From positions 2,418,001 through 2,482,000 of the forward strand of contig NZ_JAUCEN010000002.1 in the NCBI RefSeq assembly GCF_030348945.1: 64,000 nucleotides of DNA, in the 5' to 3' direction. Positions 1-64,000 of the stretch are shown here, piece by piece. Origin of the DNA: Peribacillus sp. ACCC06369. Its GTDB lineage: Bacteria; Bacillota; Bacilli; Bacillales; DSM-1321. Position 1 is the first letter of the stretch. The number at the start of each line of letters is the position of its first letter. A program made the position numbers and the translations under genes. The notes under the pieces are model-generated. The model had not been told where the DNA came from. It was given only the letters and a program-made list of their open reading frames with translations, and did not search any database.

Positions 1-1443
1 GGAAAGCTTTTCGTACGTGAACGGCTAGAGCTTCTATTCGATGAAGGGGTCGAAATAGAGGACGCTTTCTTTGCGAATTGTTCCAGTGATGGCCTTCCCG
101 CAGATGGTGTAGTTACAGGTATCGGGAAAATCAATGGTCAGAGGGTCTGTGTCATGGCCAATGATTCGACGGTAAAGGCCGGTTCCTGGGGAGCAAGGAC
201 AGTCGAGAAAATCATTCGCATTCAGGAAACAGCTGATAAATTACAGTTGCCCCTCCTTTATTTAGTCGATTCTGCCGGTGCTCGAATCACGGATCAGGTA
301 GAAATGTTTCCGGGACGCCGCGGTGCAGGACGAATCTTTTACAACCAAGTGAAGTTATCGGGAAAAGTCCCGCAAATTTGTCTATTGTTCGGTCCGTCTG
401 CGGCGGGTGGGGCATATATTCCAGCTTTTTGTGACATTGTCGTAATGGTTGAGGGAAATGCATCCATGTACTTAGGTTCACCGAGAATGGCAGAAATGGT
501 CATTGGCGAAAAGGTGAGCGAAGAGGAAATGGGCGGGGCGAAAATGCACTGTTCTGTTTCAGGGTGCGGGGATGTGCTTGTTAAGTCGGAAGAAGAATCC
601 ATCGCGTTTGCACGCCGATACTTAAGCTATTTTCCAGGAAATTATCAAGAAAAGCCTAAAGCCACAAAGCCTGAGCTGCCTGCGGATTTCGAAAAAACAT
701 TGGAAGAACTGATTCCAAAAAATCAGAATGCAGCCTTTAATATGTATGACCTGATCGATAGGATCATAGACAGGCAATCGTTTTGTGAAATCAAGAAGCT
801 ATTTGCTCCTGAATTAATTACTGGGCTTGCAAGGCTAAATGGGCAAACGATAGGGATCATTGCCAATCAGCCGCGAGTCAAGGGCGGCGTCCTGTTCCAT
901 GATTCAGCCGATAAGGCAGCCAAGTTCATCAATTTATGTGATGCTTTCCATATACCGTTGTTGTTCCTGGTGGATATTCCTGGATTCATGATTGGGACGA
1001 AGGTCGAACGGGCAGGCATCATTCGCCATGGTGCGAAAATGATATCGGCCATGAGTGAAGCCACGGTCCCAAAAATTTCAGTCATTGTCCGTAAGGCTTA
1101 TGGGGCTGGACTTTATGCGATGGCCGGTCCCGCTTTTGAACCGGATTGCGTTCTTGCCTTACCGACGGCATTGATTGCGGTCATGGGGGCAGAAGCTGCG
1201 GTCAATGCCGTCTATGCCAATAAAATCAATGCGATGGAACCAGAAGAGCGCCCGGCATTCATCGAACAGAAGCGCAATGAATACAATGAAGACATTGATA
1301 TCTACCGCTTAGCCTCCGAGATGATTGTTGATGGCATCATCCAGCCAAATGACCTGCGTGATGAATTGTGCGCCAGGTTTGAAGCATATAGCAGTAAACA
1401 ATTGACATTCACCGATCGTAAACATGGAGTCTATCCAGTCTAA
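1..1443 (+). CDS. Acyl-CoA carboxylase, carboxyltransferase (beta) subunit, 5' truncated
   Basis: The reading frame is open from base 1, so the gene begins outside the window; 480 residues remain of a family usually about 510 long. The protein carries the two-lobed crotonase-like carboxyltransferase fold. The N-lobe includes GSWGARTVEKI and the C-lobe includes VPKISVIVRKAYGAGLYAM and the acyl-CoA-binding GGVLFHDSADKAAKF region. Such subunits transfer a carboxyl group from carboxybiotin to an acyl-CoA (propionyl-, methylcrotonyl- or geranyl-CoA). It most resembles the Bacillus YngE type, found in branched-chain acyl-CoA catabolism operons. The biotin carboxylase partner should lie upstream. 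It is the last gene of its unit, because a strong terminator follows. Family call is firm; the exact acyl-CoA is not. Confidence 0.93.
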   Translation, partial: GKLFVRERLELLFDEGVEIEDAFFANCSSDGLPADGVVTGIGKINGQRVCVMANDSTVKAGSWGARTVEKIIRIQETADKLQLPLLYLVDSAGARITDQVEMFPGRRGAGRIFYNQVKLSGKVPQICLLFGPSAAGGAYIPAFCDIVVMVEGNASMYLGSPRMAEMVIGEKVSEEEMGGAKMHCSVSGCGDVLVKSEEESIAFARRYLSYFPGNYQEKPKATKPELPADFEKTLEELIPKNQNAAFNMYDLIDRIIDRQSFCEIKKLFAPELITGLARLNGQTIGIIANQPRVKGGVLFHDSADKAAKFINLCDAFHIPLLFLVDIPGFMIGTKVERAGIIRHGAKMISAMSEATVPKISVIVRKAYGAGLYAMAGPAFEPDCVLALPTALIAVMGAEAAVNAVYANKINAMEPEERPAFIEQKRNEYNEDIDIYRLASEMIVDGIIQPNDLRDELCARFEAYSSKQLTFTDRKHGVYPV

Positions 1444-1453
1444 TTAATTCAAT

Positions 1454-1485
1454 AAAAAGCCCGGTCATGATGACCGGGCTTTTTA
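1454..1485 (+). terminator. Rho-independent terminator
   Basis: A perfect GC-rich stem (AAAAGCCCGGTCA paired with TGACCGGGCTTTT) with a 3-base loop and a T-tract follows the carboxylase stop codon by about 10 bases. It is symmetrical enough to work in both directions. Confidence 0.93.
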
Positions 1486-1549
1486 TCTTGTGTTAAAATA
1501 AATGACTTTTCAAATAATAAGAAAATTTTTTTCCATTTAGAGTTGCTAA

Positions 1550-2050
1550 ATCACACAAGGAAGGTAACCACGTTGGTATCCAATTCCAACAACTAAGTCT
1601 GCTTGACATTACAGATGAGCAATTCGATGACACCTTCAAAGTTAATATATACTCTCATTTTTACACAACAAGAGCAGCGCTTCCTCATTTAAAACCAGGC
1701 AGCTCTATCATTTGCACTTCTTCAGTGGTGACGTATGTAGGTGAGCAGCAAATGATTGATTATACGGCCACAAAAGGCGCAATTGTTGGTTGGACACGTG
1801 CCTTGGTAAATATGTCGTGAAACAAGGGATCCGAGTCAATGCCGTCGCCCCCGGCCGAATTTGGACCCCACTTATTTCAGCAAGTTTCTCGTCAGACCAA
1901 GTCGCTGTATATGGAGCATTTAATCCAATGGAACGAGTTGCCCATCCATTTGAACTCGCACCAACCTTTGTCTATCTTGCTTCTGATGATTCTCGTTTTG
2001 TTACTGGGCAAGTTCTTCATGTTGATGGGGGAGAATCACAACATTCCTAA
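1550..2050 (+). pseudogene. Short-chain dehydrogenase/reductase remnant (YhxC/YdaD-like)
   Basis: The remnant lacks the N-terminal Rossmann glycine motif. It begins near a decayed NNAG motif (NHVGIQF), followed by [15 protein letters not shown]. The catalytic Ser (CTSSVV) and YxxxK (YTATKGA) are still readable. The frame is broken near 1805, where WTRAL runs into a stop; the rest continues one frame over with GIRVNAVAPGRIWTPLI and ends in the usual C-terminus GQVLHVDGGES. At least one frameshift plus loss of the 5' third makes it non-functional as an oxidoreductase. It resembles Bacillus glucose/ribitol-dehydrogenase-like SDRs, several of which belong to the general stress regulon. Confidence 0.85.
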
Positions 2051-2068
2051 TGGAAGGGGGTTACCATT

Positions 2069-2233
2069 TTGAGATATGAATTTAATCCAGAAGTAAAGCT
2101 ATTGCTAGTAAACCATTCAAATGAAAAAGTAAAGATGGTCTATATGGAGGATTCCTGGCCAATGTCTAAAATAGCACTTAGACCACCATACTATTGCTAC
2201 CCAAGTTACGAGCTGAATTATCCAATAATCTAA
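2069..2233 (+). CDS. Small uncharacterised protein, 54 aa, TTG start
   Basis: A 54-residue frame starts at TTG 2069, eight bases after a strong Shine-Dalgarno run (GGAAGGGGG, 2051-2060), which decides the start. The product has an LLLVNHSN segment and an aromatic- and proline-rich C-terminus (RPPYYCYPSYELNYP). I do not recognise the family. It lies 19 bases after the decayed dehydrogenase and was probably co-transcribed with it. No membrane segment or signal peptide is visible. It could be a surviving small partner of the lost oxidoreductase or a chance frame behind a good ribosome binding site. Confidence 0.4.
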   Translation: MRYEFNPEVKLLLVNHSNEKVKMVYMEDSWPMSKIALRPPYYCYPSYELNYPII

Positions 2234-3024
2234 AAAATAACAGACAAACTTCTATACACAGTGTGGAAGTCCATTCAACTTAACTATCATTACCTGCTTT
2301 TTCTTCTATACATTAATATTTTCGATTTGAGATATCAGACCGCTGAAAGCATAATACAAAAGTTACATACTGGAGCTACTTCTCCTAGATCCATCATTGC
2401 ACATCATTTAGTGGAAGGGCTTTCATGCAAATCAATTAAACAAGACTAATAGGGAGAAGAATTTCTGGCGAATAGCCTCCCACGCACACACCAAAGTACA
2501 AACAATAAGGCGTAACAGTTTTAGTCTTACGTAGTTGAAATATCGATGAATAGATATTCTTACCCTTGATGATTTCGAGGATTTTGTGTGGATTTGGGTC
2601 ATGCGCAAAATTACAACAGATATAAAAGTAGAGGATGATCAAGAAGCTGATATTAAGATTATACTGAAATAGTAGATAATGAGGGCATAAATCAATGAAG
2701 TTTAAAAAAGGTTTGAAAGAAAATGATGATACACTAATAGCAAACTGTTTGAACAAAATGAGGGTTGGGTTAATGTATGGACCGGTTTAAATGAGTATCC
2801 TGAATTAGATATAAAATTGAGGGGGGCATTAGAGTTTAAACTCCATTCGATGATTTAAGAGAGCCTTTTGGCTCTTTTTATTTTGAAAAAGTTTTAACTT
2901 TGTAAATTTGTGTTTTGCTGTCCTACCCTACCCCTACAGGGATTATTTCTATTAGGATCATGGTCCTTTGCTTACTCTAAGCTATATTTATATTATGAGT
3001 TTTCGCTTATTCTAAAACGGATTT
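2234..3024. other. Gene-poor interval with a decayed coding remnant and a hairpin
   Basis: No intact gene is visible. Around 2744-2860 a plus-strand frame reads like protein (NEGWVNVWTGLNEYPEL followed by RGALEFKLHSM) but has no start and is disrupted upstream, so it is probably the end of a lost gene. A U-tailed hairpin at 2857-2879 (AAGAGAGCC/GGCTCTTTTT) may be its terminator. The remainder is AT-rich and shows nothing I can assign. Confidence 0.4.
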
Positions 3025-3054
3025 ACATAAAAATGGGGATGCCTTTACATAATA
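3025..3054 (+). promoter_or_regulatory. Candidate SigG (forespore) promoter of the gerA operon
   Basis: ACATA at 3025-3029 and CATAATA at 3048-3054 are separated by 18 bases. The -10 fits the SigG pattern CATNMTA exactly and the -35 fits GHATR with one mismatch. It ends 40 bases before the start of the germinant receptor operon, which is normally transcribed in the forespore by SigG. Motif match only. Confidence 0.4.
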
Positions 3055-3094
3055 TAGAAGGATATGAATTCTTTTGTAATAGGGAGGTGATTAG

Positions 3095-4630
3095 ATGTTC
3101 TTCAAAAAACGAAAGATTAGAAATAATAAAGACAAACAGGCCGTGACTGAGAATTCACAAGATATTGGCCAGCTGTTTGCTAAGGTTAAAAAATCCAGTG
3201 ATTTTAAACAATTTCCACTTACGGATGAAGCGGGACATTTAATCATTTCTTACTACAATACACTGGTCGATCAACAACAACTCCAACTGAAAATTTTAAT
3301 GATTTTCCGAGAGACCCCTTTTGAACTAGACAGGCTAGAGAAAATTGATGACATAAAGAAAATCATCGCAATAGAAGATATTGTAATAACGGATAATCAG
3401 AACGAAGCTGAATCAAAGTTACTTAAAGGGTATGCGATACTTCAAATGAAGGAAAATGATCAAAGGGTTGCTTTAATTCTCTTATCTAATGATAAAGCTG
3501 GATTGCGTGAACAAAATAACGTTGAAAATGAGTTTAGTGTGGTGGGGCCACAAATTGGGTTTCTTGAGAATATTGATGTAAATATACATTTATTAAGACA
3601 ACAAATAAATACAACTGATCTAATTACGAAGGAAGTAAACATTGGTTCTACTTCAAATACTCGAGTTATTATTGCTCATATTGATGGGATTACGAGTGAG
3701 CAGCATGTTAATACCATGACCCAACGGCTTCAAGATATTGATTTTGATGTCATTTTTGATACTTCTCAGCTGCATCAATTTATAGAAGATAATTCCCTTA
3801 CACCGTTTCCTTTGCTTCTTCCAACTGAACGTGTGGATAGGGCCGTTCAAGCTCTTATTAACGGACAAGTAGCTGTTTTAAGTAGTGGGTCGCCATATGT
3901 CATTACAGGTCCTTCTACGATCATTGATTATTTTATGTCACCTGAAGATTACTTTCTCCCATGGATTCTTGGATCTTTTTTTCGTTTAATACGGGTATGC
4001 AGTGTCCTTTTCTCCATTTTTGGAACATCTATTTATATAGCTGTTATCACTTACCATTACGAGATGATTCCAAACGATTTATTCGGTTCACTTAGTATTT
4101 CTCGTTATAATGTCCCGTTTCCGCCGGTATTAGAGGTGATTTTTCTGGAATTCACGATTGAACTATTACGTGAAGCGGGAGTCCGGTTACCTACAAAGGT
4201 AGGACAAACATTGGGAATAGTGGGCGGTATTGTTATCGGCCAAGCGTCAGTTGAGGCGTCCCTTACAAGTAATGTCTTACTCATTATAGTCGCCTTATCT
4301 GCCTTAGCTTCCTTTACTACTCCAATTTATAAAATGTCGAACACTATACGTTTTTTACGTTTTCCTTTAATTCTCTTCGCATCTATTTGGGGGGGACTAG
4401 GAATCGTTATCGGGATTGCCTTTTTAATCATTCACCTTACACGGTTAGAATCTTTAGGAACACCCTATACCGTTCCATTTTATCCTTTTAGGCCTGAGGA
4501 TTTAACGGACAGCCTGATCCGTTCCTCTTATAGTAAAACATCCAAAAGGCCAAATTATTTACGTCCTAAATCAATTTGGAGATACCACCCACATAATCAC
4601 AAAAAAAAGAAAAGTGATTTTGATGAATAA
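3095..4630 (+). CDS. Spore germination receptor subunit A (GerA/GerKA family)
   Basis: The 511-residue protein is the A subunit of an inner-membrane germinant receptor that senses nutrients in the dormant spore. It has a basic N-terminus, a soluble N-terminal domain (about 40-280), then several membrane helices (about 285-460) with the conserved block REAGVRLPTKVGQTLGIVGG, and a basic cytoplasmic tail. ATG 3095 follows GGGAGGTGATTAG. It is first of three genes in the order A-C-B, the arrangement of gerK-type operons, with 28 bases to the C gene. The germinant cannot be read from sequence. Length is normal and no defect is visible. Confidence 0.93.
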   Translation: MFFKKRKIRNNKDKQAVTENSQDIGQLFAKVKKSSDFKQFPLTDEAGHLIISYYNTLVDQQQLQLKILMIFRETPFELDRLEKIDDIKKIIAIEDIVITDNQNEAESKLLKGYAILQMKENDQRVALILLSNDKAGLREQNNVENEFSVVGPQIGFLENIDVNIHLLRQQINTTDLITKEVNIGSTSNTRVIIAHIDGITSEQHVNTMTQRLQDIDFDVIFDTSQLHQFIEDNSLTPFPLLLPTERVDRAVQALINGQVAVLSSGSPYVITGPSTIIDYFMSPEDYFLPWILGSFFRLIRVCSVLFSIFGTSIYIAVITYHYEMIPNDLFGSLSISRYNVPFPPVLEVIFLEFTIELLREAGVRLPTKVGQTLGIVGGIVIGQASVEASLTSNVLLIIVALSALASFTTPIYKMSNTIRFLRFPLILFASIWGGLGIVIGIAFLIIHLTRLESLGTPYTVPFYPFRPEDLTDSLIRSSYSKTSKRPNYLRPKSIWRYHPHNHKKKKSDFDE

Positions 4631-4658
4631 TCAGGAAAGGATAATAAAGGTGAATTAA

Positions 4659-5738
4659 ATGAAATTATGTTTTCTGTTAACTTTTAGCTTAACTTTCTTT
4701 TTATCAGGGTGTGGTATACATGAGAGGATCATTGATGAAGTTCAGATAATTGAAGCTCTAGGATATGATCGGGAAGAAGGCAAAGTTAAAGGAATTGCTA
4801 TTTATCCTACTTTCGCAGAGCAGGGAAATGTCAATTTGAAGATTTATAAAACGGTGTCTGATTCAAATGAAGACATACTCCCGAGAATGAATGCAAAATC
4901 AGCCTATCCTATTGAGACAGGAAAATTAGATTTTGTATTGTTCGGCAAGGAATATGCCAGACAAGGGATCGAAGATGTTATCACTAATTTTGCCCGAAAT
5001 CCAAGAACGGCGAGTCGAATGCAGTTGGGCATTGCTGAAAACAAAGCCGAAGATATACTTCAATCCAGTAAACATGTGAATCTTTCATTCCATTTAAGTA
5101 AAAAAATCAATCAAAACATTAAAAGTGGTAATTTGCCAAAAATGAATCTGCACATGTTTTTGCACAATTTTCATCAAGAAGGGAGGGATCAAATTTTACC
5201 TTACCTTATCCTAGAGGAAAATCAAATTAAAATTGACGGGTTAGCATTATTAAAAAACGGAAAGTACATAAATCATATTAATTTAAGACAGTCCTTAATT
5301 CTAAAAACATTAATTGATGGGTCTCAAAATGGACAATATAAAGCCAAAATCACGCAAAATAAAAAGGAAGGTTTTATTCTCTTGAAAAACATGGATGCAA
5401 AAACTACATATACGGTTGAGAAAAGCGAAGGCATTCCGAGTATATTCATTGATTTAACCATCCATGCAGAGATTGAAAAAGCATCATCCTGGTTTGATTT
5501 GAAAAAAGATAAAGATATTGTAAAATTGGAACGAATTTTAAATGAACACTTTAAGGAAGAGGTCCAACGTTTAATTTCACTGGCACAAGGATACAATGTA
5601 GATCCCATTGGGTTGGGAGAAAAGGTTAGAGCCAAATCAAGAAATTGGGACTATCAACGGTTTATGGACATATACCCAGAAGTAAAAACCACTGTACACA
5701 CAAATATTGACATCCTAAATACAGGTATTGAAGAGTAA
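4659..5738 (+). CDS. Spore germination lipoprotein (GerC family)
   Basis: The 359-residue protein starts with a lipoprotein signal peptide whose lipobox (FLSGC) puts the lipidated Cys near residue 18. The mature part begins IHERIIDEVQIIEALGYD, characteristic of Ger(x)C proteins, and continues through the family's three-domain ectodomain. It is anchored on the outer face of the spore inner membrane and assembles with the A and B subunits. It lies between them with short gaps (28 and 26 bases), so one operon is clear. Full length for the family. Confidence 0.93.
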   Translation: MKLCFLLTFSLTFFLSGCGIHERIIDEVQIIEALGYDREEGKVKGIAIYPTFAEQGNVNLKIYKTVSDSNEDILPRMNAKSAYPIETGKLDFVLFGKEYARQGIEDVITNFARNPRTASRMQLGIAENKAEDILQSSKHVNLSFHLSKKINQNIKSGNLPKMNLHMFLHNFHQEGRDQILPYLILEENQIKIDGLALLKNGKYINHINLRQSLILKTLIDGSQNGQYKAKITQNKKEGFILLKNMDAKTTYTVEKSEGIPSIFIDLTIHAEIEKASSWFDLKKDKDIVKLERILNEHFKEEVQRLISLAQGYNVDPIGLGEKVRAKSRNWDYQRFMDIYPEVKTTVHTNIDILNTGIEE

Positions 5739-5764
5739 GTCTGCATGATAAGAGGAGGAGCCAC

Positions 5765-6853
5765 GTGAAATCATTACTAGACCAACGACATTTAGTATCT
5801 TCCTTTTACGTTTTCTTTCTGATCTACACGAGTATTATTGGCATAGGAATCATGAGTTTTCAACGAGATATAACGAAGGACGCAGGTTATGATGCATGGA
5901 TATCCATCATTTTATCAAGTATAAGCATTCATATACTAGTTTGGATGATCTATCGTATTCTTGGAATTGCTAAAAATGATATCATACATGTTCACAAATT
6001 TTGCTTTGGAAAATGGATTGGCGGACTGTTCAATATTTTTGTGATTTTCTACTTTCTTATATTAGCGTTAATTGTCTTCCGTGTTTATATTGAAGTTGTT
6101 CAAGTTTGGCTGTTTCCCTTAATGAAGACCTGGCAAATAAGCCTCATTCTTCTAGTCCTCATTTATTATGTTGTATCCGGTGGATTCCGCGTGATTACTG
6201 GAATGTGTTTTTGGGGAACTATTATACCTTTTATTATCCTGTTTCCCCTTAATTTTTTTTCGTTGGAATTTGCCAATTTTCACAATTTATTACCCGTCTT
6301 TAACCACTCTCTGAAGGAAATCGTATCATCCTCTAAAGCTATGTTGTTTCAGTATGTTGGCTTTGAGACCTTATTCATGTTCTACCCATTCATAAAAAAT
6401 CCAGACAGATCACAAAAATGGGCCCATTTTGGACTTTTGTTCTCAAGCTTACTTTATCTAATAATAGCACTCATCACATTTGTCTTCTTTAGTGAAGGAC
6501 AATTAAACCATACAATATGGCCAACATTAACTCAAATGAAAATTGCGAAATTCCCTCTAATAGAAAGAGTCGAATTTATCGTTGTTTCGATTTGGTTACT
6601 TCTCATATTACCCAATATCAGTGTGAAAATATGGGCAGGTTGTCGTGCTATTAAGAAAGTAATAAATGTGAAACAACGTATAAGTCTGTTCATTGTTCTG
6701 GTCCTATTCTTTATTATAGCTAATGTGCTCAAAGAGAGGAGTCAAATAGAGCGATTGAATGAAATGTATTCAAACATTGCTTTTTACTTTGTGTATCTAT
6801 ATATTCCTTTTCTCTTTTTGTACATTCATATTAAGCATAAAATAACTAAGTAG
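5765..6853 (+). CDS. Spore germination permease-like subunit B (GerB family)
   Basis: This 362-residue integral membrane protein has about ten hydrophobic helices and belongs to the GerAB/endospore germination permease family, distant relatives of amino-acid permeases. It is thought to form the germinant-binding subunit of the receptor. The start is GTG 5765, preceded by AGGAGGAGCCAC. Family features include the N-terminal YTSIIGIGIMSFQRDI helix and the KEIVSSSKAMLFQYVGFE segment in the middle. It closes the A-C-B operon; no clear terminator follows directly. Confidence 0.92.
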   Translation: MKSLLDQRHLVSSFYVFFLIYTSIIGIGIMSFQRDITKDAGYDAWISIILSSISIHILVWMIYRILGIAKNDIIHVHKFCFGKWIGGLFNIFVIFYFLILALIVFRVYIEVVQVWLFPLMKTWQISLILLVLIYYVVSGGFRVITGMCFWGTIIPFIILFPLNFFSLEFANFHNLLPVFNHSLKEIVSSSKAMLFQYVGFETLFMFYPFIKNPDRSQKWAHFGLLFSSLLYLIIALITFVFFSEGQLNHTIWPTLTQMKIAKFPLIERVEFIVVSIWLLLILPNISVKIWAGCRAIKKVINVKQRISLFIVLVLFFIIANVLKERSQIERLNEMYSNIAFYFVYLYIPFLFLYIHIKHKITK

Positions 6854-6925
6854 GACGGAAAGCTTCTAGAAACTTATAATACAATCTGGGCAGATCGTTT
6901 TGTAAGGATTCAACAGAAAAGGTCA

Positions 6926-7041
6926 GCAGTTACATTTAGGAAGGTGAACCATTCAAATCACAGAAATTACAATGGATGATCCTAAACTAAGGGAGGTGTT
7001 AGTTCGCCTTATTGAGTCGGGGATTTGTCACACTGATGTTT
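6926..7041 (+). pseudogene. Zinc alcohol dehydrogenase N-terminal remnant
   Basis: Only about 40 codons survive. AVTFR (6926-6940), then after a one-base frame change EGEPFQITEITMDDP and VLVRLIESGICHTDV. This is the N-terminus of an NAD(P)-dependent medium-chain alcohol dehydrogenase of the aryl/benzyl-alcohol type; the C in GICHTD is the first catalytic zinc ligand. The reading frame then dissolves. It is a fragment left by deletion, with no ribosome binding site or remaining catalytic domain. Confidence 0.75.
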
Positions 7042-7140
7042 TAACACCCATCAAGCTTACCACTATATATTTCTCCATTGGTTCTTGTAAATTAAGGTAT
7101 CATAACGCATTTTGTTGGTTTGAAGTTAATTAGGGGGGGA

Positions 7141-7218
7141 ATGGGAGTAAGTAGGGTAGGTGCAATTATACTTGGAATAAGCATAAGAATCTTAGTTTTA
7201 ATATTAATTACAGATTAA
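7141..7218 (+). CDS. Possible 25-aa hydrophobic peptide
   Basis: A 25-codon frame encodes a short peptide with one hydrophobic stretch (GAIILGISIRILVLILI), enough for a single membrane helix. A G-rich run (7132-7140) abuts the ATG, which is too close for an ideal ribosome binding site, so translation is uncertain. Listed as a candidate only. Confidence 0.2.
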   Translation: MGVSRVGAIILGISIRILVLILITD

Positions 7219-7270
7219 AATAAGAAAAGAAAATTGAAGAGAACCATTTGATTGATTAATGATGTACTTC

Positions 7271-7320
7271 TTAAACTAACGAGTGCGATACTTCAATAAG
7301 AGGTATCGTTTTTCTTATTG
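7271..7320 (+). repeat. Dispersed intergenic repeat, copy 1
   Basis: It opens with TTAAACTAACGAGTGCGATA and contains a CGATAC/GTATCG stem followed by a T-run, so it may also terminate transcription. It shares the TAAACTAACG opening with the other copies in this window. Confidence 0.5.
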
Positions 7321-7499
7321 AGCTCCCATGAAAATTAAAAAAGCTCAAAATCCAGAAAAAACCACAACAAAATAGACCCAGTAAAAACGCTTTTTAAAAA
7401 AGGCTGAGCCTTATGAGTGATCTGATTGAGTTTGGTAAATCGTTAAACAAAACCTCCAATCATTGGAAATTAAGTAAAGGCTAGCGCGACGATCAAAAA

Positions 7500-7660
7500 A
7501 GGATTAATCTCCCAAAAGTATTACCCATAAAGGGCGCGGCAGTCGATGGTACACCGTGCTCGTCGGAGTCAGACTAACTGATGGGCTCAAAGGCACCATA
7601 GTTCAACAACCTTCTTCGCCAGCCATTAAAACATTATCGACCTAGAGACCAATTTTCATT
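7500..7660. other. Relatively GC-rich structured remnant
   Basis: In a gap otherwise devoid of genes (7219-7941), this stretch is distinctly more GC-rich and can form several short stems. On the minus strand GTTAGTC followed by a CTCCG block resembles the order of motifs in the noncoding arm of the IS110 element at 9.2 kb. I suspect an old IS110-type noncoding end, but the similarity is partial and no transposase remnant is attached. Confidence 0.25.
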
Positions 7661-7698
7661 CTCTGCGGTGAAGCGCTGATTTTTGCGCTTCATGGATG

Positions 7699-7760
7699 GC
7701 TAACGGGTGCGTTAGCTGAAAACAGGAGCTGTTTTTAAGGCAGCACATTCTTTATGTAAC
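7699..7760 (+). repeat. Dispersed intergenic repeat, copy 2
   Basis: It reads GGCTAACGGGTGCGTTAGC at the left, then GGAGCTG, TTTAAGGCAGC and TTCTTTATGTAAC. The left part is itself an inverted repeat (GCTAACG/CGTTAGC). It closely matches the copy at 8907-8970. Confidence 0.6.
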
Positions 7761-7892
7761 GGCATTTTAGTTGAAGAAAAAAATGATTTGATTAGTGTTG
7801 AATTAAAAACTAAATACCCTAACTATAGCTTATACCAAGGCGTAACTGCCGGGCAGGAACAAATATTTAGACAGTTGGTCAGAATATATTAA

Positions 7893-7922
7893 ATAAGAAA
7901 AAAGTGTCGGCAAAGCGACTCT
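7893..7922 (-). terminator. Probable terminator of the rsbR-like gene
   Basis: On the minus strand, just after the gene end, GTCG-CTTTGC-CGAC is followed by a T-rich run. The stem is short, so this is a moderate call. Confidence 0.45.
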
Positions 7923-7941
7923 CCTCTAAAATTCTCCGTGT

Positions 7942-8763
7942 TTAACTTAATAAGTATTTATTCAATGCTTGTTGTAAAGTTCCTAATGTTTGTGCTTTTT
8001 CATTTAATCTTATTCCTACGTTTATCATACTACTGACCACTTCAGCTCTTAACCCGGTAATCACAGTGGTACATCCCATTAATGAAGTGCCGTCTATAAT
8101 CTTCATTAAATGATCAATTACTTCGGTCTCGATTTCCATAATTCCAGATAAGTCCATAATCAATGTTTGAATACGTAATTTTCCAATCTCTATTAAAACT
8201 TTTTCCTCGAGAATATTCGTTCGGTAAAGATCAACCGCACCAATAAGAGGCAAAATACATATAGTGGGTGTTATTGGTATTATAGGCACTGAAAGATTTT
8301 CAACCAATTCTTTTTGAGCCATTATCAACGAATCTTTGTATTGAGAATATGTAATAAAAAAAACATTTAAAAATCTGTCTACCTGATTATTAACTTGTTT
8401 TTCTACCGAAAAAAATTCTTCAGTAATAACCTTATTCTTTACCTCGTTATATTCTTGTAGGAACCTCCACAAGGTCCTTCGAATGGCTTGCACCCACTCT
8501 AATTTGAAAGTTAATGGAATTGCGTGTGTCGCCCAAGCTATACCTTCTTGTGTAGCAAATGATTGAAGCTCCTGTTCTTTAGCCTCAATAATGTATTGAA
8601 TCAGCCTATGGGCATTATTTATCAGGTCAATATTACCGATCGTTAAAATTTCTTCAATTTTTTCTTTCACATTAGATGCTTCGTTTAATAATGAATTTTC
8701 AAAATCCGCTTTATTTTCTTGGATGAATTCCAGTAATTTATATGTATCTAGTGACCCCTTCAT
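7942..8763 (-). CDS. RsbR-type stressosome protein (RsbT co-antagonist)
   Basis: The 273-residue protein has an N-terminal RsbR-type globin-like helical domain (about 1-150) and a C-terminal STAS domain (about 160-270). In the STAS domain, DLSGIMEIETEV places a Thr where RsbR paralogs are phosphorylated by RsbT, and TTVITGLRAEV matches the second phosphosite region. RsbR proteins build the cytoplasmic stressosome that controls release of RsbT and so SigB. It stands alone, without rsbS, rsbT or other sigB genes nearby, so it is probably one of several paralogs in this genome. Start ATG 8763 follows a purine-rich GGGGATTA. Confidence 0.88.
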   Translation of the reverse strand: MKGSLDTYKLLEFIQENKADFENSLLNEASNVKEKIEEILTIGNIDLINNAHRLIQYIIEAKEQELQSFATQEGIAWATHAIPLTFKLEWVQAIRRTLWRFLQEYNEVKNKVITEEFFSVEKQVNNQVDRFLNVFFITYSQYKDSLIMAQKELVENLSVPIIPITPTICILPLIGAVDLYRTNILEEKVLIEIGKLRIQTLIMDLSGIMEIETEVIDHLMKIIDGTSLMGCTTVITGLRAEVVSSMINVGIRLNEKAQTLGTLQQALNKYLLS

Positions 8764-8906
8764 AATTTAATCCCCCTATTTTTTATATACCAAAACTATA
8801 ATTACCCTGTAATTATAATTACTAAACCCGTTTACACTATAATAAGCTTCTACTTTAAAGGGAAAATGGATGTATTTATGTTAATTAATCTTGTTAAGAT
8901 TTTTAC

Positions 8907-8970
8907 TTAAACTAACGGGCGTTATCTGAAGATCAGAGCTGTCTTTAAGGCAGCTTTTTCTTTATGCAAC
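8907..8970 (+). repeat. Dispersed intergenic repeat, copy 3
   Basis: It starts with TTAAACTAACGGGCGTTATC, then CAGAGCTG, TTTAAGGCAGCTTTTTC and TTTATGCAAC. The GAGCTG...CAGC stem with T-run could act as a terminator. It is the clearest member of the family here. Confidence 0.65.
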
Positions 8971-9042
8971 TGATATGAACGAAACTGTCAACCCACCACA
9001 CCCAAATGTTTTTAAATGGTGTTTCATTCAGCTATGAATAGA

Positions 9043-9162
9043 GTTATTCCTTGTTCAACTTATAAACCAAATATCCTTTCGGATTTAGCTTGTCAAGGGC
9101 GTACTTTCCCTTGATAAGCTAAATCGAAATGGATACAATTCTAAAAGTTGAACAAGGATAAC
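9043..9162. repeat. 120-bp near-perfect palindrome (MITE-like or IS110 target)
   Basis: The outer arms CCTTGTTCAACTT / AAGTTGAACAAGG and inner arms GATTTAGCTTGTCAAGGG / CCCTTGATAAGCTAAATC fold the stretch into one long hairpin with a small loop near 9101-9107. It contains no gene. It directly abuts the noncoding end of the IS110-family element. IS110/IS1111 elements are known to prefer palindromic or REP-like targets, so this may be the target; alternatively it is a non-autonomous element in its own right. Confidence 0.7.
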
Positions 9163-9189
9163 CTTAAAAACTTGGCACGAAGGCAAAAA

Positions 9190-9400
9190 CGTTGACGGTG
9201 GTATACAAACTGATATGCGTGGGTTGGTTACCACATTTCACTCCATCCGTCACGGAGCTGCCTCGGACTAACGGCGCACGTTCAGTTCCTAGACCTAGTG
9301 CATAGTTGCACATGAGGGTTCTCCTTCCCGGGGGTTTGCCTTCGAGCCAAATCTTCAATTCTAAATCACAAAATTATGATTCGATAAAATCATTTATTAC
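9190..9400 (-). ncRNA. Candidate bridge RNA locus of the IS110-family element
   Basis: The tail downstream of the transposase is more GC-rich than its surroundings and contains several short inverted repeats and C/G-runs (for example CCCCCGGGAAGG on the minus strand) with no credible protein. IS110-family recombinases use an RNA from their noncoding end that bridges target and donor DNA. Position and structure fit that role, but loop assignments need folding against the element's ends. Confidence 0.4.
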
Positions 9401-9421
9401 ATAATCTTACTTTCGATCTAC

Positions 9422-10549
9422 TTAAGCAACATTCGATACACTTACTTGCTTATCCTCAATGGCACAACCGATAGCCCAAATAAAACCAAGTAATTCTCTG
9501 GCTACTGCAACAACAGCTACTTTTCCACCTTTTCCTTTAGCAGAGATGCGATGATATTTCATATGAAGACGGTGTTGAGCTTTCCAAGCAATACGTTTTG
9601 CCTCTGGATCTTGACCTTCTTGACGTTTAAGCAATTCACCTTTAAGAGATGGTCGATGGCGATAAGACCAACAAACTTCTACTATGGAACGACGAATTTG
9701 GGAGTTTCCGGTTTTCGTAATGGAACCTTGCCAACGACTAGACCCACTCGAGTATTCCTTTGGAACAAGTCCAGCATAGGACATCAGTTGTCTTGGGTTT
9801 GAAAAGCGAGAAAACTGTCCAATTTCAGCTACCAAAGTAACAGCTGTGACTTCTGCGACTCCTCTTAATGTTTGAAGAGCTTGAATTACCGGAGCATGTT
9901 CACTTTGAAGGGCTTCTTCATGAATTTGAGCTTCGATACGTTTCATACGATCTTCAACTTCATTGATTGCATGAAGATATTCTTGAAAAACAATACGTTG
10001 AGAAGCTCTTTCAAATGTTAATCGTTTTAACCATTCACGATGTTTTACGGACCAATTTCTAACTCCTTGCGGAGGACGTATTCCATGGCGAAGTAAGAAG
10101 TGAACAAGTCTCTGGCGAGAACTTTGTAAATCCTCACGAGCATCATGACGAGCACGAATTAAGTCTCTCAATGCTTCATGATCTTCATCTGGAACCCATA
10201 CAGAAGTAAGCTCTCCAGCGCGAAGTAGCTGAGCTAATCTAATAGAATCTCTTTTATCTGTTTTTACACGATCGCCCGATCGCTTTGGAATAAGGGAGGG
10301 TGCGACAACCATACAATCAATGTCCATAGATAGAAGAAATCGATAAATTCCATACCCAGAAGATCCTGCTTCATAACATACTAATAGGCTTTCAGGCTTC
10401 CCTAACTTTTTCATCAATTTGCGAATATCCTCTGGTTTATTTTGAATAGTTCCATGAAATCTAGGTTCACCACGACCAGAATCAGCAATCGCAACAGCAA
10501 TTGAATCTTTAGATACGTCTAAACCAACAAATTTTTGAACATCCTTCAT
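9422..10549 (-). CDS. IS110-family transposase (DEDD recombinase)
   Basis: The 375-residue protein has the RuvC-like DEDD domain at the N-terminus: D in FVGLDVSKDS, E in VCYEAGSSGYG, and D residues in VKTDKRDS. It is followed by a coiled helical spacer and the C-terminal transposase_20 domain (LRGVAEVTAVTLVAEIG, MSYAGLVPKEYSSGSS) containing the serine expected to attack DNA. Length is normal and no stop or frameshift is visible, so the element may be active. It starts at ATG 10549. Confidence 0.93.
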   Translation of the reverse strand: MKDVQKFVGLDVSKDSIAVAIADSGRGEPRFHGTIQNKPEDIRKLMKKLGKPESLLVCYEAGSSGYGIYRFLLSMDIDCMVVAPSLIPKRSGDRVKTDKRDSIRLAQLLRAGELTSVWVPDEDHEALRDLIRARHDAREDLQSSRQRLVHFLLRHGIRPPQGVRNWSVKHREWLKRLTFERASQRIVFQEYLHAINEVEDRMKRIEAQIHEEALQSEHAPVIQALQTLRGVAEVTAVTLVAEIGQFSRFSNPRQLMSYAGLVPKEYSSGSSRWQGSITKTGNSQIRRSIVEVCWSYRHRPSLKGELLKRQEGQDPEAKRIAWKAQHRLHMKYHRISAKGKGGKVAVVAVARELLGFIWAIGCAIEDKQVSVSNVA

Positions 10550-10658
10550 AATATAGGCTCCTTTTCGTGTGTAGCTCTACACTTGGTTTTTTATTTTTGG
10601 TAGTAACATTATGACCAAGTGCAATCTACGTTAAGCGATGGGAGCCGTTTTCGTTCAT

Positions 10659-10690
10659 TATGACTAACGGGGCAGGATAGTTGCATAAGC
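10659..10690. repeat. Partial dispersed repeat beside the IS110 element
   Basis: ATGACTAACGGGGCAGG followed by TAGTTGCATAAG resembles the CTAACGGG core and the inverted TTATGCAAC end of the dispersed repeats. The adjoining bases (GCGTAGTGTAGTCG) recur in related form near 14670. It looks like a repeat interrupted or abutted by the insertion. Confidence 0.4.
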
Positions 10691-10794
10691 GTAGTGTAGT
10701 CGTACTGCGCAATAGGTTCTTTCAAATATTCCCCATAGTTACTCATTAAGATAATTCTGATAAAATAGATATTATTTATTAATTTGGAGGCAAC

Positions 10795-11007
10795 ATGACT
10801 GACTTAGAAAGACAACCGACGACTACTTTATTGGCCCAACTAACTTATAGCCCTTTATATATCATCACTGTAATAATGGCTCTTGGAGTGCTTATTTTCT
10901 TAAAAAGTGAAAAAGGTTGCTTAATGTTTTTGATTAGAATTTGGGCTGTGTGTCATATAATTATTTACTTACTAGCTATTTACTTTAATTTAACAAACCC
11001 TAATTAA
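10795..11007 (+). CDS. Small membrane protein, 70 aa, unknown function
   Basis: The frame starts at ATG 10795 after a good ribosome binding site (TTTGGAGGCAAC). The product has two hydrophobic segments (about 20-38, LYIITVIMALGVLIFL, and about 43-63) joined by a short charged loop (KSEKG), which suggests a two-helix membrane protein. I do not recognise the family. It stands alone between the IS110 element and the Rrf2 gene. Confidence 0.6.
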   Translation: MTDLERQPTTTLLAQLTYSPLYIITVIMALGVLIFLKSEKGCLMFLIRIWAVCHIIIYLLAIYFNLTNPN

Positions 11008-11044
11008 TGCACAGTTTGTGTCAACTCTACAATAAGTCTTTATA

Positions 11045-11125
11045 GAACTAACGGGTGCTTTACTTCTTTACCAAGCGAATCAGTAGCTCCTTCTGTTATG
11101 CAACAAACGGTGCAGGGCAGGTTAA
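11045..11125 (+). repeat. Dispersed intergenic repeat, copy 4
   Basis: It begins GAACTAACGGGTGCTTTAC and ends TTATGCAACAAACGG-TGCAGGGCAG, so it carries both ends of the family with a divergent middle. Confidence 0.5.
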
Positions 11126-11144
11126 AGAAGGGATTTGGACTACG

Positions 11145-11178
11145 AAAAAAAGACATTCTGTTTTCAAGAATGTCTTTT
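11145..11178 (-). terminator. Terminator of the Rrf2 gene
   Basis: AAAAGACATTCT pairs with AGAATGTCTTTT across a 5-base loop and is flanked by A and T runs, so it can serve the minus-strand regulator and may work in both directions. Confidence 0.85.
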
Positions 11179-11187
11179 ATTAATTTA

Positions 11188-11637
11188 TTATTGTATTTTA
11201 AGTTTTTCTTTTTCAACAATATCCTTAGCAATATCTTCAATGGTTACATTTTCCAGTACCTTTTCCATAGCAAATTGAGCTGCTGACAACACAGGAGTGA
11301 TCGAATCTTGAATGTTCCTGCCCACAAGGCAATCAGGGTGCGGATTTTCATGCACACTAAACAATTCTTTTTCCTGCACAACATCGACCGCCTTATAAAC
11401 GTTAAGTAATGTTATATAAGAAGGTTCCTTGGCTAGTTTTGCCCCTGCAATACCAGGTTGTACTTCAATTAACCCTGCCTTTTTTAACATACCCATAATT
11501 TTTCTTATCAAGGTTGGGTTCGTGTTTACGCTCCCCGCTAAGAACTCCGATGAGCTTATTCCCTCTTTATTTAATTCAATAAGAGCTAATATATGAACAC
11601 CAACGGTAAATCGGCTGCTGATGGACATATCATTCAC
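11188..11637 (-). CDS. Rrf2-family transcriptional regulator (YwnA-like)
   Basis: The 149-residue protein starts with the Rrf2 winged helix (SRFTVGVHILALIEL, then SSEFLAGSVNTNPTLIRKIMGMLKKAGL). It has one Cys (HPDCLVG) rather than the three that bind a [2Fe-2S] cluster in IscR/NsrR, so it is likely a cluster-free, YwnA-type repressor. A second ATG at 11628 has better spacing from GGTAGGTGA than the first. It is divergent from an NmrA-like oxidoreductase gene, the arrangement of ywnA/ywnB, and probably represses that gene and itself through the palindromes between them. Confidence 0.85.
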   Translation of the reverse strand: MNDMSISSRFTVGVHILALIELNKEGISSSEFLAGSVNTNPTLIRKIMGMLKKAGLIEVQPGIAGAKLAKEPSYITLLNVYKAVDVVQEKELFSVHENPHPDCLVGRNIQDSITPVLSAAQFAMEKVLENVTIEDIAKDIVEKEKLKIQ

Positions 11638-11749
11638 CTACCTTTTACTTCATCGCAAAGTTTATTACACAGATTAATCATGAATTTAATTTGATTACAA
11701 CGTATTATACCTTAAAATTTGAAGAAAATATAAAAGGTTTATAAATTGG

Positions 11750-11804
11750 TTGACAAGACAACTACATGTATCTATTATAAATACATGTATTAGATATAGA
11801 TACA
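11750..11804 (+). promoter_or_regulatory. Promoter of the NmrA-like gene with overlapping palindromic operator
   Basis: TTGACA (11750-11755) and TATTAT (11773-11778) with a 17-base spacer form a strong SigA promoter. Two inverted repeats lie over it: TACATGTAT/ATACATGTA (11763-11771 and 11781-11789) and TGTATCTAT/ATAGATACA (11767-11775 and 11796-11804). The first brackets the -10 box. The likely binder is the divergent Rrf2 protein. Confidence 0.75.
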
Positions 11805-11854
11805 GGTTAATGGATGTTTAATTTGAATATAAAATATTATTGGAGGAATACCAA

Positions 11855-12718
11855 ATGAAAATATTAGTAACAGGAGCAACAGGAAAGTTGGGAACGAAAG
11901 TTGTAGAAACCTTATTGAAAACTGTACCAGCTAATCAACTGGCTGTAAGTGTGCGAAATCCAGAGAAAGCTGAAGAATTAAGAACTCGCGGAGTAGACGT
12001 ACGTCAAGGAGATTTTGATCGTCCAGAAACATTGGATACAGCTTTTGCAGGAATTGATCGCTTGTTAATTATTTCTGCGGATGGAGACAATGAAACAAGG
12101 ATACGTCAGCATTCAAATGCGGTAGTTGCGGCAGAGCGTGCTGGAGTTAAATTTATTGCTTATACTAGCTTGGCCAATGCAAAGGAAAGTAAAAATTTTC
12201 TTGCTCCAACGCATCAGGCAACAGAAGAATCCATTCTGAAAACAGGCATTCCATACTCCTTCTTACGCAACAACTGGTATTTGGAGAATGAAATTTCAAG
12301 TATTCAAGGTGTTCAAGCAGGAGCTCCTTGGGTGACATCAGCAGGAAATGGCAAGGTAGGATGGGCACTACAACAAGATTATGCAGAAGCTGCGGCATCG
12401 GTACTATCTGGTAACGGACACGAAAATACAATCTATGAGCTTTCTGGCAAGTTATTGACTCAGGAAGAACTTGCATCTGCAGTTGGTAATGTATTGGGTA
12501 AAGAAGTACCTGTTCAACAGGTTGATGATGCTACTTATGCTAATATTATGAAAAGTGTTGGCTTACCTGATTTCCTTATTCCTATGCTCATTGATATCCA
12601 AAAAGGCGTTCGAGAAGGCACCCTTGAAGTAGAAAGCAATGATTTCGAAAAACTTCTTGGACGGTCAGCTACACCAATTAGTGAGGGCTTAACTCAAATC
12701 ATTAAAGGTATCTCTTAA
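11855..12718 (+). CDS. NmrA-like NAD(P)H-binding oxidoreductase (QOR2/YtfG type)
   Basis: From ATG 11855 (after TTGGAGGAATACCA) the protein is 287 residues. It opens with the Rossmann motif GATGKLG and reads as an atypical SDR of the NmrA/TMR family, similar to quinone oxidoreductase 2 (SVRNPEKAEELRTRGVDVRQGDFD, AYTSLANAKES, PYSFLRNNWYLEN). It probably reduces quinones or a similar electrophile in the cytosol. The divergent Rrf2 regulator suggests induction by redox or electrophile stress. The last residues (PISEGLTQII) are typical, so it appears complete. Confidence 0.88.
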   Translation: MKILVTGATGKLGTKVVETLLKTVPANQLAVSVRNPEKAEELRTRGVDVRQGDFDRPETLDTAFAGIDRLLIISADGDNETRIRQHSNAVVAAERAGVKFIAYTSLANAKESKNFLAPTHQATEESILKTGIPYSFLRNNWYLENEISSIQGVQAGAPWVTSAGNGKVGWALQQDYAEAAASVLSGNGHENTIYELSGKLLTQEELASAVGNVLGKEVPVQQVDDATYANIMKSVGLPDFLIPMLIDIQKGVREGTLEVESNDFEKLLGRSATPISEGLTQIIKGIS

Positions 12719-12830
12719 ACAGCATAATTGAACTTAATTTAAACTAGAAAGGTCGGTCGGTTTTAAATATAAGAATCATGCAACGCCAATAAGAGATTAC
12801 TTGTATTCAATATGTAAAATGTTCATGGGG

Positions 12831-12876
12831 AAGGTTGCTAAGGCAGCCTTTTTCTTATAGAGCTAAAGGGCAGCAT
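12831..12876 (+). repeat. Dispersed intergenic repeat, copy 5 (partial)
   Basis: GGTTGCTAAGGCAGCC and TTTTTCTTATAGAGCTAAAGGGCAG match the right half of the family. The GGCTGCC-type stem plus T-run may also terminate the upstream gene. Confidence 0.45.
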
Positions 12877-12987
12877 TCCTGTAATAACTGAAAATGAGGT
12901 TTGAACGAAAAAAGACCTCTTGATAAGATGAATGTGTCCTGAGCTAGCCAGCTAAAAAGGACAATACATCTATTTGGAGGTCTCACA

Positions 12988-14260
12988 ATGAATTATAACC
13001 AAAATCATAAAATCTCTCAAATTACTACTGAAACCTTAATTGTCGGAGTAGATATAGCCAAGCACAATCATGTCGCGAGAGCACAGGATTTTAGAGGATT
13101 GGAACTGGGTAAAACGTGTTTCTTTGAAAATATGAAAGCATGTTTCGTTCATTTCTAGATTGGATTAACCAACTTGCGTGATTGTAGGCATGGAGCCAAC
13201 CGGTCACTACTGGTTAAATCTAGCTCATCTTCTAAAAGAGAATAATATTAAGTTCGTATCTGTCAATCCACTACATGTTAAACGAAGTAAAGAATTAGAT
13301 GATAGTTCACCTACAAAGAATTACGTGAAAGATGCGAAAGTCATCGCACAATTAGTCAAAGACGGAAGATACGCCGAACCAACAATTCCACGAGGAATTT
13401 ATGCAGAACTCCGAGTGGCCAAAAAACTTCGCGATCTTCTTAACGTTGATTTACAGGTCGTTCAGGGACAAGTTCATAACTGGCTTGATCGTTACTTTCC
13501 CGAATTTTTGACGGTGTTCAAAAGTTGGGAAGGCAAGGCAGCTATTCATTTTCTAAAGCTAGAAGCCTTGCCACATGAACTTGTAAAGTATACGGATGAA
13601 GAGCTCTTACTTTCCCTAAGACAAGTGGTAAAACGCAGTATAGGCTTAAAGAAGATACGAGCACTTAAAGAAGCAGCCAATCGTTCGATTGGTATTCGTC
13701 AAGGGGCAGCTATGGCGAAATTAGAGTTGAGAGCTTTACTAGAGAAGTATGATTTTATTCAAATGAAATTCGAAGAAATAGATCATCAATTAGATCAGTT
13801 ATTAGACCATATCCCAGGTGTCACACAGATGTTAGAGGTGTCAGGAATCGGTCGAGATACAGTAGCAGGGTTTTTCGCAGAGGTCGGCGACCTCAGAGAC
13901 TATCAACATCCTCGCCAAATCGTAAAATTAGCAGGTTTAAGTTTAAAAGAAAACACATCCGGAAAGCACAAAGGTCAGACCAAGATTACCAAACGGGGAC
14001 GAAAGAAATTAAGGGCTCTCTTATTCCGGGCAGCCATGATACTGGTGGCAAAGAACAAGGCTTTTAAAGCTCTTCATATATATTACACAACACGTTCTCA
14101 CAATCCCTTAAAGAAAATGCAATCTCTGATAGCGTTGTGTAACAAGCTTATTCGAATTCTGTTTTCAATCGGTAAAAAACAATTTACGTTTCAAGAAGAC
14201 AAGGTGTTAAAGGATATCCCTCATATGGCAACATTTGTAGACCATCAAACTGTCGCATAG
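12988..14260 (+). pseudogene. IS110-family transposase, frameshifted
   Basis: ATG 12988 has a good ribosome binding site (TTGGAGGTCTCACA). The frame contains the first catalytic D (GVDIAKHNHVA) but hits a stop at 13156 after a frame change in KACF; the segment that should read RSFLDWINQL continues in another frame and stops again. From 13178 the protein resumes with VGMEPTGHYW (E), then VKDAKVIAQLVKDG (D), and runs to a normal C-terminus (IPGVTQMLEVSGIGRD, AGLSLKENTSG). A short stretch of about 8 residues is missing at the break. The catalytic domain is split, so no active recombinase is expected without recoding. Confidence 0.85.
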
Positions 14261-14289
14261 TTCATTGAATTTTAAGGTTACACGGTCAT

Positions 14290-14475
14290 TTAATTAACAC
14301 TTATTTAAAAGTGAAGCACGGATTAGTCGGCAAAGCAACTAACGTGAGGACTTAAGTCCTGTGGGGCAGCATGACCGACATCCACCTCATGGAAAGGTTG
14401 AACGAAGGAATGTAGGAGCATCGACTCTGTGAGACATGGGAGGGTTGACCTCCATGAGACATGTGGATATCCTAA
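14290..14475 (+). ncRNA. Candidate bridge RNA region of the broken IS110 element
   Basis: The segment contains inverted repeats such as GAGGACTTAAGTCC and near-palindromic GAGACATGGGAGGG / CCTCCATGAGACATG with no coding potential. Its position after the transposase matches the IS1111-like layout of the other element. Inference from position and structure. Confidence 0.35.
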
Positions 14476-14480
14476 AGTGC

Positions 14481-14763
14481 AATCATAACATTACTCAAAC
14501 TAATTTTTTCCTATAATTGGCTAGTTTAGTATACCCTTTTTTCGATAAATCCCTATCCTTGAGGAGTAATGCTGAGCTTACTTAGATAACGGTTAATGAT
14601 ATGACTATTAAATCCTGCGAATAAGCGAGTATTTGTGAGAAAATCGGATTAAACTGAGGGAGTTCAACAAGCGCAGTGTAATCGAACTATGATGAACCCT
14701 TAAAGGGATTTTTTGAAACTTGTTGAATTTCTTTAGGTAAGATTCAATGAAAGGTGGAAAACG
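14481..14763. other. Intergenic stretch with inverted repeat
   Basis: GTTCAACAAG near 14660 and CTTGTTGAAT near 14718 form the arms of an imperfect palindrome. The inner bases (GCGCAGTGTAATCGAACT) resemble bases beside the IS110 element at 10690. No gene is visible. Confidence 0.35.
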
Positions 14764-15146
14764 ATGAAAATGGCCAGTTCTCCGATTAATAGTAAAATAA
14801 ACAATGTTTTTATCCATGTTAAAGATTTAAAAAATCAGTTGAATGGTATTGCAATCTCCTTGGCATCTCTCAGAATAATGACTCTGTAAAATCACCTGTT
14901 TACAATATTCCTGTAACAAGTGAAACTGGATTAACTTTAGATGACCATACGTTTGATCCGAATTTTATATTTAAGCCAACCAATAATGTGTTATTTAATT
15001 TTTACGCAAAAGATATAGACGAAGCTCACCAATTCATCAAGAGTAATAACATATCCATTGTCAAAGAAATAGAGCGAATTGGAGATTTTGCTTATTTTAA
15101 TTTTCAAGACCCGGATGGTAATGTACTAATGATTTGTAATGGTTAA
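14764..15146 (+). pseudogene. VOC (glyoxalase/bleomycin-resistance) family protein, frameshifted
   Basis: ATG 14764 follows AAAGGTGGAAAACG. The first beta strand NNVFIHVKDLKN is normal, then one frameshift near the A-run at 14826-14834 puts the expected EWYCNLLGI in another frame. The rest reads cleanly to 15146: NVLFNFYAKDIDEAHQFI and the usual C-terminus FNFQDPDGNVLMIC. One single-base event appears to separate it from a working gene, so either a recent mutation or a sequencing error in the homopolymer is possible. VOC proteins are metal-dependent lyases or dioxygenases, or drug-binding proteins. Confidence 0.8.
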
Positions 15147-15370
15147 TTTTCTTAGGGAGTAGTCGGCTACACTACTTCCTTTTAACTTCGCAGTTTGCGT
15201 CAACTCTACAACAAGTCTTAAGAAACTACCATGAAAATAAGTTTCTTTAAAAATGAAAAATGACAATACTTAAGAAGACCCTGCTCAATCGTTTAAAAAA
15301 AGAAGAGAGCGTTAATTAATTAGTCTATGGATTAGGGTTGACTGGATTAAGGTCAGTATCAGTATTTGAA

Positions 15371-15476
15371 GTGAACCCAAAAAGTTAGACACTTTATTTA
15401 CTTAAGTTGCCTTGAGGGCATGAACCCGGTAATCTACCGGGCTCATGCCTTTTAATTTTTCCTTGATTCGTTGCAT
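15371..15476 (-). pseudogene. IS3-family transposase C-terminal remnant and IS end
   Basis: On the minus strand MQRIKEKLKGMSPVDYRVH followed by ALKAT and a stop is the typical C-terminus of an IS3-family (IS150-like) OrfB integrase. It is followed at once by TGTCTAACTTTTTGGG, a typical IS3 terminal sequence. The rest of the element has been deleted. The GGCATGAGCCCGG / CCGGGTTCATGCC stem inside it could still act as a hairpin. Confidence 0.8.
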
Positions 15477-15936
15477 AAGGGTAGTACTACAATGGTATGG
15501 GTATCAAAATTGTAGACGAAGAAAAAAAGCTAATATGTAATTACGTCGGCTGAGTACCATTTTATAATGCCTTTAGATATACATGTAACTGGTATTTACA
15601 TAATAATTTATAACTCAATAATTTAAGAAGTTGTCTATTAATACTATGATAAGAAGCTTTGTAATAGGAAAAACCTTTATTACTAGAGTTTGCTCTGATC
15701 AAAGCGAGAAGTATGTTTTTCACGTACTGTCAGTAATAGCGTGCTAAAGAAGAGGAATGTTTTGTTTGACAGATTTATTTTGAAATAAGAATAGTAAGAT
15801 TTTAAAAGACTGATCTATATTAATTGATTATTCTGTTATTAGGGAAGGTTAACTCTACTTCAAATATCTTTATAAGATTTTCCTTACCTTTATTGGTAAA
15901 CGCTTTCTTTTTTGGGGGGATTTGATTCATAAAATA
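15477..15936. other. Long AT-rich interval before benE leader
   Basis: About 460 bases without a credible gene lie between the IS3 remnant and the benE leader. I see no confident promoter, but the benE transcript must start here or just downstream. Confidence 0.4.
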
Positions 15937-16068
15937 GGAGGGATGACAACGTGGACGATAAAAGGAAAACGTAAATCTCTGGCCACTATTTCGTTAGCTA
16001 ATACCAAAAGTAATAGTATTCCGTTTTAGATTCCGTCCTAGGAGTTGGCCAGAGACAGAATCTTTTTC
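15937..16068 (+). promoter_or_regulatory. benE leader: short leader frame plus mutually exclusive hairpins (attenuator-like)
   Basis: GGAGGG (15937-15942) precedes a 7-codon frame starting GTG 15951 (VDDKRKT, stop 15972-15974). Immediately after it, TCTCTGGCCA (15976-15985) is perfectly complementary to TGGCCAGAGA (16046-16055). The end of that second arm overlaps the 3' arm of a second hairpin, AGATTCCGTC (16028-16037) with GACAGAATCT (16054-16063), which is followed by a T-run like an intrinsic terminator. The two structures cannot form together, and the benE ribosome binding site comes directly after. This suggests transcription attenuation of benE. The signal sensed is unknown and the class does not match a riboswitch I recognise. 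Confidence 0.55.
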
Positions 16069-16103
16069 TATCCAATGAGATGATAAAAAAGGAGGTTCCC
16101 AAA

Positions 16104-17369
16104 ATGAGTATCGAAAGAGGTACAGACGTTAGGAAAAACATTATGGATTTTTTTGGTAATTTAACTCCCGCTGCTCTTGGAACTGGTTTGGTTGCTGCAT
16201 TGTTTAGCATTATGGGGCCAGGTTTAATAGTAATGAATTCAGCTAAAGAAGGTAATCTTTCTGTTGAGCAGGCAATTTCTTGGTTGTTTATTATTTATAC
16301 GGCGGGAGGTATATTTACGATTATCTTGTCACTCCGCTATCGCATACCTATTGTGGTGGCCTATAGCATACCTGGTGCAATATTAATAGGTAATGCCTTA
16401 AAGCATATACCCTTTAATGAGGCAATTGGTGCATCTATTGTTGCTGGAATAGTAGTTACAATTCTTGGATTGTCAGGGGTAATCAAGAAGGTAATAGAAT
16501 TAATTCCTCTTCCGGTTATGCTAGGAATGATTGCGGGTGTCCTTCTATCTTTTGGTATCAAAGCAATACAGGCTGTGGTAGAGGCACCAGCAGTTGCAGG
16601 GAGTTCTTTTGCAGTCTTCTTCCTCTTAATGGCGATGAAAAAATTCTCAAGAAAATTCCCGCCTATTCTAGGAGCAATAATAATAGGAGGGATAATCGCA
16701 ACAGCCCTTGGGCAAACGAACTGGGGGTCGATACAACCTTCATTTGCTCATCCTATATTTGTAGTACCTCATTTTAGTATTCAAGCTACATTAGAACTAA
16801 CGTTGCCCTTAATTATATTGATAATTGGTGTTCAGAATATGCAGGCTGTCGGGGTCCTATTTGCTACAGGATATAAACCTCCTATCAATGCTATGTTTAC
16901 TATTCCAGGTATTGGTACAATCGTTAACTCTCTTTTTGGAGGACACCCAACTGTTATAGCTGGACCAAGTACTGCAATGGTTTCTAGCGATGCAGCAGGT
17001 GAGGATAAAAATTTGAGATATGTAGCGGCAACTTTTGATGGATTACTTTGGATATGTTTTGGTTTAGTAGCCGGGATGGTTATTGCGGTTTCGACGGTGG
17101 TTCCTGGTCAATTGCTTTCTGTGCTCGGTGGTCTTGCTATTTTTAACGTGTTTATAAGTACATTTGCCGGGGCTTTCAACGGGAAATTTAAAAATGGAGC
17201 CATGGTAGCATTTCTTATAGCCATTTCTAATGTAACAGTATTTACTGTTGGTGCCGCTTTCTGGGCTCTATTGGTAGGATTTGTCGTTTCATTATTACTT
17301 GATCGAGAGGACTACAGCAAAGCAAAAAGTAAAATGGATTCAAAAAAAGATGGAGCAAAGATTGCATAG
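16104..17369 (+). CDS. benE: BenE-family aromatic acid transporter 1
   Basis: From ATG 16104 (after AAAGGAGGTTCCCAAA) the protein has 421 residues with about 11-12 hydrophobic helices along its length. It matches the benzoate/H+ symporter (BenE) family: ALGTGLVAALFSIMGPGLIV near the N-terminus, YSIPGAILIGNAL, and NSLFGGHPTVIAGPSTAM in the second half. BenE proteins import benzoate-like carboxylates through the cytoplasmic membrane. It opens the catabolic supercluster and stands as a single gene behind its own structured leader. A furan or other aromatic carboxylate is the likely substrate from context. Confidence 0.9.
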   Translation: MSIERGTDVRKNIMDFFGNLTPAALGTGLVAALFSIMGPGLIVMNSAKEGNLSVEQAISWLFIIYTAGGIFTIILSLRYRIPIVVAYSIPGAILIGNALKHIPFNEAIGASIVAGIVVTILGLSGVIKKVIELIPLPVMLGMIAGVLLSFGIKAIQAVVEAPAVAGSSFAVFFLLMAMKKFSRKFPPILGAIIIGGIIATALGQTNWGSIQPSFAHPIFVVPHFSIQATLELTLPLIILIIGVQNMQAVGVLFATGYKPPINAMFTIPGIGTIVNSLFGGHPTVIAGPSTAMVSSDAAGEDKNLRYVAATFDGLLWICFGLVAGMVIAVSTVVPGQLLSVLGGLAIFNVFISTFAGAFNGKFKNGAMVAFLIAISNVTVFTVGAAFWALLVGFVVSLLLDREDYSKAKSKMDSKKDGAKIA

Positions 17370-18096
17370 TAATATAAAGGGTTTGGGATTTATGAAGCTC
17401 CCCTTTGGACTATATCCCTTAAAAGGGACAAATTAAAAAGGGGTACTCTATAAGAATATGGATCATGGTATTTGAACTGGAGTCTTTTCTTTAATTTCCA
17501 TTGGTTTCTCTCAAATAATAATCGTATCTAAATGGTCTGCCTTTGTTTTATTTCATTAAGTTCTTACGTGACTTATGATCCATTACATCTTTAAGATGAC
17601 AACATAATTACAATTTGAATTATCCTAATCTTCTTTTTTGAGACATTGATTCTGTTACCTTTAGTTTTTTTAAAAGAGGAGGATGTAATGGAAGCCAATG
17701 GAGAAATAGAAAATGACATTAGGGTGAAATTGTTATACTAAGCGTCTTTCCATTTACACAATGTGTAAAAAAATAGAATTACCTAATAGATGACATATTA
17801 ATTTATCAGTCAACATATTTGAGGTATGGGAACATATTGGCATAGTAAAAAACTTTGGAGTAAATGGTATTCTCTAAGTTTATATTAAGTTAAAAAAAAT
17901 TAAAAGCCTGTGCGCAATTTTAGAAGGGGAATATTGAATCTTCGAAATAATAAGAAATATTTTAAGTGATTTAAACAAGATTTTGAAAATGGAAAGTAAG
18001 TTTATAGATTATTATGCTAGTAATGGAAGGTGAAATCACAATTAAAACAATCCATATTATTAATGTAATACTTTTTTTTCATTTATTATTTATCAT
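17370..18096. other. Gap between benE and coxG with a 17-codon frame
   Basis: No full gene. A 17-codon frame at 17688-17741 (MEANGEIENDIRVKLLY) has a strong ribosome binding site (AGAGGAGGATGTA), so it may be a leader peptide or the start of a lost gene. TTGGCATAGTAAAAAAC at 17837-17853 superficially resembles a -24/-12 promoter but lacks the -12 GC. Confidence 0.35.
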
Positions 18097-18112
18097 TTGA
18101 AACCGCTTTCTT
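18097..18112 (+). promoter_or_regulatory. Catabolite repression (cre) site upstream of coxG
   Basis: TTGAAACCGCTTTCTT fits the CcpA-binding consensus WTGNAANCGNWNNCWW at every fixed position. It lies 34 bases before the coxG start, a position suited to blocking transcription of the coxG-ligase-crotonase operon when preferred sugars are present. Confidence 0.6.
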
Positions 18113-18146
18113 GAAAACGTTGTTAAAGATAGGATAGGAGGAGTTT

Positions 18147-18605
18147 ATGATGGAAGGTAAAGGGAGTTTGAATTTGCCAGCAGGAATTGAACAGTCTTGG
18201 GATGTGTTATTAGATTCAGAGGTGCTTAAGAGATGCATCATGGGGTGCAAAAAATTGGAATTAGTTGAAGAAAATAAATATGAAGCTGATATATCAATGG
18301 GTGTTGCATCAGTGAAAGGTGATTACTCTACAACAATTGAATTAGCGAATATTAATAAACCGATATCTTATCAAATGATCGTTAAAGGTGAGGGAGGACC
18401 TGGAAGCATAGAAGCCGTCGCAGATATTACTCTTGAATCAGTAGATGAAAACAACACTGTTCTCTCTTACAGCTTTGAAGCAGAAGTAGGAGGAAAAGTT
18501 GCGATGGTCGGTCAGCGAATGCTAGGAGGCGTATCTAAACTGGTTATTAAAGACTTCTTCAAAAAATTTGGGAAAGAATTAAAAAAGGCTGAAGTTACCA
18601 ATTAA
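18147..18605 (+). CDS. CoxG-like SRPBCC protein
   Basis: The 152-residue protein follows GGATAGGAGGAGTTT. It is an SRPBCC/CoxG-family protein: MMEGKGSLNLPAGIEQSWDVL is the usual opening, with PGSIEAVADITLESVDENN and VGQRMLGGVSKLVIKDFFKK later. CoxG proteins accompany aerobic molybdenum hydroxylases and are thought to help membrane attachment or assembly. Here it heads a three-gene operon with an acyl-CoA ligase (41-base gap) and a crotonase-like enzyme. A decayed second copy precedes ligase 2 at 32.07 kb. Confidence 0.88.
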   Translation: MMEGKGSLNLPAGIEQSWDVLLDSEVLKRCIMGCKKLELVEENKYEADISMGVASVKGDYSTTIELANINKPISYQMIVKGEGGPGSIEAVADITLESVDENNTVLSYSFEAEVGGKVAMVGQRMLGGVSKLVIKDFFKKFGKELKKAEVTN

Positions 18606-18646
18606 ATAAGTAATGAACCATCAAGGGGAGAAAGGAGAGATTTTTT

Positions 18647-20215
18647 ATGAATTTAGGTACATTATTGGATTTTGCGGTGGAACGCTATCCAAATCAAATT
18701 GCTCTCGTTCAAGGCCTGAAATCTTATACTTATGCCCAATTACAAAAGGAAGTAGAAAAAGTTGCTGCCTCTCTGCAGCGTTTAGGCATTCAAAAACAGG
18801 ACCGTGTTGTTGTCATCTTAAAGAACAGACAGGAAAATGTTATGGTTTACTGGGCAATACAACAGATTGGTGCAATCTATACTCCAATAAACCACCGCTT
18901 ATCCGCCAAAGAGGTCGAGTATTGTGTAAACGATTCTGATGCGAAGGCCATCATCTTTGAATCAACCAGTCAAAGTGCTGTGTCAGGTGCGAACTTTCTC
19001 GAAAGACCAATCTTGATTGGTGTTGAAAATGATAATGGTGTGGATATTTCTTATCAGGAATTAGTAGACAGAAGCCCAGGAAGCTATCAAAGGCCAATTC
19101 TAGATGAGAATGATATATCGATAATGCTATACACATCCGGTACAACAGGACGTCCAAAGGGAGTACCACGAACACATAGGAATGAATATGCCTCGGCTAT
19201 GGCACATATCGTCCAAAACCAGTACCAGTTGTGGGAAAGTACATTAGGAGTAATGCCGCTTTATCATACAATGGGTGTTCGTTCGTTGCTCTCTATGACT
19301 TTTTTAAATGGAAAGTTTGCTCTTTTATCAAACTTAGACTTTGATGCTGGAGAGGCGCTTGAAATTGTAGAAAGAGAAAAAATTTCATCCCTTTATTTAG
19401 TTCCGACGCTTTATCATGATATGTTATCATACCCGGATTTTGGCAGGTATAACCTTACCAAGCTTGAAAAAATCGGGTATGCTGGTGCCGCAATGACCAC
19501 TACATTAGTAAATCAATGTGTGGAGTTACTTAAACCAAAACTGTTTGTAAATCATTACGGTAGTACGGAGGTATATACGTTTACGATCTGCCCTGATGTA
19601 CATGAAAAGCCAGGCAGTGCAGGTAAACCGGGGATTCATCAAAATATTCGCCTGGTAAAAGCAGATCCAGACGGTCATTCTACTCCTGATGATATTGTTG
19701 GGAGAGAAGAAGTCGGCGAAATTATTGCAAATCTGAAGTCCGTTGAAGCCTTTAAAGGGTATTGGAATCGCCCGGAGGCGACGGATAAAACTATTCGAGA
19801 TGGCTGGTATTTTACAGGAGATATTGGCTTTATTGATAAAGACGGTGACTTATTCGTTGTTGGCCGGGTTGACGATATGATTATCTCTGGGGGAGAAAAC
19901 ATTCATCCATTAGAAGTCGAGGATTGTCTGACTCAACATCCAAAAGTTAGGGAAGCTACCGTAATTGGGAAGCTTGATGAGCGCTGGGGACAGATTGTTA
20001 CCGCTTATATTGTTGCTAAAGACGAATCTGTTACAGAGCAAGAACTGGATGAATTTTGCAAGAATCTACCCAGTTTATCAAATTTCAAAAGGCCTCGTAA
20101 GTATACGTTTGTAAAAGAGATTCCAAAAAGTCCTGTAGGGAAAATTCTTCGCCGTAAATTGCGCGAGGGTGATATTGATGCACCGCACAATGAAAGTGAA
20201 GCTATCAGCCAATAA
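18647..20215 (+). CDS. Aromatic/furoic acid-CoA ligase 1 (AMP-forming)
   Basis: The 522-residue protein belongs to the ANL superfamily. The ATP loop YTSGTTGRPKGVPRTH is near residue 163, the A4-type PLYHTMG near 207, YGSTEVY in the middle, GWYFTGDIG, and the hinge region IISGGENIHP. The catalytic Lys is in PKSPVGKILRRKL near the end. It activates a carboxylic acid with ATP and CoA. In the hmf-type pathway this step is 2-furoate to 2-furoyl-CoA; benzoate-like acids are the alternative. It is 31 bases from the crotonase gene. A paralog lies at 32.4 kb. Confidence 0.88.
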   Translation: MNLGTLLDFAVERYPNQIALVQGLKSYTYAQLQKEVEKVAASLQRLGIQKQDRVVVILKNRQENVMVYWAIQQIGAIYTPINHRLSAKEVEYCVNDSDAKAIIFESTSQSAVSGANFLERPILIGVENDNGVDISYQELVDRSPGSYQRPILDENDISIMLYTSGTTGRPKGVPRTHRNEYASAMAHIVQNQYQLWESTLGVMPLYHTMGVRSLLSMTFLNGKFALLSNLDFDAGEALEIVEREKISSLYLVPTLYHDMLSYPDFGRYNLTKLEKIGYAGAAMTTTLVNQCVELLKPKLFVNHYGSTEVYTFTICPDVHEKPGSAGKPGIHQNIRLVKADPDGHSTPDDIVGREEVGEIIANLKSVEAFKGYWNRPEATDKTIRDGWYFTGDIGFIDKDGDLFVVGRVDDMIISGGENIHPLEVEDCLTQHPKVREATVIGKLDERWGQIVTAYIVAKDESVTEQELDEFCKNLPSLSNFKRPRKYTFVKEIPKSPVGKILRRKLREGDIDAPHNESEAISQ

Positions 20216-20223
20216 AAATTTTA

Positions 20224-21019
20224 AAATAGAAAAGGGGAAATAACAAATGACTATAACAGAGCAAACGTATGACCATATTCGGGTAGAGAAAAATGCAGAA
20301 AAACAAACGGCAACAATCGTGTTCGATCGTCCAGAGAAAATGAATTATATCAGTATGCTCGGCAGAGAACAGCTGACAGAGATTTTTGATGGTTTGAATC
20401 AAGATGATGAAGTGCGTGTCATTATCCTCAAAGGAGCAGGAGATGTATGCTTCAGTGCAGGAGGAAGCATCCCAGAATTTATGGCGACCCATCAAGAAAA
20501 ACTTTCCCATTTAGCCGAAAACGTGGCTGCTCCTGAACGCTCTCCAAAACCTGTCATCGCTCAGCTGCAGGGATATACGTTCGGTGTAGGCCTAGAACTT
20601 GCGATGGCCTGTGATTTCAGGATTGCACGGGAAGATACCCTGCTTGCCCTTCCAGAAATGAACCTAGGAATGATTCCTGGGAGTGGAGGTACACAGAGAA
20701 TTGCAAAGATTGTGGGCTTAACAAGAGCAAAGGACATGATCATGCGTGCCAGAAAAATTCCTGCAAATGAAGCGTATCAATGGGGTCTATTAACACAAGT
20801 AGTGTCCAAAGGGGACCTTCAACAAACAGTGGATTCGTTAGTTGAGGAGCTTGTTCAATTTTCTCCGCTTGCTCAGCGTGTTGCAAAAGAAGTGTTGAAC
20901 GCTTCTGAAGAAAGTCCGCTGGGAGTCGGATTGAAAATGGAAGGGAAAGCCTACGGCCTCCTTCGCACAACAGAAGACTTTAAAGAAGGCGTAGATGCGT
21001 TCGTAGAAAAGAGAAAACC
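20224..21019 (+). repeat. 796-bp near-identical direct repeat, left copy
   Basis: From AAATAGAAAAGGGG, 23 bases before the crotonase start, to ten codons before its end, this sequence matches 40461-41256 with only about half a dozen base changes. Both copies have the same orientation and lie 20.2 kb apart. Confidence 0.9.
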
Positions 21020-21038
21020 AGTTTTTACAGGGAAGTAA
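20247..21038 (+). CDS. Enoyl-CoA hydratase/isomerase-family protein 1 (HmfE-like candidate)
   Basis: The 263-residue crotonase-fold protein follows AAAGGGGAAATAACAA. It has the CoA-binding region SAGGSIPEFMA, the oxyanion-hole segment and LALPEMNLGMIPGSGGTQR, where the hydratase catalytic Glu occurs. In the furoyl-CoA pathway an HmfE-type crotonase opens the lactone formed by the molybdenum hydroxylase, giving 2-oxoglutaryl-CoA. That role is inferred from context; simple hydratase activity is possible. It is the last gene of the coxG-ligase operon, and a strong terminator follows. It is almost identical to the copy at 40.5 kb. Confidence 0.85.
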   Translation: MTITEQTYDHIRVEKNAEKQTATIVFDRPEKMNYISMLGREQLTEIFDGLNQDDEVRVIILKGAGDVCFSAGGSIPEFMATHQEKLSHLAENVAAPERSPKPVIAQLQGYTFGVGLELAMACDFRIAREDTLLALPEMNLGMIPGSGGTQRIAKIVGLTRAKDMIMRARKIPANEAYQWGLLTQVVSKGDLQQTVDSLVEELVQFSPLAQRVAKEVLNASEESPLGVGLKMEGKAYGLLRTTEDFKEGVDAFVEKRKPVFTGK

Positions 21039-21039
21039 T

Positions 21040-21083
21040 AAAATGAGAATCACCGGCAGCCTCTGCCGGTGATTCTCATTTTA
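21040..21083 (+). terminator. Strong Rho-independent terminator
   Basis: TGAGAATCACCGGCAG pairs with CTGCCGGTGATTCTCA across CCT, with flanking A and T runs. It ends the coxG-ligase-crotonase operon. Confidence 0.95.
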
Positions 21084-21155
21084 GATCAAGAAAAGCGCTT
21101 TAAATCATGTTTGATTCAGGGAAGTTAATAGAACGATATGGGAAGGATTGAAGGT

Positions 21156-22412
21156 ATGCAGCTAAAAAAGAGTTCTGAAAACAAGAAAGGTTTATTAAGT
21201 CATTTAAATGTAAGAACGGTTAGTGCAGGAACGCTGGCAGCAATTTTTGGCTGTAGTGGTCCGTCGCTAATTATAATAAACGGAGCATCAAATGGTGAAT
21301 TAACTCAAACACAAATGATTTCTTGGTTATTTGCGATTTATTTTTTTGGTGGGATATTAGGAATACTCATCTCCTTAAGAAATAAGCAGCCGATTGCTGG
21401 CGCTTATTCAATTCCAGGTGCTGTACTTGTTGTAGGTTCACTGTCAAACTATTCTTTAAATGAAGCTGCTGGTGCTTATTTGGCAGCAGGCCTCATTGTC
21501 TTTATGTTAGGGATAGCAGGGGTTATTGGTAAAGTTATGCACTGGATTCCGGTTCCAATTGTTATGTCGATGGTCGTTGGAACAATGATTAGTTTTGGGA
21601 CTGAGATGATTGCATCCCTCGAAAAAGCACCAATCATTGCAGGTTCATCCATCCTCGTGTATCTTCTCTCATTCCGTTATATAAAAAAATTTCCACCTAT
21701 TTTAATATCATTTGCTGTTGCTATCATTTTATCGGTTTGGATGGGAGAATTCCAAGTGAAAGATGTGAGTTCCGTTTTTGTCGTTCCTCAACTAGTGACT
21801 CCATCATTCAATATTGATGCGATTATTTCAATGGGCACCCCTCTTGCACTTTTAGTAATTGGTGCTGAAAACGCCCAGGCTACAGGTGTGTTAAACACCC
21901 AAGGATATAAACCACCGGTTAATGAGATGACGATTTTAAGCGGAATTGGCGGGGTTATTACGTCTTTTTTTGGAGGTCATAATGCGAATATTGCGGGGTC
22001 AATGACTGCAATCTGCGCATCAAAAGAAGCTGGTCAAATGGAAGGAAGATATGCAGCAGTAGTTGTATGTGGTGTGTTATTTTCTACCTTTGGATTGTTT
22101 GCAGGTACAGTCATGCCTTTTGTAGCTGCAATGCCGAAAGTATTAATCAGTACTGTTGCAGGACTGGCTATGATGGGAGTGCTTTTAAGTTCATTACAAG
22201 AAGCGTTTTCTAAACCCCAATTCCAAGTTGGTTCATTTTTTGCCCTTATCATTGCGATGTCAGGAGTCCATTTTTATGATATAAGCTCTTCATTCTGGGC
22301 GATATTGGGTGGTGTTGCTGTTTCTCTAATTATTGAAAAGCCTGATTTTAAAACCATCATTGTTCAACAAAGTAAAAATAGTACAGATTCTAACGTTTCT
22401 CAAGGAGTTTGA
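21156..22412 (+). CDS. BenE-family aromatic acid transporter 2
   Basis: A second BenE-type permease of about 418 residues with about 12 hydrophobic helices. Family segments are GCSGPSLIIINGASNGEL, AYSIPGAVLVVGSLS, LVIGAENAQATGVLNTQGYK and FFGGHNANIAGSMTAI. ATG 21156 is preferred because GGAAGGATTGAAGG lies before it; ATG 21138 in the same frame is possible. It is a diverged paralog of the permease at 16.1 kb and is transcribed alone between two terminators. Two different permeases suggest more than one imported acid. Confidence 0.88.
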   Translation: MQLKKSSENKKGLLSHLNVRTVSAGTLAAIFGCSGPSLIIINGASNGELTQTQMISWLFAIYFFGGILGILISLRNKQPIAGAYSIPGAVLVVGSLSNYSLNEAAGAYLAAGLIVFMLGIAGVIGKVMHWIPVPIVMSMVVGTMISFGTEMIASLEKAPIIAGSSILVYLLSFRYIKKFPPILISFAVAIILSVWMGEFQVKDVSSVFVVPQLVTPSFNIDAIISMGTPLALLVIGAENAQATGVLNTQGYKPPVNEMTILSGIGGVITSFFGGHNANIAGSMTAICASKEAGQMEGRYAAVVVCGVLFSTFGLFAGTVMPFVAAMPKVLISTVAGLAMMGVLLSSLQEAFSKPQFQVGSFFALIIAMSGVHFYDISSSFWAILGGVAVSLIIEKPDFKTIIVQQSKNSTDSNVSQGV

Positions 22413-22439
22413 AATAAATAATAAACATTCATCTCTAAT

Positions 22440-22470
22440 AAAAGCCCTCTCGATTAAGAGAAGGGCTTTT
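22440..22470 (+). terminator. Rho-independent terminator after benE 2
   Basis: AAAAGCCCTTCTC-type arms (AAAAGCCC...GGGCTTTT) with an inner TCTC/GAGA pairing form a stem followed by T residues. Confidence 0.9.
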
Positions 22471-22652
22471 ACATTAAACAATCACAGTTGGATATCCTTT
22501 TTACTTCAATTTTGAAAGGTACCGAATCGGAATTAGTACTATATATTACGCAGTTCACAAGGTGTGACAGTAAAATGAATGCCACTCAGATCGGTGTCGA
22601 CGTTTCAGAGGAAGAGCAAAATTTTTTTTGTTTATTTGAAATTTGCCATCCA

Positions 22653-22793
22653 GTAAGGTTCGAGCCTTACCCTAGTCTTCAAGAAAAGCGGAACTGCAGG
22701 CGTTCCAGTTGTAACGTCATTCGTTCCAGTTGGATGGTTAATGGGTAGGAAAGAGTGAATTTTAAACAGTTTATTAATGGCATGAAACTTGCA
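22653..22793 (+). promoter_or_regulatory. Sigma-54 promoter with upstream activator sites for the ubiX operon
   Basis: TGGCATGAAACTTGCA (22778-22793) matches the -24/-12 consensus TGGCAY-N5-TTGCW exactly. Upstream, CGTTCCAGTTG occurs at 22701-22711 and 22722-22732, 21 bases apart (two DNA turns), with an inverted GCGGAACTG at 22688-22696. A further near-palindrome (GTAAGG...CCTTAC) lies at 22653-22670. This is the architecture of a sigma-54 promoter with enhancer sites; the activators at 41.7 and 43.7 kb are the obvious candidates to bind. Confidence 0.82.
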
Positions 22794-22923
22794 AATATAA
22801 GAGATGAATATTGAAAGTTGAAGGGGGGAACTTTGAAAAGCGTGCAGTGAACAAAAGTGGATGGATTACCCGCTACAAAGTGCATGATCAAAAAAGTTTT
22901 TTTCAAATATAGGAGGGAACAGA

Positions 22924-23511
22924 GTGAAAAAAATTGTTATAGGTATATCAGGGGCAAGTGGATCCATATACGGTATTAGATGTCTTGAGACATTAAACAA
23001 ACTTCAAATTGAAAGTCATGTAATTATTAGTTCCTCTGCTGAAAAAACCATCGAATATGAAACAGAATACTCGGTGGAACAAGTAAAATCACTGTGCAGT
23101 TATGTATATGACTCATATGATATAGGTGCAAGCATCTCAAGTGGTTCCTTTCATGTTGACGGGATGATCATTGCTCCATGTTCTATTAAAACTCTATCAT
23201 CTATCGCAAACAGTTTTAATGATAATTTAATCACTAGAGCTGCTGATGTAACTTTGAAGGAACAAAGGAAGTTGGTTCTAATGGTCCGTGAAACACCATT
23301 GCATTTAGGGCATTTGCGGCTAATGCAATCAGCTGCAGAGAATGGTGCGGTAATCCTCCCTCCTGTTCCTAGTTTTTATCATAAGCCAACATCATTAGAT
23401 GATATTGTTAATCAAAGTGTAGGTAAGGCGTTAGATCAGTTTGGTATTGATGCTCGACTGTTTGAACGGTGGTCGGGACTCAATAAAGATGAAATAATAA
23501 CCAATCTATAA
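22924..23511 (+). CDS. ubiX: UbiX-like flavin prenyltransferase
   Basis: The 195-residue protein follows ATAGGAGGGAACAGAGTG (GTG start at 22924). It has the UbiX signature GISGASGSIYG at the N-terminus, APCSIKTLSSIANSFNDNLI in the middle and RETPLHLGHLRLM towards the C-terminus. UbiX attaches a dimethylallyl group to FMN to make prenylated FMN, the cofactor of UbiD decarboxylases. It is the first gene of a sigma-54-controlled operon that ends with ubiD, so the pair is a cofactor maker and its client. Confidence 0.94.
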   Translation: MKKIVIGISGASGSIYGIRCLETLNKLQIESHVIISSSAEKTIEYETEYSVEQVKSLCSYVYDSYDIGASISSGSFHVDGMIIAPCSIKTLSSIANSFNDNLITRAADVTLKEQRKLVLMVRETPLHLGHLRLMQSAAENGAVILPPVPSFYHKPTSLDDIVNQSVGKALDQFGIDARLFERWSGLNKDEIITNL

Positions 23512-23592
23512 TCATTATTTTTTGGGTATTAAAAAACTATTTTCCGGTTTAACATGACTCAGAACATAATATGAAAAAATGGAGGTCCTCTA

Positions 23593-24927
23593 ATGTCTAA
23601 TGTAGTCGCTCATTCTGAACAAGAAAATGTAACCGTTAACAGACGTCAGGTTGTCTCTGCAATGACAGCATCACTATTAGGGTGGTCTTTTGATCTTTAT
23701 GATCTTTTTCTTCTACTTTTTGTGGCTCCCACAATTAGTGTACTATTTTTCCCTACAACCAGCCCTACGCTTTCTTTAGCTGCTGTTTATGCTTCTTTTG
23801 GGGTAACGCTTTTGATGCGGCCTCTTGGGTCGGCAATATTTGGATCCTATGCAGATAAAAACGGGCGAAAGAAAGCAATGATTGTTTCTGTGGTAGGGGT
23901 TGGAGTTAGTACAGCTGCCTTTGGTCTTTTGCCTACTGTCCCACAAATTGGTGTGACGGCTGCAATCCTTTTTTTAATTCTACGATTAGTTCAAGGGGTC
24001 TTTGTCGGCGGTGTCGTGGCATCTACACATACAATTGGAACAGAATCTGCGTCGCCTAAATGGCGCGGATTGATGTCTGGTCTTATAGGTGGGGGAGGAG
24101 CCGGGTTAGGAGCATTATTCGCTTCACTAACGTTTACCATCGTTTCTGCTTTTTTTCCTGGTGAAGCGTTTAATGATTGGGGTTGGCGAGTCATGTTCTT
24201 TACAGGGATTTTAGGTGCAGTAGCTGGTCTACTTGTATTTAGAACACTTAACGAGTCTCCGCTTTGGGCACAATTACGTAAAGAAAATGAAGAAAAAGGG
24301 CAAGAGGATGTAATACCGCAGTCTCCTATTAAGACCCTATTTACAAAATATTTCCGAGTTATAGCTGTGAATCTAATGATTGTTATTGGTGGTGGTTCAG
24401 GTTATTACCTTACAGCTGGTTTTATTCCCACATTTCTAAAAGTAGTTAACAATGTATCTTCAGAAGTTTTATCAGGTGTTCTCATTGTCTCAAGTATTGT
24501 CACGATAATTTCGGCTTTACTGTTCGGACAACTTAGTGAAATTATTGGAAGAAAAAAGACCTTTTTAGTTATTGGATGTTTAAATATCGTCGGACTTCCA
24601 TATTTTTATCTAGCATTAGCCGATTCTGTTACAACGACTTCGATTTATTTGAATACGATGGGTCTGGTGTTTTTAGGAAATGCTGCTTATGCACCTGTGT
24701 TAATTTTTCTTAATGAACGCTTTCCTACATCAATACGGTCTACGGGTACAGGACTGTCATGGAATATGGGATTTGCAATTGGCGGTATGATGCCAACTTT
24801 CGTAACATTAGCAAGCGGTTCGATTGAAAATATACCGTACACACTTATGTATTTTGTGATTGTAATTTTTCTTGTCTACATTATTGGAAGCCTCATCGTT
24901 CCAGAAACAAAAGGCAATCTCAAATAG
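23593..24927 (+). CDS. MFS transporter, metabolite:H+ symporter type
   Basis: The 444-residue protein has 12 predicted membrane helices. The loop 2-3 motif is GSYADKNGRKKAM, and WSFDLYDLFLLLF in helix 1 resembles the aromatic acid and sialic acid/metabolite:H+ symporter families. It follows GGAGGTCCTCTA. It lies between ubiX and an aldehyde dehydrogenase gene, so it is likely an importer for the acid or aldehyde handled by this operon. The hmf cluster of proteobacteria also includes an MFS carrier. Confidence 0.88.
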   Translation: MSNVVAHSEQENVTVNRRQVVSAMTASLLGWSFDLYDLFLLLFVAPTISVLFFPTTSPTLSLAAVYASFGVTLLMRPLGSAIFGSYADKNGRKKAMIVSVVGVGVSTAAFGLLPTVPQIGVTAAILFLILRLVQGVFVGGVVASTHTIGTESASPKWRGLMSGLIGGGGAGLGALFASLTFTIVSAFFPGEAFNDWGWRVMFFTGILGAVAGLLVFRTLNESPLWAQLRKENEEKGQEDVIPQSPIKTLFTKYFRVIAVNLMIVIGGGSGYYLTAGFIPTFLKVVNNVSSEVLSGVLIVSSIVTIISALLFGQLSEIIGRKKTFLVIGCLNIVGLPYFYLALADSVTTTSIYLNTMGLVFLGNAAYAPVLIFLNERFPTSIRSTGTGLSWNMGFAIGGMMPTFVTLASGSIENIPYTLMYFVIVIFLVYIIGSLIVPETKGNLK

Positions 24928-24945
24928 AAACGGGGGGGGTAAATA

Positions 24946-26403
24946 GTGATTACAAAATTAGAGATTACTAGAAATTATATTAATGGCGATTGGCAAGAAG
25001 CCAAAACTGGGGAAACGATGACATCCGTAAATCCTGCTACAGGTGAGATCGTTGGAGAGTCACAGAAATCGGGATTAGAAGATATTAAATTGGCAATTAA
25101 ATTGGCGAAGGCAGCATTTCATACATCCGACTGGCGTTCAAATTCTTCGCGACGTTCTGATGCTTTAATGCAATGGGCTTATAAATTGAAGGAAAATAGA
25201 GAAGAAATTGCTAGAATTTTAACCACAGAGAACGGAAAGCCGATAAAGGAGTCTCGTATAGAATTGGACGCCTGTATTGATACGTTAAAATATTTTGCAG
25301 GTATGGCTCGGAGTATATTCGGTAGGTCGATAAATCTTTCCTCCACGTCATATGGCATCATTGACAAAGAGCCGATTGGAGTAGTAGGGATTATTTCACC
25401 TTGGAACTGGCCGGCTATGCTAATGATTCGAGAGGTTGCTCCAGCCCTTGCTGCAGGAAACGCAGTGGTTTTAAAACCGGCAAGTCGGACACCACTTATC
25501 AGCACTGCCATTGTCAAATTAATCGAGGAAAATAGCGATTTTCCACCAGGAATTGTGAATATCGTGTCTGGTCCGGGAAAGGTTATTGGAGATGAAATGA
25601 CTACAAATCCCGATGTTAATGCCATCAGCTTTACAGGTGACACGACTACTGGCAAAAACTTAATGAAAAAAGCAGCAGAAAAGGTGAAGAAACTTGCTCT
25701 TGAACTGGGGGGGAAATCTCCTAATATAATATTTCCTGATGCAAACCTTAACAAAGCAATTCAAGCCGTTGCAAAATCAGCCTTTATTACTGCCGGCCAA
25801 ATGTGTTTTGCTGGATCAAGAGTGATTGTTCATGAGTCGATTCATGAAGAAGTGGTGGAAGGATTGCGTAAACAGGCTGAAAAATTGAAAGTTGGTAACG
25901 GGTTAATTGAAACAACCGATATGGGACCTGTCATCTCGGAAGAACAGCTTAATAAAATTTTGGAATATTGCGAGATTGGAAGACAAGATGCAAAACTTAT
26001 TACGGGTGGTAATAGGTTGACCGGTGGAGATTACGATAAAGGGTATTATATTGAGCCAACCATTTTTGATCAGGTGCCAATTGAATCAAGAATAGCACAA
26101 GAAGAGATTTTTGGGCCCGTGCTGGCCATACAAGTTTTTAGGGACGAGAAAGAAGCGATCTCACTTGCTAATGGAACAATTTTCGGTTTAGCTGCTGGCG
26201 TTTGGACAAAGGATGTCAACAGAGCTGTGAGAATTGCGAAAAAGGTGGAGGCCGGAACGGTTTGGATTAATACCTATAACAAAAATTACCCACAGGCAGA
26301 ATTTGGGGGTTATAAAGAGAGCGGAATTGGGCGTACAAGGGGAATTGAAGGATTAATGGAATATACCGAAACAAAACATATTAATATTGAAATAGAAGAA
26401 TAG
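24946..26403 (+). CDS. NAD(P)-dependent aldehyde dehydrogenase
   Basis: The 485-residue protein starts at GTG 24946 (behind a G-run). ALDH features in order: NYINGDW, ISPWNWPAMLMIREVAPALAAG, LELGGKSPNII with the general-base Glu, and GQMCFAGSRV with the nucleophilic Cys. The C-terminus ends GYKESGIGRTRG. It oxidises an aldehyde to its acid. Next to a partner alcohol dehydrogenase and the UbiD pair, the likely job is oxidation of furfural, HMF or a related aromatic aldehyde. It is 18 bases after the MFS gene. Confidence 0.9.
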   Translation: MITKLEITRNYINGDWQEAKTGETMTSVNPATGEIVGESQKSGLEDIKLAIKLAKAAFHTSDWRSNSSRRSDALMQWAYKLKENREEIARILTTENGKPIKESRIELDACIDTLKYFAGMARSIFGRSINLSSTSYGIIDKEPIGVVGIISPWNWPAMLMIREVAPALAAGNAVVLKPASRTPLISTAIVKLIEENSDFPPGIVNIVSGPGKVIGDEMTTNPDVNAISFTGDTTTGKNLMKKAAEKVKKLALELGGKSPNIIFPDANLNKAIQAVAKSAFITAGQMCFAGSRVIVHESIHEEVVEGLRKQAEKLKVGNGLIETTDMGPVISEEQLNKILEYCEIGRQDAKLITGGNRLTGGDYDKGYYIEPTIFDQVPIESRIAQEEIFGPVLAIQVFRDEKEAISLANGTIFGLAAGVWTKDVNRAVRIAKKVEAGTVWINTYNKNYPQAEFGGYKESGIGRTRGIEGLMEYTETKHINIEIEE

Positions 26404-26420
26404 GGGGGAATCTATCTATT

Positions 26421-27572
26421 ATGTATCAATCATTTGAGTTTCATCTTCCCACAAAGATTTATTTTGGATATAACAAAATCAACGAACTTAACAATATACC
26501 TTTTAAAGTAAAACGTGCCTTTATCGTTACTGATAACGGTGTCTTAAAATCAGGGTTAATCGAAAATGTAACAAAAATCTTAGAGGACAATCACATTTCT
26601 TATGTGATTTATGATGATGTGGAACCGGATCCGAGCGTTGAAACCGTTGACAAAGCAGCTCACGGGTTTCAACAGGAAGAATGCGATGCTTTAATCGCCA
26701 TTGGCGGGGGCAGTCCGATCGATACAGCCAAAGGTGTTCGTGTAATAGCTGGAAATGGAGGGAGTATTCGTGATTATGCTGGAGTAAATCTTATCAAGCA
26801 ATCATCCAATATTCCTCTCATTGCAATACCTACGACATCCGGCACCGGAAGTGAAGTGACCATGTTTGCTGTTTTTTCGGATTGGGAGGAGAATCGAAAA
26901 GTTACGGTAACGAGCCCATTCATCGCACCGGATATAAGTATAGTGGACCCTAAAATGACGATGACTGCACCAACGAAAATTACAGCAGCCTCAGGATTTG
27001 ATGCCTTTGCACATGGGGCAGAGTCATTTGTGTCACGGATATCCCAGCCTGCCAGTGACGCACTTGCATTATCAGCCATGCGAACTGTTAGCAAATACCT
27101 TCGTCGGGCCGTATTTAATGGAAATGATGTAGAGGCAAGGATCAAAATGGCAGAAGCTAGTCTCTTGGCCGGTATGGCATTCAATCAATCATTCCTCGGA
27201 TTGACACATGCCATTGGAAGTGCGTTAAGCGGATATGCCCATGTTAGTCACGGAGTGGCAATAGGTCTGCTTTTACCGGAGGTTATCCGCCGTAATTCGA
27301 TATCCCTGGTCGATAAGCATGTTGAAATGGCGAGCGTTTTTCGAGTAACTGATCCATCGTTACCTGGTTGGAAGATTACAGACCAATTAATAGAAGATGT
27401 GACTAAATTACGAAACGATATCGGGCTTCCACAGAAATTGCAGCAGGTGGGGGTTAAAGAAGAGCACCTTAAGGGGATCGCACACGACTCCGTGAAAAGT
27501 GGAATGTGGAAATTTAATCCTTGGCTAGCAACAGAAGAAGAGATTTTGGATCTACTGAAAGAACTGTTTTAA
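26421..27572 (+). CDS. Iron-containing alcohol dehydrogenase
   Basis: This 383-residue group III alcohol dehydrogenase has the NAD-binding GGGSPIDTAKGV at about 95, the SGTGSEVT segment, and metal-ligand His residues in THAIGSALSGYAHVSHGVA. It interconverts a primary alcohol and an aldehyde in the cytosol. It lies 17 bases after the aldehyde dehydrogenase gene; together they could take a hydroxymethyl or alcohol substrate to the acid. Substrate unknown. Confidence 0.9.
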   Translation: MYQSFEFHLPTKIYFGYNKINELNNIPFKVKRAFIVTDNGVLKSGLIENVTKILEDNHISYVIYDDVEPDPSVETVDKAAHGFQQEECDALIAIGGGSPIDTAKGVRVIAGNGGSIRDYAGVNLIKQSSNIPLIAIPTTSGTGSEVTMFAVFSDWEENRKVTVTSPFIAPDISIVDPKMTMTAPTKITAASGFDAFAHGAESFVSRISQPASDALALSAMRTVSKYLRRAVFNGNDVEARIKMAEASLLAGMAFNQSFLGLTHAIGSALSGYAHVSHGVAIGLLLPEVIRRNSISLVDKHVEMASVFRVTDPSLPGWKITDQLIEDVTKLRNDIGLPQKLQQVGVKEEHLKGIAHDSVKSGMWKFNPWLATEEEILDLLKELF

Positions 27573-27629
27573 AGTTTGATTTTTTTATTAAAGACTATTA
27601 ATTCTATTATAAAATTGGAGGTAATTGTA

Positions 27630-28478
27630 ATGACAGAAAATATCGATAAAACTGAAGAGCTAATCCCTAGTATTGATAAGACGACGGATGAAGTGGCATG
27701 GGACTTATATCGAAAAGCGATTCGTTTTGGGACTTGGGATCCTGCTGCTATCGATCTTAGCCAGGATAAAAGGGATTTTGAAGCGCTTGATGAAGACCTT
27801 AAAGGATATCTTATTCATTTTTGTACAGGATTTCTCGATGCTGAAGAAAATGTTGCCTTAAAGTTTTGTCCCTGGATCATGTTAGGTACCTCTACAGAAC
27901 AACAGGCATTCCTTAGTACTCAATTGCTCGAGGAATTTAAACATACTGAGTTTTTTATGCGCTATTTTAAAGAAGTAATTGGTCGTGAGCGAATTCCTTC
28001 AGTGAAAAATATGGTTCAGCAGAAACTTGATAATCGTGTAAAAGTAATGCTGAATGCTCTTGAACAAGGAGAAGAGGAACGTGAGGCTGCACTTGTAGAA
28101 GGGTTAACCCATTACCAAGGAATAATAGAAGGTGTTCAAGCGATGACTGGATATGATGTGTTTCGAGGTGTATACGGAAGTAAGGGCCTATTGCCTGGTT
28201 TGAGTGAAGGATTTGCCCGAATCAAGGAAGACGAAGGACGGCATGTAGGCTTTGGACTTCGTATGCTAAAGCTGTTTGCCCGTAAACCAGAACATGCCAA
28301 GAGAATTCGTGCGTTATACGAAGAATACCTTCCTCTTATCTTGGTTCGATATGATCAACCTGTCATTGTAGACGGTAGGGAATACCCAACTCCACCTGAA
28401 GTTCGAGGCCGTGAAAGAGTGTCTAAAATGTTAGAACGCAGACTTAAAGACATATTAGGTTCATCAGTTACCGTTTAA
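27630..28478 (+). CDS. R2-like ligand-binding oxidase (R2lox)
   Basis: From ATG 27630 (after TTGGAGGTAATTGTA) the protein has 282 residues and the ferritin-like four-helix fold of ribonucleotide reductase R2, but no reductase alpha-subunit gene is near. The metal ligands are in place: E72 (DAEENVA), E102 and H105 (LEEFKHTEF), E167 (QGIIEGVQ), E202 and H205 (KEDEGRHVG). V75 and Y162 occupy the positions that form the Val-Tyr ether crosslink known in R2lox, which sets it apart from NrdB/NrdF. R2lox proteins build a Mn/Fe or Fe/Fe centre that activates O2 and bind a long-chain ligand; their physiological substrate is unknown. Here it lies inside an aromatic/furan operon, 57 bases after the alcohol dehydrogenase. 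Confidence 0.85.
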   Translation: MTENIDKTEELIPSIDKTTDEVAWDLYRKAIRFGTWDPAAIDLSQDKRDFEALDEDLKGYLIHFCTGFLDAEENVALKFCPWIMLGTSTEQQAFLSTQLLEEFKHTEFFMRYFKEVIGRERIPSVKNMVQQKLDNRVKVMLNALEQGEEEREAALVEGLTHYQGIIEGVQAMTGYDVFRGVYGSKGLLPGLSEGFARIKEDEGRHVGFGLRMLKLFARKPEHAKRIRALYEEYLPLILVRYDQPVIVDGREYPTPPEVRGRERVSKMLERRLKDILGSSVTV

Positions 28479-28494
28479 TGAGGATTCTTTTATT

Positions 28495-28542
28495 ATGAAA
28501 GCATAGCCATTGCGTACCTGGCTTGGGCATCTTCAAACATGA
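28495..28542 (+). pseudogene. Vestige of a UbiD-type N-terminus
   Basis: ATG 28495 opens MKA, a stop, then PLRTWLGHLQT and a second stop. The intact UbiD at 30080 begins MRSKTFRTWLTHLQT, with the RTWL at the same distance from the start. Sixteen codons are too few for a database hit by themselves, but position-by-position agreement and location inside the same operon make a decayed ubiD start the best reading. The symporter gene now sits between this vestige and the intact ubiD. Confidence 0.6.
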
Positions 28543-28592
28543 ATAAATGAAAATTCATAAATTCATTTCTAGATTAAAATGGGGGAGTTACT

Positions 28593-30005
28593 GTGCCTAA
28601 TGGAAATATAATAATTTTAGGAATTGTCGTCTTTTATATTTTGCTTACTGCTTTCTTTGGTTTATATACAAAAAAATTCTCAAAAAGTTCCGATAAGTAC
28701 ATGACAGGCGGAAAGGCGTTTGGGCCTTTTATTATTGGAGTTTTAATGATGTCAGAGTTTATTGGTACCGGATCAACGATCGGAACAGCCCAAACTGCTT
28801 ACAGCACAGGTATTTCGGCAGCATGGAATTTGATTACACTTGCATTGGCATTTGCGTTATTTGCTTACACTATGGCAAAAAAGTTTCATGAACGGGGAGA
28901 GTATACAATCTCGGGAGCCATTGCTAAAACGTATGGGAATGGTGCACGAGTTATAACCTCGCTAATTATGATCTATGCCCTGGCAGTAGTTAATGTTTCA
29001 ATGTACGCTGGCGGAGCGGCTACATTATCAGCAATTCTTAATGTCCCACATACAATGGCAGCAATAATTGTTGGGGTGATAACCGTAGTATATGTCTCAT
29101 TAGGTGGAATGTTTGCAGTTGCATATACCAATTTAATTCACGCCTTTATCAAGTACTTGGGTTTGATACTTGCGCTTGCATTTGGTTTGGCGGCAGCGGG
29201 GGGACTTTCCGGGTTATCCTTGAATCTAGAGTCTGAGATGTTTGACTGGACGGGAATCGGCTTGTCAACAATCATTGCTTGGACAATAGCTAATATCGGT
29301 TCCATTTTTTCAACTCAATATATTATCCAGGCGATATCTTCAACACAAGATGATGCTAAGGCCAAGAAAGCGAGCATCTATGCCGGTTTCCTTGTAATTC
29401 CCGTTGGTATCATTGCATCTTTGATTGGGATGACTGCCTCAATTGTTTTTCCGAACATCGCGCCAGCAGAAGCTTTCCCTATGATGACAACGTTAATGAA
29501 TCCGTTTCTGGCGGGACTAGTTGTAGCTGGATTAATTGCCGCTGTCTTTGGTACAGTTGCAGCTTCAACTATTGGGTCGGCTGCCCTTCTATTGAAAGAT
29601 TTCTACAATCCCATTTTTAATAAAGATGCTTCTGACACGAAATCGTTGCGGTTTGCCCGAATTGCAACAATTGTTATGGGACTGATTCCGATTCCATTTG
29701 CGATTTTTGCACCAGAAATATTAAGCACTGTCTTTTTTGCTAGAGCTTTAAGAACCACCTTAGCCGTTATTGTCGTTTTGATGTTCTATTTCCCGCGTTT
29801 TAGTAGTGGACGAGGAGCAGTATTGGGAATGGTCTTTGCCGTGATTACGACAACTGTCTGGTATCTTGGCGGTGATCCATTAGGGATAGATAATATCTAT
29901 GTCGCTGCAGTTACTCCATTAATTGTCATGTTGTTTGATCATTTCATCAATAAGAATAATAGAGTTTCGTATAACGAACCTAAGGTCAAGACGGAAATCA
30001 TATAG
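28593..30005 (+). CDS. Sodium:solute symporter (SSS family)
   Basis: The 470-residue protein has about 13 hydrophobic helices, starting at GTG 28593 after GGGGGAGTTACT. Family features include GGKAFGPFIIGVLMMSEFIG near helix 2 and the sodium-site region TYGNGARVITSLIMIYALAVV. It would import a carboxylate or similar solute with Na+. Within the ubiX-ubiD operon, it adds a fourth type of carrier to the supercluster. Confidence 0.88.
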   Translation: MPNGNIIILGIVVFYILLTAFFGLYTKKFSKSSDKYMTGGKAFGPFIIGVLMMSEFIGTGSTIGTAQTAYSTGISAAWNLITLALAFALFAYTMAKKFHERGEYTISGAIAKTYGNGARVITSLIMIYALAVVNVSMYAGGAATLSAILNVPHTMAAIIVGVITVVYVSLGGMFAVAYTNLIHAFIKYLGLILALAFGLAAAGGLSGLSLNLESEMFDWTGIGLSTIIAWTIANIGSIFSTQYIIQAISSTQDDAKAKKASIYAGFLVIPVGIIASLIGMTASIVFPNIAPAEAFPMMTTLMNPFLAGLVVAGLIAAVFGTVAASTIGSAALLLKDFYNPIFNKDASDTKSLRFARIATIVMGLIPIPFAIFAPEILSTVFFARALRTTLAVIVVLMFYFPRFSSGRGAVLGMVFAVITTTVWYLGGDPLGIDNIYVAAVTPLIVMLFDHFINKNNRVSYNEPKVKTEII

Positions 30006-30079
30006 GGATGAACGCTATAATTGAAGCTAAAATGAAGTAAATAATAATAACTATTAAAAAAATCAGGAGGATTCAATTT

Positions 30080-31477
30080 ATGAGATCAAAGACGTTTCGG
30101 ACATGGCTTACACACCTGCAAACAACGGGTCGTTTAGCGACAATTGATAAAAATGTCAGTTTAGAATATGAGGTTGCTGCTATTGCGAAAAAATTAGATG
30201 GAAAAAAGGCTACCTATTTTACTAGCGTAGAAGATTATGAGATTCCTGTCGTATCAGGAATTTGTTCAACACGTGAGGATTTTGCAGAAGCTTTGGAAAC
30301 GGATCAATACAATGTTATAACAAAATTCACAGAGGCGGTATCCGCTCCAGAAGCATGTCTGCTAGTTAATGAAAATGAAGCCCCTGTTAAAGAAAATATT
30401 ATTCTAGAAAATATCGATTTGATGAAGATGTTTCCAATTCCGGTTCACCATGAGAAAGATTCGGGTAATTACATCACCGCTGGATTGTTTATTGTTAGGG
30501 ATCCAGTTACTCGGAAGCAGAACGTTTCAATTCATCGTCTCCAAATTTCTGGGAAAAATAAGATAGGAGCCTTAATTTTGCCTCGCCATACTTTTCATTT
30601 GTATAAGCAGGCTGAAGAGGCGGGGAGACCACTGGAATGTGCAATCGCCATTGGCGTCGATCCGGTGACCTTACTGGCGTCTCAAGCTAGCACTCCGTTC
30701 GGAGTAGATGAACTTGAAATTTCAAGTGCTCTCCGTGGAGAACCATTAGAAGTGGTTCGTTGTAAGACGGTTGATATTGATGTCCCGGCTTATGCGGAAA
30801 TTGTATTAGAAGGAAAAATTCTTCCACATGTTCGTGAGCCGGAAGGCCCTTTTGGAGAATTCCCAAAATACTATGGACCGCGCAGTGACAAGGAGGTCAT
30901 TGAGATTACTGCAGTAACTCACCGAAACAATCCGATTTTTTATACGATTGTTCCTGCGGGATACGAACATCTTTTGCTTGGTGGGATTCCACGTGAGGCA
31001 AGTCTATTCCAAAGCATTCGCCAGACCGTCCCGTCAGTAACAGCGGTGCATATGAGCCCTGGTGGCACATGTCGCTATCATGCGATTGTTTCAATAAAAA
31101 AACGGAATGAAGGCGAAGCGAAAAATGCAATTTTAGCTGCTCTTGCTAATAGTTTTGATATTAAACATGTCGTCGTAACGGATGAAGAGGTTGATATTTT
31201 TAATATGGAAGAAGTGGAATGGGCAATCGCAACCCGCTTTCAAGCAGACAGAGACTTAGTGGTAGTTCATGAAGCACAAAGTTCGAAGCTTGACCCGTCA
31301 ACACGCGATGGAGTGGGCTCGAAGATGGGATTTGACTGTACAATCCCCTTAGACAGTGAAGAAATGCAATACTTGCGAGTTCAAATTCCCGGCTACAATG
31401 AATGTAATCTAGATGATTATATAAATCCTGATAAATTGATTCAATCAGTTCATCTTGAAGGAGATATAGACTTCTAA
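30080..31477 (+). CDS. ubiD: UbiD-family prenylated-FMN decarboxylase
   Basis: The 465-residue protein follows CAGGAGGATTCAATTT. UbiD hallmarks include SGNYITAGLFIVRDP (prenylated-FMN and Mn/K site region), the acid-base segment REPEGPFGEFPKYYGP and HMSPGGTCRYHAIVSIKK. Length is typical. It non-oxidatively decarboxylates (or carboxylates) an aromatic or heteroaromatic acid, using cofactor made by the UbiX in the same operon. In HMF degradation the equivalent HmfF removes CO2 from 2,5-furandicarboxylate to give 2-furoate; hydroxybenzoate or pyrrole-carboxylate decarboxylation are alternatives. It ends the operon ahead of a terminator. Confidence 0.92.
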   Translation: MRSKTFRTWLTHLQTTGRLATIDKNVSLEYEVAAIAKKLDGKKATYFTSVEDYEIPVVSGICSTREDFAEALETDQYNVITKFTEAVSAPEACLLVNENEAPVKENIILENIDLMKMFPIPVHHEKDSGNYITAGLFIVRDPVTRKQNVSIHRLQISGKNKIGALILPRHTFHLYKQAEEAGRPLECAIAIGVDPVTLLASQASTPFGVDELEISSALRGEPLEVVRCKTVDIDVPAYAEIVLEGKILPHVREPEGPFGEFPKYYGPRSDKEVIEITAVTHRNNPIFYTIVPAGYEHLLLGGIPREASLFQSIRQTVPSVTAVHMSPGGTCRYHAIVSIKKRNEGEAKNAILAALANSFDIKHVVVTDEEVDIFNMEEVEWAIATRFQADRDLVVVHEAQSSKLDPSTRDGVGSKMGFDCTIPLDSEEMQYLRVQIPGYNECNLDDYINPDKLIQSVHLEGDIDF

Positions 31478-31494
31478 AAAATATGAAAAAATTG

Positions 31495-31543
31495 TGGCTG
31501 ACTCAAAAGGCTTAGTGCTTGACCTTTTGGTGTCAGCCTTTTC
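31495..31543 (+). terminator. Terminator of the ubiX-ubiD operon
   Basis: GGCTGACTCAAAAGG pairs with CCTTTTGGTGTCAGCC (one bulge) and runs into TTTT. It follows the ubiD stop codon by about 20 bases. Confidence 0.9.
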
Positions 31544-31840
31544 AACATGGGTAATCAAAAAAACACTTCGCTCATTTCCTACAAGTTATCATTCATATTC
31601 TCCTCTATTCAATGTGATTGTAAGCAAACCTGTACAAAAAGTATTAGTCAAACTTTTGAATTCATGTTGAACAGTATGCCTTTGATTCACTGGGTAAAAA
31701 AGACCTGCAAAGTCTCTTGAAAAATAAACGGCTTCATGCTTTATTTTTTTCCTTTAAAACCACTATCAAAACAACTAAACTACCTTTTCTAGATGGAATT
31801 ATAAGGAACAGGAAGCCTAGGTTTTTTTATAAATGGAACT

Positions 31841-31856
31841 TGGCTTGTTTTTTGCA
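31841..31856 (+). promoter_or_regulatory. Second sigma-54 (-24/-12) promoter
   Basis: TGGCTTGTTTTTTGCA has GG and GC at the required 10-base spacing and matches the ubiX-operon promoter at the conserved positions. It lies 600 bases before ligase 2, with a decayed coxG copy in between. No terminator is visible between it and the ligase, so it probably drives ligase 2. The 300 bases upstream (31544-31840) hold no gene. Confidence 0.7.
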
Positions 31857-32067
31857 GTTTTAATAGATTCAATATAGGTACATTGTTTGTACTAAGGAAA
31901 ATATTGATATGAGGAAAGTGAAATATTGAATACCAAAAGTAAGTTATCGATTATTATGTCTATTAATAAATTTAAAGATGCATTCTTAATTTTAAAATCA
32001 TTTTTTGAAACATAACTCTTCTATCATATGTTATTTTAGTAAAGTAATATAAAGCGAGGGGGTATTC

Positions 32068-32310
32068 ATGATGGAAGGTATAGGGAGTTTAAAATTGTCA
32101 GCAGAAATTGAACAGTCTAGGGAGTAGATTCAGAGGTGTTTAAAATATGCATCATGGGGTGCAAAAAAATAGAGCTTGTTAAAGAAAATAGAAAATATGT
32201 ATTAAGCTGATATTTCTATAGTTGTGTAGCAGTGAAGGGTGACTACTCGATTGTAAATCTATATCTTATCGAATAATCGTAAAGGGTGTGGGGGCCTTGG
32301 AATCAACTGA
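32068..32310 (+). pseudogene. Decayed coxG paralog
   Basis: It starts with GCGAGGGGGTATTC and MMEGIGSLKLSAEIEQS, very close to the intact CoxG at 18147, but meets a stop after about 14 codons. Further recognisable pieces (MGCKKIELVKEN, VKGDYS, IVKGVGG) are spread over different frames, with deletions. It holds the same position relative to ligase 2 that intact coxG holds relative to ligase 1, so it is the remains of a duplicated operon start. Confidence 0.88.
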
Positions 32311-32439
32311 CTCAAGGATAATACCCGCAACAGCCTCCATGCTAAAAAACCACAACTGGCCTTACTTAGAATTAAAAAACGAGTAAAAAGTGATTTAGAT
32401 AAGATAAGCACAACTCAAGGGGAAAAGGAGAGATGTAAA

Positions 32440-33999
32440 ATGAATTTAGGTACATTATTCGATTTTGCAGTTGAGCGCTACCCAAACCATGTCGCTTTAG
32501 TTCAAGACCAAAAACGCTATACTTATGTCCAATTACAACAGGAAATAGAAAAAATTGCAGCCTCTTTGCAGCGTCTAGGCATTCAGAAGCAGGATCGTGT
32601 TGTAGTCATCTTAAAGAACCGAGTTGAAAATGTAATCATTTATTGGGCATTACAAAAACTTGGTGCGATCTATACTCCGCTTAATGACCGATTATCCACT
32701 AAAGAGGTCGAGTATTGTGTAAACGATGCTGAAGCGAAAGCTGTCGTCTATGAATCAGCCAGTCAAAATGCCGTATTAGGATCGAACTTTTCTGAAAGGC
32801 CAATTTTGATAGGTGATGAGAATTATATTGGTGTAGATATTTCTTATCCTGAACTAGTAGACCGAAGCCCAGGTAGCTATCAAAAGCCTACTTTAGATGA
32901 AAATGATATTTCGATCATGTTATACACGTCAGGAACAACAGGACGTCCAAAGGGAGTACCACGTACCCATAGGAATGAATATGCCTCAGCGATGGCACAT
33001 ATCGTCCAAAACCAGTACAAGTTGTGGGAAAGTACACTAGGAGTAATGCCGCTTTATTATACAATGGGCGTTCGTTCACTGCTTACCATGGCGTTATTAA
33101 ATGGAAAAATTGCTATTTTGCCAGACTTTGATTCTGGAGATGCTCTTGAGATTATTTACAGAGAAAGAATCTCTTCCCTTTATTTAATCCCTACGCTTTA
33201 TCATGATATGCTAACACATCCAGACTTCAATAAATATGACCTATCCAAGCTTGAAAAAGTTGGATATGCAGGTGCTGCAATGACCACTACATTAGTAAAT
33301 CAATGTGTGAAGTTACTTAAACCAAAGGTATTTGTAAATCATTACGGCAGTACAGAAGTATATACGTTTTCTATTTGTCCTAATGTATCTGAAAAGCCAG
33401 GCAGTGTAGGTAAACCAGGTATTCACCAAAATCTTCGTATTGTAAAAGCAGATCCCGACGGTCGTTCTACTCCCGAAGATATAGTTGGGAAAAAAGAAAT
33501 TGGTGAAATAATTTCAAATTTAGATTCCATTGAAGCATTTAAGGGGTATTGGAATCGCCCTGATGCTACTGTTAAAGCGATGCGCAATGGTTGGTATTTT
33601 ACAGGAGATATTGGTTTTCTTGATGAAGACGGCGATTTATTCGTTGTTGGTCGGCTTGACGATATGATTATCTCTGAGGGAGAAAATATTCATCCATTAG
33701 AAATTGAAGATTGTCTGTCACAACATCCAAACGTTTTGGAAGCTATTGTTATTGGAGAGCAGGATGATCGATTGGGACAAATCGTATCCGCCTATATTGT
33801 CTCTAAAAACGAAACGGTTACAGCACAAGAGTTAGATGAGTTTTGTAAAAGGTATCCTAACATGTCGAACTATAAAAGACCAAGAAAGTATACATTTGTT
33901 AAGGAAATGCCAAAAAGCCCCGTTGGAAAAATCCTACGCCGAAAATTACGTGAGGGTGATTTTGAGGCACTACAAAATCAAAGCGATTCTGTAGGCTGA
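32440..33999 (+). CDS. Aromatic/furoic acid-CoA ligase 2 (AMP-forming)
   Basis: The 519-residue paralog of ligase 1 is clearly homologous from end to end and follows AAAGGAGAGATGTAAA. The ATP loop YTSGTTGRPKGVPRTH and the catalytic Lys region SPVGKILRRKL are intact. Two changes fall in usually conserved spots: H to Y at residue 207 (PLYYTMG) and G to E at residue 413 (IISEGENIHP). These may change substrate choice or reduce activity. It may form one unit with the downstream regulator gene, since no strong terminator is seen in the 157-base gap. Confidence 0.88.
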   Translation: MNLGTLFDFAVERYPNHVALVQDQKRYTYVQLQQEIEKIAASLQRLGIQKQDRVVVILKNRVENVIIYWALQKLGAIYTPLNDRLSTKEVEYCVNDAEAKAVVYESASQNAVLGSNFSERPILIGDENYIGVDISYPELVDRSPGSYQKPTLDENDISIMLYTSGTTGRPKGVPRTHRNEYASAMAHIVQNQYKLWESTLGVMPLYYTMGVRSLLTMALLNGKIAILPDFDSGDALEIIYRERISSLYLIPTLYHDMLTHPDFNKYDLSKLEKVGYAGAAMTTTLVNQCVKLLKPKVFVNHYGSTEVYTFSICPNVSEKPGSVGKPGIHQNLRIVKADPDGRSTPEDIVGKKEIGEIISNLDSIEAFKGYWNRPDATVKAMRNGWYFTGDIGFLDEDGDLFVVGRLDDMIISEGENIHPLEIEDCLSQHPNVLEAIVIGEQDDRLGQIVSAYIVSKNETVTAQELDEFCKRYPNMSNYKRPRKYTFVKEMPKSPVGKILRRKLREGDFEALQNQSDSVG

Positions 34000-34156
34000 T
34001 ATAAAATAAATCTCTCCGCTGAGAGTGTTGAAAAAGATGTATTTTCTAACTCTAGTGAAAGTGGTTAAATTTTTATAACTCTCATCTTAAAAAATTAAAA
34101 CTAATTATTTCTGAATATTTTTATAATAGATTTACATAGAAGTAAAGAGGTGTCCT

Positions 34157-34924
34157 ATGGCAGAGCTGCTAATTGTTGATACAGACCTAAGCTGTATAAG
34201 CAATATTCGTCATATTGTTGAAAATAGCGACTATAACTTTCTTCGTATTTATGAAGCTAATAACGCACAACGGGCTATGATGATGCTTAAACAATCCCGT
34301 CCAAGTGCGCTTATAATGGATGTTTCACTTCCGAACATGGATGGCATAGATTTTGGGAAAAACGTACTACTTATCTATCCAGACTTACCCATCATTGCAA
34401 TTACAGGGTTAAAAATGTTTGAAATCGTCCAATCAGCCATTAATGCGGGTTTTTCAGCTTATTTATTGAAACCGCTTACTAAAAACCAGCTTTTGAACAT
34501 ATTCGATCGTGTTTTAAGACCAATAATTAAAATGGAAATAAGTCAGACGGTTAAAAATGAAGGTGAATTCGAATTAGATTTAAGAAAACCGATTCAAAGT
34601 GCCGTACAATACATTCAGTTACATTACAATGAATGTCTTACTCTTAAAAATATTGCTGATAAGGTTTATTTAAGCCCATCCTACTTTAGTAAATCTTTTA
34701 AGGAAGAAATAGGGATGACATTTGTAGAATACTTATCTTGGATTCGTGTTCAGAAGGCAAAAAATATGTTAAGAATGATTTCTCTACCAATTGATGTTAT
34801 TGCTAATAACACCGGTTTTGCAAATTCCAGTTACTTTGCAACAACATTCAAGAAAATAGAAGGAAAAACTCCAACTCAGTATCGAGAGCATTTTTTCTGG
34901 GAAAGAAAAAAAGATATCAATTGA
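34157..34924 (+). CDS. Response regulator with AraC-type DNA-binding domain
   Basis: The 255-residue protein has an N-terminal receiver (about 1-120) with the phospho-acceptor Asp in LIMDVSLPNMDG and Lys in YLLKPLTK, and a C-terminal AraC/XylS double helix-turn-helix (about 150-250: ADKVYLSPSYFSKSFKEE, ANNTGFANSSYFATTFKK). This is the YesN-type layout. No histidine kinase gene is next to it. It lies between ligase 2 and the molybdenum enzyme genes and may control one of them. RBS is AAAGAGGTG. Confidence 0.9.
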   Translation: MAELLIVDTDLSCISNIRHIVENSDYNFLRIYEANNAQRAMMMLKQSRPSALIMDVSLPNMDGIDFGKNVLLIYPDLPIIAITGLKMFEIVQSAINAGFSAYLLKPLTKNQLLNIFDRVLRPIIKMEISQTVKNEGEFELDLRKPIQSAVQYIQLHYNECLTLKNIADKVYLSPSYFSKSFKEEIGMTFVEYLSWIRVQKAKNMLRMISLPIDVIANNTGFANSSYFATTFKKIEGKTPTQYREHFFWERKKDIN

Positions 34925-34957
34925 AAAAAATATTTTTTCACTTTGGGAGGGGTGGTT

Positions 34958-36016
34958 ATGATTACCATAATAAATGAGATGGACAGGTGTGTCAGAGAAA
35001 AGAAAAGAGGAATTCTGGCCACTGTCATACGTGTCGAAGGTTCAACCTACCAGAAAGAAGGGGCAAAATGTTTTTTTGCTGAAGATGGAGAGTTAATAGG
35101 CTTATTAAGTGGAGGATGTGTGGAAGGTGATGTCCTTGAGCACGGAAAAGAAGTTTTACAGACAGAAAAACCCAAAAAAATCCATTACGATTTCAGAGGC
35201 GAAGAAGACCAAATTTGGGGCTTAGGTGTAGGGTGTAATGGAGCCATTGAGATTTTTATAGAGCTATTTGATCCTGTTGGTCAACATGAAAGAAGCAAGT
35301 TAATGAGAGAGGCTTTTACAACAAGTCAGCCCATTATCATAGCAACCATAACTCGTGATGAAGAAGAATCTAAGATCGGTGAGAGATGGGTTCACTCCAA
35401 TTTACAAATTGGGAAACCAATGGATCTCAAGATAAAAGATAACAGTGAAGTCTTCTATGACCATATTACGCCGGTTCCTACCCTTTACATATTTGGTGCA
35501 GGACCAGACGCTGTTCCATTGGTGAAGACGGTTAAAAATTTAGGCTGGACTGTAAATGTATTAGATCATCGACCGGGCTTTGTAAATAAAAGAAATTTTC
35601 CCTTAGCCGATGAATTAATATGCTATGAACGAGACCACCCCACTTCCGTTCCATTAAGTGAACATAGTTATGCTATTGTGATGAGCCACAATTTTACTCA
35701 AGACCAATTGGTTCTAAAATCGTTGTTACATTCATCGGTAGCCTATATCGGAGTGTTAGGACCAACAACTAGAACAAACCAGTTGCTCCAACCGATAATG
35801 AACGGTTTCACTATTGATGAAATACAGTTAAACCGTATTTATAGTCCTATAGGCCTTGATATTGGTGCAAAAACTCCTGAGGAAATTGCTATCAGTATTG
35901 CTGCAGAATTGGTTAATGTTCATCGTGGTGGTAATTCGATGCATTTAAAACAAACGAAGGGTAAGGAACTTTTGTATACCTCTAGAGATCATAGGGGAGT
36001 GATTGCTTATCAATGA
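34958..36016 (+). CDS. xdhC: XdhC-family molybdenum cofactor maturation protein
   Basis: ATG 34958 after GGGAGGGGTGGTT gives 352 residues. The N-terminal XdhC/CoxI domain has ATVIRVEGSTYQKEGAK and LSGGCVEGDVLEHG. The C-terminal Rossmann domain has YIFGAGPDAVPLVK and GVLGPTTRTNQLL. XdhC-type chaperones bind molybdenum cofactor, help its sulfuration and deliver it to xanthine-dehydrogenase-family enzymes. The next gene overlaps it by 14 bases, and the enzyme genes follow. Confidence 0.92.
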   Translation: MITIINEMDRCVREKKRGILATVIRVEGSTYQKEGAKCFFAEDGELIGLLSGGCVEGDVLEHGKEVLQTEKPKKIHYDFRGEEDQIWGLGVGCNGAIEIFIELFDPVGQHERSKLMREAFTTSQPIIIATITRDEEESKIGERWVHSNLQIGKPMDLKIKDNSEVFYDHITPVPTLYIFGAGPDAVPLVKTVKNLGWTVNVLDHRPGFVNKRNFPLADELICYERDHPTSVPLSEHSYAIVMSHNFTQDQLVLKSLLHSSVAYIGVLGPTTRTNQLLQPIMNGFTIDEIQLNRIYSPIGLDIGAKTPEEIAISIAAELVNVHRGGNSMHLKQTKGKELLYTSRDHRGVIAYQ

Positions 36017-36644
36017 TAAGAATCATGAAGTCTGGGGGATCATTTTAGCTTCGGGCTTATCAACCAGAATGGGTACTCCAAAAATGCTTTTGCCCTATCA
36101 ACAAAAGACACTAGTTCTTCATGTCATCGAAACGTGTTTACACTCAGTACTTGATGGGATGGTTGTTGTGATAAATCCAAAAGTGAATGGGTTGGTAGAG
36201 GCGGTATCTGTTCCTGGTATAAAACAAGTGGTAGAGAATCATGATTCACATTTAGGTATGTCTACTTCGATTAAAGTCGGACTGGAAGCTTTACCCCAAC
36301 AAGTAGAGGCCATGGTTATTCTTTTAGGCGATCAGCCTGAAATGGATGAAGGCTCAATAAACAGAATTGTTGAAACCTACCAAGTAAAGAATAGGCCATC
36401 CATCGTTCAGTCGGTTTTTTTAAACAACGAGAAGGGGCATCCTGTTTTATTCAAACGAGATATGTTTCATCATCTTTTACAGGTAGAAGGAGATAGTGGT
36501 GGAAAGTCCGTCATTCAAAAGTTTAGCAGGGAAGTTGTATATGCACCAATGAATCAGCACATTATTCCGGATGTTGACACAATAGACGATTATCAAAGAT
36601 TGATTAAAAAGAGGGGGGTTGTACATGACAAAGGTAATAGGTAA
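36003..36644 (+). CDS. MobA-like/CoxI-type nucleotidyltransferase
   Basis: The 213-residue protein has the NTP-transferase signature ILASGLSTRMGTPKMLLPY at the N-terminus, and LLGDQPEMDEG in the middle. It resembles MocA/molybdenum cofactor cytidylyltransferases, which make the MCD cofactor for CO-dehydrogenase-type hydroxylases. The start is TTG 36003, which overlaps the end of xdhC; its own end overlaps the next gene by 20 bases, which suggests tight translational coupling. Confidence 0.87.
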   Translation: MLINDKNHEVWGIILASGLSTRMGTPKMLLPYQQKTLVLHVIETCLHSVLDGMVVVINPKVNGLVEAVSVPGIKQVVENHDSHLGMSTSIKVGLEALPQQVEAMVILLGDQPEMDEGSINRIVETYQVKNRPSIVQSVFLNNEKGHPVLFKRDMFHHLLQVEGDSGGKSVIQKFSREVVYAPMNQHIIPDVDTIDDYQRLIKKRGVVHDKGNR

Positions 36645-39045
36645 GTCTGCTACGAGGGTGGAGGACAAACGGCTACTAACCGGTCAAGGAACTTATATTG
36701 ATGATCTTGGTAACACAACAAATACAGGCTATGCGGCAATTTTACGTAGTCCACATCCTCATGCTTATATAATATCCATAGACCCAACCGAAGCGGTAAA
36801 AATGCAGGGAGTAAAGGGAGTAGTAACCGGTCAAGACATAAAAGACCATGTAAAACCATTTAGTGTTGGGGTTACGGCACCAGTTAAGTATTTTCCTCTT
36901 GCCATCGAAAAGGTGAGGTATGTTGGAGAACCTGTTGCCATTGTAGTTGCCAAGGATCGTTATACTGCCGAAGACGCAATGGAAAAGATTAAAGTTTCTT
37001 ATAAACAGTTACCAGCCATTGTAGATATTGAGAAAACGGTACAAGAGGATGCACCGATCTTACATGAAAATGTTGGGTCGAATATCGCCAATCATCGTCA
37101 ATTCCATTATGGAGATGCAGACAAAGCCTTTAAAGAAGCAGATCATATCGTCAAGCATAAATATAAGTTTCCGAAATATACGGCTACCCCTGTTGAAACA
37201 TATGGTGTGGTTGCAAACTATGATTCTGCTCATAATCAGTATAATGTTCATGCTAATTTTCATGGACCCTTTATTATTCAGGCAATCATGGCTCAATCCT
37301 TACAAGTCCCCAGCAATAAATTAAGACTGATCATTCCAAAGGATATTGGGGGAAGTTATGGAATAAAGGCAGGGCTTTTCCCATATATCGTTCTTTGTTC
37401 CATCACAAGTAAACTTCTCGGCTGTCCAGTTAAATGGATAGAAGATCGACAGGAACATCTTTCATCAAGTGCGAGCGGAACAGATCGCGTGACCTACATT
37501 GAAGCCGCCGTCAAAAATGATGGCAAGGTCACCGGTTTAAGAATGAAATTAATGGATAATGTTGGTGCTTATATTCGCGCACCAGAACCAGCCTGCTTAT
37601 ACCGTAACCATGCCAACTCAACCGGGGCATACGATATACCAAATTTAAATATTGAAGCGTTTGCAGTCATGACAAACAAGTCACCTACCGGGTTAATCCG
37701 TGGTTACGGGGGACAGGAGCATTACTTTGCCCTCGAAAGAATTATGCAGCTTATTGCAAAAGAACTTTCTTTGGACCACTCTGAAGTGATTAGAAAAAAC
37801 CTGATTAAAAAACAACAATTTCCATTCACAACAGCTTCGGGTGGAATTTACGACAGTGGGGATTATGAGAATTCATTTGAACTCGCCCTTTTAACGGGGA
37901 AATATGAGAACTTTAGAAAAAAACAAGCAGAAGCGCGTAAAAACGGAAAAATTTTAGGCGTCGGCCTTGCATGTATCGTCGAACCATCCGGATCAAATAT
38001 GGGATATATCACGGTTGCCTTAACACCAGAAGAAAGAGCGAAATCCTTACCGAAATCAGGGGCATCAGAAGCGGCTACTGTTTCAATGGATCCCTTAGGA
38101 AGTGTAAACGTGAGAATTAGCACTGCACCAACAGGTCAAGGACACGAAACTGTGGCAGCCCAAATTGTATCTGAAGTTTTAGGGATACCAAGGGAACAAA
38201 TAAATATAATCGCTGAACTTGATACAGCGACTAGTCCTTGGTCCATCGCTTCAGGAAGCTATTCAAGTCGATTTGCCTCGTTAGGTTCAAGCGCTATTTA
38301 TTATGCAGCCCAAAAGGTAAGGAAAAAACTTTTTAACATTACTGCCTCTCAACTTGGTGTAGACGTCTCTGAGCTCGAGCTGGGAGAGGGTTTCATTTAC
38401 GTAAGGGATAATCCTACTAAAAAGTTTCCTATCAAGCGCCTTGCAGGTCTAGCACATTGGAATCCGCTTGCATTACCTGAAGGAATGGAACCAGGAATCT
38501 ATGAAACTCATTATTATACACCTCAGGCTGCAGAACCACCGGATGATAACGACCTGATCAATTCCTCTGTCACATACGGATTTGTTGCGGATATGGTGAC
38601 CGTGGAAATTGATCCGGATACAGCAGAAGTGAAAATAATAGATTATTTCACCGTTCATGATGCTGGAAAGCTTTTAAATCCGTTGATTGCTGATGGACAA
38701 ATCATGGGTGGTCTGGCTCATGGTGTTGGTGGCGCTTTATACGAGGAATTAGCTTATGACAAGAATGGACAGTTCTTAACGGGATCATTTATGGATTATT
38801 TATGCCCAACTGCTCCAGAAATCCCTAATGTAACGATTAAACATACGGAGTCTCCGTCCCCTCTTACTCCTTTAGGAGCCAAAGGCTTGGGTGAAGGGAA
38901 TACCATGAGTGCACCGGTGGCGATTGCCAATGCCGTAAGTGATGCCTTAGCCCATTTAGATATTATAATCGATGAGCTACCATTAAGTCCTAATCGCATT
39001 TGGAAGTTACTCAGTGAGGCAAAGGAAAAAGTGACAGCTCCTTAA
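36625..39045 (+). CDS. Molybdenum hydroxylase large subunit (furoyl-CoA dehydrogenase candidate)
   Basis: ATG 36625, behind GAGGGGGGTTGTAC, gives 806 residues of the xanthine dehydrogenase/CoxL family. It opens with GKSATRVEDKRLLTGQGTYIDD. The cofactor-binding loops are unusual: GGSYGIKAG replaces the usual GGGFGxK, and GLIRGYGGQEHYF replaces the typical RGxGxPE-type loop. The conserved active-site Glu is present in LGAKGLGEGNTM. The enzyme hydroxylates a carbon next to a heteroatom using water, and passes electrons to FAD and [2Fe-2S]. In the hmf pathway it turns 2-furoyl-CoA into 5-hydroxy-2-furoyl-CoA. Aromatic or N-heterocyclic substrates are alternatives. Confidence 0.88.
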   Translation: MTKVIGKSATRVEDKRLLTGQGTYIDDLGNTTNTGYAAILRSPHPHAYIISIDPTEAVKMQGVKGVVTGQDIKDHVKPFSVGVTAPVKYFPLAIEKVRYVGEPVAIVVAKDRYTAEDAMEKIKVSYKQLPAIVDIEKTVQEDAPILHENVGSNIANHRQFHYGDADKAFKEADHIVKHKYKFPKYTATPVETYGVVANYDSAHNQYNVHANFHGPFIIQAIMAQSLQVPSNKLRLIIPKDIGGSYGIKAGLFPYIVLCSITSKLLGCPVKWIEDRQEHLSSSASGTDRVTYIEAAVKNDGKVTGLRMKLMDNVGAYIRAPEPACLYRNHANSTGAYDIPNLNIEAFAVMTNKSPTGLIRGYGGQEHYFALERIMQLIAKELSLDHSEVIRKNLIKKQQFPFTTASGGIYDSGDYENSFELALLTGKYENFRKKQAEARKNGKILGVGLACIVEPSGSNMGYITVALTPEERAKSLPKSGASEAATVSMDPLGSVNVRISTAPTGQGHETVAAQIVSEVLGIPREQINIIAELDTATSPWSIASGSYSSRFASLGSSAIYYAAQKVRKKLFNITASQLGVDVSELELGEGFIYVRDNPTKKFPIKRLAGLAHWNPLALPEGMEPGIYETHYYTPQAAEPPDDNDLINSSVTYGFVADMVTVEIDPDTAEVKIIDYFTVHDAGKLLNPLIADGQIMGGLAHGVGGALYEELAYDKNGQFLTGSFMDYLCPTAPEIPNVTIKHTESPSPLTPLGAKGLGEGNTMSAPVAIANAVSDALAHLDIIIDELPLSPNRIWKLLSEAKEKVTAP

Positions 39046-39096
39046 ACAAATATTCTGAATCTCATAAAAATAGGATTACCGAAGGGGAGGGGAAAT

Positions 39097-39972
39097 ATGA
39101 AACCACCAAAGTTTGATTACTATAAACCTACCACACTAAAAGAAGCATTGAATCTTTTAGAAGAAGCCGGTGAAGATGGAAAGATCATTGCCGGTGGGCA
39201 AAGCTTAGTTCCCATTATGAATATGCGACTTGCATCACCCAAGTGCTTAATTGATATTAATGGCTTAACAGAACTAGATTATATTAAAAATGATGAAAAT
39301 CAAAATCTACTTCAAATAGGAACTTTAACAAGACAAAGTAAAGTAGAAGAATCTGAAATGGTAGCCAATACCTGCGGTCTATTAACCGAAGCAATTACCC
39401 AAATTGGACACGTGCAAACAAGGAATAGGGGAACTATAGGCGGAAGCATTGTTCATGCCGATCCAAGTGCCGAGCTCCCGCTTGCCTTGCTAACACTGAA
39501 CGGTTCAGTGCAAATTGCATCAAAGGATGAGGTTCGAAACGTTGGTGCAGAAGATTTCTTTGTTACTTATTTGACGACAGATATTATGCCTACAGAAATC
39601 TTAACGGAGATTAATATTCCAATCATTGGAGGTAGACGAGGGTATTCGTTTCAGGAAATTGCCAGGAGGCATGGGGACTTCGCGTTAGTTGCTGCTTCTT
39701 GCTATATGACAGTTGATGATCATGACAAGATTTCATCCATAAGATTAGCCCTTGGCGGAGTTGAGGCTATTCCTTTGTTAATAGAGGATGCAGAAGACTT
39801 CATGATAGGGGAAACACTGTCCGATTCTTTGCTAGGAAAAATAGTGGAAAGTGTAGAATTAGCAGTTGAGCCCGAATCAGATCTTCATGCTTCAGCAGAG
39901 TATCGAACACATCTTGCTAAAGTTTTAACGAAGCGTACGTTAACACAAGCCTATGAAAGGGCAAGGAGGTAG
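39097..39972 (+). CDS. Molybdenum hydroxylase FAD-binding (medium) subunit
   Basis: The 291-residue CoxM-like protein has the FAD motif AGGQSLVPIMNMRLA near residue 32 and RNRGTIGGSIVHADPSAELP near 110, followed by the CO-dehydrogenase flavoprotein C-terminal domain. It passes electrons from the iron-sulfur subunit to the outside acceptor. It sits 51 bases after the large subunit and 4 bases before the small subunit, so the three form one enzyme. Confidence 0.93.
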   Translation: MKPPKFDYYKPTTLKEALNLLEEAGEDGKIIAGGQSLVPIMNMRLASPKCLIDINGLTELDYIKNDENQNLLQIGTLTRQSKVEESEMVANTCGLLTEAITQIGHVQTRNRGTIGGSIVHADPSAELPLALLTLNGSVQIASKDEVRNVGAEDFFVTYLTTDIMPTEILTEINIPIIGGRRGYSFQEIARRHGDFALVAASCYMTVDDHDKISSIRLALGGVEAIPLLIEDAEDFMIGETLSDSLLGKIVESVELAVEPESDLHASAEYRTHLAKVLTKRTLTQAYERARR

Positions 39973-39976
39973 AGAA

Positions 39977-40462
39977 ATGGGCCGTCATCAAGTGGAAGTA
40001 ACTATTAATGGCAAAGTCTATCAAGAAGAAGTGGAATCACGAATGCTGTTAAGTGATTTTATCCGAGATGTATGCGGACTGACTGGAACACATGTTGGAT
40101 GTGAACACGGTGTTTGTGGTGCTTGTACCGTACACGTAAATGGCACAGCTGTGAGAAGTTGTCTCATGTTTGCTGTACAAATAGATGGGGACGAAATTAA
40201 AACCGTTGAAGGGTTAGCAAATAATGGTGAGTTGACAGATCTACAGAAAAACTTTGTCGAATGCCACGGTCTTCAATGTGGATTTTGTACACCAGGTATC
40301 TTAATGTCTACAACAGATTATCTTGAAAAAAAGCCAGATCCCTCTACCAAGGAAATCAAAGAAATGCTTTCTGGCCATTTATGCCGCTGCACGGGGTATG
40401 ACGGTATCATTAATGCCATCGAGAAAACCATTGTAAATAAAAAAACAGCGATCTCATCTTAA
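39977..40462 (+). CDS. Molybdenum hydroxylase [2Fe-2S] (small) subunit
   Basis: ATG 39977 after AAGGAGGTAGAGAA gives 161 residues. The plant-type cluster ligands are CEHGVCGACTV and RSC. The second cluster near the molybdenum site uses CGFCTPG and HLCRCTGYDGI. This CoxS-type subunit carries electrons from the Mo centre to FAD. Earlier in-frame starts inside the medium-subunit gene are less likely because the ribosome binding site lies after them. Confidence 0.94.
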   Translation: MGRHQVEVTINGKVYQEEVESRMLLSDFIRDVCGLTGTHVGCEHGVCGACTVHVNGTAVRSCLMFAVQIDGDEIKTVEGLANNGELTDLQKNFVECHGLQCGFCTPGILMSTTDYLEKKPDPSTKEIKEMLSGHLCRCTGYDGIINAIEKTIVNKKTAISS

Positions 40463-41256
40463 ATAGAAAAGGGGAAATAACAAATGACTATAACAGAGCA
40501 AACGTATGACCATATTCGGGTAGAGAAAAATACAGAAAAACAAACGGCAACAATCGTGTTCGATCGTCCAGAGAAAATGAATTATATCAGTATGCTCGGC
40601 AGAGAACAGCTGACAGAGATTTTTGATGGTTTGAATCAAGATGATGAAGTGCGTGTCATTATCCTCAAAGGAGCAGGAGATGTATGCTTCAGTGCAGGAG
40701 GAAGCATCCCAGAATTTATGGCGACCCATCAAGAAAAGCTTTCCCATTTAGCCGAAAACGTGGCTGCTCCTGAACGCTCTCCAAAACCTGTCATCGCTCA
40801 GCTGCAGGGGTATACGTTCGGTGTAGGCCTAGAACTTGCGATGGCCTGTGATTTCAGGATTGCACGGGAAGATACCCTGCTTGCCCTTCCGGAAATGAAC
40901 CTAGGAATGATTCCTGGGAGCGGAGGTACACAGAGAATTGCAAAGATTGTGGGCTTAACAAGAGCAAAGGACATGATCATGCGTGCCAGAAAAATTCCTG
41001 CAAATGAAGCGTATCAATGGGGTCTATTAACACAAGTAGTGTCCAAAGGGGACCTTCAACAAACAGTGGATTCGTTAGTTGAGGAGCTTGTTCAATTTTC
41101 TCCGCTTGCTCAGCGTGTTGCAAAAGAAGTGTTGAACGCTTCTGAAGAAAGTCCGCTGGGAGTCGGATTGAAAATGGAAGGGAAAGCCTACGGCCTCCTT
41201 CGCACAACAGAAGACTTTAAAGAAGGCGTAGATGCGTTCGTCGAAAAGAGAAAACC
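40461..41256 (+). repeat. 796-bp near-identical direct repeat, right copy
   Basis: It matches 20224-21019 almost perfectly, including 23 bases of untranslated sequence before the ATG. Homology stops abruptly at the 5' side inside the small-subunit gene's stop region, and fades in the last codons at the 3' side. Confidence 0.9.
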
Positions 41257-41275
41257 TATTTTTAAAGGAAAGTAA
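40484..41275 (+). CDS. Enoyl-CoA hydratase/isomerase-family protein 2 (HmfE-like candidate)
   Basis: The 263-residue protein differs from the copy at 20247 only at residue 14 (T for A) and in the last few residues (KPIFKGK for KPVFTGK). The active-site region LALPEMNLGMIPGSGGTQR is intact. It lies 21 bases after the [2Fe-2S] subunit, so it is co-transcribed with the molybdenum hydroxylase, which fits a role in using the hydroxylase product. The almost complete identity of DNA points to a very recent duplication or to gene conversion. Confidence 0.86.
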   Translation: MTITEQTYDHIRVEKNTEKQTATIVFDRPEKMNYISMLGREQLTEIFDGLNQDDEVRVIILKGAGDVCFSAGGSIPEFMATHQEKLSHLAENVAAPERSPKPVIAQLQGYTFGVGLELAMACDFRIAREDTLLALPEMNLGMIPGSGGTQRIAKIVGLTRAKDMIMRARKIPANEAYQWGLLTQVVSKGDLQQTVDSLVEELVQFSPLAQRVAKEVLNASEESPLGVGLKMEGKAYGLLRTTEDFKEGVDAFVEKRKPIFKGK

Positions 41276-41331
41276 ATAATGGATAGTAAGTCAACTGAGG
41301 TGTTGAGAAACCCCTGAATCCGTTCTTTCCC

Positions 41332-41378
41332 AGCTTGTAGAGAAAGCGTGGTATTACTCTCTCTACAAGCTTTTTTTG
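41332..41378 (+). terminator. Terminator of the molybdenum hydroxylase operon
   Basis: AGCTTGTAGAGA pairs with TCTCTACAAGCT with a loop of about 16 bases and a T7 tail. Confidence 0.93.
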
Positions 41379-41455
41379 TTCCTTTTGACTTCCTTACAAG
41401 GACTTACACCTTTGGATATTTAAAATAATTAAAAAGAAAAATCTTCTATCCTTAG

Positions 41456-41484
41456 TTGACCAATGAACTATCGAATGATATACA
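41456..41484 (+). promoter_or_regulatory. Candidate SigA promoter of the first sigma-54 activator
   Basis: TTGACC (41456-41461) and TATACA (41479-41484) are spaced by 17 bases. It lies 200 bases before the gene. The rest of 41379-41684 is AT-rich and contains no gene. Confidence 0.5.
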
Positions 41485-41684
41485 GTTATACCTATTTGAA
41501 GAGTAATAATATTATTGTTTTAAGAGGTTGTTTACTCTACTGATATTATTCACGATGGTGTTTATTAGGTTAATTTTTATATTCGTTTTCATATATAAGA
41601 GCTTCATTTCTACACATCTATTTAACAAGAAACAATTCCAAATATCCTTAATCTGTTCGAAAAGAATGAAAAAAGGTGATATAC

Positions 41685-43460
41685 ATGAACTGGTTAGATC
41701 GTATTGAACAAAATGTTCCTGTCGTTCAAAGTTCAGATCCTATCTGGAAAGTGGCTGAATACATGAAGTCTTCACAATTAAATGAGATCCCTGTTTTGTC
41801 GGGTCAAAATTTCATAGGAATAATTCATGCAAGGGATTTACTAAATACTGATTCAGACCGATTCGTCGAAGAGTACATTGATAAAGACTGTGTTTCAGTC
41901 GACGGGACGGAAGTGATTTACGGCTTACCGTGTTCCAACACCCACCAAATTATTCCTGTTGTAAAGGATGGAATTTATTACGGCAGTATCAAATGGAATG
42001 AGATTCATCGTTGCCTGCAGGAAGAATTAAATCAGTTGATGCTCGTTATAGACAATTCTTATGATGGAATATTGATAACAGATGAGACAGGTTATATTCT
42101 GCATATCAATAAAGAGTTTGAACAGATCACTTTGCTGAACAAGGAGGTAATGGTCGGGGCGCACATGAACGATATGGTGGATAATGGCCTATTTCTGAAT
42201 GATTCTGTGGTGATGAAGACGCTACAATCAGGAAGATCCTATACAAACGTTCAGAAGTATAAAAATACTGGAATATATACTCTGGTTACAGCTACGCCGG
42301 TTTGCAACCAAAAAGGAGAATTGATCCGGGTTCTGGCAAACGTCAGGGACGTTTCGGACTTAACTAGACTTCAGGAGCAACTTGCTGAATCCAAGAATTT
42401 ACCTTCGGGCTACCAAACCGAGCTCAAACAGGTGCGCATTCAAAATATAAAAAGTTCAGGAGAAGTGATAGCCTATAGCCAAGAAATGCTAGATGTCCTT
42501 GATCTTGTCTATCATGTTGCATCATCCGATTCTACTATATTATTGCTGGGGGAATCCGGAGTTGGGAAAGAGGTCATTGGCAAAGTGCTACATGAAAACA
42601 GCTTGCGTTTTGAAAAAGGATTATTCGTGAAAGTAAACTGTGGAGCGATTCCTCCTAATCTATTAGAGGCAGAGTTGTTCGGATATGAACAGGGTGCTTT
42701 TACAGGGGCAAAAAAGGCAGGTAAGCAGGGTATTTTTGAATTGGCCAATAACGGAACTCTTTTCCTTGACGAAATCGGAGAGTTGCCATTAGACATGCAG
42801 GTAAAATTCCTGCGGGTTCTTCAGGAACAGGAACTTATCCGAGTTGGAGGAACACAAACGATCAAAATTAATGTAAGGGTTATTGCTGCAACCAATCGAA
42901 ACTTGGAAAGAATGGTGGAGGAAGGAACATTTAGGCTAGATCTCTATTATAGGTTGAATATCATACCAATAACAATTCCGCCACTAAGGGAAAGAAAGGA
43001 TGATATTACTCCGCTACTTGGTTATTTTTTGAAGAAATTTAATGAGAAACATCAATATTCAAAACGCTTATCAAAAGAAGTTGTGGATCAATTGTTAATG
43101 TATAAATTTCCCGGGAATGTTCGGGAGTTATCCAATATAGTGGAACGACTAGTGCTTACCTGCCGTGCCAAGGTCATTAAATTGAAGCATATTCCAAATA
43201 TAGTAAGTGAATGTAACGAGATAGAAAATAAACTGAAGATTCAAGAAGGTAAACCTGAGGTAGACTTGCAAATCCTCAAGCTGTCTTGTTACGGTCCTGC
43301 AGAAGGAGGCAACCTGGTCGATCTGGAAAAGGAAGCGCTAATCCAAGCCCTGAAAAAATATGGATCAGTGCGAAAAGCTGGTAAGGCCATAGGTGTCACT
43401 CATACAATGGTTCTCAAAAAGATGAAAGAGTTTGGGGTTACCCTCAATGCGATACGCTAA
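41685..43460 (+). CDS. Sigma-54-dependent activator with CBS and PAS sensory domains
   Basis: ATG 41685 after AAAAAAGGTGATATAC gives 591 residues. A tandem CBS pair fills about 1-110 (EIPVLSGQNFIGIIHARDL), a PAS domain about 118-230 (VIDNSYDGILITDETGYI), and the AAA+ domain about 265-490 with Walker A GESGVGKEVIG, the sigma-54 contact loop GAFTGA and FLDEIGELP. A Fis-type helix-turn-helix ends it (RKAGKAIGVTHTMVLKKMK). With GAFTGA intact, it should open sigma-54 promoters such as those at 22778 and 31841. CBS or PAS may sense a nucleotide or an aromatic/CoA ligand. Confidence 0.93.
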   Translation: MNWLDRIEQNVPVVQSSDPIWKVAEYMKSSQLNEIPVLSGQNFIGIIHARDLLNTDSDRFVEEYIDKDCVSVDGTEVIYGLPCSNTHQIIPVVKDGIYYGSIKWNEIHRCLQEELNQLMLVIDNSYDGILITDETGYILHINKEFEQITLLNKEVMVGAHMNDMVDNGLFLNDSVVMKTLQSGRSYTNVQKYKNTGIYTLVTATPVCNQKGELIRVLANVRDVSDLTRLQEQLAESKNLPSGYQTELKQVRIQNIKSSGEVIAYSQEMLDVLDLVYHVASSDSTILLLGESGVGKEVIGKVLHENSLRFEKGLFVKVNCGAIPPNLLEAELFGYEQGAFTGAKKAGKQGIFELANNGTLFLDEIGELPLDMQVKFLRVLQEQELIRVGGTQTIKINVRVIAATNRNLERMVEEGTFRLDLYYRLNIIPITIPPLRERKDDITPLLGYFLKKFNEKHQYSKRLSKEVVDQLLMYKFPGNVRELSNIVERLVLTCRAKVIKLKHIPNIVSECNEIENKLKIQEGKPEVDLQILKLSCYGPAEGGNLVDLEKEALIQALKKYGSVRKAGKAIGVTHTMVLKKMKEFGVTLNAIR

Positions 43461-43663
43461 AGAACTATGTACATTACTATTCTAATTATTGTTCGTTTTG
43501 GATCCGGTTATATATTGAGATTCATATTCGTCGTTGTTTTGTTCTGCTTGTCGTACATTTCTTTTGTACTGTATAGAGAAGCGTTTCAGAAAGGGCTAAC
43601 AGGGCACATAAGCGTTACTGGAAATGGTTTATAACTATACAATTTGGATCGTAGGAGGAGCAC

Positions 43664-45046
43664 ATGGAGTTTACGAGGATACCTGATTTAGAATTATATC
43701 GGACAATTGTGGAGAATTTTCATGATGGAATTTTGGCGATGAATCAGGAAGGGAAAATTCTATTGGTCAATCAGTCCATGCTTAAATTAAGTGGTTTACC
43801 TCGCGAAGCTTATGCTGGGCGGAATATAAGGGATATTGTGGAAAGTGGAATCTTCCAAAAAGAATCTGTCACATTGAGGGCTATTCAGGAAAAACAAACG
43901 GTGACCGATTTCCAACAGTATCAGAACGGAAGGACTGTCTTGGTTACTGCAATTCCTATCTTTGATGGAGGAAACCGTTTGATTCGGGTGTTATCCATCA
44001 CCCATGATATAACCGATCAGATAATTATGAAGAAAAAGGTAGAAGAAATAGAGAGGCTTTCAGCAAAATATTATATGGAACTTTTATCACTTCGACAGCA
44101 CCATTCCAAAAGGGGAATCATTACCGCTAACCGGATAATGAAGGAAATTATCGACCTTATTCACCATATCGGTCCAACTGACTCAACAGTACTTCTGTTG
44201 GGTGAATCTGGAGTAGGAAAAGATGTCTTGGCTAGGGAAATTCATGAGACAAGTAAGCGGAAAGATTCCGGAGCCTTCATCAAAGTGAACTGCGGGGCCA
44301 TCCCTAAGGATCTCTTGGAATCTGAGTTCTTTGGCTATGATACCGGTGCCTTCACCGGTGCAAAGAAGGATGGGAAGCAGGGATTATTTGAACTTGCTGA
44401 TCAAGGAACCTTATTTTTGGATGAAATCGGGGAGTTTCCCTTATATCTTCAGGCAAAACTTTTAAGTGTGCTACAAGACCAGCAGTTTACCCGGGTCGGT
44501 GGAACGAAGGTGATTCAGGTCAATGTAAGAATTGTGGCAGCGACCAATAGGGATTTAGAATCTATGGTCCTGAGAGGAGAATTTCGGGAAGACCTATATT
44601 ACCGATTGAATGTCATCCCTATCCAGACTCCAGCATTGAGGGAACGAAAGGATGATATCCCCTTGTTAATCGGCCATTTTCTCCAAAATTTTAATGAGGA
44701 ATATAATAAGAATAAATCATTTACGATGGATGCTATGGATATTCTTTGCGCATATCACTGGCCAGGCAACATCCGAGAATTGTCAAATATTATAGAGCGA
44801 CTTGTCCTAACCACTAAAAACGATGTAATAGAACCGAAGGATTTGCCTATTGCAAAACAACATACGGGAGTCAGTCTATCAAAACTCTTAAGAAATGAGG
44901 ATACCAAAAGTAACTTATTTAAGTCTGTGGAGAAAAATCTAATCGAGAGCATGATTCAGCGGGAAGGGAGTATTCGCAAGGCTGCCAAGGTATTGGGCGT
45001 TTCGCATACGACCTTAATCCGCAAAATGAAAAAACATGGTCTATAA
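43664..45046 (+). CDS. Sigma-54-dependent activator with PAS domain
   Basis: The 460-residue protein follows GTAGGAGGAGCAC. A PAS domain is at about 8-120 (IVENFHDGILAMNQEGKIL), the AAA+ domain at about 145-375 with GESGVGKDVLA, GAFTGA and FLDEIGEFP, and a C-terminal Fis-type helix-turn-helix (RKAAKVLGVSHTTLIRKMK). It is a paralog of the preceding gene without the CBS pair. The 203-base gap between them holds no gene. The two may recognise different effectors or different upstream sites in the supercluster. Confidence 0.92.
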   Translation: MEFTRIPDLELYRTIVENFHDGILAMNQEGKILLVNQSMLKLSGLPREAYAGRNIRDIVESGIFQKESVTLRAIQEKQTVTDFQQYQNGRTVLVTAIPIFDGGNRLIRVLSITHDITDQIIMKKKVEEIERLSAKYYMELLSLRQHHSKRGIITANRIMKEIIDLIHHIGPTDSTVLLLGESGVGKDVLAREIHETSKRKDSGAFIKVNCGAIPKDLLESEFFGYDTGAFTGAKKDGKQGLFELADQGTLFLDEIGEFPLYLQAKLLSVLQDQQFTRVGGTKVIQVNVRIVAATNRDLESMVLRGEFREDLYYRLNVIPIQTPALRERKDDIPLLIGHFLQNFNEEYNKNKSFTMDAMDILCAYHWPGNIRELSNIIERLVLTTKNDVIEPKDLPIAKQHTGVSLSKLLRNEDTKSNLFKSVEKNLIESMIQREGSIRKAAKVLGVSHTTLIRKMKKHGL

Positions 45047-45284
45047 CGTCTACTCAAAGGGGGAAAGTCTCATCTTCTCCAGGGTCTAAGATGGAAAAGA
45101 TAGTCGTTGTACACTCTCAGCTAGATGAAGTCCCTAAAGTGTTATGTCGAAGTAAATGACTAAAAAATTAAATAGTCATATTTCTTTATTCATTAATATA
45201 AGCGTACTCTCTGCTAGTCTACTTTCTTAATTGAGGAACTTGCCCTCCTTGACCCTGCACCCCTTCCATCCACACTGAAGAAAG

Positions 45285-45460
45285 ATGGTTGCCGTAAACT
45301 TACCCGATGAGTGAACACTTGGATCTACTCCAGCGAAGGCAACCAGTTTTTTCGGATGATTAAACCGATCGATTTCACCAATTTCAGAGATAATCGTGGC
45401 TGCGATTTTTTCTCCTATACCGGAAATCGATTGGATGATCTTATATACCAGGGACACCTT
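45285..45460 (-). pseudogene. IS110-family transposase C-terminal fragment
   Basis: On the minus strand the frame reads IIQSISGIGEKIAATIISEIG, split here as IIQSISGIGEKI and AATIISEIGEIDRFNHP, then LVAFAGVDPSVHSSGKFTAT, which is the transposase_20 domain including its Ser region. The N-terminal DEDD domain and C-terminal end are missing. It belongs to a different IS110 branch from the two elements further left. Confidence 0.85.
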
Positions 45461-45477
45461 TCTGATTTGGAAAATCG

Positions 45478-45835
45478 TATAGTGGCCCTGGCAAACACTT
45501 GGCTCTCTGGCTGGCATCCCGAATTAACAAAGTTCAAACGGAAGGGGATCGGAAATACTCTGCTTGTACCTATACAGAGCGTATTAAGTTTGGCAGGGGT
45601 TTCGGATCTGAAGAAGATGTGGGAAATCCATGAAGAAAAAGGGGGAAGTAGTCACGTAGCTGCTCAAGAAGTATCTGAACGTTGTAGGTTAGCTTCACCG
45701 ATAGAATTGTTGCCTTTGAATGTCGAGCAAATTTTAATTCATGATGAGTTAGACCGCCATGTTCCAGTTGATTTGAGTGTTGAGTATCATCGTAGGGCTA
45801 TTAAACAGGGCGATTTTACTTTGTCTGAAGAAATT
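45478..45835 (+). pseudogene. Alpha/beta hydrolase C-terminal fragment
   Basis: VVSLAGV-like SVLSLAGVSDLKKMWEI, then RLASPIELLPLNVEQILIHD and VPVDLSVEYHRRAIKQGD match the C-terminal half of a dienelactone-hydrolase or peptidase-like alpha/beta hydrolase; the catalytic Asp region would be LIHDELDRHVP. The N-terminal part with the nucleophile is replaced by the IS110 fragment on the opposite strand, so this is a remnant even though the frame is open from 45311 to 45889. Confidence 0.65.
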
Positions 45836-46091
45836 CTAGAGGAAAAAAAGGAATATGACACCATAATTATTTATGACCACGAAGATTAACCTGACGTTAG
45901 TGGTCGCTATGACAATTGCGGTAAAGCTTAGTTTGAAAGTTCGGTTAAATATATTCGTAAATGCAGAGAGTGTGGCATGAAGAAATCGATTTAACCCTAG
46001 TAAGAAAGAAGTAAAAATCGTTTAGATTGGATCATCTACATTACCATTATTACCTTGTTTTGCTAAGAACTTCCTATAATATACCCCTAAA

Positions 46092-46134
46092 AAAAGCAAT
46101 GTTTCTCAAGTTCGAGAAATTCATTGCTTTTTTC
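46092..46134. terminator. Bidirectional-looking terminator
   Basis: AAAGCAATG with inner TTTCTC pairs with GAGAAAT and CATTGCTTT, flanked by A and T runs. It can end the minus-strand coat gene pair, whose last stop codon is at 46188. No other feature is seen in 45890-46187. Confidence 0.85.
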
Positions 46135-46187
46135 GACTTGCCAGAACCTCTGTGTAATCTGTCTGTTTTCACATCCATGAGGTGACT

Positions 46188-46487
46188 TTATTGTTGAGGA
46201 AGGTTTAGGGCTGTATTTGCTGTATTTAAATCAACTTGTAATTGTTCACTTAAATCATGTGGATGATAGTAACCTTTTGAAATCATATAGTTACTTATCT
46301 CTCCGTGTCTTTCTACAGCGACACGAAGCTGTTCTCTTAAGGCTGCTTTCAATTCAGGTGTTTTTGTTTCTGTAATGGCAAAAGCAAGATTTCTAATTCC
46401 AGATTTTGCGGATATTAAGAAGTCCGTTGCAATCACCTGATCAGTCATGCCACCCATCCCCGCCATATTTTGCAAAAAATTTGTCAT
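46188..46487 (-). CDS. yraD: CotF/YraD-like spore coat protein
   Basis: From ATG 46487 the 99-residue protein has the CotF-type helical domain: TDQVIATDFLISAKSGIRNLAFAITET, split as TDQVIATDFLIS and AKSGIRNLAFAITE, and EISNYMISKGYYHPHDLSEQL. These small ferritin-like proteins are parts of the spore coat. The start overlaps the stop of the upstream gene as TAATG, so translation is coupled. It is a paralog of the protein at 47105. The symbol is by analogy with the B. subtilis yraG-yraF-adhB-yraE-yraD group. Confidence 0.82.
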   Translation of the reverse strand: MTNFLQNMAGMGGMTDQVIATDFLISAKSGIRNLAFAITETKTPELKAALREQLRVAVERHGEISNYMISKGYYHPHDLSEQLQVDLNTANTALNLPQQ

Positions 46488-46690
46488 TACTGTTCCCCTC
46501 GATTCGTCAGAATTTCCTGGAGTGTTTGAATATCTTGTGTCCCAGTGCTCATGTCTTTTAATAGAATATTTTGTAGTTCTGTATCCTGCACTAAACTGCT
46601 CATTGTAGAGGACTTTGTTAGACAAAGACTCTTGAAAGTTAAAATTTCGTGCGCCTCTAAAGTCTCATGCAGTCCTAAATTTTTCGTCAT
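46487..46690 (-). CDS. yraE: Small YraE/YraG-like coat-associated protein
   Basis: The 67-residue protein has HETLEAHEILTFKSLCLTKS near the N-terminus, matching HETMETHEILNFKTIGLMRS in the gene at 46877. It is all-helical by appearance. It precedes the CotF-like gene with overlapping stop and start, and is divergent from the second pair. Likely made in the mother cell during sporulation. Confidence 0.78.
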   Translation of the reverse strand: MTKNLGLHETLEAHEILTFKSLCLTKSSTMSSLVQDTELQNILLKDMSTGTQDIQTLQEILTNRGEQ

Positions 46691-46876
46691 GATTTTTCAC
46701 TCCATTTCTTTGAGAATTCACTTACATATCTTTCGTAATACAAAAGTTTTTATACATCATCATTTGCAAAGGTAACGTGTATTTTGCGAAATAAACTACC
46801 TATCGGTCAATATTCCGTATAACAAACAGATGAACTGGGAAAGGTATTTTTGTATATAGATTAGGGAGGTGCACGT

Positions 46877-47092
46877 ATGGAAAATGAAAGCTTGGCATTT
46901 CATGAAACCATGGAAACGCATGAAATTTTAAATTTTAAAACAATCGGTTTAATGAGATCAAAATTAATGCAAGGAATTTGCTTTGACAATGACTTAAAAG
47001 CATTAATGGAAAAAGACGTACAACAATCTATAGCTGCTATAAACGAGCTAAAGGGATTTTATACAGAAGCCCGAACAAACTATGAAAAATGA
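46877..47092 (+). CDS. yraG: Small YraG-like coat-associated protein
   Basis: The 71-residue protein follows TTAGGGAGGTGCACGT. It carries the HETMETHEILNFK signature shared with the divergent gene at 46487-46690. It lies 12 bases before the CotF-like gene. Part of the yraG-yraF-adhB-like operon. The 186-base divergent interval must hold promoters for both pairs. Confidence 0.8.
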   Translation: MENESLAFHETMETHEILNFKTIGLMRSKLMQGICFDNDLKALMEKDVQQSIAAINELKGFYTEARTNYEK

Positions 47093-47104
47093 GGTGAAAT
47101 TTAA

Positions 47105-47467
47105 ATGGAAATGGATTTTTTAGATCCTCAAGGCGCTGAACATATGCCGGAAATGGCTGATTCCTCTTTCGCGCTAGATTTTCTACTCTCTATCAAAAGT
47201 GGGATTCATACTTATGGTATTGCATTATCTGAAACAGCGAATCCCGCATTGAGAAAAGCATTGTACCAGCAAATGGAGCAATCTATTGACTTACATGGTG
47301 AGTTATCCGATTTAATGATCAGGAAGGGCTGGCTTTATCCGAACGATGTAGGTAAACAGGTGGAATTAGATTTGAAATCAGCCGATATGGCGGTTAGTAT
47401 CGCTGGAATGAATCTTTTCCCGAATGATACTGACAGACTCGGCATGTTCGCAACGCCGAATAAATAA
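47105..47467 (+). CDS. yraF: CotF/YraF-like spore coat protein
   Basis: The 120-residue protein has the CotF-type domain: DSSFALDFLLSIKSGIHTYG, ALSETANPALRKALYQQ and DLMIRKGWLYPNDVGKQVEL. It is a paralog of the protein at 46188 and contains a longer C-terminal tail. It lies 15 bases before adhB. Spore coat location is inferred from the family. Confidence 0.84.
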   Translation: MEMDFLDPQGAEHMPEMADSSFALDFLLSIKSGIHTYGIALSETANPALRKALYQQMEQSIDLHGELSDLMIRKGWLYPNDVGKQVELDLKSADMAVSIAGMNLFPNDTDRLGMFATPNK

Positions 47468-47482
47468 AGGAGGAAAAGCATC

Positions 47483-48619
47483 ATGAAAGCCGTAACTTAC
47501 CAGGGCAATAAAAATGTACAGGTTAAAGAAGTTAAAGACCCTAACATCAAAAATTCGGATGATATTATTGTAAAAGTCACTACTTCAGCGATTTGCGGCT
47601 CCGATTTGCACTTAATTCATCAATTAATTCCCAATATGCCTACAGATTATGTGATTGGTCATGAGCCGATGGGGGTTGTTGAGGAAGTTGGACCAGGGGT
47701 AACTAAGGTAAAGAAGGGAGACCGGGTCATTATTCCCTTTAACGTTAGCTGCGGGAGCTGCTGGTATTGCGACCACGACCTTACAAGTCAGTGCGATAAT
47801 TCAAATCCTCATGGGGAAATGGGTGGTTTTTTTGGATACTCTGAAACAACTGGTGGGTATGCGGGCGGGCAAGCTGAATATATGCGTGTTCCTTATGGAA
47901 ACTTTACCCCTTTCAAAATCCCAGAAGACTGCGAGGTAGAAGATGAAAAATTGGTGTTGCTCGCTGATGCAGCATCCACAGCATTCTGGAGTGTAGATCA
48001 CGCAGGTGTCAAATCTGGCGATACGGTTATCGTTTTAGGCTGTGGTCCTGTAGGTCTACTTACTCAAAAATTCGCTTGGTTTAAAGGGGCGAAAAGAGTG
48101 ATTGCTGTCGACCATCTCGATTATCGTTTAGAGCATGCAAAAAGGACAAATAAAGTCGAAACCGTAAATTTTGCACAATATGAAAACACTGGCGAATACC
48201 TTAAAGAAATCACTAAAGGTGGTGCAGATATCGTTATTGACTGTTCCGGAATGAGTGGCAAAATGACTCCGATGGAATATCTTGCATCGGGTCTTAAATT
48301 ACATGGGGGAGCCATGGGAGGGATTGTAATTGCGTCCCAAGCCGTGCGTAAGGCGGGAACCATACAAATAACAGGCGTTTATGGCGGCCGTTATAATGGA
48401 TTCCCCCTAGGAGATATTTTCCAAAGAAACGTGGATATTAAAACCGGTCAGGCTCCTGTAATTCCTTATATGCCCTACCTTTATAAACTAATATCAGAAG
48501 GAAAAGTAGATCCTGGCGATGTTGTAACCCATGTACTTCCAATTGACCAAGCAAAGCATGGGTATGAAGTATTTGATACAAGGACAGATGGATGTATTAA
48601 AGTGGTCCTTAAGCCATAA
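47483..48619 (+). CDS. adhB: Zinc-dependent alcohol dehydrogenase (AdhB-like)
   Basis: The 378-residue medium-chain dehydrogenase follows AAAGGAGGAAAAGCATC. Catalytic zinc ligands are in AICGSDLH and VIGHEPMG, the structural zinc cysteines in CGSCWYCDHDLTSQC, and the NAD site in VLGCGPVGLL. It resembles glutathione-independent formaldehyde dehydrogenase/threonine dehydrogenase-like enzymes. Its place behind yraG-yraF repeats the B. subtilis arrangement, so it may act in sporulating cells. Substrate unknown. Confidence 0.9.
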   Translation: MKAVTYQGNKNVQVKEVKDPNIKNSDDIIVKVTTSAICGSDLHLIHQLIPNMPTDYVIGHEPMGVVEEVGPGVTKVKKGDRVIIPFNVSCGSCWYCDHDLTSQCDNSNPHGEMGGFFGYSETTGGYAGGQAEYMRVPYGNFTPFKIPEDCEVEDEKLVLLADAASTAFWSVDHAGVKSGDTVIVLGCGPVGLLTQKFAWFKGAKRVIAVDHLDYRLEHAKRTNKVETVNFAQYENTGEYLKEITKGGADIVIDCSGMSGKMTPMEYLASGLKLHGGAMGGIVIASQAVRKAGTIQITGVYGGRYNGFPLGDIFQRNVDIKTGQAPVIPYMPYLYKLISEGKVDPGDVVTHVLPIDQAKHGYEVFDTRTDGCIKVVLKP

Positions 48620-49132
48620 AGATGGTTGTTTTCATTTGGAAAAATAGATTTTACAACTATGGATATGGACTATGAGTAAGAAGGGAAGGTATCAAACCCT
48701 TTTTTAACTTTTTGGAGTAATTTTTACTTCTGGATGAAATACGCATAGAAGAAGATTTTAGAAAAGTGAACACCCCTGTCTTGAGAGCTACATTTACCTT
48801 ATTCAAATTAAGCACCAGTAAAGACGATTTTGCCCATGTTAAGGGAAAATCGTTTTTTTGGTGCTCTAAGCTATCTTTTTTTCAAAGAGGTTTTTTTCAT
48901 TAAGTAAAACCCACGACCTACAAAAACTATAAGGGGCAATTAGTTATAGGGTTTTTGTTATTTATTACTTTTTTTCGTTTTTTCGTTTGGATTTATCACA
49001 TATACTCTTTCTTTTCTTCGGAGATCAAAATCAGAAAAGGTTATAGCAGTAAGTGGATTCATTCAGCGAATTATTCGGCATATACTCTTTCATAGTAAAA
49101 TCCCTATCAATTGTGATAGGGATTTTAGTTTG
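48620..49132. other. Gap with two terminators
   Basis: No gene is visible. CGATTTTGCCC/GGGAAAATCG with a T7 tail (48824-48859) is probably the adhB-side terminator. AAAATCCCTATCA/TGATAGGGATTTT at 49096-49128 is symmetrical and could end transcription from either side. Confidence 0.7.
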
Positions 49133-49269
49133 TTACTTTGATTTAGCAAATGTTTTTTTTTTTGCAAATTCAATCCATCCATCATCTTTCAAAACAAGAG
49201 AAGTCTTAAGTTTCATTCCTTTGATCACACTTGTTTTCTTCTTGGTGCATAAATCTTTCACATGTTATT
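49133..49269 (-). pseudogene. DNA topoisomerase III (TopB) C-terminal remnant
   Basis: On the minus strand VKDLCTKKKTSVIKGMKLK followed by TSLVLKDDGWIEFAKKK reads like the extreme C-terminus of a TopB-type topoisomerase III. A stop and loss of similarity lie just upstream, so about 40 codons remain. The gene body is gone. Confidence 0.6.
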
Positions 49270-49399
49270 CTGTTTTTTTTTTTCAAGCATTTGAGATGGG
49301 AATGTATAGTTTACACCCACTTGAATATTCCGGAAATTTGATCAAAGCGATTACGATGACTGATATCCGAAGAAGATTATCCTCAATAGCTTCCAAGTA

Positions 49400-50065
49400 T
49401 TATCTTTTTGTCCTCTCCAATAAACGATCTATGGAATCCTGTATGTGGCTGGAGATCGCAATCTCGGCCCTGTATACATCCCTTGTCCGGATGGCCTCAA
49501 TGATTTCCATATGTTCCGATGGTGCGTCTTTTTGGTCGATCTCACCTTTGACGTGATAAAACCGGCCTATATGAAGATGACAGTGCATGCCTTTATATGC
49601 TTCAAATAAAAACGGATTTCCTCCAGCGTTCATGATGGCATGATGAAATTGTTGATCTAAATGAGTAAAATCTAGTATTTTTTTGTTGGAAGCACCTGTG
49701 TTTGTGGAAAACATTTCATCTGTAAGCGCGGCCATTTCTTCCGTCACGCTTACATTATTTAAGCGGATAATATTCCGGACCGCATGCGTCTCCAGTAATA
49801 TCCGGGCCTCTAACATTTTCGCCATATTTTCAGTATCTAATATGTCACTGACCCGATACCCCTTATTTGGTTCTAAGATGACTAAGTTCTCAGAGTTCAG
49901 ACGAGATAATGCTTCTCTGAGAGGTATGGCGCTAATGTTGATTTCCCGGGTTAAGTGGCTGATATTGATTTTTTGTCCCGGCGATAAATCCCATTCAAAA
50001 ATCTTTTCTTTTAATAAATTGTAGACATATTCCGTTGTCTCTCCGCGTTCTTTTTCCTTTATCAT
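49400..50065 (-). CDS. GntR-family regulator, FCD (FadR-like) subfamily
   Basis: The 221-residue protein has an N-terminal winged helix (TTEYVYNLLKEKIFEWDLSPGQ, split as TTEYVYNLLKEKIF and EWDLSPGQK, then REALSRLNSENLVIL) and an all-helical FCD effector domain with the expected metal-binding residues (LDQQFHHAIMNAGGN and SEHMEIIEAI). FCD regulators sense carboxylates. It is divergent from the 50.7-57.6 kb aldehyde/alcohol dehydrogenase operon, which it most likely represses. Confidence 0.9.
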   Translation of the reverse strand: MIKEKERGETTEYVYNLLKEKIFEWDLSPGQKINISHLTREINISAIPLREALSRLNSENLVILEPNKGYRVSDILDTENMAKMLEARILLETHAVRNIIRLNNVSVTEEMAALTDEMFSTNTGASNKKILDFTHLDQQFHHAIMNAGGNPFLFEAYKGMHCHLHIGRFYHVKGEIDQKDAPSEHMEIIEAIRTRDVYRAEIAISSHIQDSIDRLLERTKR

Positions 50066-50662
50066 CGAAATGCCCCTAACTTAAAAAAATTTCTATGAGA
50101 ACGAGTGTTATTTCATATAGATGTAACAACTTAAATTATTATTATTACTGAAGTAGCTTTCTGCTTGTTGCCCCTATCAATAAGATAAGGCGAAACCATA
50201 TTGATATCAAGAATAGAGAGTTTATAAGGGGACTCTATAGTTTGCTGGATAGCTACAAAAATATCCTCATTACTGATAATTATATATGATATTTGATAGA
50301 TTTCGGAGGGATTATATATAAAATTATTAAATAATTATGAAATATTTAATCTATATTTATTATTTTTTTGTTAAAAACGCTGTTGTATCAACATTTACAA
50401 AAAATACACAGAATATTTTTAATTTTAAATATTTACACAATTGTATATTATGTGATATATTTTCGGAAACGATTACATATGATTTTTGGAATATATGATA
50501 AACAGTTTGTTAAAGAGCATTGATAGGCAGACAAAATCATGAGATTTAAATGAAAGCGCTTTATCTTGTGCGTTTTCCTGATTGAATTTATTCCATCTAT
50601 TAGCAGAAATAACTGTGAAGTGAAAAAATGTGATCGTTATTTTTCAAAGGGAGGAATCTTCA
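50066..50662 (+). promoter_or_regulatory. Divergent control region with candidate cre sites
   Basis: About 600 AT-rich bases separate the GntR gene from its neighbouring operon. ATGAAAGCGCTTTATC (50550-50565) has the symmetrical AAAGCGCTTT core of a CcpA cre site, and TCGGAAACGATTACAT (50462-50477) matches the cre consensus with one mismatch. Both lie upstream of the dehydrogenase operon. No gene is visible. Confidence 0.5.
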
Positions 50663-52105
50663 ATGAGCATATCGCTTAGTAGAAAAAATGCATTTTATGG
50701 CCATTTCATAAATGGGCAATGGATATCCGATCAACAAACAATCGCTGTTATGAACAAATATAACAAAGAAGAAATTGCCCAGATTGGCAGGGCATCCCGC
50801 GAAATTGTTTCTGAAGCGGTGACCAATGCCTTGGAAACCTTTAATACGAGAAAGCTAGATTCCGATCAACGCTACGAGATTCTAATGCGTGCAGCGGAAA
50901 TCGCGAAAGAAAGAAAAGAAGAGCTGGCGATGATTCTGGTTCAGGAAGTTGGTAAAGTATTGAAGGACGCCAGAGGGGAAATCGATAGAGGAATTCAAAC
51001 GATGATTGCATCAGCGGAAGAAGCAAAACGGATTGCCGGTACGGGTGTTCCTTTGGGGCAGTCTGGTAACGACAATAAGATGGCTTTCACCATCCGGGTT
51101 CCTGTTGGAGTTATCGGTGCGATCACCCCGTTTAACTTCCCGTTCAATCTCACCATCCACAAGGTGGCTCCTGCGTTGGCAGCGGGAAATACAATCGTGT
51201 TGAAGCCGGCTGAAATGACGCCGCTCATTGCATGCAAGATAGCAGAAATCTTTTCCGAAGCTGGATTGCCCGCAGGTTTCCTCAATGTGGTTAACGGGTT
51301 TGGGCAGGAAACAGGTCAATACCTTTTGGAGGATGAACGAATTGCGTTGTTCACTTTTACAGGGAGTCCCGGCGTAGGCAGGCACATTAAGAGCAGTACG
51401 GGAATTCGTAAGGTTACCTTGGAATTAGGGAATAACTCCCCTAATATCATCCACAAGGATGTCCCTGATTTAGACAGAGCAGTTGAACTCTGTGTCACGC
51501 GGGGGTATGTGAATGCAGGGCAAGCCTGCATCTCTGTGCAGCGCATCTACGTTCATAGAGATATCTGCGATGTGTTTGTGGAGAAGGCAGTCAAGGTGGC
51601 ACAGGGCTTGAAGGTTGGAAATCCTGCAGATCCTTCCACGGACATTGGTCCCATGATCTCCGAAAAGGAAGCAAGGCGTGCGGAAGAATGGATTCAGGAA
51701 GCTGAGCGTCTAGGGGCCAAAGTGGTATATGGAGGGAAAAGGCGGGAATCGATTCTAGAACCTACTATATTAATAGATGTGAAACCGGAAATGAAGGTAG
51801 TCTGCCAGGAAGTGTTCGCACCGGTGATCAGCATCATTCCTTTCGATAGCATCGAGGAGGCTTTCTGTCAGGCCAATGATACGAAGTTCGGCTTACAAGT
51901 TGGTTTATTTACATCCGATATCACTTTAGCGATGCGGGCAACACAGGAACTTCATTTTGGCGGTGTGATCATCAATGATGTTTCTACATACCGTGCCGAC
52001 ATCATGCCGTATGGCGGCGTGAAGGACAGCGGAATTGGCAAAGAAGGACCGCATTATGCCGTGCAAGAGATGACAGACGAAAAACTTGTCGTCATCAATC
52101 TATAG
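50663..52105 (+). CDS. NAD(P)-dependent aldehyde dehydrogenase
   Basis: ATG 50663 after AAGGGAGGAATCTTCA gives 480 residues. ALDH features: GHFINGQWI, ITPFNFPFNLTIHKVAPALA, the Glu in LELGNNSPNII (GNN where GGK/GGH is usual) and the Cys in NAGQACISVQRIYVH. The QACISVQRI type is typical of lactaldehyde, sulfolactaldehyde and phosphonoacetaldehyde dehydrogenases. It is the first gene of a five-gene unit. Substrate cannot be fixed from sequence. Confidence 0.88.
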   Translation: MSISLSRKNAFYGHFINGQWISDQQTIAVMNKYNKEEIAQIGRASREIVSEAVTNALETFNTRKLDSDQRYEILMRAAEIAKERKEELAMILVQEVGKVLKDARGEIDRGIQTMIASAEEAKRIAGTGVPLGQSGNDNKMAFTIRVPVGVIGAITPFNFPFNLTIHKVAPALAAGNTIVLKPAEMTPLIACKIAEIFSEAGLPAGFLNVVNGFGQETGQYLLEDERIALFTFTGSPGVGRHIKSSTGIRKVTLELGNNSPNIIHKDVPDLDRAVELCVTRGYVNAGQACISVQRIYVHRDICDVFVEKAVKVAQGLKVGNPADPSTDIGPMISEKEARRAEEWIQEAERLGAKVVYGGKRRESILEPTILIDVKPEMKVVCQEVFAPVISIIPFDSIEEAFCQANDTKFGLQVGLFTSDITLAMRATQELHFGGVIINDVSTYRADIMPYGGVKDSGIGKEGPHYAVQEMTDEKLVVINL

Positions 52106-52123
52106 ACTTTGGAGGTAAGGGAT

Positions 52124-53329
52124 ATGAGAAACACATGGGATTTTTATTCTACCGAAAGAATCGTTTTTGGAAACGGGGCGATCGGGCAATTGGATTCAAT
52201 CCTGCAAAGGTTAAAGGCGAAAAACATTTTGCTCGTTACTGACCCAGGGATCAAAAACGCTGGTATCGTGGACAGAATTTCATCGTTGTTGGAGCAAGCA
52301 AATTACGAAACAGTTATCTATGACCAGGTCGTACCGGAGCCTCCGGTAGATTCGGCGATGGATTGTTATAAGTTTGCTAAATCTCAAATGGATATTGATG
52401 CAGTAATTGGCCTTGGCGGAGGAAGCAGCATTGATATGGCCAAGATCGTCGCCCTGTTGGTCGCCCATGGTGGACATCCCCTGGACTATTATGGCGGGGA
52501 AAACCAGGTTCCCGGACCAATCGCCCCTCTTGTAGCGATTCCGACGACGGCTGGAACCGGTTCAGAAGTGACATCAGTAGCGGTATTGACCGATGTGGAA
52601 AATAACCTGAAAGTTGGTATCTCGGATAACTACCTAAGACCAACCGTTGCCCTGCTTGATCCAGAATTAACGTTAGGGCTTCCCGCTTATGTAACAGCTT
52701 GTTCCGGAATTGATGCTTTATCACATGCGATAGAGGCATACACAGCCAAACCTTCTGCATATATCCAGGCAGAAGGAAACATTTTATTCCAAGGTTCAAT
52801 CCCCATAAGCGATGCACTCGCCTACAGAGCTATTGAATTGATTGCAAAAAACCTGCCGCTTGCTGTGCAGCAAGGAAGCAATCTCGAGGCCCGTTCCAAT
52901 ATGCTAATGGGCAGCCTGCTTGCTGGAATGTCCTTTTCAAATGCAGGTACAGCAGCAGCCCATGCATTGGCTTACCCAATCGGAGGGCTTGTGAAGTCAC
53001 CGCATGGAGAGGTGACCGGGCTCTTGCTTCCATATGTCATGGAATATAATGCAGCTGTAGAAACAGAAAAAATGGTGAGGATTTCCCAGGCATTCAATGT
53101 GAACTCGGATGGCCTCTCCGATAAGGAAGCCGCTTTGGCTGCTTCAAAAGCTGTGCTTACCCTGCTGGGGGAAATTGGACTGCCTACAAAGCTGACGAAG
53201 ATTGGGATCAAAGAAGAGGATATTCCCGAAATTGCTGAGAAGACCCTCCAGATCGATCGCCTGATTCGGAATAACCCAAGAGTGCCAACCCAGCGTAGTT
53301 TAGAAGAATTACTTAGAAAAGCTTTATAG
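52124..53329 (+). CDS. Iron-containing alcohol dehydrogenase A
   Basis: ATG 52124 after TTTGGAGGTAAGGGAT gives 401 residues. Group III signature segments include GLGGGSSIDMAKIVA, PTTAGTGSEVT and the metal site CSGIDALSHAIEAY with later His in AAHALAYPIGGLVKSPHGE. It follows the aldehyde dehydrogenase by 18 bases. 4-hydroxybutyrate dehydrogenase and lactaldehyde reductase are plausible roles, the first favoured by the succinate-semialdehyde dehydrogenase in the same unit. Confidence 0.89.
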   Translation: MRNTWDFYSTERIVFGNGAIGQLDSILQRLKAKNILLVTDPGIKNAGIVDRISSLLEQANYETVIYDQVVPEPPVDSAMDCYKFAKSQMDIDAVIGLGGGSSIDMAKIVALLVAHGGHPLDYYGGENQVPGPIAPLVAIPTTAGTGSEVTSVAVLTDVENNLKVGISDNYLRPTVALLDPELTLGLPAYVTACSGIDALSHAIEAYTAKPSAYIQAEGNILFQGSIPISDALAYRAIELIAKNLPLAVQQGSNLEARSNMLMGSLLAGMSFSNAGTAAAHALAYPIGGLVKSPHGEVTGLLLPYVMEYNAAVETEKMVRISQAFNVNSDGLSDKEAALAASKAVLTLLGEIGLPTKLTKIGIKEEDIPEIAEKTLQIDRLIRNNPRVPTQRSLEELLRKAL

Positions 53330-53450
53330 ATTGCTTGAAGGAATGGTGTCCCTGGAAGTTTAAGCATCATAACCATTCATGATGGATCTGCAGACCGGGG
53401 CGGAAAGGGTTTCACTATCTAATAGAATATAAATGGAGAGGAAGATGAAA

Positions 53451-54689
53451 ATGTCTCTTATGCCTTTTACATATAGTATGCCGACACGGGTGGAATGCGG
53501 TAACGGAATATCTGGAAAAACAGGGGAACTAATTAAGGATTTAGGTGTATCGAGTGTGCTGATCGTAACAGATAAAGGGGTTAGAGGAGCCGGTCTCTTA
53601 CAAGGCATTGAAAAATCCCTTGCCTCGGCAAATCTTTATTTTGAGATTTACGATGAGGTGGAGCCTAATCCATCAGCTCAAACAATCCAACAGGGGACAG
53701 TGTATCTTAGGCAACAAAAGATGGAGGCGGTTCTGGCTGTAGGCGGAGGAAGCAGCATTGACACTGCCAAGGGCATCGCGGCAATGGCTACTAATCCCGG
53801 CCATATCCTGGATTATGAAGGGGTTGGAAAGATTTCCAATCCCCCGCTCCCGATCATAGCAATCCCTACAACGGCTGGAACTGGCAGTGAAGCTACTAAT
53901 TCGACAGTGGTAACGAATAAGGACACCTCTTTTAAATTAGGAGTACTTAGTTCACTTTTGTTTCCAAAGCTAGCTATATTGGATCCTGCTCTTACATTGA
54001 ATTTGCCTCAAGAGATTACTGCAGCTACTGGTATGGATGCACTGACTCATGCAATTGAATCTTACACCTCCAAATCTGCCAACCCTGTCAGCAAGGCTTT
54101 CGCGATGCATGCCATTAAGATGATCGGTGAAAATTTAACACGATCGTACTTTGTGGGAACGGACATGGAAAGCAGGGAAAACATGCTTGTAGCCTCCCTG
54201 TTAGCTGGTGTAGCCTTTTCACAATCCCGACTGGGTAATGTACACGCCATTTCCCATACATTTGGAGGAGTCTTTAATATCCCGCATGGCATCGCAAATG
54301 CAGCACTATTGCCATTCGTCATGAGATTCAACCTGCCGGCATGTGAGGATCAGTATAGAGAAATTGCAATAGCTTTAGGAAGGGATGTAAGCGGTTTATC
54401 CAATGCGCAAGCAGCCGAGAAAGCAATCGAAACCATCATCGAAATGAATCGGAGCATGAATATTCCTCTTAATATTAAAGAGCTTGGAGTATCATTGGAC
54501 GTTTTGCCGAAATTAGTGGAAGATTCCATGCGAAGCGGTAACGTGGTCGTTAATCCAAGGCTGACGAAGGCATCGGATATCCAACTGATTATAGAGAAGG
54601 CTTATGAGGGGGACTTTGAAGGTTTTAATAATGGTAATCGAAATGCAAGCAGTGCAAAAAATTCAGAAACAGCCATCGTGAATGTATAA
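53451..54689 (+). CDS. Iron-containing alcohol dehydrogenase B
   Basis: ATG 53451 is preferred because GGAGAGG lies nine bases before it; earlier in-frame ATGs overlap that site. The 412-residue protein has GGGSSIDTAKGIA, PTTAGTGSEAT and the metal site TGMDALTHAIESY, with NVHAISHTFGGVFNIPHG. It is clearly a paralog of the preceding enzyme but well diverged, so a different substrate or direction of reaction is likely. The C-terminus is extended by about 25 polar residues. Confidence 0.89.
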   Translation: MSLMPFTYSMPTRVECGNGISGKTGELIKDLGVSSVLIVTDKGVRGAGLLQGIEKSLASANLYFEIYDEVEPNPSAQTIQQGTVYLRQQKMEAVLAVGGGSSIDTAKGIAAMATNPGHILDYEGVGKISNPPLPIIAIPTTAGTGSEATNSTVVTNKDTSFKLGVLSSLLFPKLAILDPALTLNLPQEITAATGMDALTHAIESYTSKSANPVSKAFAMHAIKMIGENLTRSYFVGTDMESRENMLVASLLAGVAFSQSRLGNVHAISHTFGGVFNIPHGIANAALLPFVMRFNLPACEDQYREIAIALGRDVSGLSNAQAAEKAIETIIEMNRSMNIPLNIKELGVSLDVLPKLVEDSMRSGNVVVNPRLTKASDIQLIIEKAYEGDFEGFNNGNRNASSAKNSETAIVNV

Positions 54690-54820
54690 AAACCATTCAA
54701 TTTGAAAATCACCTGGAATTTCAGGGGGTTTCGAATCAGTTTCCCCTTTTTAACTTTTTTCGGACATGGATTTCCCGCAGTATTTTTCTACCTGAATATA
54801 ATTATCTAATGAGGTGACGT

Positions 54821-56116
54821 ATGAAAAAGACCAATGGAAGATGGCTTGTAGTGGTACTCCTTTTCGTCGCAACAACAATCAATTATATGGATAGGGCAAT
54901 TCTTGGCATTGCAGGACCCTCGATGATGAAGGATCTTTCGCTTTCGGCAGTAGAATTCGGGATATTGGGGTCAGCGTTCTTTTGGTCGTATGCCTTAATG
55001 CAGATCCCGGTCGGCGTAATCGTTGATAAATTGGGGGCACGCTTAACGTATTCGATTGCCATCGTTTGGTGGTCGCTCTGTACGGTGTTTACTGGAATGG
55101 GACGTTCGCTTGGCGGACTGATCGGTATCCGCGTTTTAATGGGAATCGGAGAGGCTCCAGCGTTTCCAACTAATACGCGCGTTATTTCAGACTGGCTGCC
55201 GTCACACGAACGGGGCATTGCAAACGGGATATTTAATTCTGGTACAGCTATCGGGATTGGCATAACGACACCCATTTTAGCATGGATCATCCAGACTTGG
55301 GGATGGCAAGCATCCTTTGTGGTAATTGGATCCATCGGTTTTGTATGGCTGGCATTCTGGTTATTCTTTTTCAAAAACCATCCAGAGCAAAGTAAGATTG
55401 CAAACGAGGCCGAAGTAGCCTATATCAAAGGGGAGCAAAGTCAAACCGAAAAAGCGACGACACTAAACATCTCGCCATTTAAATTCTTCAAATTCAGAAG
55501 TGTTTACCCTATGTTATATGGCTTGTTTGCCCATAACTATCTTACTTATTTAATGATGACCTGGCTTCCCACTTATCTTGTAGTCGAAAGGCAAATGACT
55601 CTTTTAAAAGCCGGATTTTTCACGATGCTGCCTTGGATCATGTCCTTTCTGGGAAATATTCTAGGAGGTGTGTTGTCGGATTTCTTAATTAAAAAAGGCT
55701 GGAATTCCATCAAAGCAAGAAAAACTATTTTAACCATAGGCATGCTTTTTCCATTAGCCATAATCCCGACTATCTATACAGACAGCGCCATAATGGCACT
55801 TACGTACATCTCAATAGCAATCGGCGGTGAAGGATTGGCTGCGGGCATTCTCTGGGCCACTGTTTCGGATGTTGCTCCAAAGGGTGCGGAAGGAAAGCTT
55901 GCCGGGCTGCAAAACTTCGTGGGGAACCTCGCTGGCTGGATTGCTCCAGTCGCAACAGGGATCTTAGTAGCGAAGTTCAATAATTTCAATATAGCCCTGA
56001 TCATACCTGTAGTCATTTGCCTAATTGCCGCTGTGGGGTATACCTTCGTTCTTAAAAATGAAAGGATTTCCATTAACACGGACATTGACGGGGGAACTAA
56101 AGTTTCAGGGCTCTAA
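54821..56116 (+). CDS. MFS transporter, anion:cation symporter (ACS) family
   Basis: The 431-residue protein follows AATGAGGTGACGT. It has 12 predicted helices, the opening TINYMDRAILGIAGPSM and GIGEAPAFPTNTRVISDW of the ACS family, which carries sugar acids (hexuronate, galactonate, glucarate), tartrate and similar carboxylates. It is placed inside the dehydrogenase operon, so it probably imports the hydroxy acid or its precursor. Confidence 0.9.
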   Translation: MKKTNGRWLVVVLLFVATTINYMDRAILGIAGPSMMKDLSLSAVEFGILGSAFFWSYALMQIPVGVIVDKLGARLTYSIAIVWWSLCTVFTGMGRSLGGLIGIRVLMGIGEAPAFPTNTRVISDWLPSHERGIANGIFNSGTAIGIGITTPILAWIIQTWGWQASFVVIGSIGFVWLAFWLFFFKNHPEQSKIANEAEVAYIKGEQSQTEKATTLNISPFKFFKFRSVYPMLYGLFAHNYLTYLMMTWLPTYLVVERQMTLLKAGFFTMLPWIMSFLGNILGGVLSDFLIKKGWNSIKARKTILTIGMLFPLAIIPTIYTDSAIMALTYISIAIGGEGLAAGILWATVSDVAPKGAEGKLAGLQNFVGNLAGWIAPVATGILVAKFNNFNIALIIPVVICLIAAVGYTFVLKNERISINTDIDGGTKVSGL

Positions 56117-56174
56117 TCTTTTTGTGTATATAATGAAGTGCTTTGCAAATCCAACAAAAAAAGGAGACTTATTC

Positions 56175-57638
56175 ATGCTTAAAACTAGTGGATTAATCAA
56201 TTTATCTGAACTGAAAATGTATGTAAACGGTAAATGGACTGCAGCACATAACGGAGAAACTTTACCAGTAACAAATCCATCAACAGGGAAAGTGGTGGCA
56301 AAGATTCCAAATGGAGGCCGCCAAGAAACGCATGCCGCAATTGCAGCTGCTGAGGAAGCGTTTAAAACCTGGTCAAAACTGACGGCACAAGAACGCAGTA
56401 AATATCTTAAGAAATTGCATGACCTTATGCATGAATATAAAGATGAATTAGCAGAAATCATGAGTATGGAAATGGGCAAGCCCTTAACGGAAGCCCGGGG
56501 TGAAGTGGATTTTGCTGCAAGCTACCTGGAATGGTTTGCTGAAGAGGGCCGCCGGATTTATGGGGAAATGATCCCTGCTTCTGCCGCAAATAAAAGGCTA
56601 TCGGTGATCCGCCAGCCGATTGGAGTGGTTGCTTCCATTACCCCTTGGAATTTCCCGTTGGCCATGATGACGCGGAAAGTAGGACCTGCCATGGCCGCTG
56701 GATGTACAGTCATTGTCAAGCCTGCAAAACAATCTCCTATTAGTGCGTTAGCGTTTGGTAAATTGGTAGAAATGGCGGGAGTGCCTGCTGGAGTGGTCAG
56801 TATCGTAACAGGGAGTGCCGGACCTATCTCGGATGAAATTTTTGAAAACCCGGTAGTAAGGAAAATATCTTTTACCGGATCTACTGAAGTAGGAAAATTG
56901 CTGGTTACTAAGTCAGCCCCGCAGCTCAAGAGACTTTCCCTTGAGCTTGGAGGACACGCGCCCTTCATCGTTTTTGAGGATGCTGATTTGGAAGCCGCAG
57001 CAGCTGGTGCTGTTGCAAGCAAATTCAGGAACACCGGACAAACGTGCGTATGCGCAAATCGAATTTACGTCCACCGTTCTGTCATCAATAAATTCTCTAC
57101 ACTTTTTGTTGAAAAGGTACAAGCTCTAAAAGTCGGAAATAGCATTGATCCAACCGTTGAAGTCGGGCCTCTTGTCAGCAGTGATGGCCTGGAAAAGGTA
57201 GAGGAGCATGTACAAGATGCCCTGGAAAAAGGTGCCAGCCTTCTTTGTGGCGGACAAAGAATTGAAGGGGAATTGGCTGATGGATTATTCTATGAACCGA
57301 CCGTTCTAGGTGGAGTGAACAAGGATATGCTCATCACATACCAGGAAACATTTGGACCGGTCGCGCCAATCATTCCGTTTGATACAGAAGAAGAGGTGAT
57401 CGAGCTTGCCAACAATACAGAGTACGGGCTGGCCGCTTATTTTTACACACAGAATATAAGCAGGGGAGTCAGGGTATCCGAAGCTCTGGAGTTTGGCATC
57501 ATCGGCTACAACGACGCCATTCCCACCGTTGCACAAGCCCCATTTGGCGGCATGAAAGAAAGCGGCATGGGGAGGGAAGGTGGCCATCAAGGCCTTGAAG
57601 AATATTTAGAAGAAAAATATATATCGATGGGTTTTTAA
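56175..57638 (+). CDS. Succinate-semialdehyde dehydrogenase-like aldehyde dehydrogenase
   Basis: ATG 56175 after AAAGGAGACTTATTC gives 487 residues. It has GabD-type features: TPWNFPLAMMTRKVGPAMAAG, Glu in LELGGHAPFIVFEDADL, and Cys in NTGQTCVCANRIYVH. It ends GMKESGMGREGGHQGLEEYL. It oxidises succinate semialdehyde (or glutarate semialdehyde) to the diacid. With alcohol dehydrogenase A it could make a 4-hydroxybutyrate to succinate route. It is the last gene before a terminator. Confidence 0.88.
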   Translation: MLKTSGLINLSELKMYVNGKWTAAHNGETLPVTNPSTGKVVAKIPNGGRQETHAAIAAAEEAFKTWSKLTAQERSKYLKKLHDLMHEYKDELAEIMSMEMGKPLTEARGEVDFAASYLEWFAEEGRRIYGEMIPASAANKRLSVIRQPIGVVASITPWNFPLAMMTRKVGPAMAAGCTVIVKPAKQSPISALAFGKLVEMAGVPAGVVSIVTGSAGPISDEIFENPVVRKISFTGSTEVGKLLVTKSAPQLKRLSLELGGHAPFIVFEDADLEAAAAGAVASKFRNTGQTCVCANRIYVHRSVINKFSTLFVEKVQALKVGNSIDPTVEVGPLVSSDGLEKVEEHVQDALEKGASLLCGGQRIEGELADGLFYEPTVLGGVNKDMLITYQETFGPVAPIIPFDTEEEVIELANNTEYGLAAYFYTQNISRGVRVSEALEFGIIGYNDAIPTVAQAPFGGMKESGMGREGGHQGLEEYLEEKYISMGF

Positions 57639-57650
57639 AATAGGGCAAGA

Positions 57651-57687
57651 AAAGGCTTAAGGTGAAGTAGAATCCTTAAGCCTTTCC
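57651..57687 (+). terminator. Terminator of the dehydrogenase operon
   Basis: AAAGGCTTAAGG pairs with CCTTAAGCCTTT across an 11-base loop, followed by a short pyrimidine tail. Confidence 0.9.
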
Positions 57688-57706
57688 TGTTTACTATAAT
57701 TATCCT

Positions 57707-58493
57707 GTTCGTAAAAGTACAATTAACGGCAGTTGCTGCAGAAACAGTAATTCCATTACCGGTTCCTTTAGCTGTTAATACAAGTCCAGTTCGACAAATA
57801 TTTGCATTTATACCGCTAGTTTTAGTGGGTGTGGCGAATAAATTTTTTACTATTTCTATTCCGAAATCGTATCCAGAGGGATTTGACTTTTCAAAGATAG
57901 GACTAGATTTGTTTGGGAATGTAGATCTTGCGACAGTAACAGGTATTTGGTCTGTCGAACTAGCTCTAGTATTAGGTATTATTGCAACAGTTGCTTACGA
58001 TTTGGGACGTGTTACAACGGGGTTTCAACAGGGCATTAATGCCAGTATTGGTGGAGCGTTACTAGCAGCTATGAATACTGCTTCTGAATTTGGTGGGGTC
58101 ATTGCTTCATTACCAGGATTCGCAACTGTACGTGATGGTATTTCACACACTTTTACGAATCCACTTGTAAATGGGGCCGTTACAACAAACGAGTTATCTG
58201 GTATTACTGGTTCTTCGTCTGGTGGAATGGGAATTGCGCTTAGTGCGATGGGAGATAAGTATATACAAGCTATTAATCAATATAATATTCCTCCCGATGT
58301 AATGCACCGTGTCATAGCGATGGCATCAAGCGGGATGGATTCGTTACCTCATAACGGCGCTGTTATTACCTTACTTGCGGTTACAGGCTTAACACACAAA
58401 CAATCATATGGAGATATCTTTGTGATTACAATTTTTAAGACACTAGCAGCATTTGTAATTATTTTAATCTACAGCTCAACTGGATTAGTCTAA
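57707..58493 (+). pseudogene. GntP-family permease, 5' truncated
   Basis: An open frame can be read from about 57707 without a start codon or ribosome binding site. It enters in the middle of a GntP/YxjC-type permease (VIPLPVPLAVNTSPVRQIFA) and continues to a normal C-terminus with the family motif SGITGSSSGGMGIALSAMG. About 260 of 450 residues remain. A GTG at 57825 could start a shorter product of 222 residues, but half the helices would be missing. The deletion joint lies just after the terminator of the preceding operon. Confidence 0.78.
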
Positions 58494-58529
58494 TAATAAA
58501 AAGGAATTAGAAGACCATGATAAATTGTA

Positions 58530-58588
58530 CTTAAAGTAACGATACTTTACTTCAATACCAGAAGCTGATTAGCAGCTCTTTTTTGTAT
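58530..58588 (+). repeat. Dispersed intergenic repeat, copy 6
   Basis: CTTAAAGTAACGATACTTTAC at the left is an inverted repeat, and AGCTGATTAGCAGCTCTTTTTT at the right makes a U-tailed stem, both related to the copies between 7 and 13 kb. It may terminate transcription between the GntP remnant and moaA. Confidence 0.55.
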
Positions 58589-58679
58589 GAAAACAAATAA
58601 GCCCTCCATAATCAAATTTTTGAATTAGGGATGGAAACGTTGCCATCCCCCTTTATGATTGAGGAGAACTTGCTGTTTG

Positions 58680-59693
58680 TCACCCGCCTATGAATGACAT
58701 TTCGATTTTATCCTGTTTTTTCACTGTTCCCGCTGACCGCTCATCCGAATAGCGGTCGTCCCTCTGGTTCCAAAGTGAAATGATGAAGCAAGTCAATTCT
58801 TCATCTGACATCTTGGAACGGAGCAATGACTTTAAGTCATGCCCCTTTCCATTAAACAGGCATGTATATAAACTTCCGTTAGCAGAAAGACGAGCACGGG
58901 TGCAACTGGAACAAAAAGACTCAGAGACGGATGTTATAAAACCCACTTCGGTTGTAGTTCCCTTATACCGGAAGCGTTGTGCCACTTCTCCAAAATAATC
59001 TTCTTCAACTGGTTCAAGATCAAATTTTGCTTGGAGGATTTCGAGTAACTCTTTTTTTGTAAATACATTCTTCATCTGCCAACCATTTGTATGTCCGACG
59101 TCCATGAATTCTATATAACGTAATTGAATGCCCTCTTCTTTACAAAACCGTGCCATCGGCAGAATTTGAGATTCATTGTTTTCTTTTTTCACTACCATGT
59201 TCACTTTAACTCCAAGGCCTGCTTCTTTGGCAGCAGCTATACCTTCTATGACAGGCTTTATCCCGATACCCCTGCCGTTCATCTGCTTAAAAAGTTCATC
59301 ATCCAGGCTATCTAAACTGATATTCACCCTCTTTAATCCCGCTGATTTCAAATTCCCGGCTTGTTTTTTCAGAAAAACACCATTTGTAGTCAAACCGATA
59401 TCTTCTATACCTTCAATTTTGACGAGCTTTGAAATAAGAGTTGTAAGGTCTTTCCGCAGTAAAGGTTCACCGCCTGTCAATCTTAGTTTTATAACTCCCA
59501 AGCTTGCAAATATTTTAGAAAGCCTTACGATTTCCTTAAATGACAAGAGCTCACTTTTAGGCAAAAATTGAAAATTATCATGAAAAATTTCAGCAGGCAT
59601 GCAATACTGGCAGCGAAAGTTACACCGATCAATGACGGAAATCCTTAAATCCCTTAGTGGTCTGTCCAATGAATCTTTTATATGACGGTTCAC
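58680..59693 (-). CDS. moaA: GTP 3',8-cyclase MoaA (molybdenum cofactor synthesis)
   Basis: The 337-residue radical SAM protein has the N-terminal cluster motif [17 protein letters not shown], and the C-terminal cluster cysteines CSSCTRARL and CLFNG; it ends in the functional GG tail. With MoaC it converts GTP to the precursor of molybdopterin. It is on the minus strand, apart from other moa genes. Its presence fits the molybdenum enzymes at 36-40 kb and 60.6 kb. Confidence 0.95.
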
Positions 59694-60125
59694 TTAACCA
59701 CTCCCATCCCCAAGTATTAGAAAAAAACAGATCATAAAAAGTGGCGCCACGGTCTAAAGCTTTTTGGCGTTCACTTTCAGTTAAAGAGCTGATGAATAGT
59801 TTTCTACTTTCAAAAAGGTTATTAATGTATATGCATCTAACATCAAATAATTAAGAGTATCAGTAAAACTTCTTACAAACTCCTCAAACTCTTTGCTTTT
59901 TTGCTTATTCTTAACCCTTTCAAAATCCAAATTACCTTCAATTTGTAGATTGGTTTAGGTTTTCTGACAGAAGACTTGAAAGTTAACGGACTAGCTTAAG
60001 GTAATACGGTTATTGTTAAAGATACAAGAAGGACCCCATCAAGATGGGGCCATTTTACTGTATAAAAAGGGCGAAAAAAAAACTTCACTCTGGGAAATAA
60101 TTAGTGAAGTGGGGCCGGTCCCCTA
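59694..60125 (-). other. Gap with a possible decayed gene upstream of moaA
   Basis: On the minus strand two overlapping frames look protein-like: FEEFVRSFTDTLNYLMLDAY (about 59830-59900) and, one frame over, LFISSLTESERQKALDRGA (about 59740-59800). A frameshift may separate parts of one unknown gene; I cannot name it. GGACCCCATC/GATGGGGCC (about 60031-60052) and ACTTCACT/AGTGAAGT (about 60083-60111) are hairpins that may terminate the minus-strand gene to the right. Confidence 0.35.
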
Positions 60126-60344
60126 TTATGGCAGCATGTAAATGGTGTTATGCGGCGGCTGTTCCAGTTTTGATTGTCGGAGGCGTCCTTCTTGTACAAG
60201 TTCCTGCAATCCTTTTTCGATATGGGAGATGGAGGTTTCTAGGAGGTCTGCAACTTTCACCGTAGAGATGCTCATGTATTTTGGTTTCTTTGATGAGGAC
60301 ATGATCATTGATTGAACTAGCTGCAAAAGAATTTCTTTTTCCAT
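60126..60344 (-). CDS. Small winged-helix protein, 72 aa
   Basis: The protein reads as one compact helix-turn-helix unit (STVKVADLLETSISHIEKGLQ, split as STVKVADLLETSI and SHIEKGLQELVQEGRL, with a beta wing near the C-terminus, NTIYMLP). No effector domain is present. It is divergent from the formate dehydrogenase gene 271 bases away and could regulate it, but I do not recognise a named family. The 60345-60614 interval shows no other gene. Confidence 0.65.
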   Translation of the reverse strand: MEKEILLQLVQSMIMSSSKKPKYMSISTVKVADLLETSISHIEKGLQELVQEGRLRQSKLEQPPHNTIYMLP

Positions 60345-60614
60345 AGCTTCGGTTCGCCTGCCTTCAGTTAAATTTCTTTATATATGTAGACTCGATTCGC
60401 TATCAACAAATCATCTCCTATAAACTTGCCAAAAAAGAAAGGTTTAATACACTGTGGTTTTAGAATAATTTTTAAGGGCTGTAAAAATATATTTTATTTT
60501 ATTTTATTCATATCCTTTTTGGGAATACTAGGATGAATCAACAGCATTTGCTGGTGTATGGCTTAATTATTAAAATAATTCAGCTTAACGGCAGCGAAGA
60601 TAGGAGGGAATCAC

Positions 60615-63596
60615 ATGTCTGACCATTCTTTTTCCATACGAATCAACGAAAAGGAATTAACAGCACAGCCAGGTCAAACGATATTGCAAGTCGCCCAAAG
60701 TCATGAATTGTACATTCCAAGCATTTGTTATCATCCCGATCTGGGGACGATCCAAACTTGTGATACATGTTTTGTGCAGGTGGGTGGGGAATTGGTCCGT
60801 GCTTGCTCGACAAAGGCTGTTCCAGGTTTAACGGTTGATACAATGTCAAAGTCTGTTAAGGATGCCCAGTATGAAGCGATGTCACGGATCCTAGAAAATC
60901 ATGAACTGTATTGTACTGTTTGTGATAATAATAACGGCAATTGTACCGTCCATAATACTGCCGAATACTTAGAGATTGAGCATCAGAAATATGAATTTAG
61001 AGAAAAACCCTACCCTCCGGATAATTCCCATCCTTTCTATAGGTATGAACCGGATCAGTGTATTTTGTGCGGCCGGTGTGTTGAGGCCTGTCAGGATTTA
61101 CAGGTCAATGAAACCTTAACTATTGACTGGGGAAGAGAAAGACCAAGGGTTATCTGGGATAATGATGTTCCAATTGATGAGTCTTCTTGTGTATCCTGTG
61201 GACACTGTGTGAACGTGTGTCCATGTAATGCTTTAATGGAAACATCCATGCTCGGTGAAGCAGGATTCTTAACAAACCTACCGGCTCCAATTTTAGAGCC
61301 TATGGTTGATTTAATTAAAGAAGTGGAGCCTGGATATAAAGAAATTTTTGCGATATCAGAAGTGGAAGCTGCCATGAGGAAAGCACGGATTAAGAGGACT
61401 AAGACGGTTTGTACATACTGCGGTGTAGGCTGCAGCTTTGAAGTATGGACAAAGGACAGGCAGATTTTAAAAATTCAGCCTACCCATGAAGCTCCCGTTA
61501 ACGGTATTTCCACCTGTGTAAAAGGGAAATGGGGCTGGGATTTTGTTAACAGTGACCAGCGCTTAACCAAGCCTTTGATTCGTAAAAACGGAGAGTTTGA
61601 AGAAGCGACCTGGGATGAAGCGTTAGATCTGATTTCAAGTAAGCTTACGGAAATAAAAGAAGAGTATGGACCTGAATCCATTGGAGTGATCGCTTCTTCC
61701 AAGTGCTCCAATGAAGAAAACTTCGTGGCGCAAAAATTTGCACGTGCGGTTATCGGAACAAACAATATCGACAACTGCTCTAGATACTGCCAATCTCCGG
61801 CTACTGCAGGACTCTTAAGGACAGTAGGATTGGGGGGAGATTCTGGAACTATCCAGGATATTGAAACTGCAGACTTGGTTATTGTAATTGGTGCAAATCC
61901 AGCAGAATCTCATCCCGTCCTCGCTACACGTGTAAAACGGGCTCATAAGCTATTTGGACAAAAATTATTAGTAGCTGATATTAGAGAGCATGAGCTAGCA
62001 CAACGTGCGGATTTCCTCTTGCATCCTAAGCCAAGTTCTGATTTAATCTGGATTTCTGCCGTAACGAAGTACATTATCGATCAAGGTTGGCATGATAAAG
62101 AATTTCTGGCGAATCGTGTATCAGGCGTAGAAGAATATATTAAAACACTGGATAAATTCACCATAAGCTACGCAGAAGAGATGACCGGACTTTCGCAGGA
62201 GGAATTAATCAAGGCAGCTACAATGATTCATGAAGCTAATTCTGTCTGTATCCTTTGGGCTATGGGGATTACCCAGCATTCCGGCGCAACTGACGCAAGC
62301 ACTGCCATTTCAAATTTATTGCTGATTACGGGAAATTATGGCCGTCCAGGTACAGGTGCCTATCCCTTAAGAGGCCACAATAACGTACAGGGAGCCTGTG
62401 ATTTCGGTACAATGCCATCATGGTTTCCTGGTTATGAGCCAGTCGGAAATGCCGAGGTTAGAGAAAAGTATGAAAAAGCATGGGGCGTTGAAATTCCAAA
62501 AGATCCTGGAATGGACAACCACCACATGGTAGAGGCAATCCACAAAGGAAAATTAAAATCCCTTTATCTATTTGGAGAAGAAATGGGGCTTGTGGATGCA
62601 AACTCGAACCATGTTCAAAGTGCATTTGAAAAATTAGACTTCTTTGTCGTACAGGATATTTTCTTCTCGAAAACGGCACAATTTGCCGATGTTGTTTTAC
62701 CGGCATCACCTTCACTTGAAAAAGATGGGACATTTGTAAATACGGAAAGGCGCATTCAAAGGTTCTATAAGGTGTTTGATCCGCTAGGCGATTCGAAACC
62801 GGACTGGCAGATCTTCCAGGAAGTAGCGAACCGTATGGGTGCGAATTGGAATTATTCGCACCCAAGTGAAATTATGGATGAAGCAGCCAGTCTTGCTGTC
62901 CTATTTGCAGGTGTGAGCTATGACCGTCTTGAAGGCTTTAACAGCCAAGTTTGGCCGGTTCACAAAGATGGAACGGATACACCTCTATTATATGAAGACA
63001 AATTTGCCTTTAAGGATGGAAAGGCAAGGCTGTTCGCTGTTGACTGGACTCCTCCATATATGGCAGGAGAAGAATATGATCTCCATTTAAACAATGGACG
63101 TTTGCTTGAGCACTTCCATGAAGGAAATATGACGTACCGGACAGAAGGACTTATCCATAAGGTACCTGGCACATGGCTGGAGGTATCGCACGAATTGGCG
63201 GAGGAACGCAATCTCAGTGACGGTACATTAGTTAGATTAAGTTCACCATATGGACAGGTTAAAGTAAGGACGCTTGTTACGGACCGGGTGAAAGGCAAGG
63301 AAATTTATCTCACGATGAACAGCTTTGAGGACGATGAAGCTGTCAATTACCTGACAAGTAGCTATCATGATCTAGTTACACATACTCCTGCATATAAGGA
63401 AATCGGTGTTAAAATGGAGATTTTAGAAGCAACTGGTGAACCGCCATTGCCTAAGCATAACCACCGGTTTGGTAACAGGAATCCGCAGATCAGCGTTCGG
63501 GTTGAGGAAAAGTGGCAGCGTGACGATTTTCAAGCGATAGAAGAGTTATTTGGAAATGGGGGGGAAGCATATGGCGAAAGCAATCAGGCAAATTAA
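60615..63596 (+). CDS. fdhF: Formate dehydrogenase alpha subunit (Mo-bis-MGD, YjgC/YrhE type)
   Basis: The 993-residue protein follows GATAGGAGGGAATCAC. In order: N-terminal [2Fe-2S] domain (CYHPD, CDTCFVQ), a His/Cys-ligated cluster (HELYCTVCDNNNGNC), two ferredoxin clusters (CILCGRCVEACQ and CVSCGHCVNVCPC), then the molybdopterin domain with its own cluster (CTYCGVGC). The active site is NCSRYCQSPAT, with Cys where other enzymes have selenocysteine. It oxidises formate to CO2 and probably is cytoplasmic because no Tat signal is present. The partner gene overlaps its 3' end. Confidence 0.94.
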   Translation: MSDHSFSIRINEKELTAQPGQTILQVAQSHELYIPSICYHPDLGTIQTCDTCFVQVGGELVRACSTKAVPGLTVDTMSKSVKDAQYEAMSRILENHELYCTVCDNNNGNCTVHNTAEYLEIEHQKYEFREKPYPPDNSHPFYRYEPDQCILCGRCVEACQDLQVNETLTIDWGRERPRVIWDNDVPIDESSCVSCGHCVNVCPCNALMETSMLGEAGFLTNLPAPILEPMVDLIKEVEPGYKEIFAISEVEAAMRKARIKRTKTVCTYCGVGCSFEVWTKDRQILKIQPTHEAPVNGISTCVKGKWGWDFVNSDQRLTKPLIRKNGEFEEATWDEALDLISSKLTEIKEEYGPESIGVIASSKCSNEENFVAQKFARAVIGTNNIDNCSRYCQSPATAGLLRTVGLGGDSGTIQDIETADLVIVIGANPAESHPVLATRVKRAHKLFGQKLLVADIREHELAQRADFLLHPKPSSDLIWISAVTKYIIDQGWHDKEFLANRVSGVEEYIKTLDKFTISYAEEMTGLSQEELIKAATMIHEANSVCILWAMGITQHSGATDASTAISNLLLITGNYGRPGTGAYPLRGHNNVQGACDFGTMPSWFPGYEPVGNAEVREKYEKAWGVEIPKDPGMDNHHMVEAIHKGKLKSLYLFGEEMGLVDANSNHVQSAFEKLDFFVVQDIFFSKTAQFADVVLPASPSLEKDGTFVNTERRIQRFYKVFDPLGDSKPDWQIFQEVANRMGANWNYSHPSEIMDEAASLAVLFAGVSYDRLEGFNSQVWPVHKDGTDTPLLYEDKFAFKDGKARLFAVDWTPPYMAGEEYDLHLNNGRLLEHFHEGNMTYRTEGLIHKVPGTWLEVSHELAEERNLSDGTLVRLSSPYGQVKVRTLVTDRVKGKEIYLTMNSFEDDEAVNYLTSSYHDLVTHTPAYKEIGVKMEILEATGEPPLPKHNHRFGNRNPQISVRVEEKWQRDDFQAIEELFGNGGEAYGESNQAN

Positions 63597-64000
63597 TAAA
63601 CAGGTTCCAAATGCGATGGAAGAACAAGCTCAGTCAATCGGGGAAATATTAAAAGCTCTTGCTGATAACAAAGAAGGGATTCTTTCTGCACTCGCCATAT
63701 TAAAGAATCTACAGGAAATTGGGATTCTCGATGCGCTTCATGCCATTTTGGAAAATCGTACAGACGTCGGCGTTATAGCGATGCAGCAAGTTAACCAGCC
63801 TGGTATGCATAACACCATCAAAAATGCCATTTACCTTTTCAATTTCATGGGCACCTTAAAGCCTGACCAGCTACAATCTATGCTGGGCGGTGTTACAAAA
63901 GGCCTTGACCATATGGGCGAAAGCATCAAAAACCATGAAAAACACAGCTTATGGAAATTAGGTAAAAGCTTGAGAGATCCAGAAATCAAAGCGGCGATGA
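63572..64000 (+). CDS. DUF1641 protein, formate dehydrogenase partner, 3' truncated
   Basis: ATG 63572 follows a G-rich site (GGGGGGAAGCAT) and overlaps the fdhF end by 25 bases; the frame is open to the end of the window (143 residues). The protein is helical, with RTDVGVIAMQQVNQPGMHNT and a LSGGVTKGLDHM-like segment (MLGGVTKGLDHMGE), matching the DUF1641 family (YjgD/YrhD). These genes accompany this type of formate dehydrogenase in Bacillus, where they may act as a second subunit or maturation factor. Confidence 0.9.

What the first reader, a model, noticed from the sequence alone, without database searches (positions are those of the whole stretch)
27630..28478. R2lox embedded in an aromatic/furan operon: a possible handle on its unknown substrate
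All six metal ligands (E72, E102, H105, E167, E202, H205) and both crosslink residues (V75, Y162) of R2-like ligand-binding oxidases are present, and there is no ribonucleotide reductase partner. R2lox has been studied structurally, but its natural substrate is not established to my knowledge. The operon holds an alcohol and an aldehyde dehydrogenase but no HmfH-type flavin oxidase, so R2lox might supply an oxidation step before the UbiD decarboxylation, or a detoxifying oxidation.
Basis: partly seen in the sequence, partly recalled or inferred. Interest (0 to 1): 0.85.

Follow-up and report, generated by a model that had tools for sequence, protein, structure and literature searches.

The report
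R2lox dedicated to furan (HMF) breakdown
A metal-containing oxidase whose natural substrate is not agreed turns out to travel, in bacteria of two phyla, with the genes that break down the sugar-derived furan HMF, so that its likely substrate can now be tested directly.

Summary
[quoted passage not shown] the genome's NrdF/NrdE pair lies 1.37 Mb away. The operon carries HMF/2-furoate gene types: HmfF-type UbiD, UbiX, HmfABCDE-type genes, but no HmfH. The link is not local. In 299 genomes of the order this R2lox subclade ("R2loxII", my label) occurs in 8, all with HmfF-type UbiD, and in none of the 290 without it, including 4 with HmfA type only. Of 30 R2loxII loci, 26 have HmfF-type UbiD in the fetched stretch and 3 more elsewhere in the genome. 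One actinobacterial operon has hmfABCDE-type genes, ALDH, R2lox, UbiD and UbiX with no alcohol dehydrogenase or HmfH found. Best reading: an O2-dependent oxidase of the furan C5 side chain, most likely -CH2OH, in the place of flavin oxidase HmfH. The association is strong; the reaction is inferred. Methyl hydroxylation is a serious rival, because an Fe-ADH usually accompanies the gene.

The parts
27630..28478 (+). R2loxII gene (282 aa), R2-like ligand-binding oxidase
27617..27621 (+). Shine-Dalgarno GGAGG of R2lox
   Evidence: read in the sequence
22778..22793 (+). sigma-54 type -24/-12 site upstream of ubiX (candidate operon promoter)
   Evidence: not above chance in the window alone; same kind of site upstream of UbiX in L004-L007 and directly upstream of R2lox in L026, L027, L032, L034
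22924..23511 (+). UbiX-family flavin prenyltransferase (HmfG role)
23593..24927 (+). MFS transporter (metabolite/H+ symporter type)
24946..26403 (+). aldehyde dehydrogenase
26421..27572 (+). iron-containing alcohol dehydrogenase
28593..30005 (+). sodium:solute symporter family transporter
30080..31477 (+). UbiD-family decarboxylase, HmfF type (2,5-furandicarboxylate decarboxylase)
   Evidence: best solved matches 6h6v/6h6x, 558/549 bits, next 218 bits; these two entries are HmfF (PMC10176493)
32440..33999 (+). AMP-binding acyl-CoA ligase (HmfD role by family)
34157..34924 (+). response regulator receiver + AraC-type HTH regulator
34943..36016 (+). XdhC (Mo cofactor maturation)
36003..36644 (+). 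MobA-like NTP transferase
36619..39045 (+). molybdopterin subunit of xanthine-dehydrogenase family (HmfA role by family)
39097..39972 (+). FAD-binding subunit of the Mo hydroxylase
39953..40462 (+). [2Fe-2S] subunit of the Mo hydroxylase
40484..41275 (+). enoyl-CoA hydratase family protein (HmfE role by family), second copy
41676..43460 (+). sigma-54 activator (CBS, PAS, AAA, HTH)
43664..45046 (+). sigma-54 activator (PAS, AAA, HTH)
18147..18605 (+). CoxG family protein
18647..20215 (+). AMP-binding acyl-CoA ligase, first copy
20247..21038 (+). enoyl-CoA hydratase family protein, first copy
21138..22412 (+). BenE family transporter

Best explanation
The gene encodes a member of a distinct R2lox subclade (R2loxII) that is a dedicated enzyme of aerobic 5-hydroxymethylfurfural (HMF) breakdown. 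After auto-assembly of a dinuclear Mn/Fe (or Fe/Fe) site and the V75-Y162 ether cross-link (inferred from residues), it uses O2 to oxidise the C5 side chain of the furan, most likely -CH2OH of HMF acid to the aldehyde (via the gem-diol). The neighbouring aldehyde dehydrogenase then makes FDCA. UbiX/UbiD (HmfG/HmfF) decarboxylate FDCA to 2-furoate, and CoA ligase, Mo-hydroxylase and crotonase-family enzymes take it to 2-oxoglutarate. It thus fills the place of flavin oxidase HmfH. Shown here: family membership, subclade, operon content, co-occurrence with HmfF-type UbiD, absence of HmfH in this genome. Inferred: metal content, cross-link, reaction, exact substrate, and the activity of every neighbour.
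For: R2lox identity. UbiD is HmfF type. Order survey of 299 genomes: R2loxII in 8; HmfF-type UbiD (58% or more) in 9 = the same 8 + G007; HmfA type (64% or more) in 12 = the 8 + 4 that lack both (Fisher p 6e-15 for R2loxII with HmfF, ancestry not corrected, the 8 come from 4 genera). The ninth, G007, has UbiD/UbiX beside a TPP enzyme and a TRAP transporter, with no ADH, ALDH or hmfA found in the 15.9-kb stretch. 30 loci: UbiD in 26, ALDH in 28, Fe-ADH in 28 within the stretch; HmfF-type UbiD (64-67%) elsewhere in the genome for L010, L026 and L032. Actinobacterial L058: one-strand hmfABCDE-type genes, ALDH, R2lox, UbiD, UbiX, CoxG; no ADH or GMC found. GMC absent from 6 of 8 R2loxII genomes and on other contigs in 2. 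8 pseudomonadotal loci: GMC in 5, R2lox in 0. Sigma-54 site before R2lox itself in L026, L027, L032 and L034. HmfH does this step in the known pathway (PMC6604932 passages).
Against: Fe-ADH accompanies R2lox in 28 of 30 loci and could do the alcohol step alone. No dedicated reductase or coupling protein was seen in the operon. 3 of 8 pseudomonadotal loci have neither GMC nor R2lox in the fetched stretch, so the alcohol step can be encoded elsewhere. L058 ends at a contig edge, so an ADH may lie beyond; it is the only locus of its kind seen. HmfF-type UbiD (57-58%) occurs without R2loxII in 5 genomes of the phylum outside the class, and at 66% in a second locus of G125 without R2loxII in the stretch. 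Published R2loxI work points to alkanes and fatty acids, not furans. No activity, metal or phenotype data.
Confidence: 0.48

Rival explanations
1. R2loxII is a C-H hydroxylase of a methyl group on the furan (5-methylfurfural, 5-methyl-2-furoate or a similar C5-alkyl furan), making the hydroxymethyl compound that Fe-ADH and ALDH then oxidise to FDCA.
For: The trio R2lox + ADH + ALDH is reported around GkR2loxI, claimed to hydroxylate alkanes (PMC10867098); an Fe-ADH also adjoins R2loxI in this genome; Fe-ADH accompanies R2loxII in 28 of 30 loci, so the product of R2loxII may be an alcohol.
Against: R2loxII is in 8 of 8 genomes of the order sample that have HmfF type together with HmfA type, so it looks like a core step, not an option for a rarer substrate; L058 has no ADH in sight to take the alcohol further; no reductase partner seen; no paper found on bacterial 5-methylfuran hydroxylation (1 paper, a chemistry review by its title and abstract start).
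Confidence: 0.2
2. R2loxII belongs to the furan pathway but does another job: oxidative detoxification of furan aldehydes, oxidation of a different C5-substituted or aromatic acid, or a reaction after FDCA.
For: Co-occurrence with HmfF does not name the substrate; the UbiD substrate range is inferred, not measured; BenE, SSF and MFS transporters leave the imported substrate open.
Against: The 4 genomes with HmfA type but no HmfF type lack R2loxII, which speaks against a step after furoate; HmfF is the best solved match of the UbiD by a wide margin.
Confidence: 0.2
3. R2loxII acts on alkanes or fatty acids like R2loxI, and its place in the furan cluster is incidental.
For: Solved R2lox structures co-purify with long-chain fatty acids (PMC6399176 passages); R2loxI alkane report (PMC10867098).
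Against: R2loxII is a separate clade (99/99) with clade-specific residues near the metal ligands in the sequence (Q98, Q163, G164, Q170 in 28 of 28, N74 in 27 of 28); association with HmfF survives several gene orders and loss of synteny.
Confidence: 0.08
4. It is a class I ribonucleotide reductase small subunit (NrdB/NrdF).
For: Pfam PF00268 match; R2lox is homologous to R2.
Against: A171 instead of the Phe of R2 proteins, V75/Y162 pair, separate NrdE/NrdF pair 1.37 Mb away, fold rows.
Confidence: 0.01

Closest known systems
GkR2loxII (GKP26) on plasmid pHTA426 of Geobacillus kaustophilus HTA426
   Same: 59% identical; embedded in the same set of gene types: UbiX, ALDH, Fe-ADH, UbiD (78-79%), MFS, CoA ligases, XdhC, MobA, Mo hydroxylase, crotonase
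   Different: gene order differs; on a plasmid; in PMC10867098 named only as a possible aromatic hydroxylase, without the furan link
GkR2loxI (GK2771; PDB 4HR0)
   Same: fold, six ligands, V/Y cross-link pair, A171, Y175
   Different: 28-29% identical in the structural alignments; R2loxI relatives form a separate clade (GkR2loxI itself was not a row); sits with alkane/fatty-acid genes and is reported as alkane hydroxylase (PMC10867098)
HmfH, FAD-dependent HMF oxidase (GMC family) of pseudomonadotal hmf clusters
   Same: proposed place in the pathway; not found together with R2loxII in the loci examined
   Different: unrelated fold and cofactor (flavin against dinuclear metal)
HMF/2-furoate pathway hmfABCDE + hmfFG
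   Same: all gene types present in the window
   Different: no hmfH; Fe-ADH, ALDH and R2lox instead; sigma-54 type regulation suggested
SaR2loxII of Sulfolobus acidocaldarius (PDB 7qbk)
   Different: only 73.6 bits in sequence, far below members of this subclade; not a row in my tree

Membership tests
[quoted passage not shown]
   E72, E102, H105, E167, E202, H205 identical in 28 II and 12 I rows
[quoted passage not shown]
   V75 and Y162 identical in the same rows; the cross-link itself cannot be seen in sequence
[quoted passage not shown]
   A171 in the II and I rows, Phe in the genome's own NrdF; Y175 invariant in the 27 rows of A1; rules from PMC6399176 and PMC4118035 passages
[quoted passage not shown]
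   NF006200, 232.9 bits, cut-off 194
[quoted passage not shown]
   needs protein
R2loxI (clade of the reported alkane hydroxylase) | falls inside the R2loxI clade | tested here: not met
   the 28 II rows and the 12 I rows are each one side of a branch (99/99 in the group table; the I fork is drawn at 94/92); tree of 43 rows with very long outgroup branches, which the program warns about
class I RNR small subunit | Phe at the 171 position and an adjacent large-subunit gene | tested here: not met
   A171; no PF02867 match in the window
HMF/FDCA/2-furoate (hmf) pathway | HmfF-type UbiD with UbiX | tested here: met
HMF/FDCA/2-furoate (hmf) pathway | HmfABCDE-type Mo hydroxylase, CoA ligase and crotonase-family gene | tested here: met
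   by family and gene company, not by activity
HMF/FDCA/2-furoate (hmf) pathway | HmfH, GMC-family HMF oxidase | tested here: not met
   no PF00732 match in the whole genome
HMF oxidase by function | O2-dependent oxidation of HMF or HMF acid | not testable with these tools
   needs an assay

The most novel reading that the evidence does not exclude
R2loxII is a dinuclear-metal (Mn/Fe) furan side-chain oxidase, the non-flavin counterpart of HmfH, that with one aldehyde dehydrogenase turns HMF into FDCA; it would be the first R2lox whose natural substrate is fixed by its pathway.
Probability: 0.4. Interest if true: 0.85.

Novelty: new variant of a known kind. Interest (0 to 1): 0.75.

Why it matters
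R2lox has been a structural and bioinorganic model since at least 2009 (entry 3ee4) without an agreed substrate. A whole subclade tied to one known pathway narrows the candidates to a handful of furans. If confirmed, it adds a dinuclear-metal enzyme to the biocatalysts for making FDCA, a bioplastic monomer, and a thermophile (G. kaustophilus) offers a version to express.

Tried and rejected
RNR small subunit: rejected. Chance co-localisation in one genome: rejected. R2lox as part of furoate degradation proper: unlikely, since the 4 genomes with HmfA type but no HmfF type lack it; 'furoate-only' is my reading of them, and the HmfA loci of 3 of the 4 were fetched (L037, L038, L042). A step common to every HmfF: not so, since G007 and 5 genomes of the phylum sample outside the class have 57-58% UbiD without R2loxII.

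Weak spots. The genome-contig scan returns only what shares one of two conserved peptide patterns. Identity cut-offs (UbiD 55, ALDH 45, Fe-ADH 40, MFS 55 and others) were set by me. In L026 the nearest ALDH is 35% and not counted; L031 has UbiD 39% and ALDH 40%, not counted. The HmfF-type UbiD found elsewhere in the genome of L032 has a stop flagged inside the match row. GMC in the loci was sought with one query protein by BLAST, in whole genomes with PF00732 (13 genomes). The 8 pseudomonadotal loci were 8 of the 26 listed plasmid records with UbiD of 49-55%, taken among those with annotation; 7 of the 8 carry the Mo subunit in the stretch, L046 does not. The Actinomycetota sample gave R2loxII in 2 of 296 genomes, one of them the centre itself.

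The sigma-54 pattern was widened to TGGCAYRNNNNTTGCW after the first scan; the first scan of the window found 3 matches where 1.97 were expected, so in the window alone the site is no more than chance. The weight comes from 14 sites in L003-L032 against 0.65 expected from 20 order-1 Markov simulations (largest 3) and from their places; relatives share sites by descent. Of the 14, four lie before UbiX (L004-L007, the one in L005 about 430 bases away), three before R2lox (L026, L027, L032), and seven elsewhere (L013, L015, L018, L028 and three in L032). The L034 site before R2lox is outside that count. Sigma-70/terminator scan: no more than the shuffles. No - strand ORF of 90 aa or more overlaps the R2lox gene. 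The active-site comparison is by sequence only: which II-specific residues line the pocket was not tested, since no coordinates were available. Paper searches on HMF with monooxygenase/UbiD terms (15 papers), HmfH/hmfFG/Bacillus (8 papers) and HMF with ribonucleotide reductase (6 papers) showed no R2lox-HMF link in the listings.

Full report

The surroundings. The gene is fifth in a run of seven + strand genes: UbiX, MFS, ALDH, Fe-ADH, R2lox, SSF, UbiD (22924-31477). The UbiD matches entries 6h6v and 6h6x at 558 and 549 bits and the next solved protein at 218; these two entries are HmfF of Pelotomaculum thermopropionicum (PMC10176493, passages). Downstream follow a CoA ligase, a regulator, XdhC, MobA, the three subunits of a Mo hydroxylase and a crotonase-family gene, and upstream a second ligase and crotonase copy, CoxG and BenE. 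This is the gene content of the HMF/furoate pathway as reviewed in PMC6604932 (passages), except that HmfH, the flavin oxidase, is missing: PF00732 has no match in the whole genome.

Is the link general? Three searches over a sample of 299 genomes of the order gave a clean result. R2loxII (61% identity or more; the next matches are 36% or less) is in 8 genomes. UbiD of 58% or more is in 9: the same 8 and G007. The HmfA-type subunit at 64% or more is in 12: the same 8 and four (G002, G106, G134, G228) without HmfF-type UbiD and without R2loxII. Fisher's exact p for R2loxII with HmfF is 6e-15, and 0.002 among the 12 HmfA genomes; both ignore shared ancestry, and the 8 genomes are from 4 genera. 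G007's UbiD lies with UbiX, a TPP enzyme and a TRAP transporter; no ADH, ALDH, hmfA or R2lox was found in its 15.9-kb stretch, and its genome has no HmfA-type or R2loxII match, so it is another pathway or a fragment.

A scan of genome contigs gave 29 R2loxII loci; with pHTA426 of Geobacillus kaustophilus that makes 30. Within the fetched stretches 26 of 30 have UbiD of 55% or more, 28 ALDH, 28 Fe-ADH, 25 MFS, 17 the Mo subunit, and none matched the one GMC query. Of the four without UbiD in the stretch, L010, L026 and L032 have an HmfF-type UbiD (64-67%) elsewhere in the genome; L031, an actinobacterial MAG, has an adjacent UbiD of 39%. Gene order varies: UbiX-MFS-ALDH-FeADH-R2lox-UbiD (with SSF between in the window and L020-L022), ALDH-FeADH-UbiD-MFS-R2lox-ligase (pHTA426), UbiX-ALDH-FeADH-UbiD-R2lox (L025), UbiX-UbiD-R2lox-MFS-ALDH-FeADH (L030), and R2lox on the opposite strand from ADH and ALDH (L032) or from UbiD, ADH and ALDH (L034). 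Identities do not run in parallel (R2lox 79-81% with Fe-ADH 52-53% in L015-L019 apart from L017; R2lox 62% with UbiD 94% in L024), so the linkage has survived reshuffling.

An informative case. In a second actinobacterial genome (G686, L058; R2loxII in 2 of 296 genomes of that phylum sample, the other being the centre) one strand reads Mo subunit, ligase, crotonase, FAD subunit, FeS subunit, ALDH, R2lox (56%), UbiD (71%), UbiX, CoxG. No Fe-ADH or GMC match was found by BLAST, and no alcohol dehydrogenase among the 10 ORFs given to Pfam. In that operon R2lox is the only candidate in sight for the -CH2OH step. The contig ends in the Mo subunit, so genes beyond it are unseen.

HmfH against R2lox. 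Of eight pseudomonadotal plasmid loci with UbiD of 50-53% (8 of 26 such records listed), five have a GMC oxidoreductase in the cluster, three have none in the stretch, and none has R2lox. Of eight R2loxII genomes of the order, six have no GMC match at all and two have it on other contigs. So the two were not seen side by side. In a phylum sample, the other 298 genomes (a few of them of the order) have no R2loxII, though five outside the class have UbiD of 57-58%; HmfF alone does not call for R2lox. Whether those five are anaerobes, as Pelotomaculum is (recalled), was not tested.

Regulation. A sigma-54 type -24/-12 site lies 130 bases before ubiX in the window, and such sites lie before UbiX in L004-L007. 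In L026, L027, L032 and L034 such a site lies just before R2lox itself. Sigma-54 activator genes lie in the cluster (41676-45046) and near R2lox in several loci. In the window alone the site is not above chance; over L003-L032 there are 14 where 0.65 are expected, seven of them before UbiX or R2lox (L034 was outside that count).

How it probably works. Shown: family, subclade, gene company, absence of HmfH. Established for relatives: dinuclear Mn/Fe site, O2 activation, two-electron oxidation that makes the cross-link (PMC6399176, PMC4118035, passages). Inferred: ALDH takes HMF to HMF acid, R2loxII oxidises -CH2OH with O2, ALDH makes FDCA, HmfF/G decarboxylates, and the furoate genes finish. 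The main difficulty is Fe-ADH, which is nearly always present and could do the alcohol step. Either it works in the reducing direction or on other intermediates, or R2loxII acts one step earlier as a methyl hydroxylase. R2loxII also carries residues near the metal ligands in the sequence that R2loxI lacks (Q98 for Phe, Q163 for Asn, G164 for Met, Q170 for Leu in 28 of 28; N74 for Ala in 27 of 28), which would fit a smaller, more polar ligand than a fatty acid; this is a guess from sequence.

What was known. PMC10867098 (sections 3, 19, part 1 of 2 of section 14, and passages) reports GkR2loxI as an alkane hydroxylase from substrate loss in crude lysates; a double ligand mutant lowered the activity only slightly. 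It names GkR2loxII and its ADH, ALDH and CoA-ligase neighbours and asks about aromatic hydrocarbons; the word furan does not occur. 'R2loxII' for this subclade is my label after GkR2loxII and is not meant to include SaR2loxII (7qbk). In the open-licence library no paper holds R2lox with UbiD or R2lox with furan; of 211 papers with GKP26, GkR2loxII or pHTA426, 15 were listed and only that one is on the subject by its title. Subscription journals and supplements were not searched.

Verdict. The reaction remains to be shown.

Noticed in passing
window 22778-22793; L004-L007 before UbiX; L026:9916, L027:9855, L032:9919, L034:7898: Sigma-54 type -24/-12 sites before the UbiX operon and, in some loci, directly before R2lox.
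   Followed up: partly
window genome C2:2837052-2837720 (L002, L039:8878-9780): A second R2lox of the R2loxI type next to an Fe-ADH, then a YqcI/YcgG protein and a flavodoxin-fold protein.
   Followed up: partly
L058 2179-13138: Actinobacterial single-strand operon with hmfABCDE-type genes, ALDH, R2lox, UbiD, UbiX and CoxG, with no alcohol dehydrogenase found.
   Followed up: yes
window 50630-57638: Second cluster of redox genes: ALDH, two Fe-ADH, MFS, ALDH on one strand.
   Followed up: no
window 16080-22412 and 32440-41275: Ligase and crotonase genes occur twice around the furan operon and BenE twice upstream of it, as if two furoate modules had been joined.
   Followed up: no
window 9422-10549 (-) and 13178-14260 (+): Two IS110-family transposase genes upstream of the cluster.
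   Followed up: no
window 3095-6853: GerA-type spore germination operon (GerA, GerAC, spore permease).
   Followed up: no
L041 (G125 C1:2063081-2064427): A second HmfF-type UbiD (66%) in a genome that has R2loxII elsewhere, beside an Fe-ADH-like gene (41%) and without R2loxII in the stretch.
   Followed up: no
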